This document shows, one piece after another, positions 1 through 64,000 of a stretch of DNA of 64,000 nucleotides. Each line of letters starts with the position of its first letter. Within the stretch, counting starts at the first letter, position 1. The DNA is from Setophaga petechia (Eukaryota; Chordata; Aves; Passeriformes; Parulidae). Made by a program: the position numbers and the translations under genes. The stretch spans positions 32,667,924 to 32,731,923 of the forward strand of contig JANCRA010000006.1 of the NCBI GenBank assembly GCA_024362935.1, in the 5' to 3' direction. The notes beneath the pieces are model-generated. The model saw only the letters and a program-made list of their open reading frames with translations, had not been told where the DNA came from and did not search any database.

Positions 1-544
1 TAGCTGAAAATGTAATTAGGATAATTGAAAAGTGCAGATGAGTCGAGGGGCCAGCTGGGAATAGAATTGGGATAGTAGAAGATTGCATATTTTAGGTAAG
101 ATTTTAAAATGAGGTAAGAAGCTAAGTTAGTAATACAGCTAGCAGAAATCATGTCCCTTAGTTAAAGAGTAGCAAATATATTAGGAACATAAAGCTAGGA
201 GTGACAGGGATAGAGGAAGCAATTGTGAAGGAGCAGAGACCATAGAAATACCTTGCCTTAAGAATAATTGAACAGTTAGGACAGGCTTGGACCATGACTA
301 GCAGGTCAAAAGGTCTTGCCAACTGGCCATGGCAGAAGAGTTCACCATGAGGAAAGCGGCTTTCCTCCTCCCATACAACCACTGCCTCATTTCAAAATCC
401 CACCCACCCACTTAAGGCAGTACAATTGTGCAGCTGTATATAGATATTGAGCTGAAAAAAATACAAAGCAGGCAGGCAATAATTATGTATTATGGGTCCT
501 TAGGAACCTAATGTAAAACCTTTCTGTAGAAATAGAGACCAGGA

Positions 545-1800
545 GTCCGTAACTCCTTGCACGTGTCTTTGGAAACTAGTTCGCATGTGTCCAGCGCTGC
601 AATAAAGATGCTTCTTTTCTACTATAATTAGTTGAAGAGTCAGCTGCCCATGCTTCAAGGGTTATGCTGGAGTAGTGAACTGATTTGGAAGGCAGCAGAA
701 GAGTTTCAGCGGGCAATTTTTGGAAGAGATGGAAGGCTCTTGTGACTGAAGGGAAAGCCATTTGGAATGGAGTAATGATCCCAAAATCCATACCACTGTA
801 TCTTTGTGTCTGAATTTAAATCAGAATTTTTATAGATAGCTCCATGCAATTTGTCTACAAATGTATCAAAGTCTTCATTCTTCTTTGGTGACTTTGTGTA
901 AAAGACATGGTGTGAAACTTACCTGGAAGTGCAAGGATAGCATGATATGCTAGTTGTTGCCTCATCTGTAAGACTTGATCAATGCTCTTAGCCTGGCCAG
1001 TGGCAGTAGCCCAGGGCCCCTTGCCAAGTAACTGTTGTGCTGTTAAACTATATAGAGGATCACCCTGCACTCTAGGTCTTGCTGCTTCTTGAGCACACTT
1101 TTCCTCCCAGCTTTTATGAAACATCTCCTGCTGATGGGGTGGCATTATAAGTCTTATTAGGGTATGCACATCAGCTGGAATTAATGTGTTAGATGGAAAA
1201 ATACACTGCAGAAGTGACTGTGCAAGTTGGGATTTTCAACCAAATTATGAAATTGCAGCTCTCAATTTTTCTAAAATCTTCCAATTGAAAGGTTCTCAAA
1301 CTCTACTTGCAGCATTAGTTACTACAGGAAAAGCTTCTACATCATTGGAGAGAAAGGTCCCTTCTACAATAGCTTCTGGAATAACTTTTTTCTACTTTAG
1401 TTTCGGAGCTGCTTCAATTTCAGGGTCACATTCCAACTCCAATTCCACGTTCTTTACAGCGTGAGAGGGAGGATTTTGTTTAACTGGCTGAATGCTGGCT
1501 CAGAGCCAGAATGGAGGAGTTTTTGCAAGACAAGGACCATATTCAGCCAATGCACAATCCAGCATGCTTGTAATAATGGACAGTGAACACGTTGACAAAG
1601 AATGAATTATGGACATACTCAGAATTGGGGGTGGTAAATCCTCAAAAAAGATACAAGAAGAAGAGTCATCAGGACTCAGCAAGTTTGTCAGAAAGCTTGG
1701 GAGAGTGAGCCATGGGTAGGCCAGACAACCAAGCAAGATGCGTAAAAAATTAGATGATCCAATCAGCATTCTATTTTAGATGCGTGAACAGCTAGGATTA
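545..1800 (-). pseudogene. gag: Old betaretrovirus-like gag remnant (left arm)
   Basis: Read on the minus strand, the stretch encodes a capsid-like protein. The longest open part (855-1169, 104 codons) contains LIRLIMPPHQQEMF, SWEEKCAQEA and GDPLYSLTAQQLLGKGPW, the pattern of the betaretrovirus-type capsid N-terminal domain. Earlier text (about 1185-1480) continues the N-terminal capsid part, with in-frame stops. Later text (about 800-860) resembles the major homology region in a shifted frame. There is no pol next to it and no LTR was identified. Frameshifts and stops make it non-functional. The mirror copy lies at about 44290-45560. The family call comes from motif pattern only. Confidence 0.6.
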
Positions 1801-2973
1801 AGCAATCATGTATTAGCTAGAGAGACGTGGACAGTAAAGATTTATTTTAAATATAGTCTTTTAAAGGATAATAAATTTGGCTTCACTAGATCATATTGGT
1901 GATGGTGTGATGTCCCAGACCCTCCGTGCCCCGCAGCCTGTTCCCGCAGGAGGCTCTGGTGAGCCCCTTGCAGGACGCTCCGCCGTGCACGCAGCCCTTC
2001 TCCTGCCCGCCCAGAACGCTCCTGGCACAGCAGGACACAAGCTGGCCGGCTCTGGGCTCAGCACACCCCAAACAGAGGGGCAGGAAGATGCAGCGGCTGT
2101 TTTGCAGCCCTGCCCAAGAGAGGTGGGAAGGGTCTCCCCCCTCTGGTCTCGCTTGGTTGGGTTTCTGACTGGGCCTGAGGTGAGGGCTGCCATTCCTCAC
2201 TTGTAGGGAGACCACAGCTGCCAGAACCACACCGAGCCTGCAGGCACTGCCTGACAACGCTGCAGCCACTGGGACGGTCCTGCCTCTGAGGGTCAGCCAC
2301 TCCCTGCTGCTGCTGCTGCTTTCAGGCACACGCAGAGCTCATTGTTAGGCCACAATGGTCTCTGCTTCTGCCCTCTTCCTGTCCCTGTGTAGGGATGGAG
2401 CATTGCTGTGCTTTCAGGAAGCTCTCTGTGAAAAACTTCCAGCATTGCAAGCTCCTCTGCTCTCCATAGATGCATGCTGTGGAATCCCTCACAGCTGCCT
2501 TCACAGCATCCTCAAGCTGGCTCTTCTAAAACCCAGGCTCCTTGTTCCCTTCAGCATGCTCAGCACGACCTTCAACTCCATGGTGCTGTGCAACTGGAGC
2601 AGCAGCACAGGGACCTTTGCAGCCTGAGCTGCCCTTGTTCCTCTCTGCCCGTGCACAGAACACAGCGTGGAAGAGAACGGCAGCAGGGCCCTGTGTGTCC
2701 CCGGGCTCAGGGTTTGTGCCACTTCAGCTCCATGGACACGTGGGTAAAGTGACAAAGCTAAAACTGGTTATTAAGGGAAGGCAAAGCAAAGGGGTGAACT
2801 GGGAGGCAAAAAAGGGGCTGGGCAGGGCCTGGGGGCTGGAGAGAGGGAGGGAGCTGCCAACAAGGAGGGAGATGCCAGGAGCCCCTGGAGCTTCCCACAG
2901 GCTCAGCTGTGACCAACAAGAGCTGTGCCTGGAGTTCCAGCTGGAACCCTGTGCTCTGCAGGTGGTCTCATCT
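1801..2973. other. Non-coding stretch of the left arm
   Basis: No gene is recognised. It lies between the gag remnant and the last MROH-like exon. It contains a short CTG/CAG run at 2304-2320. It also holds, at about 2030-2033 (GCAG), the empty counterpart of the site where ERV-C inserted in the other arm. The short open frames on both strands show no domain and differ between the arms. Confidence 0.6.
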
Positions 2974-5900
2974 TTATTGGCAACTGGGGGTTGCCCAAGG
3001 ACATGGGTTCTTCTTAACCTGCAGATGAAGTTCAGCAGATCTTGCCTCAAACTTCATCAGCTGGATAACTTGGTTGCTGAAGAAAGGGCACTCGTACTCC
3101 TTCAGGGCTTGAAGGGCTGGAAAAAAGAAGCCCAGAGCCACAGTTAGAGGCCGGATTGCAGGAATCCAGGGAAATACTCCTGCCAGGCAATCTCAGCCGG
3201 CTCCTGCTACGGCCAGAAGGGAGCCGGAGACACAGGCTTGGGCCGGAAGGTGCTGGCCTCGGCTGCCCCTCGTGTCCCTGAAAGCACTCCGGGCTCTGTC
3301 CCCGCCGCCCCTCGTCCACACAGGGAGCAGAGCCCTCGGCAGCCCGGGCAGGGATTGTAGCTCCGGAGCCGGGATTTGCAGCTGCCCCCGGCGGCCCTCG
3401 CTGGCACCCCCGCGGCTGCCCCCACTCACCCTGACTGAGGACCTGGAGCTCCTCCTTCTGCCCCACCATGAGCACTCGGCCAGCCCTGGCAGGACAGAGC
3501 CCGTGGCGGCGCCAGGCGGCACAGCTGCCCGACACGGCCGCTGCCACCCTGCGGCCGCACGCCCTCCTGCCCGGGCAGGGCTCCTGCCGGCCCTGCCGCA
3601 CGCTGCCGCCCGAGGGCTCGGCTGCGGGAGGGCGGCGGCAGCGCCGAGGGCGGGCGGGGCTGCAGCGGCCCGGGCGCGGCTCCCGCTGGAGCCGGGGCAG
3701 CGGCCGGGCCGGGGGCAGGGAGGGGCGCTGGGCTCGGGGCTCACCCATCAGCCTGACGGCCGCCTGTCGCAGGGGCCTCTGTGGGCTCTGCAGGTGCGGC
3801 AAGGCCCAGCGCAGGTGCTCGGCTGCTCGGCTCTCGTCCTGCAGCAGCTGCGGGGAGCGCCGGCAGGGAAGGCTCGGCGCGGGCTCTGCCCCTCGGCCGG
3901 GCGGTGCCTGCGCCCAGCAGCGGCCGAGCTGGCCTGCACGGCCCGGGGCAGGGAGCGGCGTGCGGGGCGCAGGCTGGCGGGCCCGGCTGCGGGGCCGGGC
4001 AGGGCCACAGCTGCCAGCCCCCCGCACCGAGCACCGGCGGCAGGGCTCGGGCTCCTGGGCTGTCCTTACCAGGCTGTCGGCGAACTTCATCCGCCGCTCC
4101 TTCGTCAGCAGTTCCTCGAGGTCCCTCCTCCTCGGGAAGCGTGCCGCACAAAGCAGGGCTTGGCCAGAGGCCTGGAGAGCGGCAGAGAGCCGCAGGTGGC
4201 ACCAGAGCCCAAGGCACGGCGCCCGTGTCCCTGGGCCACGGCCAGGGGAGGCTGGAGCCCGCCAGGCGCCAGGGCAGAAACCGGCCAAGCCCCTTGCCAG
4301 GGATGCGGCAGCGTCACACAAAACCTGACCTTGGCCACCTGCAGGTTCTCATCGTGCCAGCGCAAGAATAGAGGGAGCAGGCTCTGGTTCACGATTGTCG
4401 TGAGAAGTTCTTCCCCCTCTTCCATTACCAGCTCCATCACCTTGCAGAAGAGCTGAATGGAGAGCAGCTGCACGTGCTTTTGTTCTGGAAGGAAAGGAAA
4501 AGTCCTAAGCACCAACTACTTCAGGCCCATTGGGGCAAAGGCCCAGAACTGCACAGAACACAAAGTTTCCAGGTAGCCACTGCCCCCTTCTCACCAGCGA
4601 GGGCTCTTGGCCGAGCACCATGCGGCCTCTGAGCGCCAGGCGCAGCCTGTCCCTGCACTGGGTCGGCAGGTGCCTGGATACCACCAGCAGGGCACTGGGA
4701 CCGTGTTTGCTCAGGTCCAGGCGCTCGAGGAGCGGAAAGGCACAGGAGGGCAGTGACGGGGGAGCCGGCCAGCAGGAGCCCAGAGCCTCACAGGGCCGGG
4801 CCCAGGCAGCAGCAGCAGCACAGGGCGCAGGCAGCGTGCCAGGCAGCTGCAGCTACGAGAGGCCCGAGAGCTGGGAGGCAGCTCAGCCAGGCAGCGCTGG
4901 ACACCCGGCTCACCTCCACAAAGAAGGCCAGGGCAGGCAAATGCCAGCAGGTCTGTTTCCCCATGAGCAGGCTTAGCAGGTGCAAGGCCATGTAGGGACA
5001 CAAGGGGCTCAAGCCACGGCGCATCTCCCTGGCAGGGGAAAAAGGCACCAAGGCCCTGAGCCTCCCAGGGTGGGCAAACCTCTCCCAGGAGTGACTCACA
5101 GAGGTCTGATCTTTCCCCAGCGCTCTGCAAGTGCATATGAGCCCCTTGGGAGGCAGCTGCTCCTGGGCATCCTCCTCTCCCAGCCCTTTGCAGTCTGCTC
5201 GGCCCTCCCTCGGTGACAAGGCCCTCTTGCTTACGACCCCGGGGACTGTGTGGGGCACTGCAGGCACAGGGCACAAATGCTGGCAGTGGTGGCAGGAGTA
5301 AGGGATGTCACCTGGCCAGCAGACCCGCTGCATAGTGCTGGGTGTCGGCACAGAGCAGGGTGTCGCAGAGCTGCTTGTGCTCTGAAGCCAGCAGATTCTT
5401 GCCAAAGCCCAGGCAGGAGAGCAGAGCCTTCATGGTCTGCGCTGCAAACCTGCCTGCCAAGCAAAGGCCAGGTCATTCTGGGAGCGCTGGCCCTGGCCAC
5501 GAGGGCATGGGAAGGACGGGGTGCCTGGTACCTGTTGGGGTGGCTGGGAAGGCTGTGTTCCTCCAGGCATGCTCTCCAGAAGCTCCGGGTCTCAACGTCC
5601 CCTGGCATCTGCTCTGTGGCGGTGACAATTTGCAAGAACAGAGCCACGAACAGTTGGGGAGAATGAAGCAGAATGGCATAGTGCCACTCGGACATGGGGG
5701 CAATCCTCCACATTGTCAGAGTTGCCTGCAAGAGACAAAGTAGCCTGAGACAGCGCTCAGTGCCAGGGTGTCCATGAGGCAGGGCCCGAGGGGAGACGCA
5801 GGGGGAGCACCCGGCCTGCTGCCCCTGAGCCTGCCCCTAGGCCAGCTTTGAGCCCAGGCAGGGAGCTGCAGGCTGAGGAGAGCAGGGAGAGCTGCTGGAG

Positions 5901-7188
5901 AGGCGACCGGGAGGGCGAGCAAAGGCCAGCTCCAGAAACTCACAGCCAGGGCAAGGACGGCCTTGTTGTCCCCCCAGGAGAAGCTGCCGTAGGGTGGCTG
6001 CTCCTCCATGGCAGAGAGCAGCGCTGGAAGCACCTCCTGGGCGGCCACTCTCGACGTGCCCGTGGCTCTCCACATCAGCGCGGTGGCTCTGTGGGAGCTG
6101 AGCTGTGTGTCAGCACCGTGCCACGTGCGGCTGCGTGGGGCTGGGTGACAGAGCCCTGGTGCCCTGAGGAGCAGGGAGGGAGCATGGCAGAGGCTCAGGA
6201 AACAGAAAGGCCCGAGTTTCCCGCAGCTCTCCATCTGTCTGGCAGAGCCCGCTGGACAGGCTGTACAGGGTGAGGGGCCCTGTGGGCCGGTGAGCCCCGA
6301 GCTCTCGAGGCAGTTGTGCCCCGTACCCGCAACACGCTGGGGCACAGCGCAGAAGGCTCATCACCACTTGAGCAGGGTGTTCTTCAGTCAGGCTCAGAAT
6401 CTCCGTTTGCAGCCCGGCGTCCATGGTGACACAGGACGCCAGTCTCTGGAAAATGTCCCTGACCGTGGCCAGCACCTGGAGGAGGCAGCATGGGAAAGAC
6501 TTGGAGTGCTGTCCAAGGCAGACACTTGGCCAGCTTCCCCCAAGAAGTGCTTGCCTTCCCACACCAGTGTGATGGCCTCAAAGGCTGAGGGGGTCCAGCA
6601 TATGTAGCTTGAGGGGCCACATGATCCTGGGAGACCTTCAGCCCTGGCCCCATGCTGCTTACCTGCTGTGGAGAAGCAGCACGCTTCTGGAAAACCTCCA
6701 GAGTGGGTGCAGGAGTCCCGGTCAGTGTGGGCCTGGCCTGAGTCTCTGGCATGCCCTGAGCCTGGGTGTCAGTGGTGGCCATGCCCTCAGTCAGGGCCAT
6801 GTCAGCCTCCGCCCTGCCCTCAGCCGTGTCCTGCTCAGAGGCTGCTGCGAGCTCTGAGGACGCTGAGCTGGCAGCAGGCTCTGCCCGCAGCTGGCCAGGC
6901 CTGGAGTCGGGCTGGGCCGTGCCCTTGGTGTTGGTGCCGCCGGTCTTTGTGCAGCCAAGGTGCAGGAGCCTCCGCAGTGTCTGCAGCAGAAGGGCGGGAA
7001 GAGAGGAACGTTCCATGGCCTGCTCCAAGCGCGGGACTCGGCCGGGCAGTGCCAGCAGGCCCGGCCCAGGTGGGGACGGCCGCAGGTACCTGCGCTGCTC
7101 TGCAGAAGAGGCCAAAGGTGGATTCCTGCTCTTGAGACCAGTCCTTGGCTGCATCAGGCAAAGAGCGAGCGTAGCCAGAGCTGAGGGG
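2974..7188 (-). pseudogene. MROH-like (Maestro HEAT-like repeat) gene, copy A, probably decayed
   Basis: Minus-strand exons with GT-AG borders are readable at 7090-7188, 6663-7019, 6327-6475, 5944-6088, 5532-5725, 5312-5453, 4914-5028, 4595-4723, 4330-4484, 4070-4171, 3745-3847, 3430-3485 and 2974-3116 (stop TAA at 2974-2976). Products such as PQLFVALFLQIVTATEQMP, TMKALLSCLGFGKNLL, QLLSIQLFCKVMELVM, NQSLLPLFLRWHDENLQVAK and AAEHLRWALPHLQSPQRPLR are characteristic of the avian MROH family, HEAT-repeat scaffold proteins of poorly known role. The 357-nt exon (6663-7019) encodes an Ala/Thr/Glu-rich linker. A further acidic exon (LDWVEEEEEGPG, about 7370-7545) may lie upstream. Defects: exon 3430-3485 is 56 nt where the other two copies have 57, which shifts frame, and only about 110 bases separate exons 4595-4723 and 4330-4484, where copy B has another exon. 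An expressed variant cannot be excluded. Confidence 0.65.
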
Positions 7189-8795
7189 CTGCGGGAGAGA
7201 CCGGAGAACACAGCCCAGCCCTGCGCTGCCCAGGCAGGGAGAGCCCCGGCATGCTGCAGGGGGATGGAGCACGGCCACTGCGCATGTCTGCCTGGCCCCT
7301 CTTCTGTCTTGTCCGTGGGCAATTCCCCAGGGGATGGCATGGCATGGCATGGGGCCAAGTTGGGTGCAGGCTCTAGCCCTGCAGCCCAGCTCTGCCACTC
7401 ATCCTCCTGCGGTGGATGGAATGGCACCACCTCTTCAGTCTCCAGTGCTGGGGCAGCTCCAGGGCCTTCTTCCTCCTCCTCCACCCAGTCCAGCTTGGGC
7501 ACTCTCGGGGGTCTCTGCTCTATGTGAGTGCCTGGAGCTACTTGCAGGAGAGATGGCTTGGGAAAGCTCCGGGGCACCAAGTCCCACACTCTGCCCTTGA
7601 GGGCAGCTGCAGAATAGAAGCCGCAGAAGGCCACGGGTAACCGAGTACTGTGCTCTGGCCTTGAGCTCAGCTGCAGGAACAACGCCACAGAAAAGCCCCG
7701 GGTAAGACAGGAACGAGTGCGCTGTGCGGGGGCTCCTCACGGCACCGCTCTGTCCCATTATGCCCCGTTGCATGTTCCCAGCACCTGGGCAAGCTTCTAT
7801 TTCCCACGTATCAAAAAGGGGCCTTGGACACCGGGTTCCGTTCCATGGCACGCTGACTGTGCTGCAGCGTGTCACCCACAGCCCTTGCACACATTGTCTC
7901 CTGCCCTGGGGCCGCCCCCAGCCCAGCCAAAGTGGCCCAGGCAGGAAGGAATGCCTGGCCCCAGGTGTCTGAGACAGCCCGCAAAAGACCTTTAGGAAGG
8001 GCTCAGACCATCAGCAAACACCGCCCGGCTCTGTGGGCTCAGTCCTATCCCCATATCTTTCCCTGACAGCATTTGAATTTCTAAATGAGAATCATTTGAA
8101 GGGAGGGGATTTACATTTTCCATTTCAGAGAAGCCTTCTTCCTTCCTGAGCAGACACCTCTCTCTTCAAACCAAGACACTTGTTTATCATCTTGCAGATG
8201 CGCAGTTGCTGGGCAGCCCCGTTCTACACCAGGGACCTGGAGAACCATTCCCAGCAACTGGGAAAATCCTGCGGGGTCCATCCACCCATAGAAGAGGTCT
8301 CCAAATTTGCCCGGAAAGTGGGTCCAGCTTTTATAGGCCAAAAAGAGCAAGTCCAAGTGACTCGATGATATTTTTAGCCCAGATAGCCCTGCAGCTGAAG
8401 GCACACTTCACAATCAGCAGGGGACACAGCTAGACCAAAGCCCAGATCTCTTCCAGGAGCCTTTCTCCTCAAACATCCTTCAAACGAGCCTCCATTCAAG
8501 TCAGCTGGGAAAGTTTCTTCCAATGATACATGCTGGCACATAACTAGACAGGGTTATGTGAAAGATTCTAAAGCAGCAGCTCTGGAGTCAAAGAGCCAGC
8601 ACTAAGAGTCCTTGTCATGTCTTTGTAGCTAAATCCCACTTCGAGGGAGTGGAAGGAGTTTGGAACAAGCTAGAGAGCGGAGCTCTGAGTTTTTAGATGA
8701 TGCCATTGCTTTTTCTTCTCTTCTACATAGACAGGAAGAGTGAGTTTGGCTCACATCTCCACCGCATGGCTCACAGGGCTGCAAAACTTGTAGTT
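7189..8795. other. Region upstream of MROH copy A; no certain gene
   Basis: Positions 7200-7690 carry an open minus-strand stretch rich in Glu and Pro that may be a 5' exon of copy A (candidate exon about 7370-7545). From about 7700 to 8795 I see no recognisable gene, RNA or mobile element. The short frames there lack domains. ERV-A begins at 8796. Confidence 0.4.
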
Positions 8796-9135
8796 TGTTG
8801 CCTTCTGGTTCCGAAGGCAAGGCGACCTGGTTCCAGAGTACAGCACGGCGACCCCACCCTGGGCCACTCGGGCTAGAAGACGACGCTTACACCAATGTGG
8901 TGGACGGTCAAATAGGCTTTATTGTCTCTTCTCTAAGGGTTTTATAGTTTGGGGGGTTTCCTACGTAAAAAGGGGCTGGGGGTTAGTACAGGGTGTACTG
9001 GTACCTCCTATGTTAGGGGGGTTACATTCCTTAGTTACATTCCGAGGGTGATCCTTATCTCTGGGAGGAGGGAAGAGAGGCTTCTTGCAGCTTTCCGTAA
9101 CAGCCCGTTATCTTCCGAGCGCCTGTCCCTCCACA
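8796..9135 (-). repeat. ERV-A 3' LTR
   Basis: 340 bp, beginning TG and ending CA on both strands. In the minus orientation it holds a TATA-like TATAAAA (8946-8940) and a polyadenylation signal AATAAA (8923-8918), leaving a very short R. It matches 16898-17238 except for G/A near 8907 and one missing base in the GGGTGTAC stretch near 8995. The polypurine tract adjoins its U3 end. Confidence 0.93.
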
Positions 9136-9154
9136 TCTCCCCCCCTCTCTCCCA
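9136..9154 (-). other. ERV-A polypurine tract
   Basis: On the minus strand this reads as an A/G run (GGGAGAGAGGGGGGGAGA) directly upstream of the TGTGG start of the 3' LTR. That is the expected site and composition for plus-strand DNA priming in a retrovirus. Confidence 0.85.
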
Positions 9155-9307
9155 CAAATGAGTGAGGTAGTTACATGCATATATATATATATAGGCACTA
9201 AATGAGGTAAAAGGTTGGGGTCTAACAAGGAAAAAGGGGTTTTGGGAATCCTGAGTAAATTTCTGCCAGGCGAGTTTTCTCGTGACCGGCAGTGTTCCCT
9301 GATGAGT
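9155..9307. other. ERV-A env 3' untranslated stretch
   Basis: About 150 bases between the env stop and the polypurine tract. It contains a short AT dinucleotide run (about 9178-9193). No frame of note. Confidence 0.6.
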
Positions 9308-11251
9308 TCACAGCATCTGTTGCCGTCCTACGAAAAAGATGTCAGTCCGTTCCAGGCGACTCCGGACAAATGAGACTAGCTTGTTCAGCAGGCACGGTCC
9401 GAAGGTAACAGCTAAAAGCAACATTGCCAGCGGACCTGCTAGGGTAGAAATCAGGGTGGTTAGCCATGGTGATCGATTGAACCAGGATTCGAACCAGCCC
9501 TGCTGGGCTTCCCTGTCTTTTTGTCTCTGAGCTAGTCTGTTTCGGAGCTCTGCCATGGAGTCTCTGACAACTCCTGTGTGGTCTGCATAGAAGCAGCACT
9601 CCTCTTTCAGGGCAGCGCACAGGCCTCCCTGCTGCATGAACAGGAGGTCTAGACCTCGCCTGTTCTGCAGGACCACTTCTGAAAGTGAGGAGACTGACTT
9701 CTCCAGAAAGGATATGGATTTCTCGATCCTCTGCAGGTCCTCATCAATCGTCATCTGCAGCTGAGACAGTCCTTGGTGCTGAGTCGCTAGGGCCGAGACA
9801 CCTGTTGCTGTTCCAGCAGCTCCCAAGCCGAGTAGCATCGCTATAGTTATACCAGTTAATATTTCTCTTTTGCGGAGCCGGCTGGGTTCTTCGAAAAGGT
9901 GATACACCTCTTCATCTGAGTGATACAGGACCCTAGGAACGATCAGAACTTGGACACAGAAGTCGTTAGAATCACTGAATTTGGCAAGGAACACACAGGG
10001 ACTCACCCCAGATTTCTGACAAACCCACATAGCAGATGCGGAGGGGACTACCCACTTATTATTTTTCCTGTCAGGCTTGACTATTTCAGTACAGACGTCT
10101 CCTCTCCGCTTAGCTAGGGTTGCATTGCCAAAGCATTTGCCTCGACCTGTGACTTGGCTCAGGGTGATTCCCTTTCGGGGTGTGTCCCACCTGCACTGGT
10201 GGGGGGCATCGGCTGTGGAATAACTAAAGGGGGTATCTAAAGCGACTCCTTCATAAAAAGGGGGTTTAATATCATAACAAAGCCAACAGGAGTCAGTTAG
10301 GTTAGGGTTAGATTCGTTCAGGGATAGGAAGGTAGCATCTAACATACGAAGGATTGGGTCTGAATCTGACACGGCTGAGTGGCCTATCTGGAAGGCTTCC
10401 TCATCGCCGGTTGGGACCTTGGTGTCCCTTGTGGGTAGGGGTTTTGGGTAAGTTATGTTTCTCCCTTTCTGTGTGCTTTTTATTACTTTGTTGGGTCCAA
10501 CTGCTCGGGGTGCCGACGGTAGAAGCCTGGTAATTCGTACGTTCACCCATTGCTTTGACCCTTGAAGGACCACTGTCCACGCTTTGCCCACTGCCCAGCT
10601 AGGATGATTCGGCTGTAAAACTGTCATGTTGTAATGAGTGCATTTTTGAATTCTGGGGATTTTATGGCGGTTCCGATAGTAATTTCCGTGAAGGAAGACG
10701 GGTGTCTTGCATCTTGCAGGTGCCCAGGTGAATTGTAGGAACTTGTCGGGCTCTTGTGGGTCCCATCCAGGCCCCGACGGCCTGGCGTCCGTGACTATTG
10801 TTTCACAGCCCCAGTGCCCACAATGTCCCCACCCCGGTTGGTTACAGTAGCTCTTTCCTGGGTTCGAAGCTGGGCACCAGTAAGATAGGTACATGTGTGT
10901 GGCGTGTGGAGAATGGGGGTCTACCTTTGGTTGTCCTGGAAACAGATCTGTAACGCGAAGCACGAAGGATGGGGTGTTCGGTGTGGTGATGTCTTTGAGT
11001 ATCTTATTGTTGGTGAGATGTTGCATGACCCACCTGAAGGGCTGATGGGGGTAGTGGTCTGAGCTGGCTTGCCCTCTGGTGACAAGCCCCAGCAGCAATA
11101 TCACACAGAAGCACTGTTGCTGCTTGGGTCTCACTCTTGGGGGTTTCTCAGGCGCTGTCTGACGGCTTGGTGGTCTGTCACTTTCCTCTGGAAGGGGAGT
11201 GTACGCATCCCGAGGGCGTCCTATGATCATGTCCTGTAAACAGAAACTCAC
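9308..11251 (-). CDS. env: ERV-A Env, gammaretrovirus-type glycoprotein (647 aa)
   Basis: Open frame of 647 codons. A leader of about 62 residues ends in a hydrophobic stretch (CFCVILLLGLVTRGQA, 47-62). The surface subunit contains CWLC, the disulfide-isomerase motif of gamma-type Env. A furin-like site RLRKR ends at residue 462 and is followed by a hydrophobic, Gly/Ala-rich fusion-peptide-like stretch. The transmembrane subunit (463-647) has an LQNRRGLD immunosuppressive-domain-like region followed by CAALKEECC, a CX6CC motif. A membrane span lies near WLTTLISTLAGPLAMLLL, with a short tail. The start overlaps the 3' end of pol by 74 bases, so translation presumably uses a spliced mRNA. No break was seen. 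The gamma-type env joined to this gag-pol suggests recombination. Confidence 0.92.
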   Translation of the reverse strand: MSFCLQDMIIGRPRDAYTPLPEESDRPPSRQTAPEKPPRVRPKQQQCFCVILLLGLVTRGQASSDHYPHQPFRWVMQHLTNNKILKDITTPNTPSFVLRVTDLFPGQPKVDPHSPHATHMYLSYWCPASNPGKSYCNQPGWGHCGHWGCETIVTDARPSGPGWDPQEPDKFLQFTWAPARCKTPVFLHGNYYRNRHKIPRIQKCTHYNMTVLQPNHPSWAVGKAWTVVLQGSKQWVNVRITRLLPSAPRAVGPNKVIKSTQKGRNITYPKPLPTRDTKVPTGDEEAFQIGHSAVSDSDPILRMLDATFLSLNESNPNLTDSCWLCYDIKPPFYEGVALDTPFSYSTADAPHQCRWDTPRKGITLSQVTGRGKCFGNATLAKRRGDVCTEIVKPDRKNNKWVVPSASAMWVCQKSGVSPCVFLAKFSDSNDFCVQVLIVPRVLYHSDEEVYHLFEEPSRLRKREILTGITIAMLLGLGAAGTATGVSALATQHQGLSQLQMTIDEDLQRIEKSISFLEKSVSSLSEVVLQNRRGLDLLFMQQGGLCAALKEECCFYADHTGVVRDSMAELRNRLAQRQKDREAQQGWFESWFNRSPWLTTLISTLAGPLAMLLLAVTFGPCLLNKLVSFVRSRLERTDIFFVGRQQML

Positions 11252-13820
11252 AATTCACATCAGTCTCATCCTGCTCACTGCACAGGTCAGGCTTTACAGA
11301 TTTGAGCGGACACCACCTAATTTTGCCGTCCTTTTTGACAGCTGCGTACCCTCGCCCCGTGAGTATCAATTTCCAGCCCTGTTCCCATTCCCCCAGCTCA
11401 TTTCTGATTACAACCTGTGGGCCGTCCTCTAAGACTCTGGAGGCCCAGTGTTTCTGAATGGGACTGTTTGCCTCTTCCCCTCTGGGGAATTGATTCAGTG
11501 CTAGCAAAGCAGTTGCTAGTATACGTGCCTGGTCCCCTGAGGGAATGGAATTGGCAAAGCCTTCTGCCTTTGCCAACACCTCTATCCTATTTTTCAGGGT
11601 CTGATTTGCTCTCTCAACTATAGCTTGTCCGGTACTGTTGTAAGGAATACCTTGTACTAAAGTGATGCCCCATTTCGAGGCGAATTCTTGCACCAGTTTG
11701 GAAGTAAAATTGGAGCCGTTGTCAGTTTTAATTTGTTTGGGAATGCCAAGCCATGCCATGGCTGTCAGCCAGTGCTGAATTGTGGCTTTGGAGTCAGTTT
11801 TGGGATGCTGCGTGGCTATGATCATTCTGCTGAAAGTGTCCACTGTCACTGCAAGCCACTCTCGGGGTTTCAGCAGCTGGCACACGGTAAAGTCCGACTG
11901 CCAGATCTCTGAAGGCTTGAGGCCTCTCGGGTTGACCCCACTGGTCCACAAAGGCGACTTCTGGCAGTGAGGACACGTAGCTACCACGTGTTTTGCGTCC
12001 GCTCTTGAGATCCCGCATCTCTTTGCCAGTGCTTTGACCCCGATGTGGAGTGACTCATGCAGTTGACGAGCTTCTTGCAACGTCCACACGCCTTTCGCTG
12101 CGGCGTCTGCTTTGTCGTTACCTATCTGGAAGTAACCTTTGACTGGGTTGTGACTGTTTACGTGAATGACGGATATGGTGCCCTTCCGTGAGGACAGTGC
12201 TTCTTCCAGCATCAGGGCTGCTGTTGATGTTGACACACCTGGTCCTGCCATGGCTAGGCAGAGCCTTGCCACGAATATAGAGTCCGTTACGATGTTGAGG
12301 TGCTCATCTCGGAAAAGTCCGCATGCCAGGACTACTGCTGCTGCTTCCAGCTGCTGCACTGACAGTGTGGGGTCACATGCTTTGACACAATGCCACTGTT
12401 CTCCTGTCTGCCACACTGCTGTTGCAGTTGAAGTTGTGGAAGAAGCGTCCGTGAAAACTGTTGGTCCTGGCTGAGGTCGGTCCTTGACCTTTGGTGGTAT
12501 GTCTATGTCGATGATGGTCAGCAGCTGGGTCCATGGTGGTTTGGAGGAGTAGGAGATCTCTCCTCCGAAGCCGGAGAGAGCAAGGGCTAAATACTCTGAG
12601 ATTGTGGTTGCCTCCGTGGTTGGCTGCTTGCGAAAGGGAAGATAAATTCTCTTTGGCTCTGTTCCTAGGTGTCTCAGTGCGAGTCTCCTGCCTTTCCTGA
12701 TGAGGTTGGCGATGCATTCGATTCCCGGGGAGAATGCACGGGCAGGCCTTCCGAGGACCACCCATTGGATCGGTCGTGACTTCTCGGGGGGTCCTTGGGC
12801 CAGCGCCCCCACTCCCCCCTTCGGGGTAAAGTGTACATATAGGTCCAAAGGCATCGCTGGGTTCCACCTGGCTAGCGTGCCAGTGGATATCTGCTGTTCG
12901 ATGAAATCCAGGGAGTTCGCTGCCTGTGGTGTCAGTTTCTTTGGTTCCCAGGAGTGCTTTCCTTTCAGCAGCTCATACAATGGTTCCATGACTTCAGGGG
13001 GGATCAGGATGACGTTGTGAACCCATTGCAGCGATCCAACCAGGCACTGCGCATCATGTAGTGTCTTAATGTCTCGGTGGACCTTCACCTTGGGAGGAGT
13101 CACGTATGAATCTGTGATTCCTACACCCAGGAAGGTCACACAAGGTCCTTTCTTGATCTTTGCAGTGGCGATCTTGAAGCCATTTGCTTGGAGGGTTGCG
13201 GTGATCGCAGATATCAGGCGTTCTACTTCACTTGCTGATGGGGCTGCAGCTAGGATGTCATCCATGTATTGAATGATGGTTGCGGAGGGGTAGGCGTTCC
13301 GAACTGGCAACAGCGCTTTGTCCACGGTGATCTGGCAGATGCTAGGGCTGTGGACAAATCCTTGTGGAAGTACCTTCCATTGAAAGCGGAGATTGGGCCG
13401 TGCGCCGTTAGGAAACACCACGGAGAAGGCAAATCGTTCCCTGTCTTCAGGGTGCAAGGGTATTGAGAAGAAACAGTCCTTGATGTCCAGCACTGCGCAT
13501 GGCTGTCCTTCAGGGATGGCTGAGTTTGCAGGTAACAGTGTTTGTACAGGACCCATGGGTCCAACTGTCTTGTTCACCTCTCTCAGGTCGTGGATGAGGC
13601 GAAAACCCTCTCCAGACCTTTTGGGAATTACAAAAACGGGGGTGTTCCATGGGCTAATCGAGGGTTCGATATGACCCTTTTTCAGTTCCCGATCAACCAG
13701 TTCCAGTAAAGCTGCCACTCTGTTCTCTGACAAAGGCCACTGCTCGACCCAGACCACTTCTGATGGTTTCCAGGTTAGTTTGATTGGCAGCGTGGGGTGC
13801 ACGGCAGTGGCCCTCACTAT
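11178..13820 (-). CDS. pol: ERV-A Pol (RT, RNase H, integrase), made by -1 frameshift
   Basis: About 880 codons are read after the pro-pol slip near 13820; the open frame itself extends up to 14060. Reverse transcriptase shows SPWNTPVF, VLPQGF and the catalytic YMDD (13257-13268). RNase H shows TVFTDASS, LEAAAVVLA, VTDS and GNDKADA. Integrase shows an HHCC-type zinc region ending CPHC, then the D,D,E residues in QSDFTV, KTDNGSNF and GQAIVERANQ. The sequence resembles alpharetrovirus-like pol of birds. No stop interrupts it. It extends 74 bases into env. The enzymes would act in reverse transcription and integration within the virion core. Confidence 0.92.
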   Translation of the reverse strand: MVRATAVHPTLPIKLTWKPSEVVWVEQWPLSENRVAALLELVDRELKKGHIEPSISPWNTPVFVIPKRSGEGFRLIHDLREVNKTVGPMGPVQTLLPANSAIPEGQPCAVLDIKDCFFSIPLHPEDRERFAFSVVFPNGARPNLRFQWKVLPQGFVHSPSICQITVDKALLPVRNAYPSATIIQYMDDILAAAPSASEVERLISAITATLQANGFKIATAKIKKGPCVTFLGVGITDSYVTPPKVKVHRDIKTLHDAQCLVGSLQWVHNVILIPPEVMEPLYELLKGKHSWEPKKLTPQAANSLDFIEQQISTGTLARWNPAMPLDLYVHFTPKGGVGALAQGPPEKSRPIQWVVLGRPARAFSPGIECIANLIRKGRRLALRHLGTEPKRIYLPFRKQPTTEATTISEYLALALSGFGGEISYSSKPPWTQLLTIIDIDIPPKVKDRPQPGPTVFTDASSTTSTATAVWQTGEQWHCVKACDPTLSVQQLEAAAVVLACGLFRDEHLNIVTDSIFVARLCLAMAGPGVSTSTAALMLEEALSSRKGTISVIHVNSHNPVKGYFQIGNDKADAAAKGVWTLQEARQLHESLHIGVKALAKRCGISRADAKHVVATCPHCQKSPLWTSGVNPRGLKPSEIWQSDFTVCQLLKPREWLAVTVDTFSRMIIATQHPKTDSKATIQHWLTAMAWLGIPKQIKTDNGSNFTSKLVQEFASKWGITLVQGIPYNSTGQAIVERANQTLKNRIEVLAKAEGFANSIPSGDQARILATALLALNQFPRGEEANSPIQKHWASRVLEDGPQVVIRNELGEWEQGWKLILTGRGYAAVKKDGKIRWCPLKSVKPDLCSEQDETDVNCEFLFTGHDHRTPSGCVHSPSRGK

Positions 13821-14488
13821 AAATTTGAAATCCTGACTCCGAGCATAGCGAGGACATCTCTCCCTATCAGGGGTGGAGAGTTTTGCAAAATGTAGGGGTA
13901 AATTGCTACGGTCTGTTCTGGTCCCTTGTTCGTGTGGAGTGTTACAGCCACCAGCTGGGTGCTTTTCCACGCCCGGGTTTGCCCCCCCACTCCGTTCACC
14001 GGGGGGACTTCTGTGACTTGCCAGTGTCTGGGCCAATATGGTTGGGGGATTATCGTACAATCCGACCCTGTGTCCGCCCAGAACTGGAGCCCCACGGTGT
14101 GGTGGTCATGGCTGCCGTATAGGCGGCATGTTCCCCACACTTTCAGGGGTTCTTTCCCTATTTTCATGACCAGGGCCACCCAGGGATCCCGGTCTGGGAC
14201 GTCCCCTGCTGGCTCTGTGGCGCTTGCGCGGCTTGTGGCACTGAGGTGTGTGGGGGTATTATCTGTGGTGTTGCAGAGCCCTGCAACTGTATCGGTGTGG
14301 TGTGTGGGGGCATTACCTGTGGTGTTGCAGAGCCCTGCAACTGTATCTGTGTGGGGGGTGCTGTATTGATTGTCTCCTGCGGGAGCAGAATGTATCCTCC
14401 CCCCCACTGGGGGTTCACCTGGACGGGCCGTCTCACATTCAAAGCGGGAGGAGGCTGCGTGTGGCCCGAGCGCCCCCTCCCTCTCCCG
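13817..14488 (-). CDS. pro: ERV-A protease, made by -1 frameshift from gag
   Basis: The frame is open from about 14644 to the stop at 13817 and would be entered at the slippery site 14488-14494. The aspartic protease active site is ADTGSD, followed by a C-terminal LIGRDVLAML, typical of retroviral proteases. No dUTPase domain is visible upstream of the active site. The stretch before it carries a 54-bp direct duplication (14245-14352), which gives HTDTVAGLCNTT twice. The protease would mature Gag and Gag-Pol in the virion. Confidence 0.9.
   Translation of the reverse strand, partial: REREGALGPHAASSRFECETARPGEPPVGGRIHSAPAGDNQYSTPHTDTVAGLCNTTGNAPTHHTDTVAGLCNTTDNTPTHLSATSRASATEPAGDVPDRDPWVALVMKIGKEPLKVWGTCRLYGSHDHHTVGLQFWADTGSDCTIIPQPYWPRHWQVTEVPPVNGVGGQTRAWKSTQLVAVTLHTNKGPEQTVAIYPYILQNSPPLIGRDVLAMLGVRISNL
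13820..13826 (-). promoter_or_regulatory. pro-pol -1 frameshift slippery heptamer AAATTTA
   Basis: The minus strand reads A AAT TTA immediately before the pro stop TAG (13817-13819). It is in the pro frame, and slipping back one base enters the pol frame (13820 = 2 mod 3 for pro; pol stop 11178 = 0 mod 3). This is a canonical XXXYYYZ site of the A AAU UUN class used by betaretroviruses at the same junction. Confidence 0.88.
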
Positions 14489-16770
14489 TTTCCCCGTGGG
14501 CGGGACCTGCAATCCCTGGCAAAGTGTCCCTTTTTCCCACAACTCCAGCAAGTCCCTCTCGTGTTTTGCTGGGATGGGGGAGCCGAACGGGTGGGCTGTG
14601 TCGGCTGGGTACACGTCGCCGCCACGTGTCCCGCCTGTCCACATTTAAAGCAAGCCAGCGCACTGGTTAGGGTGTGAACAGCTGCTTGTATGGGACTCAG
14701 CTGCTCTTCTTTTACTACATGTTTAATCATGTCTGCCAGGCTAGCACCGGCTGGCAGGGAGCGCAGTATGTCTTTGGTGACTGCATTACATTGTTGCCTA
14801 AGGCAGTCAGCAACCACCGGGCCCTTTGCCTGAGGAGGCAGGGTGGAGGTGTCCACAGCCGCCTGTAGCCTGTCTACGAATTGTGTAAATCCTTCACTTT
14901 CCCCTTGTTTTATGGTGGACCAGGGTGCTGGCTTGTCCACAACCCTAAAAGTTGAACGAATCGCCTCCCTGGCGGCTCGACAGCTCGCCCTGACCTCCTC
15001 AGCTCTGAGCAGTGCAGCTTGTTGTTGGGGTGTAGCTACATCATCATGTTTTCCCAGTAGCCGGGATAAACTCGAGCCGTGCAATGGCTGCCCCTCACCC
15101 CCTGTCCGAGCCAGCACAGAGGCACAGTTATCGGTCCAGTCCTGTTTAAAAACAATTAAACCTGCCCCGTCAAAAAGCATACGTGTAATTTGTACTATAT
15201 CACAAGGCAGCAAATCATCATTACTAAAAACTGCATCCACTAGCGTGGATACTACTCCGGAGTTAATTCCTTTTTCTGCAATAGCTTTAAGTATTGCTTG
15301 AACATCTTTAGAGTTTACTGGTGTATATGTTCTCTGTTGGTTGCCCTGCGCTCCTGTAATTCTCACTGGAAACGCATGCACAGCTGCCACGGGTGCCCAT
15401 TCAGCACAATCAATTTTTATTTGGCCCCAATCGGTGAGTTCGTATGATTGGTTCTTAATCTTGTTTGGAGATTTGTTTGGTTTCATACGAAACCGCTGTG
15501 TATCTGTGTGCTCCCTTTCCGAATCGCTGCCCGACTCGGTAAGGTCTGTGGAGCAGTCTGAAGAGGCGTTGCTCCTATCAAAGTCGGAAGTGGACTGAAA
15601 GCGCACTTCCTGTCTCCCCTGCCGTTTTGTTCGGCTTCGGCCCCGCCCCTCCCCTCGGGGGCGGTGTCGCCCTTCCCCTCGGAGGCGGCGGCGTCCCTCC
15701 CCTTGGAGGCTGTGCCGCTCCTCCCCCCAGAGGCGGTGTCGCCCCTCCTCTTGGAGGCGGTGTCGCCCCTCCTCTTGGAGGTGGTGTCGCCCCTCCTCTT
15801 GGAGGCGGTGTCGCCCCTCCTCTTGGAGGTGGTGTCGCTCCCACTCCCTGGGCTCGCCCTGCCCCTCACCGGGAGGGGTTTCTCCCTTATACGGTGGCGG
15901 CGGTGGGCGCAGCCCCCGGGCGAATGCCTGCCCCCCCGTTCCTCCCTGCGCCTGCGTGTCTGTGTGTGTCCACTCCCGGTACTGACCAGCGCCGGTCTGC
16001 TGCGCAGGCGTGCTTGCGGCCATTTCCCCCTCAGGGCATTTCCCGCCGCGAACACGCGGGCCCCGCCCCCCTCCCTGTCCGGCGGCGCCATTTTTGAATG
16101 GCGGCTGCAGTTCTGCCGCCCCTGTTTCAGTGCTGACTGCAGCCTCCACGCCGCGAGCTGCGTCCGTCAGTTCGCCCCAGAAACACCGCGCGCGCGTCTC
16201 TGCGGGGTGTGCCGAATCCGGAGGCGGCGGGGGACAAACAAACAGAGAAGACTCTGGTTTTTCGGGGGATATCGGGGGGGTTTTGGGACCCAGCTGGTCC
16301 CCCGGGGGGGTCAGGGTGTGCTCCGGGGTTTTTGGGGGATCTCCCAGAGGTTCTGGGGGATCTGGCTCAGGGTCCGGGGAGAATTGGGGGGTGCCCGGTC
16401 CCTGCGTGCCCGCGCTCCCGCCCGCACTGCCCGCGGGGGGGGTTTGGGTTTCTGCCGCCACTCCCACCTTTGGTGTAACCATCAGATGCGGCCGGGCGGC
16501 CGCCCAAACCTCCTGATTCTCTAAAGCTTGGCATAGAGCTGTCTCCACCTTCCCCCACGCCTTAAGAAATTTCCCACTGCCCGTGTTTTTTGTGTCCTCT
16601 GCCAGAGCAACGGTACACTTCTGCCACATATCTGCATGCAATATTTCTACCGGACATTCAACCGTCCCCAGCTCCAGGAGTCTCTGCAAAGCGAGAGATA
16701 AGTACCTGGGCTCGCATTTAATTCCCCATTGTATACATACTGATTCAACGACCTTTGCTAGAGCTTCCAT
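14164..16770 (-). CDS. gag: ERV-A Gag polyprotein (868 aa)
   Basis: The start is placed at the ATG of MEALAKVV (16768-16770). The frame is open 63 codons further up, but that part runs through the primer site into the LTR. Domains in order: matrix; a long Pro/Gly-rich region with a PPPPPY late-budding motif; a charged repeat region (15656-15845); capsid with a major homology region (QGESEGFTQFVDRL); two nucleocapsid zinc knuckles (CFKCGQAGHVAATC and CWSCGKKGHFARDC); and a Gln/Pro-rich C-terminus. There is no MGxxx(S/T) myristoylation signal at this start. 868 residues is long for a Gag, largely because of the charged repeat and Pro-rich parts. The frame is intact. Confidence 0.92.
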   Translation of the reverse strand: MEALAKVVESVCIQWGIKCEPRYLSLALQRLLELGTVECPVEILHADMWQKCTVALAEDTKNTGSGKFLKAWGKVETALCQALENQEVWAAARPHLMVTPKVGVAAETQTPPAGSAGGSAGTQGPGTPQFSPDPEPDPPEPLGDPPKTPEHTLTPPGDQLGPKTPPISPEKPESSLFVCPPPPPDSAHPAETRARCFWGELTDAARGVEAAVSTETGAAELQPPFKNGAAGQGGGRGPRVRGGKCPEGEMAASTPAQQTGAGQYREWTHTDTQAQGGTGGQAFARGLRPPPPPYKGETPPGEGQGEPREWERHHLQEEGRHRLQEEGRHHLQEEGRHRLQEEGRHRLWGEERHSLQGEGRRRLRGEGRHRPRGEGRGRSRTKRQGRQEVRFQSTSDFDRSNASSDCSTDLTESGSDSEREHTDTQRFRMKPNKSPNKIKNQSYELTDWGQIKIDCAEWAPVAAVHAFPVRITGAQGNQQRTYTPVNSKDVQAILKAIAEKGINSGVVSTLVDAVFSNDDLLPCDIVQITRMLFDGAGLIVFKQDWTDNCASVLARTGGEGQPLHGSSLSRLLGKHDDVATPQQQAALLRAEEVRASCRAAREAIRSTFRVVDKPAPWSTIKQGESEGFTQFVDRLQAAVDTSTLPPQAKGPVVADCLRQQCNAVTKDILRSLPAGASLADMIKHVVKEEQLSPIQAAVHTLTSALACFKCGQAGHVAATCTQPTQPTRSAPPSQQNTRGTCWSCGKKGHFARDCRSRPRGNGRGRGRSGHTQPPPALNVRRPVQVNPQWGGGYILLPQETINTAPPTQIQLQGSATPQVMPPHTTPIQLQGSATPQIIPPHTSVPQAAQAPQSQQGTSQTGIPGWPWS
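14245..14352 (-). repeat. 54-bp direct duplication in the gag/pro overlap
   Basis: The units start at 14245 and 14299. The duplication is in frame in both reading frames (54 = 18 codons): gag repeats IQLQGSATPQ and pro repeats DTVAGLCNTT. The copies differ by a few bases. Confidence 0.85.
14488..14494 (-). promoter_or_regulatory. gag-pro -1 frameshift slippery heptamer GGGAAAC
   Basis: The minus strand reads G GGA AAC, in the gag frame (lowest base 14488 = 1 mod 3; gag stop 14164 = 1 mod 3), a few codons after the second zinc knuckle. A -1 slip reads GGG AAA CGG in the protease frame. This heptamer class is known from the gag-pro junction of type D betaretroviruses. Confidence 0.9.
15656..15845 (-). 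repeat. 24-bp coding minisatellite in ERV-A gag
   Basis: About eight units of 24 bp encode an 8-residue repeat of the form HRLQEEGR or RRLRGEGR. The four central units (about 15740-15835) are near-identical; the outer ones have diverged. The array inserts a highly charged Arg/Glu stretch between the matrix/late-domain region and the capsid. Period 24 keeps frame when copy number changes. Confidence 0.88.
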
Positions 16771-16877
16771 GGAGATCTGGCCGGTCCGAGGGGCGTCCCC
16801 CTCCGTGTCGCAGTCGGTCCTGCCGCTGTGACCGCTGTCCTCTGTCCAGGAGAAATCCCGATCCCGGGGCTTTTCGT

Positions 16878-16895
16878 TCCCGGGTTTCGGCACCA
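16878..16895 (-). other. ERV-A primer-binding site, tRNA-Phe type
   Basis: The minus strand reads TGGTGCCGAAACCCGGGA, two bases after the LTR end. It is complementary to the 3' end of vertebrate tRNA-Phe (UCCCGGGUUUCGGCACCA). Confidence 0.88.
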
Positions 16896-16897
16896 CT

Positions 16898-17238
16898 TGT
16901 TGCCTTCTGGTTCCGAAGGCAAGGCGACCTGGTTCCAGAGTACAGCACGGCGACCCCACCCTGGGCCACTCGGGCTAGAAGACGACGCTTACACCAATGT
17001 GGTGGACAGTCAAATAGGCTTTATTGTCTCTTCTCTAAGGGTTTTATAGTTTGGGGGGTTTCCTACGTAAAAAGGGGCTGGGGGTTAGTACAGGGTGGTA
17101 CTGGTACCTCCTATGTTAGGGGGGTTACATTCCTTAGTTACATTCCGAGGGTGATCCTTATCTCTGGGAGGAGGGAAGAGAGGCTTCTTGCAGCTTTCCG
17201 TAACAGCCCGTTATCTTCCGAGCGCCTGTCCCTCCACA
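16898..17238 (-). repeat. ERV-A 5' LTR
   Basis: 341 bp with TG...CA ends, the mate of 8796-9135. It carries the same TATA-like and AATAAA elements in minus orientation. The Phe-type primer site lies 2 bases downstream, which fixes the element's orientation. Confidence 0.93.
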
Positions 17239-17379
17239 TCAGTTACAAGAGCTTTGAAGGATTCTTGGCTAAGAAGACACGGGCAAGAAGGACATTTCTG
17301 TTTTGGAGCCAATCCTTCAATATTTCATCTTACAGACTCATGCTCTCGGGGTCTCTAGCTGGTCAGAGTGACCCCAAGA

Positions 17380-17960
17380 TAAGTTAGAAAGTCTCTTTTC
17401 CCAGCCTGGCGGTGGAAGAAGGAGTCAGAGCTCTTTGTTTCTCGGTCTCAAGGTTGGTTATTGTATCTTATCTATAAATATCTTTCTCCTGTCCTGCCGA
17501 GGTCCGCTCAGCAAGACAGTCTAAGGCGCTCTGCCTCCCCCGGGGCGCTGTTATCTTTTATACTAAAAACAACGACGTGTACAATATTTACAATTGCCTT
17601 CCAATACCTATCGTCTACGTTAGACAGTGAGCTTCTACTCTAAACCAATCTAACAGTGCCAACATCACAGCAGAAGATGGAGGCCAAGAAGAAGAAGGAG
17701 AAAAGCTGGACATGTCCATATTCCTCCATCTTGCCCCCTGAAGCCCCATTCTAAAAACCCCAAAAATCTATTTTCCCACTCTGTGATAAATTCACTATCA
17801 TTCTACTTAAACTTTTGTGGCTTGTCATTCTTCATACAAGGTTGGTCATTGTTTTTTCCAAGGGCTATATCAAAGGCACAGAAGTCTTGGGATCTGTGCC
17901 AAGGCCTCTGAGCCTTCTGACAAGGTCTCGAGTCCTGCAGGGCAGCCAGAGGAATTTCCT
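17380..17960 (-). mobile_element. Probable solo LTR or LTR fragment, avian ERVL/ERVK type
   Basis: In minus orientation the stretch has a TATA box (AGTATAAAAG, about 17554-17563), a downstream GC-rich transcription-start-like region and a repeated TATTTATA further down, the arrangement of an avian LTR. No retroviral coding sequence or mate LTR is present nearby. The borders are not resolved. It lies 140 bases from the ERV-A 5' LTR, so ERV-A may have inserted next to or within this older element. Confidence 0.45.
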
Positions 17961-18938
17961 GCATTCCCACATCATGCTACAGTGTAAGCTTCCTTAGCCA
18001 ATCATGTTATGACACACAAACCTTCAGCACTGCATCCGCAACTTCTTGTTTACCATTGGAACTACTTTTTTTTCTAGATCTTGAACTCTAAAACTCTAAA
18101 CTTTCCTCCCCTGCAACTTTCCTCCCCGTGTCTCTGCTATCAACTCGAAATCCGCATTCTCGCTTCTAGCACCTAAGTTTGGAAGCCCTTTCCAAGGTCT
18201 CAGATCAAATCCTGTGTTTAATTCTAAGCTTTGCGGACAAGACCAAAGGTCTGAGATTTCCCTGCATTTGGGTTTCCAACACCACTGATGCTGTTAGTTC
18301 CAGCATGCCCAGGATCCCTCTTGCAAGTCAACTCTGGCAGGAACAAGGCGGCTGCCAGGGGGCTGCTTGTGGCCTCTGAGAGGCCATTGCTCAGGGCTTG
18401 CCAGTGCCCCAGCCCCTCAGGCTCTGCCCCAGCCTGGCCAGGCTGCCTGGCAGCAGCAGCGCCGCAGCCCCACAGCAGCTGCAGAGCAGCCCCATGCAGG
18501 GGCACCTGGGAGCCCTCAGCAAGGCAGCCAGCAGCACACGGGCAGGAGGACACGGATGGCGCTTCCTGCCTGGCACAGGGCTTGTGGCCATCTCCAGGCA
18601 ACGCTCTGGCAGGGACCCCGCAGCTCCAGCCCCTGCCCAGCCGCTCTGTGGGCAGCACAAAGGCTTCAGCAGAAGCACCAAAGGCCAAAGGGCTTTTGGC
18701 CACTTCCCCTTGCCCACTGCACAGTTGGGCACCTGGCTGAGCACAAGCACCCTTTTCCCCCTCCTCCCCTATTCCCTGTGGACCCTGGGCAGCAAAGAAA
18801 ATCTCCTGAGAGTGTGTATATTATAACACGGTCTATATTTACAAAGGGTGAGAAATAGAATGGAAGAAAAGAAAAATCTGAAAGAAAAGTGAAAATCCCC
18901 ACTGGCTCAGGCTGCGCCAGCAAAGAGACCCTCCCGCA
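17961..18938. other. Intergenic stretch, no gene recognised
   Basis: AT-rich to about 18180, then GC-rich (18300-18780), where open frames occur on both strands by composition only. No splice-bordered exon or domain was found. It lies just downstream of the MROH copy B stop. Confidence 0.4.
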
Positions 18939-20901
18939 TCATCTCTCTACAGAGCTCAGGCAGTGCAACCAGCCGAGCCGCAACAGACGAGGCCGAGTGA
19001 TCCATGCCCTGTGCAGCTGATCGTGCAGCCTCTGGAAGATGGAATATCGCCCTCGCTGTGTTGCTCGGAGGACATGCAGTGTTTCATGTGCCAGCTCTGA
19101 CACGGCACTGCTCACGTCCTCCGTCAGGCGTTCCAGGGCTGCAAGAGAGAGGAATAGAGCCAAGGTCAGATGCCGGATCTGTGGGGAGCCAAGGAGAGCC
19201 CCCTGCCAGGGCCATCCCAGCCGGCTCTTGCCATGGCCAGGAGGGAGCAGGGAGCAAGGGGATCAGCCCGAAGCTGCTGGCCACCAATGGCCCAGGTGGC
19301 CCTGAAATCTCAGGGTGCTCTGACCCCCGGAGCAGAGCCCTCCGCAGCCGGGGCAGGGCTTGCAGCTCTCCCAGTGCCAGCCCGCGCTGTCAGCCCGCTG
19401 CCCTCGCTCACCAGTGCAGATCAGCTGCAGCTCTCGTTGCTGCCCCCTCAGGCACCGCCCGGCCATGCCTGTGAACACAGAGCCTGTCACGGCCCCAGCG
19501 GCACAGCTCCCTGCCAGCGGCGCTGTGGCCACACGGGCTGCTGGCCCGGCAGGGCTCAGCCCGGCCCTTGGCGCACGCTGCCGGCCCAGGGCACGGCTGC
19601 CAGAGGGCGGCAGCAGCAATGCCCAGGCCAGGCGGGGCTCCACGGCGCTGGGCCCGGCTTGCGCTGCCGGGGCAGCAGGCGGGGCTGGGGCCGAGCTGCG
19701 GCGGGCCGGGAAGGGGAGGGAACCCGGGCTTGTGGCTCACCCATGAACCTGATGGCCGCCTCTCGCAGGGGCTCCTGTGGGCTCTGCAGGTAGCGCAGGG
19801 CCCGGCGCAGGTGCTCGGCCGCTCGGCTGCTTTCCTCTGCCAGCTGCAGAGAGCGGCAGGAGGGAAGGGTTGGCGTGCGCTCAGCCCCTGGGCCGGGCGC
19901 TGCCTGCCCCCAGCCCCGGTCTCCCCTGCCCGCACAGCCCTGAGGCGCGGCCAGCAGCCGCCGGCCGAGGGCTCCCGAGGGCAGGGGGCAGAGGGCCGGC
20001 TGCTGCCCAGGGAGCCGCGGTGCCGGCCCCCAGCCCCGCTGGGCCGGGGCTCCACGGGCACCCGGCTCGCGCCCATGGGAGCCTGGAGAAGAGCCCGCGC
20101 CGCCTCTGACTGCAGCAGCAGCGGGCAGGGGCACAGCTGCCAGCCCCGCACACTGAGCACCGCCCTCAGGGGCCTGCTCCAGGCTGAGGCTGGGGGTTCT
20201 CGGCTGCTCTTATCAGGCCCTCGCCAATCCTCCATGTCTGATCCAGGTGTAGCATTTGTTCTAGATCCCTCCTCTTTAGGAATCTGGCTGCAGAATGCAG
20301 CGTTTCTCGGGAGGCCTGGAGAGCAGCAGAGAGGCACAGATGGCCCCACAAGCCAGGGCACAGGAGCATCCCAGTGCCGCAGCCTGGAGGAGGCTGCAGC
20401 ATGCAAGGTGCCAGGGCAGGAGGCAGCCAAGCCCCCTCCCAGGGGGCAGCAGCCGGCCACAAGTCCTCACCTCAGCAAGAATCTGATTCTCATCATGGCA
20501 GTGGAAGTAGAGTGGGACCAGGCTCTGGTGCACGTGGGGCTTCAGGGCCTTTCTTCCATCTTTGGTTAGTAAGTCCAGCATCTCTTGAAAGACACACATG
20601 CAGCTCAGCTGCACCTGGATATCATCCTGTATGAAAGGAAGGGCAAAAGACCTCAGCATCAGCTGCTTCAGACCCCTCAGGGCACAGGCCTGCATCTCCA
20701 CAGGGCACCAAGTGTCCGGGTAGCAGCCAGTGGCCGTGGCTGTGGGCACAGAGCCTTACATGGTCAAAGAGTGGCAGGAGCGCCTCAGCCAGCGGCAGGG
20801 CGATGGGGGTGCCTATTGGGGCACCATTATCCTGATCATGTCGCTATCGTTTTCTTGCAGGAGCTCCACAAGACTTTCACTCAGGCTCCACATTTTTTCA
20901 G
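18939..20901 (-). pseudogene. MROH-like gene, copy B, 3' part, decayed
   Basis: Minus-strand exons at 20760-20901, 20471-20626, 20214-20315, 19741-19843, 19412-19468 and 18939-19138 (stop at the end). The sizes 102, 103 and 57 match those of the other copies. Products include SLSESLVELLQEND, AEALLPLFDH, HQSLVPLYFHCHDENQ, AAEHLRRALRYLQSPQEPLR, MAGRCLRGQQRELQLICT and a terminal exon ending LRLGWLHCLSSVER, the MROH C-terminus. The last three exons join in frame. Defects: the donor after 20214 reads AT instead of GT, and exon 20760-20901 has a frame-shifting internal deletion between the ELLQEND and LAEALLP parts. ERV-B starts 210 bases upstream of the first visible exon, so the 5' half is missing or displaced. 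Confidence 0.7.
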
Positions 20902-21111
20902 CCTGTGCGGAACACAAGGTTGTGAAAGGCCACCCTGCTGCCACAGGGCCCAGAGGCCAAAGGCCTGTCCCCAAGCACTGGGGCAGCTGAAGCGGGAGGC
21001 AGGAGAGCTGGAAGCAGCTGCCCCAGCGCCCCAAGCCCAGGCAAGGCCAAGCAACTGCGTTGCCCAGCCCCACGCTGCCTGCACGGCTTCAGCCACTGCC
21101 CCCTCCTCACC

Positions 21112-21405
21112 TGTCGCTATCAGACACAAAGGAACACGAGCACACACCTCTTTCAAGGTGAAGGAAAAAAGGGAAGTTTTATTTTCTGACTCCTATATTT
21201 ATAGTTTTACAAAGGTGACAGAGGATTGGAGGGTGACAGTGACACCTCGCCAATGACACTGGCTACAACAACAGTCCATCAATTCTCTCCTCCTCCATCA
21301 AAGGAATGTGAACCACAAGTTATTTACAAGAAAGTGTGTGATAAAGTTCCTTAGAAGAATGTCAACATCAGAAGGCCTTGAGAATCTTAAAAAACCAGGG
21401 CGACA
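21112..21405 (-). repeat. ERV-B 3' LTR
   Basis: 294 bp, TGTCGCTAT to CGACA. In minus orientation it carries a TATAAATA box (about 21198-21205) and an AATAAAA signal (about 21178-21184). It is followed on the internal side by a purine-rich tract (about 21406-21420). Confidence 0.85.
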
Positions 21406-21481
21406 TCTCACCCTTTTCTGTTTAAAAAAAAGAAAAAAGGAAAAGAAAATGAACAATGCAAAAAGGAAGCATGAACGATGT

Positions 21482-24165
21482 TCAGTGTCCATTTGTAGAG
21501 GAATCATCTGAGTGATCACTCTCATCATCTGCATCCGAGTCATCATTCAATGATTCATCCGCCTGATGCCTTTCAGGTTGGTCACGGTTTCCATCCTGCT
21601 CGTCGGCTGGATTCTGCCTCTGCGGTCGCAGGTCAGGGTGAACACATTTCGAAGGTACCCAGCGTACCCCAGTATCTGTGGATACACAAGCATACCCGCG
21701 CCCCAAAGGGCTAAGGTCATAGGGACCTTCCCACTGTTTGGTGACTAAATTCCACACCTGAACCTTTGCCCGAGGCTGATGTGCCTCGTCCGCAGCCTGC
21801 AACGAGAGATGGTGATTCAAAATGACAGGGTTATCTGAGTTCTGTGGCACAGTGAGATGATTAATTGTGCACAAAGCTTTTGCCAACCGACTTTGCGGGG
21901 TTTCACCCTGCATTCCCCGTTTTTGTTTTTGAAGAACCCGCTTCAGAGTACCATGAGTGCGTTCCACAATAGCCTGACCAGTCGGAGAATGAGGGATACC
22001 AAACTTGTGTGAGACACCCCACAACTGCAGGAACTGCCGCACCTTTTGCGATGCGTAAGCAGGACCATTGTCGGATTTCACAGCAGAAGGTGTGCCCAGA
22101 ACGGCAAAGGCCTGCCTCCAGTGGGCGAGGACATCACGGGCCTTGTCCCCAGTGTGAGCCGAAGCCCACATTGCAGAGGAGAACGTGTCCACCGTGACAT
22201 GCGCATACTTGAACTGGCCAAACTCGGCAATCTGGGTGACATCAGTCTGCCAAAGCTCCAAGGCCCTAAGGCCTCTGGGGTTTACCTCTGCTGGCAAAGG
22301 CGGAGCAAGTGCATGGCAGTCATCACACGACTCAACAATGTCACGAGCCTCAGTTGGCGTCAGCTGAAACTGCTTCTGCAGGGTATGTGCGTTTTGGCAG
22401 GAAAACCCATGCAATGCCTCGGCCTGCGCGAGTGTATCAGGCTGAGGCGCCACCCATGCTGGGTTAGCCAACTTGTCAGCCCTCGCGTTACCTTCCACAA
22501 TAAAGCCTGGCAAATCAGTGTGACTCCTCACATGCAGAACATAAAAAGGATGAACCCGGGCCTGAATAGCACACCACAAGGTCTTCAGTAAATGGAACAA
22601 GGCAGGATTACTGACCTCCTTCAAAACCGAATGACCCAACCGTTGTGCGATATCAGCCACGTAGGCGGAATCCGTGACCAAGTTGAAAGGTTCCTGGGAA
22701 AATTTCTCAAATGCCATGACAGCAGCCCTCAATTCAACCAATTGGGCTGACCCATCCTCATGGCCTTCCAGAACCTGCCACTCAGATCCATCCCGCCAGG
22801 TAACAATGGCCTTTCCTGTTTACCCTGAATTGTCAGTAAAGACGGTGGGTCCTTGCACAGGTTCCTGACTATTTTTGGGCCGCAAAGAAATTTGTGTAGA
22901 CTTTGCCATATGCAGTAGCCTATGGCTGGGCAGATGATAAGTGATCTGCCCTGAAAAATTTTCCAGAGCACTTTGCAGGGACACGCTGTTTGCAAAGCTC
23001 CAGTCAAAATCCTCCCGTTGCACCGGGAGTATGATCTTTGCAGGATCCGCACCCATCAATTGCAAACACCATTGACGGCATTTGATTATCAAGCGAGCAA
23101 TCAGCTCAAACAATGCAGTTGCCATCTTCTGCGGCTGATGGGGCAGGAAAACCCATTCCAGAACGTGCAAGGAATCAGACCATTTGTCTCTCCATTGGCC
23201 AATGATGCCCGTGGGATACGAATCCGGAGTGGTGATGAACGCAGTGACATCAACGGAGGGATCAATGCGATAACCTTGGCAAGCCAAAACAGCTTGCTGA
23301 ACCACCTCCAACGCCTCACGTGCCTCAGGGGTCAGTGTGCGAGGTGACTTCAAATCAGAGTCTCCTTTCAACAAATCATACAGAGGAGACAGCTGTGCGT
23401 CGGTTAGTCCCAAGTATGGACGTAACCAAGTGATGACACCTACCAATTTCTGAACATCATTCAGTGTCTTCACAGAATGCACAAATTGCACCTCCTGGTG
23501 ACGGATCGTCCGTTCCAGAATGTTGACCCCCAAGTACTTCCAAGGTGGTTGTTGTTGCACCTTTTCTGGAGCCACCTGCAGTCCATGAGCATGCAAAACA
23601 TCGAGCAACCGAGGCTGAATCCTCAGCAGCTCATCCTGGGTGGATGCGGCCACCAAAATGTCGTCCATATAATGATACAAACGTGCATCAGGAAACTGCT
23701 TGCGAACTCCAGACAGGTATGGGCCACATACCACTGGCATATGGCAGGAGAATTGCGCATTCCCTGAGGCAATGTCCTCCATTGATATCTCTGTGCGGGC
23801 TCAGCCTCGTTAATCACTGGCACCGAGAAGGCAAACTCCGGTCTGTCATCGGGATGCAAAGGAATTGTAAAGAAAGAATCCTTCAGATCCACAATGAGGA
23901 CCGGCCAGTCTGCGGGAAGCATGGTAGGCGATGGCATGCCCGCCTCCAATGTTCCCATGCTTTCCATCACGGCATTAACCTTTTGGAGGTCTTGCAACAA
24001 CCTCCATTTCCCAGATTTCTTTTTGATGCAGAAGACAGGAGTGTTCCAGGGACTGGAAGTAGGCTCCAGATGACCCTGGTCCAACTGCTCCTGCACCAGA
24101 TTCCGAAGAGTGTCGTATTTATCTTGAGGGAGGGGCCACTGCTTCTCCCAGACAGGTTTGTCCAC
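21482..24165 (-). pseudogene. pol: ERV-B pol (RT, RNase H, integrase), broken
   Basis: The RT start lies at 23623-24165 (SPWNTPVFCIKKKSGKWRLL, TLPQGMRNSPAICQW). The frame then shifts near 23725-23735, and the rest of RT with YHYMDD and the RNase H start reads on at 22820-23782. A TAA at 22820-22822 interrupts just after the RNase H TVFTDNSG. The same frame then resumes through RNase H (LVTDSAY, EGNARADKLA) and integrase (D,D,E in WQTDVTQ, KSDNGPAY, GQAIVERTHG) to 21482. The integrase ends in a strongly acidic tail of about 25 Asp/Ser-rich residues. At least one shift and one stop are needed to explain the frames, so no full Pol can be made. Confidence 0.85.
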
Positions 24166-24902
24166 CAGTCACCGTATAGGAGGCATCGGACACTCTGTGC
24201 CCTTCACTGCAGTGGCCCCCATCAAAAATCCGTCCCGATGCACACCCCCAGACAGACAGAACATCCCTCCCCCAGAGGTTGGCAGGAGTATAAGTAACAT
24301 GAGGCATAAGCCAGGCCGTCTGTCCCTCCGGGTTCGTGACCAGCACAGGCTGCTGGCTCACGTAGCATTGCGCCGTCCCTCCCAGGCCTCGACAGACGTC
24401 CCCACTGGATCCAAGGGCCACTCCAGGGGCCAGGCAGCTAGGGAGAGAACTGTGACGTCAGCACCGCTGTCGAGAAGCCCGCGGAGGTGGATTTCCGACG
24501 GTGCCACACCAGGAACAGAGAGGGTACGCAGCACCTCGGGACGGTCCTTGGTCAGGACGGCAGTCCAGTGAACTTGAGGCGGCCCAGTGGATCCAAAGCC
24601 ACCAGCTCCACGCAACTGGTCATCTGCCCTGCAAACAGAGGACTTAAAAGGCACAAATTGAGCGAGCTGCATCCCTTTCGGGATCGTGACGGGGGGGTGG
24701 GTGTGGAGACCATGGCACAAATCTGCCTTGTGAAATCCGCATCAATGAGCCCCAGGTGAACAATGATGCCCTGAAGGGTGGCACTGGACCTCCCCATAAG
24801 GGGAGCACTCATGCCCCCACCCAAGGGGCCAAAGGCATCCAGGGGAACCTTGTGTATCTCAGAAGATTCTAAGACAACTGTTGCTGCAGTGCAGACATCC
24901 AC
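24119..24902 (-). pseudogene. pro: ERV-B dUTPase-like and protease region, broken
   Basis: Three overlapping frames. 24552-24902 carries dUTPase-like motifs (LMGRSSATLQG and GLIDADF, resembling dUTPase motifs 2 and 3). 24358-24720 has the protease active site LLDSGAD. 24119-24421 has the protease C-terminal LWGRDVLS. In betaretroviruses dUTPase and protease share one frame, so the frame changes here mark decay. Confidence 0.72.
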
Positions 24903-26507
24903 ACCTGCTGATCCGCGGGTGCTGGCTGCAAGCCGGCAAAGGAGACCTCCATCGGCTCCGGGGTCTGGAGAGAAGCTTGTGTCTGCACGCGCCCCTCCTG
25001 CGCGCTCCGCTTGACGTTTCCCGAGCCTGGCAAAGCCTGGCCGTTAACGTGAACAGTCGCCTTGAAAACACTGGACATGTGATTCGGCCTACCACACCGA
25101 CCGCACAAGAACATGGGGAATTTGACCTTCTGCGCTTTCTTCCCTCGCTTCTTGCCAGCCTGCGCAGTCCCCTGCTGTGGCCGCTTGCCCTGTGGAACTG
25201 CCCAAACCGGCTGCAGAGTGGCAGCCACAGCGGCCAACTTCCGACCCGGGGGAACGATGTCTGCACAGGTCTCTGCCATCTCAGAGATAGTAGGGACACC
25301 AGGCAGAGCCACTCTGACCTTCCTACAAGCAGCATTGCAATTACAACTTACAAGGTTTGCAATTGTAACGCTCCTAGCCAGAGGATCAGGCACCTGCCTC
25401 TCCACGGATGCAATCAGCCTTGATGCAAATGCCATGAAAGGCTCATCATCCCCCTGGACAATGGTCGCAAATGGCTGCTTCGGGTCTGGACAATCGCTGC
25501 CATGCCCAGCGTGTGGCACTGGTCAAGCACAAGGGGATCAAATACAACCTGCCCCTGAACATTCTCAGAACGCCCTGTCCCCATCAGCATGTCATCAACA
25601 ACCTCACGCCTGGGGTCCTGCTGCGCCAGTGCAGCATTCTGCACCACCTCTTGGGCCGCCAAACGAGCCCACTTGGTCTCAAAAACACCAAATTGCACAG
25701 GGTCAAAAAGAGAATGTACCACACGATGGAGATCGTGAGGTGCCAGCACATCCGTAGCAATCCTCCGGAGAGTCTGCATAACCTCAGCAGACCCCAAACC
25801 ATGCTGAGCAACTGCTTCAGGAGTTCCTTCTCCAGCTTATATATAAGGGATTCATGGGTGTTATGAGCAACGGCCCTGATCACAGGGAAAGCCTGGGGAC
25901 CACCTGGCAAAGCCACCGCACCTGCTGTGTCTCGGCCCTTGGGCCCCACGGGGACAAGAAGGGATGATTGACTGGGCGCCAGGTCAACACCACTCATCCC
26001 TATGCCGCCTGCAGCACCGGCAGAGCCAGAGGAGCCCACTCCGCGACCCTGCAGATGCCGTGAGGAGACAGGATCATTCATCTTGTCGGTCTTGGTTTTG
26101 GCCTCTCACCAGAGGCGCTCGGGGTGCTTCGGGCGCACAGTCACCTGGCACGCAGGAAGTGTCCAATGATTTGATGAGAAAGCGCCATGGCCCCGGGCAC
26201 CCACCGGCCTCCCACTGGCCGTGTCAGCAGTTGCGCTAAAGGTAAATACCTCAGCGCCCTGCCGTGCCGCAGCTCTGGCCGGAGGCACCTTGGTGAACGC
26301 AGGTGCCGGCACGGCCCGCAAATCCGGCGCGGGCTGGGACGTGACCGGCGCGGGGGCCCCAGCCCCCGACACGGGAGAGGAGTGGGATGCCGAGAGAGGC
26401 GCGGCCCGCGGAGCCGCATCACTGCGGGGCGGCACAAAGGAGCCAGGCAAGCCCCCTATGAGAGCCCGTCCCGAGCCGCAAGACTCCACAGCGGGCACCG
26501 CCCCCAC
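24869..26507 (-). pseudogene. gag: ERV-B gag, broken
   Basis: Pieces in at least two frames: a Pro/Ala-rich N-terminal part (26106-26507), a stretch to AFPVIRAVAH (25584-26081, start of capsid), capsid (25414-25797), and the capsid end with a major homology region (QGDDEPFMAFASRL) plus a nucleocapsid remnant (24869-25519). The only zinc knuckle seen, CGRCGRPNHMSSVF, has lost its last cysteine. A typical matrix domain is not recognisable. Confidence 0.7.
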
Positions 26508-26641
26508 CGAGCGGAGAGGGGCTGGCTGCCCGCCAACCGGAGCGGGGCCGGACGGAGCAGCGACCGACGCCCCGCCCCCGGCTGCCTTCGCCGACTGCGC
26601 ATGCCCAGCCTAGGCTGCAATACACTGCAGCGGTCACCAGA

Positions 26642-26933
26642 TGTCGCTATAGGACACGAAAGAACACAAGCACACCACCGCTCTCAAGGTGAAAGAAAAA
26701 AGGGCGTTTATTTTTCTGACTCCAATATTTATAGTTTTACAAAAGTGACAGCGGATTGTAGGGTGACAGTGACACCTCTCCAATGACACTGGTTAAACCA
26801 ACAGTCCATCAACTCTCTCCTCCACCAAAGGAATGCAAAACAATAAGTTATTTACAAAAAAGTCCGTGAGAAAGTTCCCTACAAGAATGTCAACATCAGA
26901 AGGCTTAGAAAATCTTAAAAAACCAGGGTGACA
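26642..26933 (-). repeat. ERV-B 5' LTR
   Basis: 292 bp, the mate of 21112-21405. Just inside, two bases from the LTR end, the minus strand reads TGGTGACC. This fits the first eight bases of a tRNA-Trp primer site, but the following bases do not match, so the primer type is open. Confidence 0.83.
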
Positions 26934-27689
26934 CAGCCTTACCTTCTTTTGGGAAGTGTCCTCCGGAGCTGTGCCCAGGCTGGTCTGGAGCTGGGAGCAG
27001 CCCTGCCCCACCCAGCCCCTCTCAGCAGCAGCCCCTGCCCTGCTCAGGGTGGCTCCTTCCCCCCAGAGCTTCTCCCCAGCGCTGGGAGCAGCTCCCCGGG
27101 CCGGCTGAGAGCTGTCCCTGGCAGGCAGCAGAGTCCCTGCCCCAGCACAGCGCCCTGGGCTGCAGGACCCTGCTCTGCAGGACAGCCCTGGGCACCCCTG
27201 GCTGCAGCCCCGGCTGCTCAGCCCTGCAGCAGAGCCGGGCAACAGGAGCTGCCTTGGGCTGTGCCTGGGCTGGGGCAGCAGGGAAAGCCAGCCCTGCCCT
27301 AGGGCCACAGCCCTGCCCTGCAGCAGCTCTGAGAGTCCTCCTGAAAGGTCCTAAAAGCTGTGGGATGTGCCAGCTCCAGGAGATCCCGGCAGGAACTGCA
27401 GCTTCTCTTCCCACAGCCAGGGAATGACAGTTTCAAACCTGGGATGATTTCTGCTCTAGTGAGCCCTGAGTGAGCTCTGCCCTGTGCTCCCAGCCCAGGC
27501 TGAGTTTAACCCCTCTGTGCCTCTGTGCTGTGCCCAGGGTGGCTGCAGGCAGTGCCCCAGCCCTGCTGGGCTGTGCACAGGAGCTGCTCCTGGCCAGAGC
27601 TGTCTCTCTGCAGCGCTGCCCTTGCCAGGAGCTGCCTCTGGGCCAGGAGCCTCGGTGCAGGTTTTTCAAAGGACTTTGGGTTTGGCTTT
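26934..27689. other. GC-rich stretch without a recognised gene
   Basis: Open frames on both strands reflect composition only (many CTG/CAG and GCC codons). No retroviral motif, splice-bordered exon or LTR is visible. Confidence 0.4.
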
Positions 27690-28080
27690 TGCCTTGGAGT
27701 CTCTGAGAGGTTTGTGCAATCATGGCCTCCAATCATCTGCTTTATTCAGTCCCTGGAGAGACTTTGTCAGTAACAACACTCAGTGGGGCTCATTAATACT
27801 CAGTTATTTTAAGGCACTTTGTGTTTCCCTTTTGATACAGACTCTGTGAGAGGTTTGTGCAATCTTGGCCCCAATTATCTGCTTTAATGAGTCCCTTGAG
27901 AGTTGTACTGACACTCAAGGGGGATCATTAATGCCTTGAGATACTCAAAGTTTTTAAGGTGCTTCATGGATTTAATAATACTTTTAGGTACTTTCAAGGA
28001 TTTTCCTTCACACACTGAGTCTCTGAGAGGTTTTTGTGCCATCCTGGCTTCCAGTTCTCTCCTCCAAGGAGTCCATGAGG
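27690..28080. repeat. Degenerate tandem repeat, three units of ~140-180 bp
   Basis: The element CTCTGAGAGGTTTGTGC and its surroundings recur at about 27700, 27842 and 28020. Each is followed by TGGC(C/T)-type text, a CTCTC/ATCTGCTTT segment and an AGTCCCT/AGTCCATGAG segment. Units differ by substitutions and by length. The last unit runs into the 3' side of the ERV-D env. Confidence 0.65.
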
Positions 28081-29785
28081 AGCCTGTGTTGGGTATCTCC
28101 CTCCTTTCTCTTTTACAACAAAGATGGAACTGAAAGAATTTTAAAAGACCTTCTAAAAGCATCCAAACACACATGGGACAATTAACAATACAACAACAAC
28201 CACTAAGAGAATTAATAGTCCTGTTTTAGCTGGATATCATCCAACTCTTTAGTCCCTTGGATTGGAAGAGTTTATTGAACCAGTCTTTGTTTTCCACTTG
28301 AAGCTTCTTGAACCCTTCCTTCAGTACCTGAATGCTCTTGTGGATTGACTCGCTGTGGCTGGAGAGCTTCATGCAACACATGCCCTCAGAGTCTACACAG
28401 CCATGCCCGTGTGCCCAGAGTAAAAACTCTATCACTGTTCTGCAAGGTGGCATGTCTGATGGTCTCTGTGTCTGAGAGCAGGCCACCCAATGTGAGGGAG
28501 GTAGCATTGGTTTGCTTACTTAACAGGCACCCAAGACGGTCTCATTGTCCTAAAGCTTTAGCTGCAGCCACCCAAGGTAGTAACATGGAGGCTGCTATTT
28601 TCTTGTTTTTACTCCAACAGATGACATTATTTCATGCAATCATATTCAAAGTAGTATGTAGATCTTTTTTCACTGTTTCTCTGGCTATTAATCATTTTGG
28701 TGTTGGGTGCCAGCAAGGTAAGCCTCCCCAAGCTACAATGTCCGCCTTCAATGTGTGCAGGGACACCAGGCCATGCTCTATCCCTGCAAATAAGAAACAC
28801 ACCCTGCAGCAACTGGAGTGGGTAGCTGCTGGACCAAGAAATTATGGAAGAAGTGTAATTACACCATCTGGTCTGGTTTTTGTAAGTGGGATGGGATAGG
28901 GAGATGTCTCTCCTGATAGTTTCTTTTTCTCTTGTAATTTTGTGTCTTTCACCCTCTTCCCATCTCAGACGATAACAAAATGTTACACAAAAGTCCATTT
29001 TTATAGAGCTGAGAATTTCTACCCCCTGAGTTCGAGTGGTGCATGCAGGAGCTTCTGGCTCCAGCAGTCCCAAGCATCGACAGGGCTGCACTTCTTTGCT
29101 GTCAGGATTGTCACTTCGCATCCTGCAGATGGCATCCTCAGTTATTGGCCAGACATCTGTAGGCAACCCCACTGGGCAGGTGGAGAAGGGGTCGTCAGGG
29201 CTAGCCACAGACAGGCACAGGGTGTCTTGTTTCATGGCTTTTGCTAGAGTGATCCATACCTTGTGCTTTGTGTTTTTAGGGTTATCCATCCACTCAGGAG
29301 GAGCATGGTTGCAAACAGGCTGAGGAATGGGAGTAGAAGCTTCTTATGTGTCATCTTCAAAAGAATTGTCTAGTCCAGGTGTTAAATGCTAAACAGAACA
29401 GGCCTATCAGCAACACCAGCCACTGTATGATATCATTGATATTTAGAGTGGATCTGAACCCTTCCGAAACTGGTGGGGCGGACCCAAAAAGATGGTTAAA
29501 GGGTTGGGAGAAGATTTCGCCCGGTGTCATTTCATTACAGCAGGTGTCATTATTTAAGTAACCCCAAAAACATACAGTTAGTGTGTGATAGCTGTGAATC
29601 CATGTGCCTGCTTTCCAGAGGAAGCTAAAAATCCATGAATCCCTCACCTTATTCACCCATAAAACAAGCCAGATAACAGACACAGTAGCCTTGGTTAAAG
29701 GACCCATGTTCAGATGAGGGCCTACAAATGGGAGAAATACAGCCACGATCACGTGCCACCCAAACCAGGGCAAGCTGGACCACAT
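28060..29785 (-). pseudogene. env: ERV-D env, alpharetrovirus-type, decayed
   Basis: The first open part is 29357-29785 (142 codons), with hydrophobic leader-like segments. The surface part (28627-29289) has KVWITLAKAM, DPFSTCPVGLP and FLICRDRAWPGVP followed by LGRLTLLAP, a pattern typical of avian ERV Env. The transmembrane part is in a shifted frame (28226-28507) with GHGCVDSEGMCC (CX6CC) and SESIHKSIQ. A hydrophobic Leu/Val-rich span follows in another frame (about 28140-28215). Two or more frameshifts and stops break it. The env begins only 96 bases after the primer site, so gag, pro and pol are absent. Confidence 0.78.
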
Positions 29786-29880
29786 GGTGTCACTTCATGA
29801 GGTTTCTATAGTGGCACACACACACAAAAAATTAGATTACTCAAGAACTGTTATTCCCTTTTGGTTTCTGTGCCCTCAAG

Positions 29881-29897
29881 GCCCACATTGGGCGCCA
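29881..29897 (-). other. ERV-D primer-binding site, tRNA-Lys(1,2)-like
   Basis: The minus strand reads TGGCGCCCAATGTGGGC, five bases after the LTR end. It differs by one base (T for C) from the site complementary to tRNA-Lys1,2 used by many betaretroviruses. Confidence 0.75.
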
Positions 29898-29902
29898 AAA
29901 TC

Positions 29903-30536
29903 TGTCTTGGTTTGGAAAGACAGGAGTCTGCTAAGGAAGGCAGGAGCCTCCCCTGAAATGGAGAATGTAAACCCTTCCCACCTCCCCGAATTGCTGTAAA
30001 TTTTAAATTAAGGGGGTTCTCAGGCCTTTTCCTGCTCCCAAAAATATGGGAGCAGGAAAAAACAGTCCTTTAATAGGGAAGGAAAAAAATAAAAGGATAA
30101 AATCAACAATGCAGTACACTAGAACAACACTGACAGAGTCAGAACCCAACCTGACACCCTGTGGGGTGTTGGTAGCAGTCCAATTGGAAATGTGGCTGCA
30201 GTCCTGGAGTGTCAGGTGTGGTTCTGTTGGAGCAAGGGGGTCGTGTAGAGAAGGATGTATTCTTCCTCCGAAGATCCAGTGGAAGAAGAGACAGCTGCTG
30301 TTCCTTCGGGGAAGCCAGTGGAGAAAGCCGTGCCGTGTTTCAAAAACCACTGGATTCTATCTGGGTAGCAATGCCTGGCTCCTCCCTCTGGGCGGAGCAT
30401 CTCACAATGGGATGTTACAGTTCTTATCAGTCATGCACTGACATTCAATAGTCTGTTATCAGCAGATGTCCCCTCCTGAGGGAGGTGTGAGTGTGGTCAC
30501 TCAAAGAGAGAGATAAAGCAAACTGCCCACTTGACA
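29903..30536 (-). repeat. ERV-D 5' LTR (songbird ERVK-like)
   Basis: On the minus strand it begins TGTCAAGTGGGCAG (30536) and ends AAGACA (29903), about 634 bp. It is followed by the Lys-type primer site, so it is a 5' LTR. The text resembles LTRs that are abundant in songbird genomes. The U3 end at 30536 is set by the TG...CA rule and is less certain than the inner end. No mate LTR was found below 28060. Confidence 0.75.
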
Positions 30537-32611
30537 AAAGATAATCTGCCATACAGATGGTAATTGAAAACATCTTGCATTGCAATCTTCAACAACGGTA
30601 CAACTTACTTGAAAAGTTTTTTGACCAATCACACAAAGTAAAAGCATATTGACAGTAGCTCTATCCAACCACTGTAAGCACACGTACCTTTGGTTAAACA
30701 CTGCTGGCTTATTTCAAATACAATACCTGCTTGTAAGCCTTAAAACACAATGCACAGAGCTCCCTTATAAAGCTTAGAACTTCCTCATATCTTGCTAGAT
30801 ATACTCTTCTGTAGCTTAGGGAGTTATTCTAGCCAAGTGTTAATACACAGACCATTGCTCTATTTGTCCTTACTTTTCTACTTCTTATATAACTTTTCTG
30901 CTGACAAATCTTATGGCTACTGCTTAGCTCTAATCATAGCAGATTAGTAGACGACCTGAGTCCCAAGTGCAAAATAAGCCTTCAAATGTCATGTATTATT
31001 CAAAGCATGAGATATTTCAAGTCAGAAAATATATAATTAGCTGCTTCTCTAACAAAAAGAGTTTCCTATCTTATGAGCCGGAGATGACTTAAACAATTTA
31101 GAAGTGATTTAAAAACCCCTTGGGGTGATTTCAACAGAACTCTCCACAGCTCTCCCACAGCTCTCTGAAATATAGAAATAGTATTTAATCTGTGCAGCCA
31201 TTTGTAAAGAAGAAAATAATTTCTTGTGCCCAAGAAACAGAAATTCATTTGTTCATTATTCAGAAAAGTCATCCTAATTTTACAGAACAATGAAAGTAAT
31301 ATCGGAACAATATGCTTCTATTTACAATGGAATTTTTATAAATCCTTTCTCTGCTAAGTCTTATTTGATGGGATTTTTAGCTCTTCTTCCACCTGTACTT
31401 TCAGAATGCAATCTGCTCAGAATAGTGAGTGACTTTCTGCTAAGCTGTGCAACCACAGAGCATTGACAACGGCCTGTGTGAAATCCAGTATGAAGTGACT
31501 TGTGAAAGTCAATTAGAATTCAGTATTTGGTTAGAGATTCTTATGCACACAACATTTAGACACCTCGCCAGTCAGATTGTCTCAACACGGATGTGTGTAG
31601 ATTTATTTTACCCGCAATTTCTTTCTTTACCTTATCACAGAATGAGATCCCTACCAACTCAGGGACAAATTAAACCCACTGCCCTTCAGCACTAGGGGTA
31701 TTCAGCCCTCTGCTGTCATTTTTAGTAGCCTGCTGATATCCTGTGTGTAGATAATTGTATTCCAATGTGCCATAAACCCATTGCAAAAGTAGTGTAAACC
31801 CATCTCAGTACTTGTTTCCCTTCTTCCTAAGGAATGAAAATTGAATCCTCCACCCCTCCTTGCAGTCCTTTGACATAGACTACAACTACTCCTTGTCACA
31901 TCTTATGGGCACACTAGTGTGACACGGCTGGCACAGGTTCCAGCAGTGCAAACAGAAAGTGCATAGGGACTTTTGTTGTCAGCTAAGTAAATTACTGTGG
32001 CTGTCATGACGTAGATTACACACACACACACATACACACACACCAAAAGAAAAAAAAAAAAAAAAAAAAAACCAAAAAAAAGAAAACCAAGAAAAACCCC
32101 CAAAACAATCTAAGAAGAGATTCTAGATTTCCATAGATCAGAAAAACAAGAAACCCTAACAAACAAATGTAAAAAAAGAAGATAAATTGAAACTTCTAGT
32201 TATCAAGAGATCAGGAAAATTTAAAAAGCAAACAACACAACAAATCAATCCAGGTACACCTTTGCAGGATTCCTGCCTGAGAACCTGTGAGACTCTATGT
32301 TCTCAGGTTAGTCAAGACTTCTCTTATTTTCTAGACTGCTCTGTGAGCCACTGCTGTGTTTCCCTATTCTCCACTTCTCTCTTCCCAGCGTTTCCCTGTA
32401 GTGTGGCAGAAGAAATTGCAGCATGCCTTGATGTCATCCCGCGTACTACTCAACTCTCTTTTGCTTCTCGGTTTTGGAAAGGGAAGCGCAGTGCTTCTCA
32501 CCGCTGTGGCAAAGCCGAATCAGACGGAGAACCCTGAACGCACAGCTCATGTGAGGGCAGCCCGGGAGCCGCAGCCACAGGCTGGAGAAGCCCCCTGCCC
32601 CCCGTGCTGGG
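30537..32611. other. AT-rich stretch with simple repeats; no gene
   Basis: No coding exon, LTR or RNA gene was recognised. It contains a (CA)n run at 32018-32043 followed by an A-rich tract (about 32045-32071). At about 32612 the inverted-repeat arm begins. The last ~200 bases before the arm are unrelated to the left-arm continuation. Confidence 0.5.
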
Positions 32612-32782
32612 GCTGGCAGCTGTGGCCCTGCCCGGCCCCGCAGCCGGGCCCGCCAGCCTGCGCCCCGCACGCCGCTCCCTGCCCCGGGCCGTGCGGGCCG
32701 GCTCGGCCGCTGCTGGGTGCAGGCAGCGCCCGGCCGAGGGGCAGAGCCCGCGCCGAGCCTTCCCTGCCGCCGCTCCCCGCAG

Positions 32783-33657
32783 CTGCTGCAGGACGAGAGC
32801 CGAGCGGCCGAGCACCTGCGCTGGGCCCTGCCGCACCTGCAGAGCCCACAGAGGCCCCTGCGACAGGCGGCCGTCAGGCTGATGGGTGAGCCCCGAGCCC
32901 AGCGCCCCTCCCTGCCCCCGGCCCGGCCGCTGCCCCGGCTCCAGCGGGAGCCGCGCCCGGGCCGCTGCAGCCCCGCCCGCCCTCGGCGCTGCCGCCGCCC
33001 TCCCGCAGCCGAGCCCTCGGGCGGCAGCGTGCGGCAGGGCCGGCAGGAGCCCTGCCCGGGCAGGAGGGCATGCGGCCGCAGGGTGGCAGCGCCCGTGTCG
33101 GGCAGCTGTGCCGCCTGGCGCCGCCACGGGCTCTGTCCTGCCAGGGCTGGCCGGAGTGCTCATGGTGGGGCAGAAGAAGGAGCTCCAGGTCCTCAGTCAG
33201 GGTGAGTGGGGGCAGTCGCGGGGGTGCCAGCGGGGGCCGCCGGGGGCAGCTGCAAATCCTGGCTCCGGAGCTACAATCCCTGCCCGGGCTGCCGAGGGCT
33301 CTGCTCCCTGTGCGGACGAGGGGCGGCGGGGACAGAGCCCGGAGTGCTTTCAGGGACACGAGGGGCAGCCGAGGCCAGCACCTTCCGGCCCAAGCCCGTG
33401 TCTCCGGCTCCCTTCTGGCCATAGCAGGAGCCGGCTGGGATTGCCTGGCAGGATTGTTTCCCTGGATTCCTGCAATCCGGCCTCTAACCGTGGCTCTGGG
33501 CTTCTTTTTTTCAACCCTTCAAGCCCTGAAGGAGTACGAGTGCCCTTTCTTCATCAACCAATTTATCCAGCTGATGAAGTTCGAGGCAAGATCTGCCGAA
33601 CTTCGTCTGCAAGATCAGGAGAACCCGTGTCCTTGGGCAACCCCCAGTTGCCAATGA
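32783..33657 (+). pseudogene. MROH-like 3' exons, right-arm copy
   Basis: Three exons match copy A exons in the left arm: 32783-32885 (103 nt, AAEHLRWALPHLQSPQRPLR), 33145-33201 (57 nt, GVLMVGQKKELQVLSQ) and about 33515-33657 (ALKEYECPFFINQFIQLM, stop TGA at 33655-33657). The middle exon keeps frame where the left arm has lost one base. The last exon has lost its acceptor: CAG in the left arm reads CAA at 33512-33514. No upstream exons exist because the arm ends at 32612. It is therefore a truncated gene tail. Confidence 0.72.
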
Positions 33658-34310
33658 AGATGAGACCACCTGCAGAGCACAGGGTTCCAGCTGCAACTCC
33701 AGGCACAGCTCTTGTTGGTCACAGCTGAGCCTGTGGGAAGCTCCAGGGGCTCCTGGCATCTCACTCCTTGTTGGCAGCTCCCTCCCCCTCTCCAGCCCCC
33801 AGGCCCTGCCCAGCCCCTTTTTTGCCTCCCAGTTCACCCCTTTGCTTTGCCTTCCCTTAATAACCAGTTTTAGCTTTGTCACTTTACCCACGTGTCCATG
33901 GAGCTGAAGTGGCAGAAACCCTGAGCCCAGGGACACGCAGGGCCCTGCTGCCGTTCTCTTCCATGCTGTGTTCTGTGCACGGGCAGAGAGGAACAAGGGC
34001 AGCTCAGGCTGCAAAGGTCCCTGTGCTGCTGCTCCAGTTGCACAGCACCATGGAGTTGAAGGTCGTGCTGAGCATGCTGAAGGGAACAAGGAGCCTGGGT
34101 TTTAGAAGAGCCAGCTTGAGGATGCTCTGAAGGCAGCTGTGAGGGATTCCACAGCATGCATCTGTGGAGAGCAGAGGAGCTTGCAATGCTGGAAGTTTTT
34201 CACAGAGAGCTTCCTGAAAGCACAGCAATGCTCCATCCCTACACAGGGACAGGAAGAGGGCAGAAGCAGAGACCGTCGTGGCCTAATAATGAGCTCTGGG
34301 TGTGCCTGAA

Positions 34311-34330
34311 AGCAGCAGCAGCAGCAGCAG
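34311..34330. repeat. AGC/CAG trinucleotide run (right arm)
   Basis: About seven AGC units, slightly longer than the counterpart at 2304-2320 in the left arm. The length difference shows the arms evolve at least partly independently. Confidence 0.85.
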
Positions 34331-34604
34331 GGAGTGGCTGAGCCTCAGAGGCAGGACCGTCCCAGTGGCTGCAGTGTTGTCAGGCAGTGCCTGCAGGCTC
34401 GGTGTGGTTCTGGCAGCTGTGGTCTCCCTACAAGTGAGGAATGGCAGCCCCTGCCTCAGGCCCAGTCAGAAACCCAACCAAGCGAGACCAGAGGGAGGAG
34501 ACCCTTTCCACCTCTCTTGGGCAGGGCTGCAAAACAGCCGCTGCATCTTCCTGCCCCTCTGTTTGGGGTGTGCTGAGCCCAGAGCCGGCCAGCTTGTGTC
34601 CTGC

Positions 34605-35069
34605 TGTTATAAGTAGCAATATGTTTGTTCATTAGTTAAATTAATAGCTGAATAATTCTTATAATATAAAAAGCAATAGTTAAATAGTTGTATTTGCTTG
34701 TAACTGTAACAAAAGCTGACCTGGCAAGAATTGCTGAGCTTGCAGAAACGTATAGTGCTTAGAATTGCTGAGCTTGCAGAAAATGTATAGTGCTTTGGAA
34801 ACATATGGTTGTAGTTAAGTCCTATAAGACAAAGTCCACCCAGCGAACAAAGCGGGCCCCCCTTCTCCTTCAAGACCACCAGAACAGGATACGTCATCCC
34901 GAGAGGAGAAGAAATAAAAGACCAGACCCAGAAAGGGGGGCGCGGACTTTGAGAGCAGATTTCTCTCAGTCGCCCAGCGCTGAACTTTTGCTTGTCACTG
35001 CTTGCTTTATAATCAAATAAATTCTGATTGGGAAAAGAAATTTACATGGTAAGGTTCTTCCTTATAACA
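34605..35069 (+). repeat. ERV-C 5' LTR
   Basis: 465 bp, TGTTATAAG to TTATAACA. U3 has a near-perfect direct repeat of about 34 bp (units about 34730 and 34764, AGAATTGCTGAGCTTGCAGA) that looks like a duplicated enhancer. A TATA-like GAAATAAAAG lies near 34909-34918. The polyadenylation signal AATAAA is at 35016-35021. Confidence 0.93.
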
Positions 35070-35071
35070 AA

Positions 35072-35089
35072 TGGTGCCGTGACTCGGAT
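35072..35089 (+). other. ERV-C primer-binding site, tRNA-His type
   Basis: Reads TGGTGCCGTGACTCGGAT, complementary to the 3' end of tRNA-His, two bases after the LTR. Confidence 0.88.
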
Positions 35090-35414
35090 CCAGGAAACGG
35101 GGCCCAGAAACTTCGGGGAGGCGCCCCCACCCCTTTTGGTGGGCTCCGGAGATCCTTGGGCCACCCGGTAACCTGGATCTGATGAACCTAAATTCGGTGA
35201 GCAAGCAAAAGAGTATACCGGTAACCCTGTAAACTTTGTGCACGAAGATCCAAGCGAAGACGCAGGACGCATGAGTATATAGGTGAACCGCTCGGTTGGG
35301 GTTGGGATCCCAGGGCACGGTGAATGAGACGTCCAAGTGCGGACGAAGTGAAAAGGGACCCTCCAGTAGTGCAGTTCTCGTAGCCCGCGAGGGAGCGAGC
35401 CACGACCGAGGGGT

Positions 35415-35434
35415 TGTGTGTGTGTGTGTGTGTG
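35415..35434 (+). repeat. (TG)n run in the ERV-C leader
   Basis: About ten GT units lie 16 bases upstream of the gag ATG. They extend the gag frame upstream as a Cys-Val run, which I consider untranslated. Confidence 0.85.
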
Positions 35435-35449
35435 GAGGTGCCTTGGAAG

Positions 35450-36931
35450 ATGGGGCAGAAGGAAAGCAAGCCTTCTGATCCCATGGGGGAGGGCCCCCGG
35501 TTACCCTCAATACCAAAGGATAGTCCATTAGGATTAATGCTTAAGTATTGGGATGATTCTCCCTCCAGAAAGGGGAAGGATAAGGCAAAAATGATAAATT
35601 ATTGCATGGTAGTGTGGGGCGGTAAGAAGCTGGAGTCAGGAAATGTTTATTGGCCCGTTTTCGGATCCTCCGAAGATTGGGTCTGCCAAGCCCTGAACAG
35701 CTTTGTGAATTCTAAAGAGCCAGTAAACCTGGAAGAGAGTGTTTATGCTAAATTATGGTTGGTAGGAAGTGATGAACAAATGACTAAGTTGTTCCCCCTT
35801 AAGGGAAGTCAAGGAGAGGAAGACAGAAAGAAAAAGTCTCGACTAGAGGAAGAGACTCCTATTTACCCTCCCCCGTATGTACCACCACCAGCCCCTCCCG
35901 TACTCCTTCCAAACGTGCCTCCGACATCTGCTCCTAATCAACAGCAGGTCACGAACTCCCCGGATTGCAGGAGGCGTACTCGGAGTCAGATGAGGACAGT
36001 AATTGATGAAGGAGAGAGCAGTGGGTTGTTCCCTCTCAGGGAAATAGCATTAGGAGGACCCCAAGCTGGGATGGGGTTTGTCACTGTCCCGTTAAACTCG
36101 GGAGATGTGCGCGAATTTAAGAAAGAGATGGGAAAATTATTAGAAGACCCTATAGGAGTGGCAGAAAGGGTGGACCAGTTCCTAGGGCCAAACATATATA
36201 CTTGGGTGGAAATGCAGTCCATTTTAGGCATCCTATTTACAACAGAGGAAAGAGGGATGATCAGAAGGGCTGGGATGAGGATTTGGGACACCCAGCATGT
36301 TCAAGGTCCTGCGGCTGATGTGAAATGGCCCTTACAAAATCCCAATGGGAACAATCAGGACCCCAACCATCGTGGTCATATGCAGGACTTAAGAGCTATC
36401 ATAATCCAGGGCATACGAGAGGCTGTGCCCTGGGGACAAAATATAAGCAAGGCATTCAGAGAGTGCCAAGGAAAAGATGAAACCCCCACTGAATGGTTGG
36501 AAAGATTAAGGAAAAGCTTTCAGTTATACTCAGGGGTTGATCCGGACACGCCAATGGGGCAAGCACTCCTGAAAACACAGTTTGTAGCTAAATCATGGGA
36601 AGACATTAGAAAGAAACTAGAAAAGTTAGAGGATTGGCAGGACAGAGGACTTGATGAATTGCTTAGGGAGGCCCAGAAGGTATATGTTAGATGGGAGGAG
36701 GAGGCACATAAAAGGCAAGTTCGGATGATGGTGGCGGCAGTCAGGGAGGGACAGCGAAACAACCCTCCACCACGGGAAAGAAATGGCATGAGGAGAGGTC
36801 CCCGGGATTTAGGAGGGCCCCCAACTGGAGGGAAAGAAGGAGCAGTGTGCTACTATTGTGGTGGGAAAGGACATATGAAGAGGGAATGTCGAAAGAGGCT
36901 TAGGGATGAAAAAATGTTTAAAGAAGATTAG
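35450..36931 (+). CDS. gag: ERV-C Gag polyprotein (493 aa)
   Basis: The start is the ATG of MGQKESKPSD. MGQ gives an N-terminal Gly for myristoylation as in gammaretroviruses; an upstream in-frame ATG in the TG run lacks this. Matrix is followed by a Pro-rich region with the late-budding motif PPPY (in IYPPPYVPPP), then capsid with a major homology region (ETPTEWLERLRKSF), then an Arg/Glu-rich stretch, and a nucleocapsid with one zinc knuckle, CYYCGGKGHMKREC. The length is close to that of known gammaretrovirus Gags. It ends in TAG at 36929-36931 with the pol frame continuing unchanged. Confidence 0.94.
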   Translation: MGQKESKPSDPMGEGPRLPSIPKDSPLGLMLKYWDDSPSRKGKDKAKMINYCMVVWGGKKLESGNVYWPVFGSSEDWVCQALNSFVNSKEPVNLEESVYAKLWLVGSDEQMTKLFPLKGSQGEEDRKKKSRLEEETPIYPPPYVPPPAPPVLLPNVPPTSAPNQQQVTNSPDCRRRTRSQMRTVIDEGESSGLFPLREIALGGPQAGMGFVTVPLNSGDVREFKKEMGKLLEDPIGVAERVDQFLGPNIYTWVEMQSILGILFTTEERGMIRRAGMRIWDTQHVQGPAADVKWPLQNPNGNNQDPNHRGHMQDLRAIIIQGIREAVPWGQNISKAFRECQGKDETPTEWLERLRKSFQLYSGVDPDTPMGQALLKTQFVAKSWEDIRKKLEKLEDWQDRGLDELLREAQKVYVRWEEEAHKRQVRMMVAAVREGQRNNPPPRERNGMRRGPRDLGGPPTGGKEGAVCYYCGGKGHMKRECRKRLRDEKMFKED

Positions 36932-36945
36932 GGAGGTCAAGGGCT
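36929..36945 (+). promoter_or_regulatory. Amber stop with read-through context between gag and pol
   Basis: TAG is followed by GGAGGTCAAGGGCT. Gag and pol are in the same frame (35450 and 36953 both 2 mod 3) and no other stop lies between. This matches the gammaretrovirus strategy of suppressing the UAG, where a G-rich spacer and a pseudoknot follow. The pseudoknot was not modelled. Confidence 0.82.
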
Positions 36946-39900
36946 CTATCTATTGGGGACCCAAATGTCATCGGAGCCCTTGGTAAAACTCAGAGTGGGT
37001 CCTCAGCACACCCCCATAACCTTCCTTGTAGATACAGGGGCCGAGAGATCAACAGTTCAATCTTTGCCCCCAGGATGCAAGATCTCATCTTCCACAGTAC
37101 AGGTTATTGGGGCAAGGGGAGAACCTTTCAAGGTTCCTGTAATTGAAGATGTTTTAATAGAATCAGAGAAGAAAATGGGGGTGGGATCACTATTATTAGT
37201 CCCCGAAGCTGATTACAATTTATTAGGAAGAGATTTAATGGTGGAATTAGGGATAAATGTAAATATTGAAGAAAAACAGTTGAAAGTCAAGTTGTGCCCC
37301 TTACGGGTCACTGACGAAGAGAAAATCAACCCAGAAGTCTGGTATACCCCTGATACTGTAGGAAGATTAAATATAGAACCCTTCACAGTCAAAATTCAAA
37401 ACCCAGAAATCCCAGTAAGAATAAAACAATATCCCATGTCAGATGAGGGGCGAAGGGGACTGAAACCAGAGGTAGAACGGTTAATCCGGCAAGGGCTCTT
37501 GGAACCTTGCATGTCTCCCTTCAACACCCCTATTCTGCCTGTAAAGAAACCAGATGGGAAATACCGATTAGTACATGATTTAAGGGAAATAAATAAGAGA
37601 ACCATTGCCCGGTTTCCTGTAGTAGCAAACCCACACACATTGCTGAGCCAATTGAAACCAGATGATCAGTGGTATAGTGTTATAGATTTAAAAGACGCCT
37701 TTTGGGCATGGCCCTTAAAGGAAGAATGTAGAGACTATTTTGCATTTGAATGGGAAGATCCCGATACTCACCGAAAGCAACAATTAAGGTGGACAGTACT
37801 TCCCCAGGGACACACTGAATCCCCAAATTTATTTGGGCAGGCACTAGAGCAAATAATGAGATCTTATACCCCAAACCAAGGAATAACTCTTGTTCAATAT
37901 GTAGATGACTTATTAATTGCTGGAAAGAGCGAAGAATCAGTTAGGGAAGAGAGCATTAAGCTTCTAAACTTTTTAAGCATCCAGGGGCTGAAGGTGTCTA
38001 AAAGCAAACTGCAATTTGTAGAGGAAGAAGTAAAGTATCTAGGACACCGACTCAGTAAAGGAACTAAAACATTAGACCCAGGGAGGGTTAAGGGGATCCT
38101 CTCCCTTCCTCCCCCAAGAAATAAGAGACAAATCAGGCAGCTATTGGGTCTCGTAGGATACTGCAGACAATGGATTGAAAACTTTAGTGGTAAGGTAAAA
38201 TTTTTGTATGAAAAACTAACTGCTGAAGGTGTGATAAAATGGACTGAGAAGGATGATGAATCATTAGAACAATTAAAAGAGGAATTAGCCAACGCCCCAG
38301 TGCTAAGCCTCCCGGATGTTAGGAGGCCTTTCTATTTGTTCGTTAACACTGAGGCAGGAGTAGCATTTGGGGTGCTGGCTCAGGACTGGGCTGGCAGTCG
38401 AAAACCAGTAGCATTTATTTCTAAACTACTAGACCCCGTAAGTAGGGGGTGGCCAACATGTTTACAGATTATAGTGGCAACAGCCCTCTTAGTAGAGGAA
38501 GCTTTCAAAATTACTTATGGAGGAGAACTGAAAGTCTGTACCCCCCATAATATACGGGCAGTATTGCAACAAAAGGCAGAAAAATGGATAACAGATGCAA
38601 GGCTCCTGAAATATGAGAGCATTTTGCTCTCATCTTCTAGGTTGAAACTTGAAACCACCTCTCTGCAAAACCCTGCAGAATTTTTGTTTGGATACCCACA
38701 GGAGAATTTAACCCATGACTGCCTACATAGTATAGAAAAGCAAACAAAAATTAGGCCAGACCTCGAAGAAGAAGAACTGGAAGAGGGAGAAAGGCTATTT
38801 GTGGATGGATCCTCTAGGGTTGTCGAGGGAAAACGAATCTCTGGATATGCGGTTGTGGGAGGTAAAAATTTAGAAATAATGGAATCTGGACCTCTGAGTC
38901 CTAGTTGGTCAGCCCAGGCCTGTGAGTTCTATGCAGTATTGAGGGCCTTGAAACTCTTGGAAGCTAAAGTTGGGACCATCTATACGGACTCAAAGTATGC
39001 CTTTGGAGTGGTACATACTTTTGGGAAAATTTGGGAAGAAAGAGGGTTAATAAACTCCCGAGGAAGAGAATTAATACATCAGGAACTAATTACTCAGGTA
39101 CTACAAGCTTTAAGAGGCCCAAAGAAAATAGCAATAGTACATGTTAAAGGACATCAAAAGGGCCTCTCCCATCTGACTAGAGGAAACAACACAGCAGACA
39201 GAGAAGCGAAGGAAGCTGCCCTCAGAAAATTCCAGGGTCAGGGAATAAAAAAACCACTAGATAATGAGAAAATTCATGTCCTGAGCTTCACAGCCCAGGA
39301 AAAGGAGAAATTAGACAAAATGGGAATAAAAGACACTGGGGGTATTTGGAAATTGCCAGACGATAGGGAGGTGCTGCCAAAATCTATGGCCCGAAGAATA
39401 ATGCAGCAACTGCATGACCAGACTCATTGGGGAACCCAAGCCTTAGTAGATCAATTTACCATTAAGTATATGTGTATAGGAATTTATGATATAGCAAAAC
39501 AAGTAGTTAGGGGTTGTATAACATGCCAAAGAGTAAATAGACATCAAGTTAGAGAAAGGATTCCAGGAGGAAGGGAATTAGCACACCGGCCCTTTTCACA
39601 TGTACAAATAGATTTTACCCAATTACCAAAAGTAGGGAGATACAAGTACTTATTGGTATTGGTAGATCATCTAACCCACTTTGTAGAAGCATACCCTACA
39701 TCGCGGGCTACTGCAAATGTGGTAATTAAAACCTTGTTAGAAGAAATAATCCCCAGGTATGGAATTGTAGAAATACTAGACTCTGATAGGGGCCCCCATT
39801 TTGCAAACAAGGTAATGAGAGAGGTAACCATGGCCTTAGGCACTAAATGGCAATATCACACCCCTTGGCATCCTCAAAGCTCAGGGAGGGTGGAAAGGGC

Positions 39901-40456
39901 AAATGAAGAAATCAAGAAGCAACTCACCAAACTCATGGTAGAAACTAAAATGTCTTGGGTCAGATGTTTACCCATGGCACTGCTAAACATTAGAACCCGA
40001 CCCAGGACGGATGTAGGAATCTCTCCTTTTGAAATGCTTTATGGAATGCCTTATGACTTAGAACTCCCGGGAAACCATCCTTGTATACAAGATAGTCAAA
40101 TTCAGAGTTATATACAACAGTTAATGAAACGGAGGGAAGAATTAAAAGGAAAAGGGCTATTGGTACAAAGACCCCCCTTGGATGTAATGATGCATAAACT
40201 TAAACCCGGAGATAGAGTTCTAATTAAGACTTGGAAAGAGACAACCCTAACACCCCAGTGGGAAGGTCCCTATGTTGTTCTGTTTACCACAGAAACAGCC
40301 ATCAGAACTGCTGAAAAAGGCTGGACACATGCAAGTCGGGTGAAAGGACCCATCACTGCAGACACCCCTTGGGAAGTGACCAGTCGCCCCGGAGATCTAC
40401 GGTTAACTCTTCGGAAGGCACAGAAGCCTGCACCCGTGGGTAATGTGAATGACTGA
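36932..40456 (+). CDS. pol: ERV-C Pol: protease, RT, RNase H, integrase
   Basis: 1174 codons plus stop follow the amber codon; the first ATG is at 36953. The protease active site is LVDTGAERS. RT has SPFNTPILPVKK, VLPQGHTESP and the gamma-type catalytic YVDD. RNase H has FVDGSS, YTDSKYAF and NNTADREAKEA. Integrase has an HHCC zinc region (ending CITCQR), then D,D,E in VQIDFTQLP, LDSDRGPHF and SGRVERANEE, and a C-terminal domain. Order, length and protease-in-pol layout match gammaretroviruses. Open throughout. The stop overlaps the start of the next ORF by 8 bases. Confidence 0.95.
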   Translation, partial: GGQGLYLLGTQMSSEPLVKLRVGPQHTPITFLVDTGAERSTVQSLPPGCKISSSTVQVIGARGEPFKVPVIEDVLIESEKKMGVGSLLLVPEADYNLLGRDLMVELGINVNIEEKQLKVKLCPLRVTDEEKINPEVWYTPDTVGRLNIEPFTVKIQNPEIPVRIKQYPMSDEGRRGLKPEVERLIRQGLLEPCMSPFNTPILPVKKPDGKYRLVHDLREINKRTIARFPVVANPHTLLSQLKPDDQWYSVIDLKDAFWAWPLKEECRDYFAFEWEDPDTHRKQQLRWTVLPQGHTESPNLFGQALEQIMRSYTPNQGITLVQYVDDLLIAGKSEESVREESIKLLNFLSIQGLKVSKSKLQFVEEEVKYLGHRLSKGTKTLDPGRVKGILSLPPPRNKRQIRQLLGLVGYCRQWIENFSGKVKFLYEKLTAEGVIKWTEKDDESLEQLKEELANAPVLSLPDVRRPFYLFVNTEAGVAFGVLAQDWAGSRKPVAFISKLLDPVSRGWPTCLQIIVATALLVEEAFKITYGGELKVCTPHNIRAVLQQKAEKWITDARLLKYESILLSSSRLKLETTSLQNPAEFLFGYPQENLTHDCLHSIEKQTKIRPDLEEEELEEGERLFVDGSSRVVEGKRISGYAVVGGKNLEIMESGPLSPSWSAQACEFYAVLRALKLLEAKVGTIYTDSKYAFGVVHTFGKIWEERGLINSRGRELIHQELITQVLQALRGPKKIAIVHVKGHQKGLSHLTRGNNTADREAKEAALRKFQGQGIKKPLDNEKIHVLSFTAQEKEKLDKMGIKDTGGIWKLPDDREVLPKSMARRIMQQLHDQTHWGTQALVDQFTIKYMCIGIYDIAKQVVRGCITCQRVNRHQVRERIPGGRELAHRPFSHVQIDFTQLPKVGRYKYLLVLVDHLTHFVEAYPTSRATANVVIKTLLEEIIPRYGIVEILDSDRGPHFANKVMREVTMALGTKWQYHTPWHPQSSGRVERANEEIKKQLTKLMVETKMSWVRCLPMALLNIRTRPRTDVGISPFEMLYGMPYDLELPGNHPCIQDSQIQSYIQQLMKRREELKGKGLLVQRPPLDVMMHKLKPGDRVLIKTWKETTLTPQWEGPYVVLFTTETAIRTAEKGWTHASRVKGPITADTPWEVTSRPGDLRLTLRKAQKPAPVGNVND

Positions 40457-41123
40457 ATTAGGGGACAGAGAACTGTACCGACTGAGACTCTTGGTAAGAA
40501 AACCCCTACAGGAACTGGAACGGGAGTTTAAGTGTCCTCTACCATGGAAAACCTGGAATGAACTGACACTTGCTCTTTCAGTAGTGGCTGAAGTGAGGCG
40601 AGAATTATTCGATTGCACCGAGTGTCTTAAATGTCGGGAATCTTCTTGCCGGGCGTGGGTAAAAATCTTTTGTGGGGGCTGTAAAAACAAATGGTGGATT
40701 TTCCAGTCACAGTTGGTGGGAAGCACATGGTGTCTTACTTGTGATTGGCATTGGAGAAGAGCAAATCCATTAAGAGCCTTAAGACAATTCATACAAATCC
40801 CTGGAAGGCGGGAGATCCCCGACAGAGAAGCAGTGTCACTAGTTGAAAACCTAGAACAGAGAAGGAATTGGGCCCTGGCATGGGAATTCCAACACCAATT
40901 GCATAGGATTACAAGTCAAAACCAGACAGTCATATTAACTACCTTGTGTAAGAAGGGAATCCATGTTTCTCTGGTGTGGCAAGTGAGGCCTGACGAGTGG
41001 AATACCACGATTCGCCGCTATTCCCGAGTTCATAAACAACAAAAACGTAAAGAACGTAGGGAAGAGCAACGCAACTCTAGGAAATTGAGAGAAAAGGGAA
41101 TAAAGACAGAGGGTGAACCCTAA
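40449..41123 (+). CDS. ERV-C unknown accessory ORF, Cys-rich with basic tail (224 aa)
   Basis: I do not recognise this protein. It starts at an ATG inside the last codons of pol (frames differ) and ends 104 bases before env. Features: a cysteine cluster at residues 56-98 (C56, C59, C62, C67, C75, C78, C95, C98) with CxxC pairs CTEC, CLKC, CGGC and CLTC, suggesting a metal-binding fold; six Trp nearby; and a strongly basic C-terminal stretch (195-217, KQQKRKERREEQRNSRK), compatible with nuclear or RNA targeting. There is no signal peptide or membrane span. Simple gammaretroviruses have no gene here. By position and composition it could be a regulatory protein of a complex retrovirus, but that is inference. 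Expression would need a spliced mRNA or re-initiation. Confidence 0.72.
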   Translation: MTELGDRELYRLRLLVRKPLQELEREFKCPLPWKTWNELTLALSVVAEVRRELFDCTECLKCRESSCRAWVKIFCGGCKNKWWIFQSQLVGSTWCLTCDWHWRRANPLRALRQFIQIPGRREIPDREAVSLVENLEQRRNWALAWEFQHQLHRITSQNQTVILTTLCKKGIHVSLVWQVRPDEWNTTIRRYSRVHKQQKRKERREEQRNSRKLREKGIKTEGEP

Positions 41124-41227
41124 GTAGGTGTGAGACTTAGGTCCTGTAAAGCTCGCTGGGGACAGCAGAGTTCTTCATAAAACCAAGGAGATCCTTTGCC
41201 TGGAGGCCAGAAAGCCTGCCCTTAGGA

Positions 41228-43582
41228 GTGGGGGCAGGAGTTAAGGAGATAGCCCAAATAATGCACCCCCTGAAGACTACCCCTGCTGCCGAGAAGATAA
41301 TGATCCCTGCAGACCGATGCACCCGGGCTGGCAGGCGAGGCAGAGAGGTAAGGGATAGTGGGGGAGAGCAATGGGCCACAGGAATAAAAACGGAGCACAG
41401 GAAAGCTCCAGATAAAAGAGGTATAATTACGAAAGACAGAAGAAATTTGTTGCTAGGAACCTGGCCTGATTGGCGAGCTACCTTAATTATTATAATTCTG
41501 AGCTTCCCGGCTGCCTGGGGAAACCCCCTTCAGCCTTACAAAGGGAACCTGACCCCTGACTGGTCTCAGGCCTTTTCGAGGTCTACCGGATCTATGGGGG
41601 ATACCGCAGGTTTAAATTTACAAACATTAGTACTGCATGATGGTCTGCCGTACGCTAGACACGAATGGAAGAAGCAGAAAACCTGGCAGCTCCAAGGAAT
41701 AGTGGGAGAACAAATTAATATTGGATGTCGAATAGTTAATGGGTCTGATTATACTAGCGCAATTACAATTAGTGTTTCCATGAGTCAGGAGGATAAACAA
41801 ATAGAGTGTAAATACCCAATTGCACGAGACTGCTGGCAAAACTTCACATTAACTCACACAGCAGAGATAGTCTGCCTCTGGTCAAATGATATACAGGCCC
41901 TTTCTTTTAAATTTATAATAGCTGCTAAAACACACTCTACCACTATTGAACCTCACACTATCACCACTCCACCCACACCACCAGTCATACTCACCCCAAA
42001 AATTTTCAAAATAGGACCTTACATAATTAGGAAAACTGGTCAACAACAAATATTATTCAATCCAGCATGGTCCCTCAAACAGGTTGAACTGCTGATGCAA
42101 ATCAACGTTTCAGACATCCAGCCAGCATGTTCTCCGTTTTTACAAACATCCTTTGAAGGCTGGACCACTTGGCTCCGGAAACGCAGCTCTTTTAAAACAA
42201 GGAAACTTAGAGACGTGACCGGTGTTCTAGGTACAGGATTGGGAATTCTGAATAGTATTGACTCGGAAGTACTAATGAGCAAATTGGCTGCTATGACTAG
42301 AGATCTATCCAAACTACAGCAACCACTGAAGTCATCTCTGTTAGCCTTGGGGACACACCAGTGGATGCTGTCAAATATTTTGCCAAATTGGGAAAAGGTA
42401 AACGTGAACGATCATAAATTGGTGATTGATACACTTAGTGCCACACAAAATAATGTTTCTTTAGCCCTCAGCTGCATCCAGGCACAACTGTGGATGCAGT
42501 CGGTCTCTGCCTCGATTATAAGAGAAGGCGAGGAAGGCACTTTCCCCACAGAAATTCGGAAAATAATCTGGGACAATGCCACTGAATTTGAAAGAGAATT
42601 CCAATCCTGGTGGAAATTGGTGAATTTTACCCATAACGCTATTTCAAACACAGCTACTGCTTTTATCCTAATCATACAAAATGCCTCTGTACACCCAGTT
42701 TTTCCTGTTATTGCATTAGGAGTAAACCATGACGGAGCTGTTCTCTATCCTACAGAACATAGAGGATGGGCCCGTCAGTTTGGAGATAAATGGCAAACGG
42801 TTGATTTGGAATCTTGCATTGTCCAAGAACAATTGGGGTTTATCTGTGAGGGTAATGTGATTATAGCTCAAGATATTTGTTTAGACACGGAGCAAAATAT
42901 CTGTCAATTTGAGATTCGTCCTAACGAGGCTTCTAAAACCGTTCTTGTATATATAGGTAATGGGTGTGCATGTTTTAGAACTATTTGTGACTCTGTGCTT
43001 ATAGATAATATTGTGGTGGATACAAAAAATCACTCAAACTTCTGTACTTGCAACTTTACTAAGATTACAGGGTGTGACATTACTTATGAAGCTACAGTTA
43101 CCTCTCACTACCTACTGCAATCCAACTACACACTGATTCACAAATTACTGCCCACCCCGATTGGGATGGACAACACCCTAGTGAGACAACTGCTGCTCCA
43201 TCAAGACCTGATCAAAATCCTCGAGAAAATCAAGAAGAACGGACAGAAGACCCTGGTGACTGTTCATCATGACGTAGGAAAAATACACCGAATTATAGAG
43301 AGGGTGAAGCATGATGGCGAGTATAATTGGTGGGATACTCTCTTTGGGTGGACCCCCACTACCACAGGTGTCCTAAATAGTATATGCCATCCCATTGTTG
43401 TTCTTTTCATTCTGGCTGTACTTGGTTTTATTCTGTTAGTAATTCTATTTGTTATGAATTGGGATATGAGGAAAAAGCTAAGGAAATTAGCGCCTATAAT
43501 TAATGCACAAAGTTTAACGGACGAAGCAGCTTATTTAACACTTGCTAGGAATGAACTAAAAAGATTTAATGAACAAAATTGA
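41228..43582 (+). CDS. env: ERV-C Env-like glycoprotein of atypical architecture (784 aa)
   Basis: The frame from the first ATG gives a leader of about 98 residues: a basic first part (about 30-73) and a hydrophobic signal (84-97, ATLIIIILSFPAAW). A basic site LRKRSS near residue 319, with another Arg/Lys group a few residues on, is followed by a Gly-rich hydrophobic stretch (VTGVLGTGLGILNS) that may be a fusion peptide. The surface part would be only about 220 residues and the membrane-anchored part about 465. A membrane span lies at about 723-746, then a 38-residue tail with YLTL, a YxxL-type sorting motif. About ten N-glycosylation sequons are present. Neither CWLC nor CX6CC nor an immunosuppressive-domain motif was found. 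It ends five bases before the polypurine tract. Calling it Env rests on position, topology and sequons. Confidence 0.8.
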   Translation: MGAGVKEIAQIMHPLKTTPAAEKIMIPADRCTRAGRRGREVRDSGGEQWATGIKTEHRKAPDKRGIITKDRRNLLLGTWPDWRATLIIIILSFPAAWGNPLQPYKGNLTPDWSQAFSRSTGSMGDTAGLNLQTLVLHDGLPYARHEWKKQKTWQLQGIVGEQINIGCRIVNGSDYTSAITISVSMSQEDKQIECKYPIARDCWQNFTLTHTAEIVCLWSNDIQALSFKFIIAAKTHSTTIEPHTITTPPTPPVILTPKIFKIGPYIIRKTGQQQILFNPAWSLKQVELLMQINVSDIQPACSPFLQTSFEGWTTWLRKRSSFKTRKLRDVTGVLGTGLGILNSIDSEVLMSKLAAMTRDLSKLQQPLKSSLLALGTHQWMLSNILPNWEKVNVNDHKLVIDTLSATQNNVSLALSCIQAQLWMQSVSASIIREGEEGTFPTEIRKIIWDNATEFEREFQSWWKLVNFTHNAISNTATAFILIIQNASVHPVFPVIALGVNHDGAVLYPTEHRGWARQFGDKWQTVDLESCIVQEQLGFICEGNVIIAQDICLDTEQNICQFEIRPNEASKTVLVYIGNGCACFRTICDSVLIDNIVVDTKNHSNFCTCNFTKITGCDITYEATVTSHYLLQSNYTLIHKLLPTPIGMDNTLVRQLLLHQDLIKILEKIKKNGQKTLVTVHHDVGKIHRIIERVKHDGEYNWWDTLFGWTPTTTGVLNSICHPIVVLFILAVLGFILLVILFVMNWDMRKKLRKLAPIINAQSLTDEAAYLTLARNELKRFNEQN

Positions 43583-43586
43583 TCAT

Positions 43587-43602
43587 AAAAAGAGATGGGG
43601 GA
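43587..43602 (+). other. ERV-C polypurine tract
   Basis: AAAAAGAGATGGGGGA-type run ending two bases before the 3' LTR, interrupted by a single T. Confidence 0.85.
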
Positions 43603-43604
43603 AT

Positions 43605-44083
43605 TGTAATAAGTAGCAATATGTTTGTTCATTAGTTAAATTAATAGCTGAATAATTCTTATAATATAAAAAGCAATAGTTAAATAGTTTTTGCTTGTAA
43701 CAAGTATTTGCTTGTAACTGTAAAAAAAGCTGACCTGGCAAGAATTGCTGAGCTTGCAGAAACGTATAGTGCTTAGAATTGCTGAGCTTGCAGAAAATGT
43801 ATAGTGCTTTGGAAACATGTGGTTGTAGTTAAGTCCTATAAGACAAAGTCCACCCAGCGAACAAAGCGGGCCCCCCTTCTCCTTCAAGACCACCAGAACA
43901 GGATACGTCATCCCGAGAGGAGAAGAAATAAAAGACCAGACCCAGAAAGGGGGGCGCGGACTTTGAGAGCAGATTTCTCTCAGTCGCCCAGCGCTGAACT
44001 TTTGCTTGTCACTGCTTGCTTTATAATCAAATAAATTCTGATTGGGAAAAGAAATTTACATGGTAAGATTCTTCCTTATAACA
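43605..44083 (+). repeat. ERV-C 3' LTR
   Basis: 479 bp. It has the same U3 repeat, TATA-like and AATAAA elements as the 5' LTR. It carries an extra ~14 bases near 43690-43705 (a local duplication of TTTGCTTGTAAC). About four substitutions separate the two LTRs by eye. Confidence 0.93.
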
Positions 44084-44289
44084 CTGCTGTGCCAGGAGCG
44101 TTCTGGGCGGGCAGGAGAAGGGCTGCGTGCACGGCGGAGCGTCCTGCAAGGGGCTCACCAGAGCCTCCTGCGGGAACAGGCTGCGGGGCACGGAGGGTCT
44201 GGGACATCGCACCATCACCAATATGATCTAGTGAAGCCAAATTTATTATCCTTTAAAAGACTATATTTAAAATAAATCTCTACTGTCCA

Positions 44290-45560
44290 CGTCTCTCTAG
44301 CTAATACATGATGGCTTAATCCTAGCTGTTCACTCATCTAAAATAGAATGCTGATTGGATCATCTAATTTTTTACACATCTTGCTGTGGTTGTCTGGGCT
44401 ACCCATGGCTCATTCTCCCAAGCTTTCTGACAAACTTGCTGAGTCCTGATGACTCTTCTTCTTGTATCTTTTTTGAGGATTTACCGACCCCAATTCTGAG
44501 TATGTCCATAATTCATTCTTTGTGAACGTGTTCACTGTCCATTATTACAAGCAGGCTGGATTGTGCATCGGCTGAATATGGCCCTTGTCTTGCAAAAACT
44601 CCTCCATTCTTTCTCTGAGCCAGCATTCGAGCCAGTTAAACAAAACCCTCCCTCTCACGCTGTAAAGAACGTGGAATTGGAGTTGGAATGTGACCCTGAA
44701 ATTGAAGCAGCTCCGAAACTAAAGTAGAAAAAAGTTATTCCAGAAGCTATTGTAGAAGGGACCTTTCTCTCCAATGATGTAGAAGCTTTTCCTGTAGTAA
44801 CTAATGCTGCAAGTAGAGTTTGAGAACCTTTCAATTGGAAGATTTTAGAAAAATTGAGAGCTGCAATTTCATAATTTGGTTGAAAATCCCAACTTGCACA
44901 GTCACTTCTGCAGTGTATTTTTCCATTTAACACATTAATTCCAGCTGATGTGCATACCCTAATAAGACTTATAATGCCACCCCATCAGCAGGAGATGTTT
45001 CATAAAAGCTGGGAGGAAAAGTGTGCTCAAGAAGCAGCAAGACCTAGAGTGCAGGGTGATCCTCTATATAGTTTAACAGCACAACAGTTACTTGGCAAGG
45101 GGCCCTGGGCTACTGCCACTGCCCAGGCTAAGAGCACTGATCAAGTCTTACAGATGAGGCAACAACTAGCATATAATGCTATCCTTGCACTTCCAGGTAA
45201 GTTTCACACCATGTCTTTTACACAAAGTCACCAAAGAAGAATGAAGACTTTGATAGATTTGTAGAGAAATTGCATAGAGCTATCTATAAAAATTCTGATT
45301 TCAATTCAGACACAAAGATACAATGGTATGGATTTTGGGATCATTACTCCATTCCAAATGGCTTTCCCTTCAGTCACAAGAGCCTTCCATCTCTTCCAAA
45401 AATTGCCCGCTGAAACTCTTCTGCTGCCTTCCAAATCAGTTCACTACTCCAGCATAACCCTTGAAGCATGGGCAGCTGACTCTTCAACTAATATAGTAGA
45501 AAAGAAGCATCTTTATTGCAGCACTGGACACATGTGAACTAGTTTCCAAAGACACGTGCA
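44290..45560 (+). pseudogene. gag: Old betaretrovirus-like gag remnant (right arm)
   Basis: Mirror copy of 545-1800. Open part 44950-45264 (104 codons) with the same capsid motifs (LIRLIMPPHQQEMF, GDPLYSLTAQQLLG). A major-homology-like region follows in another frame (about 45230-45300). Stops and shifts as in the left copy, so decay preceded the arm duplication. Confidence 0.6.
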
Positions 45561-47370
45561 AGGAGTTGCAGACTCCTGCTCTCTATTTCTACAGAAAGGT
45601 TTTACATTAGGTTCCTAAGGACCCATAATACATAATTATTACCTGCCTGCTTTGTATTTTTATCAGCTGAGTATCTATATACAGCTGCGCAATTGTACTG
45701 CCTTAAGTGGGTGGGTGGGATTTTGAAATGAGGGAGTGGTTGTATGGGAGGAGGAAAACAGTTTTCCTCATGGTGAACTCTTCTGCCATGGCCAGTTGGC
45801 AAGACCTTTTCACCTGCTGGTCATGGTCCAAGCCTGTCCTAACTGTTCAATTATTCTTAAGGCAAGGTATTTCTATGGTCTCTGCTCCTTCACAATTGCT
45901 TCTTCTATCCCTGTCACTCCTAGCTTTATGTTCCTAATATATTTGGTACTCTTTAACTAAGGGACATGATTTCTGCTAGCTGTATTACTAACTTAGCTTC
46001 TTACCTAATTTTAAAATCTTACCTAAAATATGCAATCTTCTACTTTTCCAATTCTATTCCCAGCTGGCCCGTCGACTCATCTGCACTTTTCAATTATCCT
46101 AATTACATTTTCAGCTAACCCCTTGACTCACCTCAGGCGCAAGCCTGACTGCCTCTCTCCCAGCAGCTCAGAGCTGCATTGCACAGCGCTTGCTGTGCGC
46201 CAGAGAGCACAAAGCAGGCTGGCCTGGTGGGCCTGAATATTTCTCCCAAACACTCTGCACCTCACACCTTTGCTCTGGCTCAGAGCAGAAGTGCAGGATT
46301 GCAGGCGCTTCCTCCCAGAGCTGCGTGAGGCGCTGGCTCCTGCAGATGTGCCCTGCTGAGCTGTCCCTGCCTCACGCTGGCCTCGCTTCCCCTGGCACAA
46401 GTGCTGGGCCTGAAGGAGGCTGCCCTGTGCTCCAGCCTGCCCAGCAGCCCAGCTCCCTGCCCCGGTGCCCAGGGTGCTGCACACACTGCTGGCCTTTGCC
46501 AGGAGTTCCAGGGCAGCGGCAGAAGAGGAGGAATCCTCAGCCAGCCCAGCAGCCCTCGGCTGCCCTTGGCCTTTCTCTGCTCCTGGGCGCACTCCAGACG
46601 GCCAATGCCTCCAGGCTGTGCTGTGCCCAGCATGGCTGCGCTTCCCCTCGGGAGCAGCCAGCTGCCACCTGGGCTCTGAGAGCGGAGGATTCGCCCGTTG
46701 CTAGGAACAGGCACCCAGGGCCCGGCTGCTGCCTCTTGCAGCTGCAAGGGCCTCCTCCCAGCCTGCCTCTGCCGGGGCTCAGCCTGCTGCGGCCTCTGCC
46801 GGGGCTCTGCTGGGGCTCCAGCCCGGCCTAGGCCGGGCCCGCTCTCACCTCACAGGCGCTGACAGCTCTGCACCACAGGACACCTTCCCCAGCACCCTCT
46901 CTGATCTTTCTGCTTGCTCGCTTGAGCAAGGCTCTCCTCCAGCCAAAGACATTGCACCTAGGGATACAAATCCAAGTGGCAGGAACCCCAATGCTCTCCA
47001 GTCACAGCTGAAGGCCTGCATCTGCACAGGATGTTTGGGCTGCCTCATTCTTCCTTTGCTTTTGCCTTCAAATGTCATTGCCATTTCTGCCTCAAATAGA
47101 AGTACCAGAGTGGCCAAAAACAGACCAGTTGGCCATATTCCAAAGGCAGTGTGGTCTGGAGAGAAGGAATGAAGAAGATCCTTCCCCGCTTTCACACCAT
47201 GCCAAAGACACCGTGTCACTTTCCACCTTGAAGAAACAACAGACAATTCAGAAGGAATTCTCGAGCTTATTTGCAGAGTGAGAAGGAAGGGAATCTTCAA
47301 GGTGAGTTGTGGTTTCAGAAACTTTATTCATTTCCAGTCCTACTCTGCAGTCCTATTAGACAATCCTACT
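45561..47370. other. End of right arm and unique GC-rich stretch; no gene
   Basis: The arm ends at about 46117. From 46118 to about 46860 the sequence is GC-rich, with open frames on both strands but no domain. 46860-47370 shows nothing recognisable. No exon borders were convincing. Confidence 0.4.
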
Positions 47371-47417
47371 CTAACCCTAACCCTAATCTTAACCCTAATC
47401 CTAATCCTAATCCTTAT
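47371..47417 (+). repeat. Interstitial telomere-like array 1
   Basis: (CCCTAA) units (CTAACCCTAACCCTAATC) grading into CCTAAT variants. It is preceded by CAATCCTACTCTAA at about 47361. Confidence 0.85.
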
Positions 47418-47750
47418 CTGTAGACAGTTTTTTACTGAGACATAGTCGATGGGAAAAAACTAACGTGAGCAAGTACATCTGAGAAAGCAACAGCTGCCTA
47501 ATTCAAGGACATGGTTTCTTTGAGCAAGAGGTTGTTTAATAAATTATGTGATAACAGGAGGTAAAAAAGAAGCCACAAACATCTTGAGAAAGGTGTAACT
47601 AACTTTTATAGCTGACCAATAGTGAGCTTTAGTTTTGCAATATGTATGAGCCTTATTACTGTCATTATAAAAGTGTTTCTGTTAATCAACAAATCTGAGA
47701 TTTTGTCGATCATCATCGGATGAGCAAGTCTCCCATCTACCTTGTCACTT

Positions 47751-47871
47751 ATCCTAATCCTTATCCTTATCCTAATCCTAATCCTAATCCTAATCCTAAT
47801 CCTAATCCTAATCCTAATCCTTATCCTAATCCTTATCCTAATCCTAATCCTTATCCTAATCCTAGTCCTAG
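47751..47871 (+). repeat. Interstitial telomere-like array 2
   Basis: About 20 hexamers of TCCTAA/TCCTTA type, one base from the vertebrate telomere unit. It is followed by a second CAATCCTACTCTAA at about 47876, identical to the motif that precedes array 1. The long open frame through it (Ile-Arg repeats) is an artefact of the hexamer. Confidence 0.85.
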
Positions 47872-47879
47872 TTAACAAT

Positions 47880-48799
47880 CCTACTCTAAACTGGTGGAGG
47901 AATAAATGGTCCTGATGTTCTTGCCTCGTTCCTCTTCTTCAGTAAAACAATCAGTGGCACCAGGCTGGACGCAGGCTCAGCAGATGTTACAAATGGATGC
48001 TGCCCAAAGGGAAAAAAATCAACAAAAAACAATGAACCATGACTTTCCAAGCTCAGTGCTTCACAGAATTCCTCTGGCTCCTAGAAGGATGCAGGAAGAG
48101 GACCAATGGGACCATCTACACCTCCATCTTTTTGTGCAGGACTTTGGCATCACAGGCAAACCTGGCCCAGAATCCCACTCATCCATTTATCCAGGTATCT
48201 TCATCTTGCTGAGATTTTTGCCCTGCCAGTGCTCTAGAAATGGTGCTTTCTCTCCCTGGGGTTTCTTCCTTTCAGGAAACTCCAAAGCCTCACATAGGTC
48301 CCTGTCTTTGGAAGACAGGCACTGTGCCGATTCCCACAGGGAGACAGAGCAGTGTCTACCTTTCCGTGCCCTGCCCCTCGTGTGCTGGATGGCACCTTCC
48401 TTCCCAGCAGGGCCGGCCCTGTGGCACTGGGCCCTGCAGTTCCCTCTCTGCCACACAACCTGGCAGTAACCCTGGCACAGTTCCCGGCTGCTTGGGCGTG
48501 CCAGGCAGCAGATGGGGCTGGGACAGGTCCCTCCCAGCTGTCCCTGTTTGCGTGGCAGAAACCTCTAAGGGTGGGCTGGGGGGCACAAACCAGGGCCCCT
48601 CCGAGGCTCACAGTGAGCCCCCCCACAGCCCCTCGTGCCCACAGCCAAATCTCTGACTGCTCAGCTGGGACTGGCTTCCTTGGCTTCCTCTACCACCATT
48701 TCATGGCTCTACCACCATTTCATGTACCCTGCATTGCTCGACTTCAATTCTTTTGCCATTAGATCAAACTGAACACTCCACCAAAGTACAAAAGAGGGC
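47880..48799. other. Stretch without a recognised gene
   Basis: Mixed composition. A short local duplication (CTACCACCATTTCATG, about 48690-48725) is visible. No exons or LTRs were recognised. It lies downstream of the kinase gene's stop. Confidence 0.4.
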
Positions 48800-49220
48800 A
48801 ACAGAAACAGTCAGAGGACAGAGCACCTCTCCTCTCAGGAAATGCGGAGAGAGCTGGAGTTATTCAGTTTTGTGAAGAACAGGCCCCAGGGAGACTTTAT
48901 TGCCACTTTGCAAGACTTCAGAGTGGCTTTGAAGAAAGTGGGGGCCATCTTTTTTAACAGGGCCAGTTACAATAGGATATGGACAAATATTTTTAAACAC
49001 AAAGGGGATCAAGTCAGAGTAGGTCTAAGGAAGAACTTGTTTACTCGGAGCATGGTGCAGCCCTGGCACAGCTTGCCCCAAGAGCTTGTAGGTGCCCCCT
49101 CCCTGCAACCATTCTGGCTCTGGTGGCAAAGGGCTCTGAGCAACCTGATCTCTGTAAAGATGTCCCTGCTTATGGCAGGACACTTGCACCACAGGACCTT
49201 TACAGGGCCCTGCCAGCCCA
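48800..49220 (+). mobile_element. CR1-like LINE 3' tail, degraded
   Basis: The text runs in the order of avian CR1 3' ends: a GGAGAGAGCTGGAGTTATTC-like start, a GGGAGACTTTATTGC segment, GTGCAGCCCTGGCACAGCTTG, then AACCTGATCTCTGTAAAGATG and GGCAGGACACTTG. CR1 is the dominant LINE of birds. No reverse-transcriptase frame is left. Confidence 0.65.
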
Positions 49221-49246
49221 GCCCAGTCTAGGATTCCTCACCGCTT

Positions 49247-52200
49247 TCATTTGAAGAGCAGCAAGAGTGGAGGTGAGGAGGAAGGGGGCTGATCTGATGC
49301 CTTGGACTTGAGTGGAGGAGGAGCCCATCCCTCAGAGCCTGTTTCACCTGCAGCCCCTTCACATTTTACCTGCAGGAGCTCCTTGGCAGACCAGCGCTGC
49401 TCCTCGTCTCTCTGCAGGCAGCAGCTCAGGAAGTCACGCAGCAAAGCCGAGAGGAGCTTGGGCTGCCGCAGCTTTGGGGTCCCTACTGTGGCTATCAGGT
49501 GCCGAGCCTGGAGAAGAAAAAACCACGAGGCTTCACCCGCTGCTTTCACATCTCTAAGTGCTCTCCCAGATCCCTTTGTTTAACCTGTGTTCTGCAGTGG
49601 CAGTTTCTGCCCTGGCAGAGACCCAGAGATGACTTTACCAACAAAAAACCCAAACCCCAATGCAGCCGCAGCTTTTGCACCATCCCACAGATCTTGCCTT
49701 GGTAGCTGATTGCATTGACTGACCTAGTTAGTGGGAACTGCATCACCACAAGCACAATTCCTTCCCTGAGGATTCACACCAGCTTGAGAGGCTTTTTGGA
49801 AGAGGGACTTTGCTATATGAACTAATTTCAAGGATTACTACATGAAAGGCATCTCTGCAGTGCTTGTTGGTCCTTTAAGCACAGCTGCCATAGAACAAAG
49901 CTCATCAAGCTTTTTGTGCTCTTCTTGAAAACAATGGGAATTGGAAGGAAAGAAAGGAAATGCATCAGTTAATGCCCAGGGAAGGAAATAAAGATTTACA
50001 ATCTCATCTTCAACACAGACACATTAAGATGCCTACACAAATGTATTGGGATGAAAATGGCTGCTTGGGCACACAGGAACCACCTGCAGCTCTGTCTCTC
50101 AGCAGTCTGAAAATTTCAGCTTTCCATTTTTCGGCAAAAGAGAAATTTTCATGGTCAGAAGAAAGAGAGGTGCCATCCCTATGGTCACCCTCTGCTCATT
50201 TGGCTACTCAAGTCAATGCATTAGTGATAGGCCCATCCCAGAAAATGCCAGGAAACAAACAGGAGGTTTTGGCAGGCTCTCCACATCACCAGGCTTCGGC
50301 TTGGTGACACAGAGAACGTGCCTTGGGCTAGGAGAGAAACACGGTCACTAAATGCAGTGCAGCAGCACTGCACAAGAAGCAGAAGAGACTCTGTGGCCTT
50401 TACACCCTCATGCCCAGGTTTCAGGCATGTTTCCCAGTGAGAAGAAACTGCACAGTGGCTTAGGTTCCTCTCTAAAGACCACAGTTTTAGAAACTTTGTT
50501 GGCTTTGGGTTTCCTTCCTTCATTTATGGAAAGATAACTGAAGTTCTGCGATGCTTCTTTCCTGTTACTGGGGCCATCTCCACAGACAAAAGAACTGGAA
50601 CCACTTATAACCCAAAGGAAAGTGTTGCCTGAGAATGGAGTTTGTTTGCATGTGGTAAGGCTTGAGTTCCCCACCGAGGCAACCAAAACTAGAGCAGATG
50701 CTGATGTGTTGCAGGACATTTGTAGGAGGGGCCTTGGTGGAAGTAGTTCCAGCAGATGGCAATGGGATTTTGTCCAATGGCACGCAGGACAGGGGGCAGG
50801 TGAGAAAGACAGTGGGATCAGTGAGTATTTGCTCCTTACCGTGCCAGAACTCTCGCTCCAGTAAGGTGGTTCTTGTTCTATCATTTCAATTCCCACTATC
50901 CCCAAAGACCATATGTCCACTTTGGGGCCATATGGGTGACCTGTCACCATTTCAGGCGCCATCCACCAAGGAGTCCCGGCTAGCGAGCACGGTCTGCTCT
51001 GCTCAGAGTTGAGCTGAGTAGAGAGGCCAAAATCAGCTGAGGAGAAAGCAAAATACTGGTTTGATTTGAATTCTGTGCAATTAGGAAAGCAAGCAAAAGA
51101 ATTCCCCAGTAGAAGTTTGAAAATGTGCTGTTGAATCTCCTGGCATTGGCAAGTTAAAAAATCCCCCCATTTTTTACCCTGCCTCCAGCAGTGGCTTTTG
51201 TTCTTTGGAAACTTTAGACTTGTAACTCCCTCCCTCTGGAAGGGACATCCAGAGAGCAACAGCACTCTTGACTGCTTGTTCCTCGGCATACCTCTGTGCA
51301 CATTGCAACTGTGTCACCAGCTCACAGCGGGTGTCCCTGCGCTGCCACCAGCACCATTTTTGGGGAGCTGGCAGTCACTCCAAGCAGCCCCACAGCCACA
51401 TCCCTGGAAGGCTGCAGCTGACCAAGAATATACTGACCCAGCTTGACAGAGCCGTCGGTTTTGAGAAGGATGTTGCTGCTTTTCACATCTCGATGGATCA
51501 CATCGTTTGAGTGAAGAAAATCCAGTCCTTGCAGGCACTGAGAGAGAAAACAGAAAGTGGTGGGCAAAAAGAAGTGATGTGATTTCATCACACAAGAAAG
51601 AAAGAATCTAAAAGATTCCCTCTCCAGGGGAATGGGGAGTAATGGCAGAACACAGTGCCACTGAGAGGAAGAGCTTGCTGCTCCAACACTTGCAGAGCAG
51701 GACCTTTCTAAGGAAAGGCACGTCAGCTTTTGAAAGAGGAACAACACCTGCTTTTGTAGGCTGTCCCCTGCAAACCAGCCAGGATGACTCCTGCTGCAGT
51801 GGATGTGCTCAGAAGCAAGGAGCATTTTGGCTGCACTCCTATCCTTTTTAGCTGAGGACTGAGAGAAATGTGTCTCTCTCTTTTTTCTTTGCTGTTTGTT
51901 TCAAATCCTGCCACCAGCATCTTTGCTTTTACAGGCAAGGAATGCAGTGAAGACAGACTCCAGGCAAACATTTAGAGAAGCAAGGTGGAGAACAGCAAAT
52001 AGAAATACAAGAGACAGAGCGAGAATACAACAGCAGGAGATAAGAGTCCTGGCATTGAGTACAGGGAGTGCAGGGGCAATGGCAGGCCTTTCACTTGAGG
52101 TGCTCTTACTTGCCCATAGGATAGCAGCAACACAGAAACAAGCTTGGCACATGAAACCTCTCCTGTTCTGAGCCCCTGTTTGCCAGACAATCCTGCCCAA

Positions 52201-54688
52201 GCCCTTGGAAACACAGATGGGATTGCTGACCTCCCGACTGATGGCTGCCATCTCATCTTCACACAGGAAGCTCTTGCTGATGACATCGCTCAGAGTGCCC
52301 CCATCCATGTACTCCATGACCAGCAAGAGTTCCTTGCCCAGAAGGTAGCTGAAAGAAGGAAACAAGGGTGTGGAGATGAACATGCATGGCTACGTCGATT
52401 TTTTGCTTCAAGGTTTCTTATTTCCAGATGCCTTTGTGACAAGAACAGAATCAAAGGAATAGATATTCCCTCTTGGCTGTGCGTTGTTTGCAATCTGTGC
52501 AGTCTCAAAGAGAAAGGCACAGCTGTGAAAAAGGAGATGTCTTAGATGGGCAGCAAATGAAAAGTGCAGTTTAGAAACAGCCCAGATAAAAAACCTGTCA
52601 GGCATGGTGTTTCTGGAAATCAGCACCTAGTCTTCCTGGCATGCATAGCAATGGCAAAGAGGGGAACAATCCAAGGGAAATCCACTTTAGGATGGTTCAT
52701 CAGCACTTAAGAAACTTCAAAAAATCAATCCCAAGTAAATGTGGAGGCCGTGAACTTCGAGGCTGTTGAGATAGGAAGATACAGCTGATGCAGGTTTTGA
52801 ATAATTTTGGAATAATTACCAAACTAGGTGTGCCAGGGAAGACTCATGCAGACAAGATGCACTCTCTTCTCATCCATTGGAGATGAGTAGAGAAATAGGA
52901 ATAAATAAAAATTAACAGCTCTACATTCTGCCACTGACCAAAGTGGGTTTTTAACCTCTCATGTTTGCTGTATGTAAATGCACATCCATGAGATAAGACC
53001 ATGACCTCTCACCTGTCTAAATAATTCACAACATTGGGATTCCTATACCTCTCCATGATCATGACTTCATTATAGGTTAGTTCCTTCCTCCTCAGTCCTT
53101 GAAGATTTATTTTTTTTATTGCCACCTAAAATGACATTGAAAATCAGTAACTTGAGAAGTTGGTGACACGAGACCACAATGCACATGGAGCGAGTGATTT
53201 TGCAATGACACAGCTGAGCTGTGCCAAACTGCCTTGTGATTAGGCACTGCAGTAATTAGGAACTGACATTCCAACAGCCCATTTCTCTGCTCCCTTGGGA
53301 GCCAGTTACAGGACACGTGGGGCCACTGACATTTTGCCTTGGCCACTTGGTAACAGTGGTGTCTCATTTCTCGCCCACAAACCTCTGACCATAATCTCTG
53401 CTGCTTTGTTTGGGACTCAGAAGAAGTAATCCATGCCTTAATACTCTGTGGATACATCTTGGGCTATGGGCAGGGTTTAGGGCGTTCAGGGACGCCTTGC
53501 AGATCTCTCCCTACGTGCAGTTCCCAAGTGCAGCACTGCAGGTGGCTAAGGAACTACCAGTAACTTTCAGATGGATTTGCTGGCAGCCAGAAAGGAGAAC
53601 TCAGGACTCTGAAGCTGTAGCCCCAAAGAGCAGGGAGGTGCTCGAAGGCACCGCCTTTGTTTTAGCAATGGGGAGCGAGCGAGCGCGTCCTTCTCTGAAA
53701 GGAACCGCTGCCCTCCGTGCCTTCCTTCCGCCAGCTGAGGAGGACAAAGTCCCAGATGTATTTTGCGGGCTGGCACCAGTCTGTGCTTCTTGTGCCTTTT
53801 CAGCACAGCTCTGCCCAAAGCTCCAGCCACAGCTCACACCAGAGGGGAAAGCCCTCGACGGCAGCAGAGTCAGTGCTGTTGACATTTACCTCTCCTCCTG
53901 TGGCAGTGTCAAGTGCTCTATAAACATCTCCAAAACTCCTAGAAACAAAACAGAAGCAGAGAAAGGAGAAGCGTTTAGATCTTGCAGTGAAAGCCAGCCC
54001 ACACAGGAGATCTCTGCTGGAAGTGTCAAAACCTGCGGGATGCAGGAGGGCTCTGCCAGGATGCAGATGATGCATTTTCCTCTCAAGGGCATGGGCACTG
54101 GGCCTTTCCTGAAGCACTGGGGTTCAACTTCTAAAGGGAGTTTAGTCTTTCCTCTTGGGTTTCACTTTCTAAACAGTGTGGTTCCTATCCTGACCACAGA
54201 GTGTTTCCTTCTTCAAACCAGGGGAAAGAATTGTTCCTGGGAACTGTTATCTCGAGCTTTGATAGGGCGTACGTTGCTCTTTCAGGCAAGCAAGTTTCTT
54301 CTTTTTTCATTAGTGTGCCAGTATGATTTTGAGACATACAAAATATGCTAAAGAAATTAACACAGATCTGTCCCACACTTGAGAGACAAGGAGACCTTCC
54401 AGGTGCTGTTCCTTGATGCAGGCAAGACCTCGGTAGCAAGGACTATCTCTGACAATGCCTTCTGAGCCCACTCACAAATTCTGAGCAGCACTGAGAGAAG
54501 GGACAATCTATCCTTACTGTGTGAACATCTTTGCAGCTAGCCTGACTTCATGCTGGATAGACATTCCAGCAGAAAAACACCCGGCCCATGGCTGTGCAGG
54601 AGTAACTGCCGTTGGACTCACCCGCTGCCAATATATTTCAGATCCGTGTATTTCATCAGGGGATTTTCATTGGCGTTCACCATTCTCC
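49247..54688 (-). CDS. PAK-like serine/threonine kinase gene, catalytic domain exons
   Basis: Eight minus-strand exons with GT-AG borders and matching phases: 54622-54688, 53890-53938, 53013-53125, 52231-52348, 51438-51537, 50840-51036, 49370-49507 and terminal 49247-49330. The joined product has a Gly-rich loop (IGSGSFGDVY across two exons), VAIKK lysine, an alpha-C Glu region ([10 protein letters not shown]), the catalytic loop [19 protein letters not shown], the activation-segment end [18 protein letters not shown] and a final SAKELLQ. This is the STE20/PAK group, closest in pattern to PAK1-3. Birds, notably songbirds, have expanded PAK3-like copies. All key residues are present and I see no stop, so it may be active. 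The usual PAK N-terminal CRIB domain is not visible. A candidate 5' exon (56408-56672) does not join in phase. The terminal exon is short and less certain. Confidence 0.85.
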
Positions 54689-56407
54689 CTGAGGGAAACA
54701 AAATGCAGGATGCTGACTTTAAAGCAGAGATCCCAGCTTCCAGGAGATACAAAAGGTAGCCCCAGTGCCTGGAGCTCTGAGCCCTTTGTGGTCAGCTGGG
54801 TAACAACAACCACAACCAGGTGCACAGCTGTGCAGCACAGGTGGCCAGCACAGAGACTGATTTTGTACAGTCCTTTGAAGACTTCTCTTGACAGGAAACA
54901 AAGCACAGGGACGTGCGATCCCAGGAGAGGAGGACATCTTCCCCACCTTTCAGCAGTTTGCCAGAAGAATGCCTTCCCATTTGTAAACCAGAGCAGCTCA
55001 AGCTAGAACCGATCCCAACGGGGCTTTCAGCATCAGGAGCCTCACCTGTTTATGAGCAGGCTGAGCTCAAAGATGCCCCTCTCCCAGCTAAGGAAGGCTC
55101 CAGCCTCTGCATCCCCTCCAGCCCTCAGGGACAGGGCAGCTGGCACAACAAGGCTGGCAAAGCCCAAGCATGGGCACTGACAGGCACTGATGGGAAGAAG
55201 CCACAGCCGGCCTGAGCCCCGGACAAGCTGTTGCCCCCATCCAGGACACAACAGGATGGGCTTTGAGATCAGCCACACCGAGGCACAGATCAGCGCCCTT
55301 TTTGTCCCAACAGGTGATGGTAGAAACAGAATCCACTGGGCTCTGGTCTCAGCCCCACCAGGTCTTATCTGAGAGCACAGCACTGGCAGCTGTTACAGGC
55401 AAGAAGGAGATTCATTGGCTTGTGCTGCAGAATCACAAAGGGCTTGATGTGTTCTCCTAGAGACTGATCTGAGCAGAGCTTGGGCCAATGGGTAGGATTC
55501 TAACAGTCATGGGAAAGAGTGGGAATCGGGTATGGAAAAGTGCCATGGTTCTGAGGAATATACCATGGCTGGGCTGGAGCCTCTCTCCTGAGAAATGCCT
55601 GCAGTACAGTTTTATCTGATCACACCACTTGGATGTGTCTCTTGGACACATCTTGATAAGCATAAAACTAGAAGATTAAACAAAGGTTGTTATCAAAGTA
55701 TCTGTTTTTTCTTTGGGGGCACATGGAAAACACCTTGTGCTCTCTATTTCTCCTGTAACCTGATGTTCTTTCAGAGTAGTTCTTTTTGACAAAAAGATAG
55801 CATTCTCATGAAAATAAACTGCAGATGTAGTAGTGGTAAGAGTAACAGTCATAAAAATGACATCAGTAAGATGTGGGGTAGAAGGGCTCCTTCAGGATGG
55901 AGAAAAACACAACAAAAAACCCTCACCAAAAATAAACAACACAAAAACAATCCTGCTCCCCCCACCCTCCCAAAAAAAAATCCCCAACCACAAAGACAAA
56001 ACTCTGAAGCCAGTCCATTTCTGTGAAGCCTTTTTTGCTCTGATGACTGGTTGGAAGTCAGGAGTCTAAGGAGAATTTAGGAAGCTAAAAATTCTGTTCA
56101 GTTTGGCCACTAGCACACAGGACTTGCCTAGATCATTTGCTAGGTCACAGCCTTCTGCTGATCCAAGAACAATCCCAGCTTCAGCCTTCAGCAGAGAGGG
56201 AAGCTCAGGCAAACCCAAGCCAGTGCAAGGTGCCCTCAGAGGCAGCAGGAACACCCAGAGCTCTCTCGCTGCCTCGGAGCACAGCACTTCCTCTGGGGGG
56301 GCCTACGTGGCCCTGGGACTCCAAACTCAGAAGGAGCATTTGGTACAGCTCTGCTGACACCCGCACACAACACACTGTCCCTCAGACAAGAAACACACAA
56401 GACGTAC

Positions 56408-56672
56408 CCAGCAGCTCCAGGTACTCCTCCTCCTCAATCTTCTGTTCCCAGAAGGTGAAGGAACCGCTTGAGCTTGAGTTCCCAGGGTTCACAGAAAGGC
56501 TTCCTCGAGATGATGCTGCTGCGGCAGCAGGTTCAGAGCCCATGCTGTGCTGGACCTGGAGCATTTCTGGTGGGCACTGTTCCTGTGCCTCACTCCAAAC
56601 TTGGGCTCCTTCATTGCCAGACATTTGCTGGAAGTCTTCGCAGGCTGCCCGGTGAGATGTCAGCACTCGCAC
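56408..56672 (-). CDS. Candidate upstream exon, Ser/Glu-rich
   Basis: An open minus-strand stretch ends at a good donor (CTGG|GTACGT at 56408). It encodes a Ser/Gly-rich run followed by FWEQKIEEEEYLELLG. It lies between the coiled-coil exons and the kinase exons and could belong to either. Its phase does not fit directly to the 54622-54688 exon, so an intervening exon or a different border is needed. Confidence 0.4.
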
Positions 56673-57097
56673 CTCAAGTCAAACAGAACAAAGCAGTCAG
56701 ACACTACAGCTTGTCCCTGTCAGCCAGGAGTCATCGACTGTGAGGAAAGGCAAAGAACAGATTGACAGGGCATACAACAGCTTCTTTCAATCCTCCATCT
56801 GGGTCACCAAGTTCCACTGTAAAAACACCTCAAGAAAAAAGGAGAGCAGGAACAGGCCAGCAGGAATCAATTTGGATGACTGCTGGCCAAAAGGCCCAAG
56901 GACTAGTTTCACTGTCCAGGGCAGCAGCTGCGATTCAGCACACCAGGAAATGTCCTTCAGAGTGACTGTGATACACACTACAGCAGGATGGCACTCAGAG
57001 GCATCACCCCACTCCCTGCTGCTCTGCACTGGAAAGGCAAGAAGGGCAGAAACCACCAGTTTGGTGACTGCAGTGACTGCATCGCTCTTTCGCTCAC

Positions 57098-57819
57098 TTC
57101 TACAGCCTGAGGGAGGCGATTAAGTTTCTCTCTGACAATTGTCATTTCTTCTTTCAGCCTCTTCTCCAATGCCTTGTTGCTAGCCTCAGAGTCCTGCAGC
57201 TCTGCCTGCACGTGTCCCTTGATACTCCACATATTTCATGAGTGGAGTGGCTGCCACTCTTTCACTCACCTGGTTTTGTTGATTGCCCCTCTGCTGATGG
57301 AGATGCTCCTCTGGAATTCTTCCCACGTCTTCCTTGTTCTTTCTCTTCGCTGCCATGACGTCGCTCTGAGCTTTGGGCAGCTCTGCTTGTGGCTCTGCCA
57401 AGATGTTCTGTGCACACAAATGCAGAGCAAGTGACTGAGAGCTGCCATCAGGCTCAGCTTTTCCCTCTTTTAGCCTCCAAATCACATTTATTCAGCCCCT
57501 TCTTTCCGCTTCCCTACCCAGCTCTGCTTCCACTGTAACTCTCCTGTCCTGGTGCTGATCTCTGCACATTGCAAGGCTCTGTCCTTTCAGTGCCTGTGGG
57601 ACTCCTGGCCTCCTCAGTCCCAAGAGCTCTGGTTTATGCCCCTCTTCCTGCCCTTCTCTCTGTCACCTGGCCAGTCAGGCTTACCTGGCCATTCTCCTGT
57701 GGCTCTTCCACCTGCTGCCTGAGCTGCTCTTCCTGCTCTCGGGCAGGGAACAGCTCTCCCTGAGTCTGGCACGGCATCTCAGACAAGGCAGTGTGCTCCT
57801 GCTCTCTCTCTAGAAGCAC
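57098..57819 (-). CDS. Coiled-coil protein exons (rootletin- or golgin-like pattern)
   Basis: Three exons with clean AG...GT borders and lengths divisible by three: 57685-57819 (135 nt, EREQEHTALSEMP and EQEEQLRQQVEEPQ), 57270-57407 (138 nt, AEPQAELPKAQSDVMAAKRK) and 57098-57205 (108 nt, KALEKRLKEEMTIVREKLN). All are rich in Glu, Gln, Lys and Leu in heptad-like spacing. More exon-like stretches lie at about 57900-58200. The family is not certain; phase-0 symmetric coiled-coil exons are typical of rootletin- or golgin-type genes. It is unresolved whether they share a transcript with the kinase exons downstream. Confidence 0.5.
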
Positions 57820-58199
57820 CTGCACAGAAAGCAAGAGAAGATGGGTTTCAACTTCCCAGACGCCCTTTGTGGGCCAAGACTCAAAGGCTGCTGGGCTCAC
57901 ACGTTCCCAAAGCACTGTGCTGCTGCTCTGCTGGGTCGTTCTCTGCCCGAGGGGAGGCACAGATTCCAAAGTGACCCTGGCCCTACAGTCAGGGGCCATC
58001 TGGGACTGAAGCTCCAGCAGCCTCTCAGGCAGCTGACAGGGAAGGTGTGGCATTTCTCAAGGCTCTGCTGAGGGCCTCCCTCTGCTTCTGCCATGTCCTG
58101 TTTGTCTTTCAGTAGTGACTGGCTCCCCGCCCTGTCCCACAGCTCCATCCTGGCTCTGCAGGTGGCTTCCTGGGTGAGCTCACTCCTTGTGAGAGACAC

Positions 58200-58828
58200 T
58201 TCTGGAGTTCACGTTCTCTTCAGGCCTGCACCAGCATTCCTCCTTCCTGACATCTACACTCTCCTTAGAAAAACGGGTCACTCAGGAGATAAGGATGCAT
58301 GCAAAGATCTCTGATGGAAGTCAGAGAACCTCTATGGCCATCTCAGTATACGGAGGAGGACCAAGATGTTTCTTCTCCCTCTTTTGTCAACTGAGAATTC
58401 TGACCAGCAGCAACAGAGTTTCTCCTAAGGCCCCATTAATGAATGCACTTACACAGCCCTGGGGATGCCAGTGAAGGAAACCATGGGTCATGTAATGCGT
58501 GGCATCTATGACCAGAGTCACCAAACACCACCTAAACATGGAATTGTTCCACCTCTCCTAGAGAGGTGGAAGTTTAAAGAATTAACTGGAGACTTCAGGG
58601 CACAGGAGGCTGGAGGAGGAAAACAGCACTGAGGGGAAAAAACCACCATCTCTGGAGGGGGAAACATCTCTGCCTGCTCCAAATCAGTCGAGGAAACATG
58701 TCTCTAATCCTCTCCTGAAAGGGATGCTTTAGGTGACCTTTGCACCTCCAATGGCCTTGGACCAGAGCAACGAATGTTCAATTATGTAAAAGTTATAGAG
58801 ATAGATACATGGATAGATAGATAGATAC

Positions 58829-58865
<37 letters not shown>

Positions 58866-59599
58866 CAGATCTTATTACTGAAATCTGCCTTTACTGTCCT
58901 CTCTGTTGCTACAGACATCAGAACTTGGTAGCCAGTGCCCCACTCAGCTACAATCCTGGGATTTCTCTCCTGTTGCTAAAAAAAGCACACTCTTGGGGAA
59001 TCTGGAGTGTGTAGGTCCTTATGGAAAGGGATCAGACGCAGAGCATTGCACTGGGAACTGCACTCTTTGTGCATCTCTGCTCGGGCAAGTTCTTCTCTTG
59101 GACTTGACCACACTGATGGTGCTGAAGTGGCTGGAATCAGAAATGCAGCCCAGCCCCTCCCAGTTCCTGTGATCTCTGAGGAACAGCTGGAATGCCAAGG
59201 CATTTGACTTTCTGCTCAATTCCCAAACACAACACACACTGATTGCCTGGGCTGCAGAAACTCACAGGCATTGTTCAGCTCAAAATCATCTGTAAGGCCT
59301 TATGCGCTGGCCTAGAACCACATAAGCTCCTTCTGCATCAATGTCCCTGCACCAAATGATGAGTTCTCATGCAAAAATACTGCATTCCCAAAAGTGATAC
59401 TGGGAATAAAAACTTCAAGCAGAACCAGTCCCAGTGCTATATAAGGGCAGGAAATAATTGCGAAAAGAACCTTAGTTGGGAGAAAAAGAAAAGGAATAAG
59501 CCTCCTCCTCCAAGTAAAGTAAAAAATAACAATAAAAAAAGGGAGGGAAAGTTAATGCCAAAAGTGGCTAAATATTTGAATGCACTGAGGAGATTCTCA
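58200..59599. other. Stretch without recognised gene, with GATA microsatellite
   Basis: A (GATA/ATAG)n array lies at about 58797-58870, with two interrupting ATACAT units. No exon, LTR or RNA gene was recognised around it. Confidence 0.5.
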
Positions 59600-60557
59600 A
59601 GATCTCTCATGAGCCCCCCAATGTCCAGGCCAAAGCTCCCTCAGCACCTCCTCCCTGGCCTTGTGCTGCACCCCCTTGCCCAGCTCCCCCCTCCTTCTGT
59701 GCACACGCTGCAGCCCCTCCATGACTTTCTGCTTCCCAGGGCCCACAGCTGCACACAGCACTCCAGCTGTGGCCGCAGCGCTGCCCAGCACAGGGCCATG
59801 CTCCCTGCCCTGCCCCTGCTGCCCCCTGCTGCTGGCACAGGCCACCATGCCCTCGGCCTTCTTGGCCCTCTGGCCACACGCTGCCTCATCTTCAGCTGCT
59901 CAAGGCTGCCAGCCCTGCGTCCTTTTGGCCTACGCAGCTGCCCAGCCACAAAGGTGCCCATCTGACTTCAGATCCAGCAGGCACCAGTGCAAGATGGCCT
60001 TCCTCTTCCCAGCAACACAAGACAGCGGTCAAGGACTTGCAGATGCACCCCCACTGTGGGCTCCAAGGCACTTGCCAAAGCTGCAGACTACAGTTCAAAT
60101 AGATCAGCAGAAACTTGGCCCTTCTGCTGTTTGCAGCTTCTCCAAAGCTAAATGGCAGTTGAGCCAACAGTGACCCTACAAGTAAAGAACGACTCAAGAA
60201 ATGTGCAGAACACCTCCACAAGCCAAAGACACCTTTCCAAAAGAAAAAACAAACCAACAAAGCCTTTTGTCCTCCAGCACTGCCACGTGCGCCCTTGGCC
60301 GTAACACCGCAGAAGCCCAGAGACGGAGCTTCCCTGAGCCAAGCAGGCAGACGCTCCGCCGGAGCCCCCAGCTCAGCGCTGCCCCAACATGACAGCTCAA
60401 AGGCCAATTTCTAGCTGTCACTGCCTGCAGGAAATGCCTACATCCTGCAGGACTCCAGCACTCAGCATCCTCGGCCAGACACAGCAAGCGCTGGCTGCTC
60501 AGAAACTTGCACCTCTGCCTTGCACTAAAGACAGCACCCCCCACAACGAGCACTTAC

Positions 60558-60695
60558 TCTCTTAGAATGAAGAGCAGCCTGTGGTGTGACCACGGCTGGA
60601 CAAAGGCGGTGGTCATCTTCCTCGTTTTCCTCCTCTTGGGCTTCTTCTGCAATAGCAGAGAGAGCCAGGGGAAAAAGGGGTCTTGCTCTTCTCAC
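60558..60695 (-). CDS. Repeat-unit exon 1, Glu-rich (46 codons)
   Basis: Acceptor TTGCCACAG (60696-60704) and donor GTAAGT (downstream of 60558) border a 138-nt open exon containing AEEAQEEENEEDDH and VVTPQAALHSK. It is equivalent in position to 62317-62448. Because it is in frame and divisible by three, duplicating it keeps frame. Function unknown; probably part of the same gene as the coiled-coil exons further downstream. Confidence 0.45.
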
Positions 60696-62316
60696 CTGTG
60701 GCAAGAGAGAAACATAGGGACAGGCCGTTACCTAGCGCTTATAACCTCATTTCCCCTCACATGCACAGCCACATCATCTAAGGAGAATTCATGAATTTTG
60801 TTAGCAATGTCATTCTAAGTCACTCCAACCAGATTGAAATGGGCACATTCAACCAAACAGCATAAGGCTGTGAATTAGATATTCCTCCCTAACTGCTATT
60901 TAGAAGCAAGGTTTTCCCTGCAAAAGGAAGCTTTTAGTTCCTGAAAACTCTGAAATGGAAACCTACGAAAGAGAGACAAAGACTCATTGCCATTGCTGCG
61001 GCAGAAATGGAAAATGAGAAAGTGTTCAGAATCAAGATCAGTGCTGAAAAGCGCAGGAAAGGTTGTGCAGAAGCCTCCTTGCTTGCTGGAAAAACAGGAA
61101 AATGAACAGGCCTTCTCCTTCCTGGAAACCCACAAACCAAAAGACAGAGGTATCACCTACTGCAGTGTCTAAACCCGTTGGATGCACCATATTTGGCGGT
61201 GAAACAGCCCGTGTGCTAAGCATTGTCATGTAAGGATTGATGGAAGCCTGCCTGGAGATCCCTCATGAGCCCCGCATTGTCAAGGCCAAAGCTCCCTCAG
61301 CACCTCCTCCCTGGCCTTGTGCTGCACCCCCTTGCCCAGCTCCCCCATCCTTCTGTGCACAGGCTGCAGCCCCTCCATGACTTTCAGCTTCCCAGGGCCC
61401 ACAGCTGCACACAGCACTCCAGCTGTGGCCGCAGCGCTGCCCAGCACAGGGCCACGCTCCCTGCCCTGCCCCTGCTGCCCCCCTGCTGCTGACACAGGCC
61501 ACCGTGCCCTCGGCCTTCTTGGCCCCCTGGCCACACACTGCCTCATCTTCAGCTGCTCAAGGCCGCCAGCCCTGCGTCCTTTTGGCCCACGCAGCTGCCC
61601 CGCCACAAAGGTGCCCATCTGACTTCAGATCCAGCAGGCACTAGTGCAAGATGGCCTTCCTCTTCCCAGCAACACAAGACAGCGGTCAAGGACTTGCAGC
61701 TTCGCCCCCACTCCACGCTCCAAGGCACTTGCCAAAGCTGCAGACTGCACCCAAATATGCGCCAACAGAAACTGGCCGCTTCTGCTTTTGGCCTCACAAG
61801 AAAGCGTCCCAACCCCACACTTTGTTTCTTTGGCCACGCAGGAAAAAAACGGCCCCCAACAGCTGCATGGACCACACAGTCCTCCCTTTGCAGCTTATCA
61901 AAAGCCAAAAGACACCTGGCCCAAAAGAGACTGTAGAAGTCAAGAACTACTCAGGGAAAGTGCAGACCGCTTTCACAAGCCAAACACACCTTTCCAAAAA
62001 GGGAAAACAAGCAAACCAAGACCTGGCACCTCCAGCACCACCTCCTTTGCATTTCGCCATAGCATTACAGAAGCCAAGAGATAGAGCTTCCCTGAGACAA
62101 GCAGCCACATGCTCTCCCACAGGCACCAGCCCTTTGCTGCCGCAACATGACAGCTCAAAGGCCAAGTACTGTGGGCGCTGCCTGGAGGAAATCCCGAGCT
62201 CCTGGCAGGACCGCAGCCCCCAGCATCCTCAGCCAGCAACAGCAATGTGCTGGCTGCTCCAAAACTTGCAGCTCTGCTTTGCACTAAAGACAGCACCACA
62301 CACAACTGGCACTTAC

Positions 62317-62448
62317 AAGTTCAGAATATCCAGGCTCTGGTGTGAGCACTGATGGAGGCTGGCGCTCATCCACCTCCGTTTGCTCCTCTGCGGCTTCTTC
62401 TCCAGGAGCAGCGGGAGCCCGGGGAGAGACGGCTCTTGGTTCTGTCAT
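62317..62448 (-). CDS. Repeat-unit exon 2, Glu/Pro-rich (44 codons)
   Basis: Acceptor TTGCCACAG and donor GTAAGT frame a 132-nt open exon with PRAPAAPGEEAAEEQTEVDE and PSVLTPEPGYSEL. It is open upstream as well (to 62550, YDFSLEDVAVDL), a stretch also recognisable in unit 1 (about 60750-60790). No known domain; a low-complexity, disordered segment is likely. Confidence 0.45.
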
Positions 62449-64000
62449 CTGTGGCAAGAAAGAAGCATGAGGGACAGGCCATTTCCTATCATGTAGAACC
62501 TCATTTCTTTTCAGATCTACCGCCACATCTTCCAAGGAGAAATCATACATTTCGCAGCGACAGAGGGGTTCTAAGTCACAGCCACCAAATTAAAATTGGC
62601 CAATTCAACAGAACTCTAGATGGATGTGACGTTGGTTCTCCTGCCTGGCCTCTATCAGCAAGCAAGGTTGTCTTGGCTAAACGGAGCTTTTAGAGCTTGA
62701 AAGCACTGAAATGGAAAACTAGAAAAGCGACAGCATTGCCTTTGCTACTGCTGCTGCAGGTGTGGAAAACTAAAACTGGATCAGAATCCCACCCAGGGCT
62801 GGAAAAAGCAGGAAACATTGTGCAGAAGCATCCTTGCTTGCTGGAAAAACAGGAAAATGAACAGGCCTTCTCCTCCTAGCAAACCAAGGAGCCAACAAAG
62901 CACAAGAAGTCACCCACTCCAGTGTCTAAAGCCCTAGGATGCAGTGACGGGATGCAGTTTGGTGGAGAGACAGCCCTTGTGCACAACACTGTCATGCAGG
63001 GATTGATGGAAGTTTGCCTGAAGGTCCCTCAAGAGCCTCCCATTGTCCAGGCCAAAGCTCCCTCAGCACCTCCTCCCTGGCCTTGTGCTGCACCCCCTTG
63101 CCCAGTTGCCTTGTCCTTCTGTGCACACGCTGTAGCCCCTCCATGACTTTCTGCTTCCCAGGGCCCACAGCTGCACACAGCACTCCAGCTGTGGCCGCAG
63201 CGCTGCCCAGCACAGGGCCACGCTCCCTGCCCTGCTCCTGCTGCCCCCCTGCTGCTGACACAGGCCACCGTGCCCTCGGCCTTCTTGGCCCCCTGGCTAC
63301 ACGCTGCCTCATCTTCAGCTGCTCAAGGCCGCCAGCCCTGCGTCTTTTTGGCCCACGCAGCTGCCCAGCCACAAAGGTGCCCATCTGACTTCAGATCCAG
63401 CAGGCACCAGTGCAAGATGGCCTTCCTCTTCCCAGCAACACAAGACAGCGGTCAAGGACTTGCAGCTTCGCCCCCACTCCACGCTCCAAGGCACTTGCCA
63501 AAGCTGCAGACTGCACCCAAAAATGCACCAACAGAAACTGGCCGCTTCTGCTTTTGGCCTCACAAGAAAGCGTCCCAACCCCACACTTTGTTTCTTTGGC
63601 CACACGGGAAAAGAACGGCCCCCAACAGCTGCATGGGCCACACAGTCCTCCCTTTGCAGCTTATCAAAACCCAAAACAGAGCTGGCCCAAAAGAGACTGT
63701 AGAAGTCAAGAACTACTCAGGGAAAGTGCAGACCGCTTTCACAAGCCAAACATACCTTTCCAAAACGGGAAAACAAGCAAACCAAGGCCTGGCACCTCCA
63801 GCACTACCTCCTTTGCATTTGGCCATAGCATTGCAGAAGCCAAGAGATAGAGCTTCCCTGAGACAAGCAGCCACATGCTCTCCCACAGGCACCAGCCCTT
63901 TGCTGCCGCAACATGACAGCTCAAAGGCCAAGTACTGTGGGCGCTGCCTGGAGGAAATCCCGAGCTCCTGGCAGGACCGCAGCCCCCAGCATCCTCAGCC

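What the first reader, a model, noticed from the sequence alone, without database searches (positions are those of the whole stretch)
40449..41123. Undescribed accessory ORF between pol and env of a young gamma-like ERV
A 224-codon open frame sits where simple gammaretroviruses have nothing. It has eight clustered cysteines (four CxxC pairs, residues 56-98) and a basic tail (195-217), the composition expected of a nuclear or RNA-binding regulator. It has stayed open in a provirus whose other genes are also open. A complex avian gamma-like retrovirus lineage would be novel to me.
Basis: partly seen in the sequence, partly recalled or inferred. Interest (0 to 1): 0.92.

Follow-up and report, generated by a model that had tools for sequence, protein, structure and literature searches.

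The report
Extra gene in bird endogenous retrovirus
A recently inserted retrovirus copy in what looks like a songbird genome carries, between its enzyme and envelope genes, a small extra open frame for a basic, probably zinc-binding protein that resembles nothing I could find, so this virus was probably more elaborate than the simple viruses it otherwise resembles.

Summary
A 224-codon frame (40449-41123, +) lies between pol and env of a complete young provirus (34605-44083; LTRs differ by 4 substitutions and one 14-nt indel). Eight of its ten cysteines fall in residues 56-98, with four overlapping CxxC motifs (7 of 50,000 permutations reach that many); the tail is basic. An open run this long arose in 1 of 20,000 Markov sequences. 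Two searches of about 5.8 billion proteins found two relatives: a 98% identical 224-aa protein and a 91% identical 192-aa one that has lost one cysteine and ends exactly before the basic tail. No Pfam, PDB-sequence, Pol, Env or host relative was detected; AlphaFold failed (pLDDT 42-44). Pol is gamma-like, but Env is not gamma-type: it lacks CX6CC and belongs to a bird-wide family that includes OVEX1 ORF3 (47% identity). Most likely it is a real accessory gene of a passerine class I sub-lineage, coding for a zinc-binding, basic, probably nuclear RNA regulator. That it is a gene is fairly well supported, though codon usage is weak; function is inferred. Selection and distribution could not be tested: no DNA of relatives was obtained. 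New variant of a known kind.

The parts
34605..35069 (+). 5' LTR (465 nt), terminal inverted repeat TGTTATAAG/CTTATAACA
   Evidence: 4 substitutions and a 14-nt indel against the 3' LTR
34601..34604 (.). target-site duplication CTGC (5' copy; 3' copy 44084-44087)
   Evidence: read from sequence
35072..35089 (+). primer-binding site, looks complementary to tRNA-His (recalled)
   Evidence: sequence
35450..36931 (+). gag (493 aa): Gag_p30, one zinc knuckle, PPPY, N-terminal MGQ; TAG stop in frame with pol
36935..40456 (+). pol (protease, RT, RNase H, integrase with MLV-type C-terminal domain)
40279..40293 (+). predicted splice acceptor upstream of the accessory ATG (7th best of 790 AG sites in the provirus; recalled approximate weight matrix); first exon base 40293
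   Evidence: prediction only
40449..41123 (+). accessory ORF, 224 aa, 27 kDa, pI 9.8
40614..40742 (+). Cys cluster, residues 56-98 (C56 C59 C62 C67 C75 C78 C95 C98)
41025..41099 (+). basic tail, residues 193-217 (12 K/R of 25), helical in a low-confidence model
41261..43582 (+). env (773 aa from the first ATG), OVEX1-ORF3-type, no CX6CC
43605..44083 (+). 3' LTR (479 nt)

Best explanation
The ORF is a real accessory gene of a passerine class I retrovirus sub-lineage (gamma-like Gag-Pol, OVEX1-type Env). It would be translated from a spliced mRNA whose acceptor lies in the end of pol (best candidate 40293; inferred). Its product would be a 27-kDa basic protein with an N-terminal helical part, a Cys-rich core that binds one or two zinc ions (inferred from the CxxC motifs) and an Arg/Lys-rich C-terminal helix that acts as nuclear signal and RNA contact. 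Most likely it enters the nucleus and regulates viral RNA, either export/splicing or transcription. Shown here: the frame, its context, the non-random Cys motifs, and a near-identical full-length protein in another data set. Everything from splicing onward is inference.
For: Open frame unlikely by chance in this stretch (1 of 20,000); CxxC count and Cys clustering non-random (7 and 53 of 50,000); A-rich composition like the viral genes; a 98% identical 224-aa protein and a 91% identical 192-aa protein, source label lgn, which keep eight and seven of the eight clustered cysteines; compact packing with an 8-nt overlap with pol; a well-scoring acceptor 156 nt upstream, and the best of 830 donor-like sites at 41347 in the env leader, both compatible with complex splicing. 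[quoted passage not shown]
Against: No match at a curated cut-off in Pfam, none in PDB sequences at E<=10, and only the two near-copies in two protein searches, although 110 Env relatives are held. Codon usage only weakly positive, with an antisense frame scoring higher. AlphaFold gave no fold. The 91% protein has C56Y and lacks the basic tail. No RNA data, no dN/dS. The ATG has a weak context and follows an ATG-TGA and a 4-codon upstream ORF. A Cys cluster plus basic region also suggested a Tat-like role for the SnRV 3'ORF, where an out-of-frame mutation had only a minimal effect (PMC12193657, abstract and passages).
Confidence: 0.45

Rival explanations
1. A real accessory gene, but a counter-restriction or assembly factor: a zinc-stabilised, Trp-rich basic adaptor that removes a host antiviral protein, analogous in position to lentiviral vif. 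The Arg-rich tail would bind RNA or the particle rather than serve nuclear functions.
For: Same place and similar size as vif (recalled), overlap with the pol end, 12 Trp and zinc-type Cys.
Against: No family match that would link it to any known accessory protein; birds lack the APOBEC3 genes that vif counters (recalled).
Confidence: 0.2
2. A non-functional open frame: sequence between pol and env that carries only cis signals (splice acceptors, leader) and is open because the provirus is young.
For: Weak codon signal and a higher-scoring antisense frame; no relatives beyond the near-copies; the 91% protein is shortened and has lost one Cys; acceptors 40582 and 40713 lie inside the frame.
Against: Open-run and CxxC statistics; the frame is kept in a second full-length protein with 5 residue changes and over 192 residues with 17 changes.
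Confidence: 0.2
3. A captured host gene or fragment, as KIT-ligand between pol and env in CrocERV29.
For: Capture between pol and env is documented in CrocERV29 (PMC4299795, passages).
Against: No host protein at E<=1 or E<=10 in two searches of a set that includes annotated bird proteins (bird sources seen); virus-like A-rich composition. A very diverged source is not excluded.
Confidence: 0.1
4. A decayed or shifted piece of pol, or of the extra N-terminal SU module seen in the Zonotrichia and Prinia Env relatives.
For: Some close Env relatives carry an extra SU module upstream of the shared part; the window Env does not.
Against: No significant blastp or phmmer match of the ORF to the 110 Env-family proteins (best E 0.78), none by blastx of 40300-41400 or hhalign with a 12-row Env profile (probability 0.15%), and only chance-level tblastn hits (E >=2.1) elsewhere in the window, including the provirus's own genes.
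Confidence: 0.05

Closest known systems
OVEX1 (chicken ERV locus; LOC422926 covers its ORF3; PMC2717909)
   Same: Its ORF3 is homologous to this provirus's Env: 47.5% over 482 aa; both lack CX6CC (paper; here).
   Different: OVEX1 is degenerated and without typical LTRs; its Pol is not related to the class I element that ORF3 resembles; its authors found no obvious accessory ORFs.
Gammaretroviruses (MLV type)
   Same: Gag_p30, one zinc knuckle, gag-pol in frame across a TAG, MLV-type RT and integrase C-terminal domain, 4-nt target duplication.
   Different: Non-gamma Env and an extra ORF.
Snakehead retrovirus (SnRV) and walleye epsilonretroviruses
   Same: Complex fish retroviruses with several accessory ORFs; the SnRV 3'ORF also has a Cys cluster and a basic region (PMC12193657, passages).
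   Different: The SnRV 3'ORF overlaps the env end, not the pol end; not compared by sequence here.
acc3/acc4 of ray-finned-fish foamy-like ERVs (PMC5512871)
   Different: 465 and 334 aa, in foamy-like elements; not compared by sequence here.
Lentiviral vif
   Same: Position over the pol end, similar size, zinc-type residues (recalled).
   Different: Different virus class; Pfam reported no match of the ORF to any accessory-protein family.
CrocERV29 with captured KIT-ligand (PMC4299795)
   Same: An extra gene between pol and env of an endogenous retrovirus.
   Different: That gene is a recognisable host cytokine; this one has no recognisable host relative.

Membership tests
Gammaretrovirus-like (class I) Gag-Pol | Gag_p30, MLV-type RT/RNase H and integrase C-terminal domain | tested here: met
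   Pfam; best PDB sequence matches are RT/RNase H p80 chains, MLV/XMRV-type (virus name recalled), E 4e-157
Gammaretrovirus-like (class I) Gag-Pol | gag and pol in one frame separated by a stop codon | tested here: met
   TAG at 36929-36931, pol continues in frame
Gammaretrovirus genus, whole genome | gamma-type Env with CX6CC | tested here: not met
   no CX6CC and no CXXC in the 773-aa Env
Gammaretrovirus genus, whole genome | no accessory gene (simple genome) | tested here: inconclusive
   224-codon ORF between pol and env present, but not proven to be a gene
OVEX1 ORF3-type Env family | homology over the C-terminal part and shared absence of CX6CC | tested here: met
Complex retrovirus accessory gene | ORF outside gag/pol/env conserved in independent viruses or proviruses | tested here: inconclusive
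   one full-length and one shortened near-copy only; independence of loci unknown
Complex retrovirus accessory gene | purifying selection on the frame | not testable with these tools
   no DNA of relatives obtained (genome search did not complete)
Complex retrovirus accessory gene | own spliced mRNA | not testable with these tools
   only acceptor/donor scores
Rev/Tat-like nuclear regulator | Arg-rich basic region with nuclear/RNA-binding activity | tested here: inconclusive
   12 K/R in 25 residues; activity not testable
Known zinc-finger family | match to a curated profile | tested here: not met
   no Pfam match at curated cut-off for the ORF, three fragments and both copies

The most novel reading that the evidence does not exclude
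A complex class I retrovirus lineage infected songbirds recently and evolved, independently of lentiviruses, deltaretroviruses and epsilonretroviruses, a new zinc-dependent nuclear RNA regulator encoded between pol and env, coupled to multiple splicing (strong donor-like site in the env leader) and to an OVEX1-type Env.
Probability: 0.28. Interest if true: 0.8.

Novelty: new variant of a known kind. Interest (0 to 1): 0.6.

Why it matters
Gamma-like retroviruses are treated as simple (recalled). A songbird lineage with an orphan regulatory-type gene would add an independent origin of retroviral complexity that bird genomes could test directly. The same provirus also ties OVEX1 ORF3, a bird-wide gene whose nature its discoverers left open, to a retroviral Env family that still occurs in a young, open provirus.

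Tried and rejected
Origin from pol or env: no significant match by blastp/phmmer to 110 Env-family proteins (best E 0.78), by hhalign to a 12-row Env profile, by blastx of 40300-41400, which hit only P0002 and P0003, or by tblastn to the rest of the window beyond chance (E >=2.1). Host 3CxxC zinc domain, suggested to me by the FCxxCxxxW pattern: not among Pfam's reports even at E<=10 on three fragments and both copies, though HMMER's filters drop most weak matches. Structure: AlphaFold with 3 rows pLDDT 42.1, residues 26-126 alone 43.7; I ran no fold search on such models. DNA relatives: viral contigs with the ORF, pol and the Env alignment, genome contigs with the Env alignment and phages with pol gave none; these are viral, prokaryote and phage collections, so this is no evidence of absence in birds. 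Rfam over 34500-44200: none at gathering score. The protein searches would miss relatives below about 45-50% identity (my estimate) and proteins outside 123-392 aa.

Papers: PMC2717909, PMC4299795, PMC5388530, PMC5512871, PMC6523648, PMC3758190 and PMC12193657 were seen as passages only; others as search listings. No description of this ORF appeared in the listings of the ten searches, which cover open-licence papers only.

Full report
What is there. The window holds a complete provirus at 34605-44083 (+). The LTRs are 465 and 479 nt and differ by 4 substitutions and one 14-nt indel. They carry 9-nt inverted ends and are flanked by CTGC on both sides. The primer site reads as tRNA-His (recalled). 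With a recalled songbird rate of 2-3e-9 per site and year, 0.86% divergence gives roughly 1.4-2.2 million years. gag (35450-36931), pol (36935-40456, in frame after TAG) and env (41261-43582) have no internal stops.

Classification. Gag has Gag_p30, one zinc knuckle and PPPY; Pol has MLV-type domains and matches gammaretroviral RT best among PDB sequences. Env has no Pfam family, no CX6CC and no CxxC. One search lists 110 relatives at E<=1e-5 (it scored only the 7997 candidates sharing most words); those with an organism name are birds. A tree of 31 rows that I picked (30 of the 110, plus the window) puts it beside Zonotrichia leucophrys (100/99) in a set of seven passerine rows (100/100). The 873-874-aa protein that includes chicken LOC422926 forms its own branch of six rows (100/100). 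LOC422926 lies in OVEX1 and covers its ORF3 (PMC2717909, passages). So the host is most likely a passerine, and the provirus is a class I Gag-Pol with an OVEX1-ORF3-type Env, not a standard gammaretrovirus.

The ORF. It starts 8 nt before the end of pol and runs for 224 codons. In first-order Markov sequences of the 807-bp interval such a run appeared in 1 of 20,000. Eight of ten Cys fall in 43 residues (53 of 50,000 permutations) and there are four overlapping CxxC (7 of 50,000); in Markov proteins the figures are 14 and 2 of 20,000, while the total number of Cys is not remarkable (1760 of 20,000). It has twelve Trp, pI 9.8 and a basic tail with 12 K/R in 25 (797 of 25,000 permutations). Against these, codon usage is only weakly virus-like: 0.045 bits per codon, where windows of gag, pol and env give 0.054-0.22 (scored with the same genes that trained the model), with 190 of 2000 null sequences as high and one antisense frame higher (0.072).

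Relatives. Two database searches, the second with dense words over residues 26-125 and E<=10, found only P0002 (224 aa, 98%) and P0003 (192 aa, 91%), both labelled lgn, which I take to mean Logan assemblies. They may come from the same host species or even the same locus. P0002 differs at 5 of 224 residues and P0003 at 17 of 192. Of the 17, three fit loss of a CpG of the window sequence (R25Q, D55N, R68W) and two fit a CpG gain; the direction is unknown. All eight clustered Cys are kept in P0002, seven of eight in P0003 (C56Y). P0003 ends at residue 192, just before the basic tail, either because the copy is cut there or because its contig ends. This fits ordinary decay of an older copy and says nothing firm on selection. 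None of the 110 Env-family proteins, some of which include pol parts, matches the ORF. Three lgn contigs of up to 4.7-6.9 kb carry an Env at 50-59% identity (P0008, P0011, P0045), yet no ORF relative was found: the ORF may be confined to a sub-lineage, may evolve faster than Env, or may lie outside those contigs.

Expression. A recalled, approximate weight matrix ranks an acceptor at 40293 seventh of 790, 156 nt before the ATG. Acceptors at 40582 and 40713, inside the ORF, rank 14 and 15 and could serve env; 41206 and 41226, just before env, rank 59 and 80. The best donor-like site of 830 is at 41347 in the env leader, the second at 35048 near the LTR end. Between 40293 and the ORF lie ATGs at 40329 (a 4-codon ORF) and 40443 (ATG-TGA). 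The ORF ATG has a weak context. All this is prediction.

Mechanism. A Cys-rich core with CxxC motifs often binds zinc, and an Arg/Lys-rich helix commonly gives nuclear entry and RNA contact (general knowledge). I therefore hold a nuclear regulator of viral RNA to be most likely (0.45), then a counter-restriction or assembly factor (0.2), a non-functional frame (0.2), host capture (0.1) and a viral duplication (0.05). The SnRV 3'ORF is a warning: the same kind of composition led to a Tat proposal that an out-of-frame mutation did not support (PMC12193657, abstract and passages).

Novelty. [quoted passage not shown] I found no report of one in an avian class I retrovirus in the listings of ten searches of open-licence papers. 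It is a new variant of a known kind, with function and distribution open.

Noticed in passing
9308-16959 (-): A second provirus-like set of long ORFs on the minus strand: Gag_p24 with two zinc knuckles, RT with thumb domain and integrase, and a gamma-type TLV_coat Env (E 5e-113): apparently a class II element with a gamma-type Env; PMC3758190 (passages) discusses such swaps.
   Followed up: partly
41261-43582 (+): Env is homologous to OVEX1 ORF3 (LOC422926), whose retroviral nature its discoverers left uncertain; this young open provirus supports ORF3 being a true Env.
   Followed up: yes
41347 (+): The best donor-like site in the provirus (GAG/GTAAGG) lies in the basic env leader, as would suit a doubly spliced small product; not followed, since that would need joining env exons.
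   Followed up: no
35048 (+): The second-best donor-like site lies near the end of the 5' LTR, before the primer site, so spliced RNAs might lack the primer site.
   Followed up: no
Env relatives P0004, P0005 (also P0009, P0019 by eye): Some Env relatives carry an extra SU-like module upstream of the shared Env; the window Env does not.
   Followed up: partly
50411-51825 (-): Protein-kinase domain pieces in two ORFs, probably exons of a host gene or pseudogene.
   Followed up: no
22823-23782 (-): A further pol fragment with RT thumb domain (E 1e-23), remnant of another retroelement.
   Followed up: no
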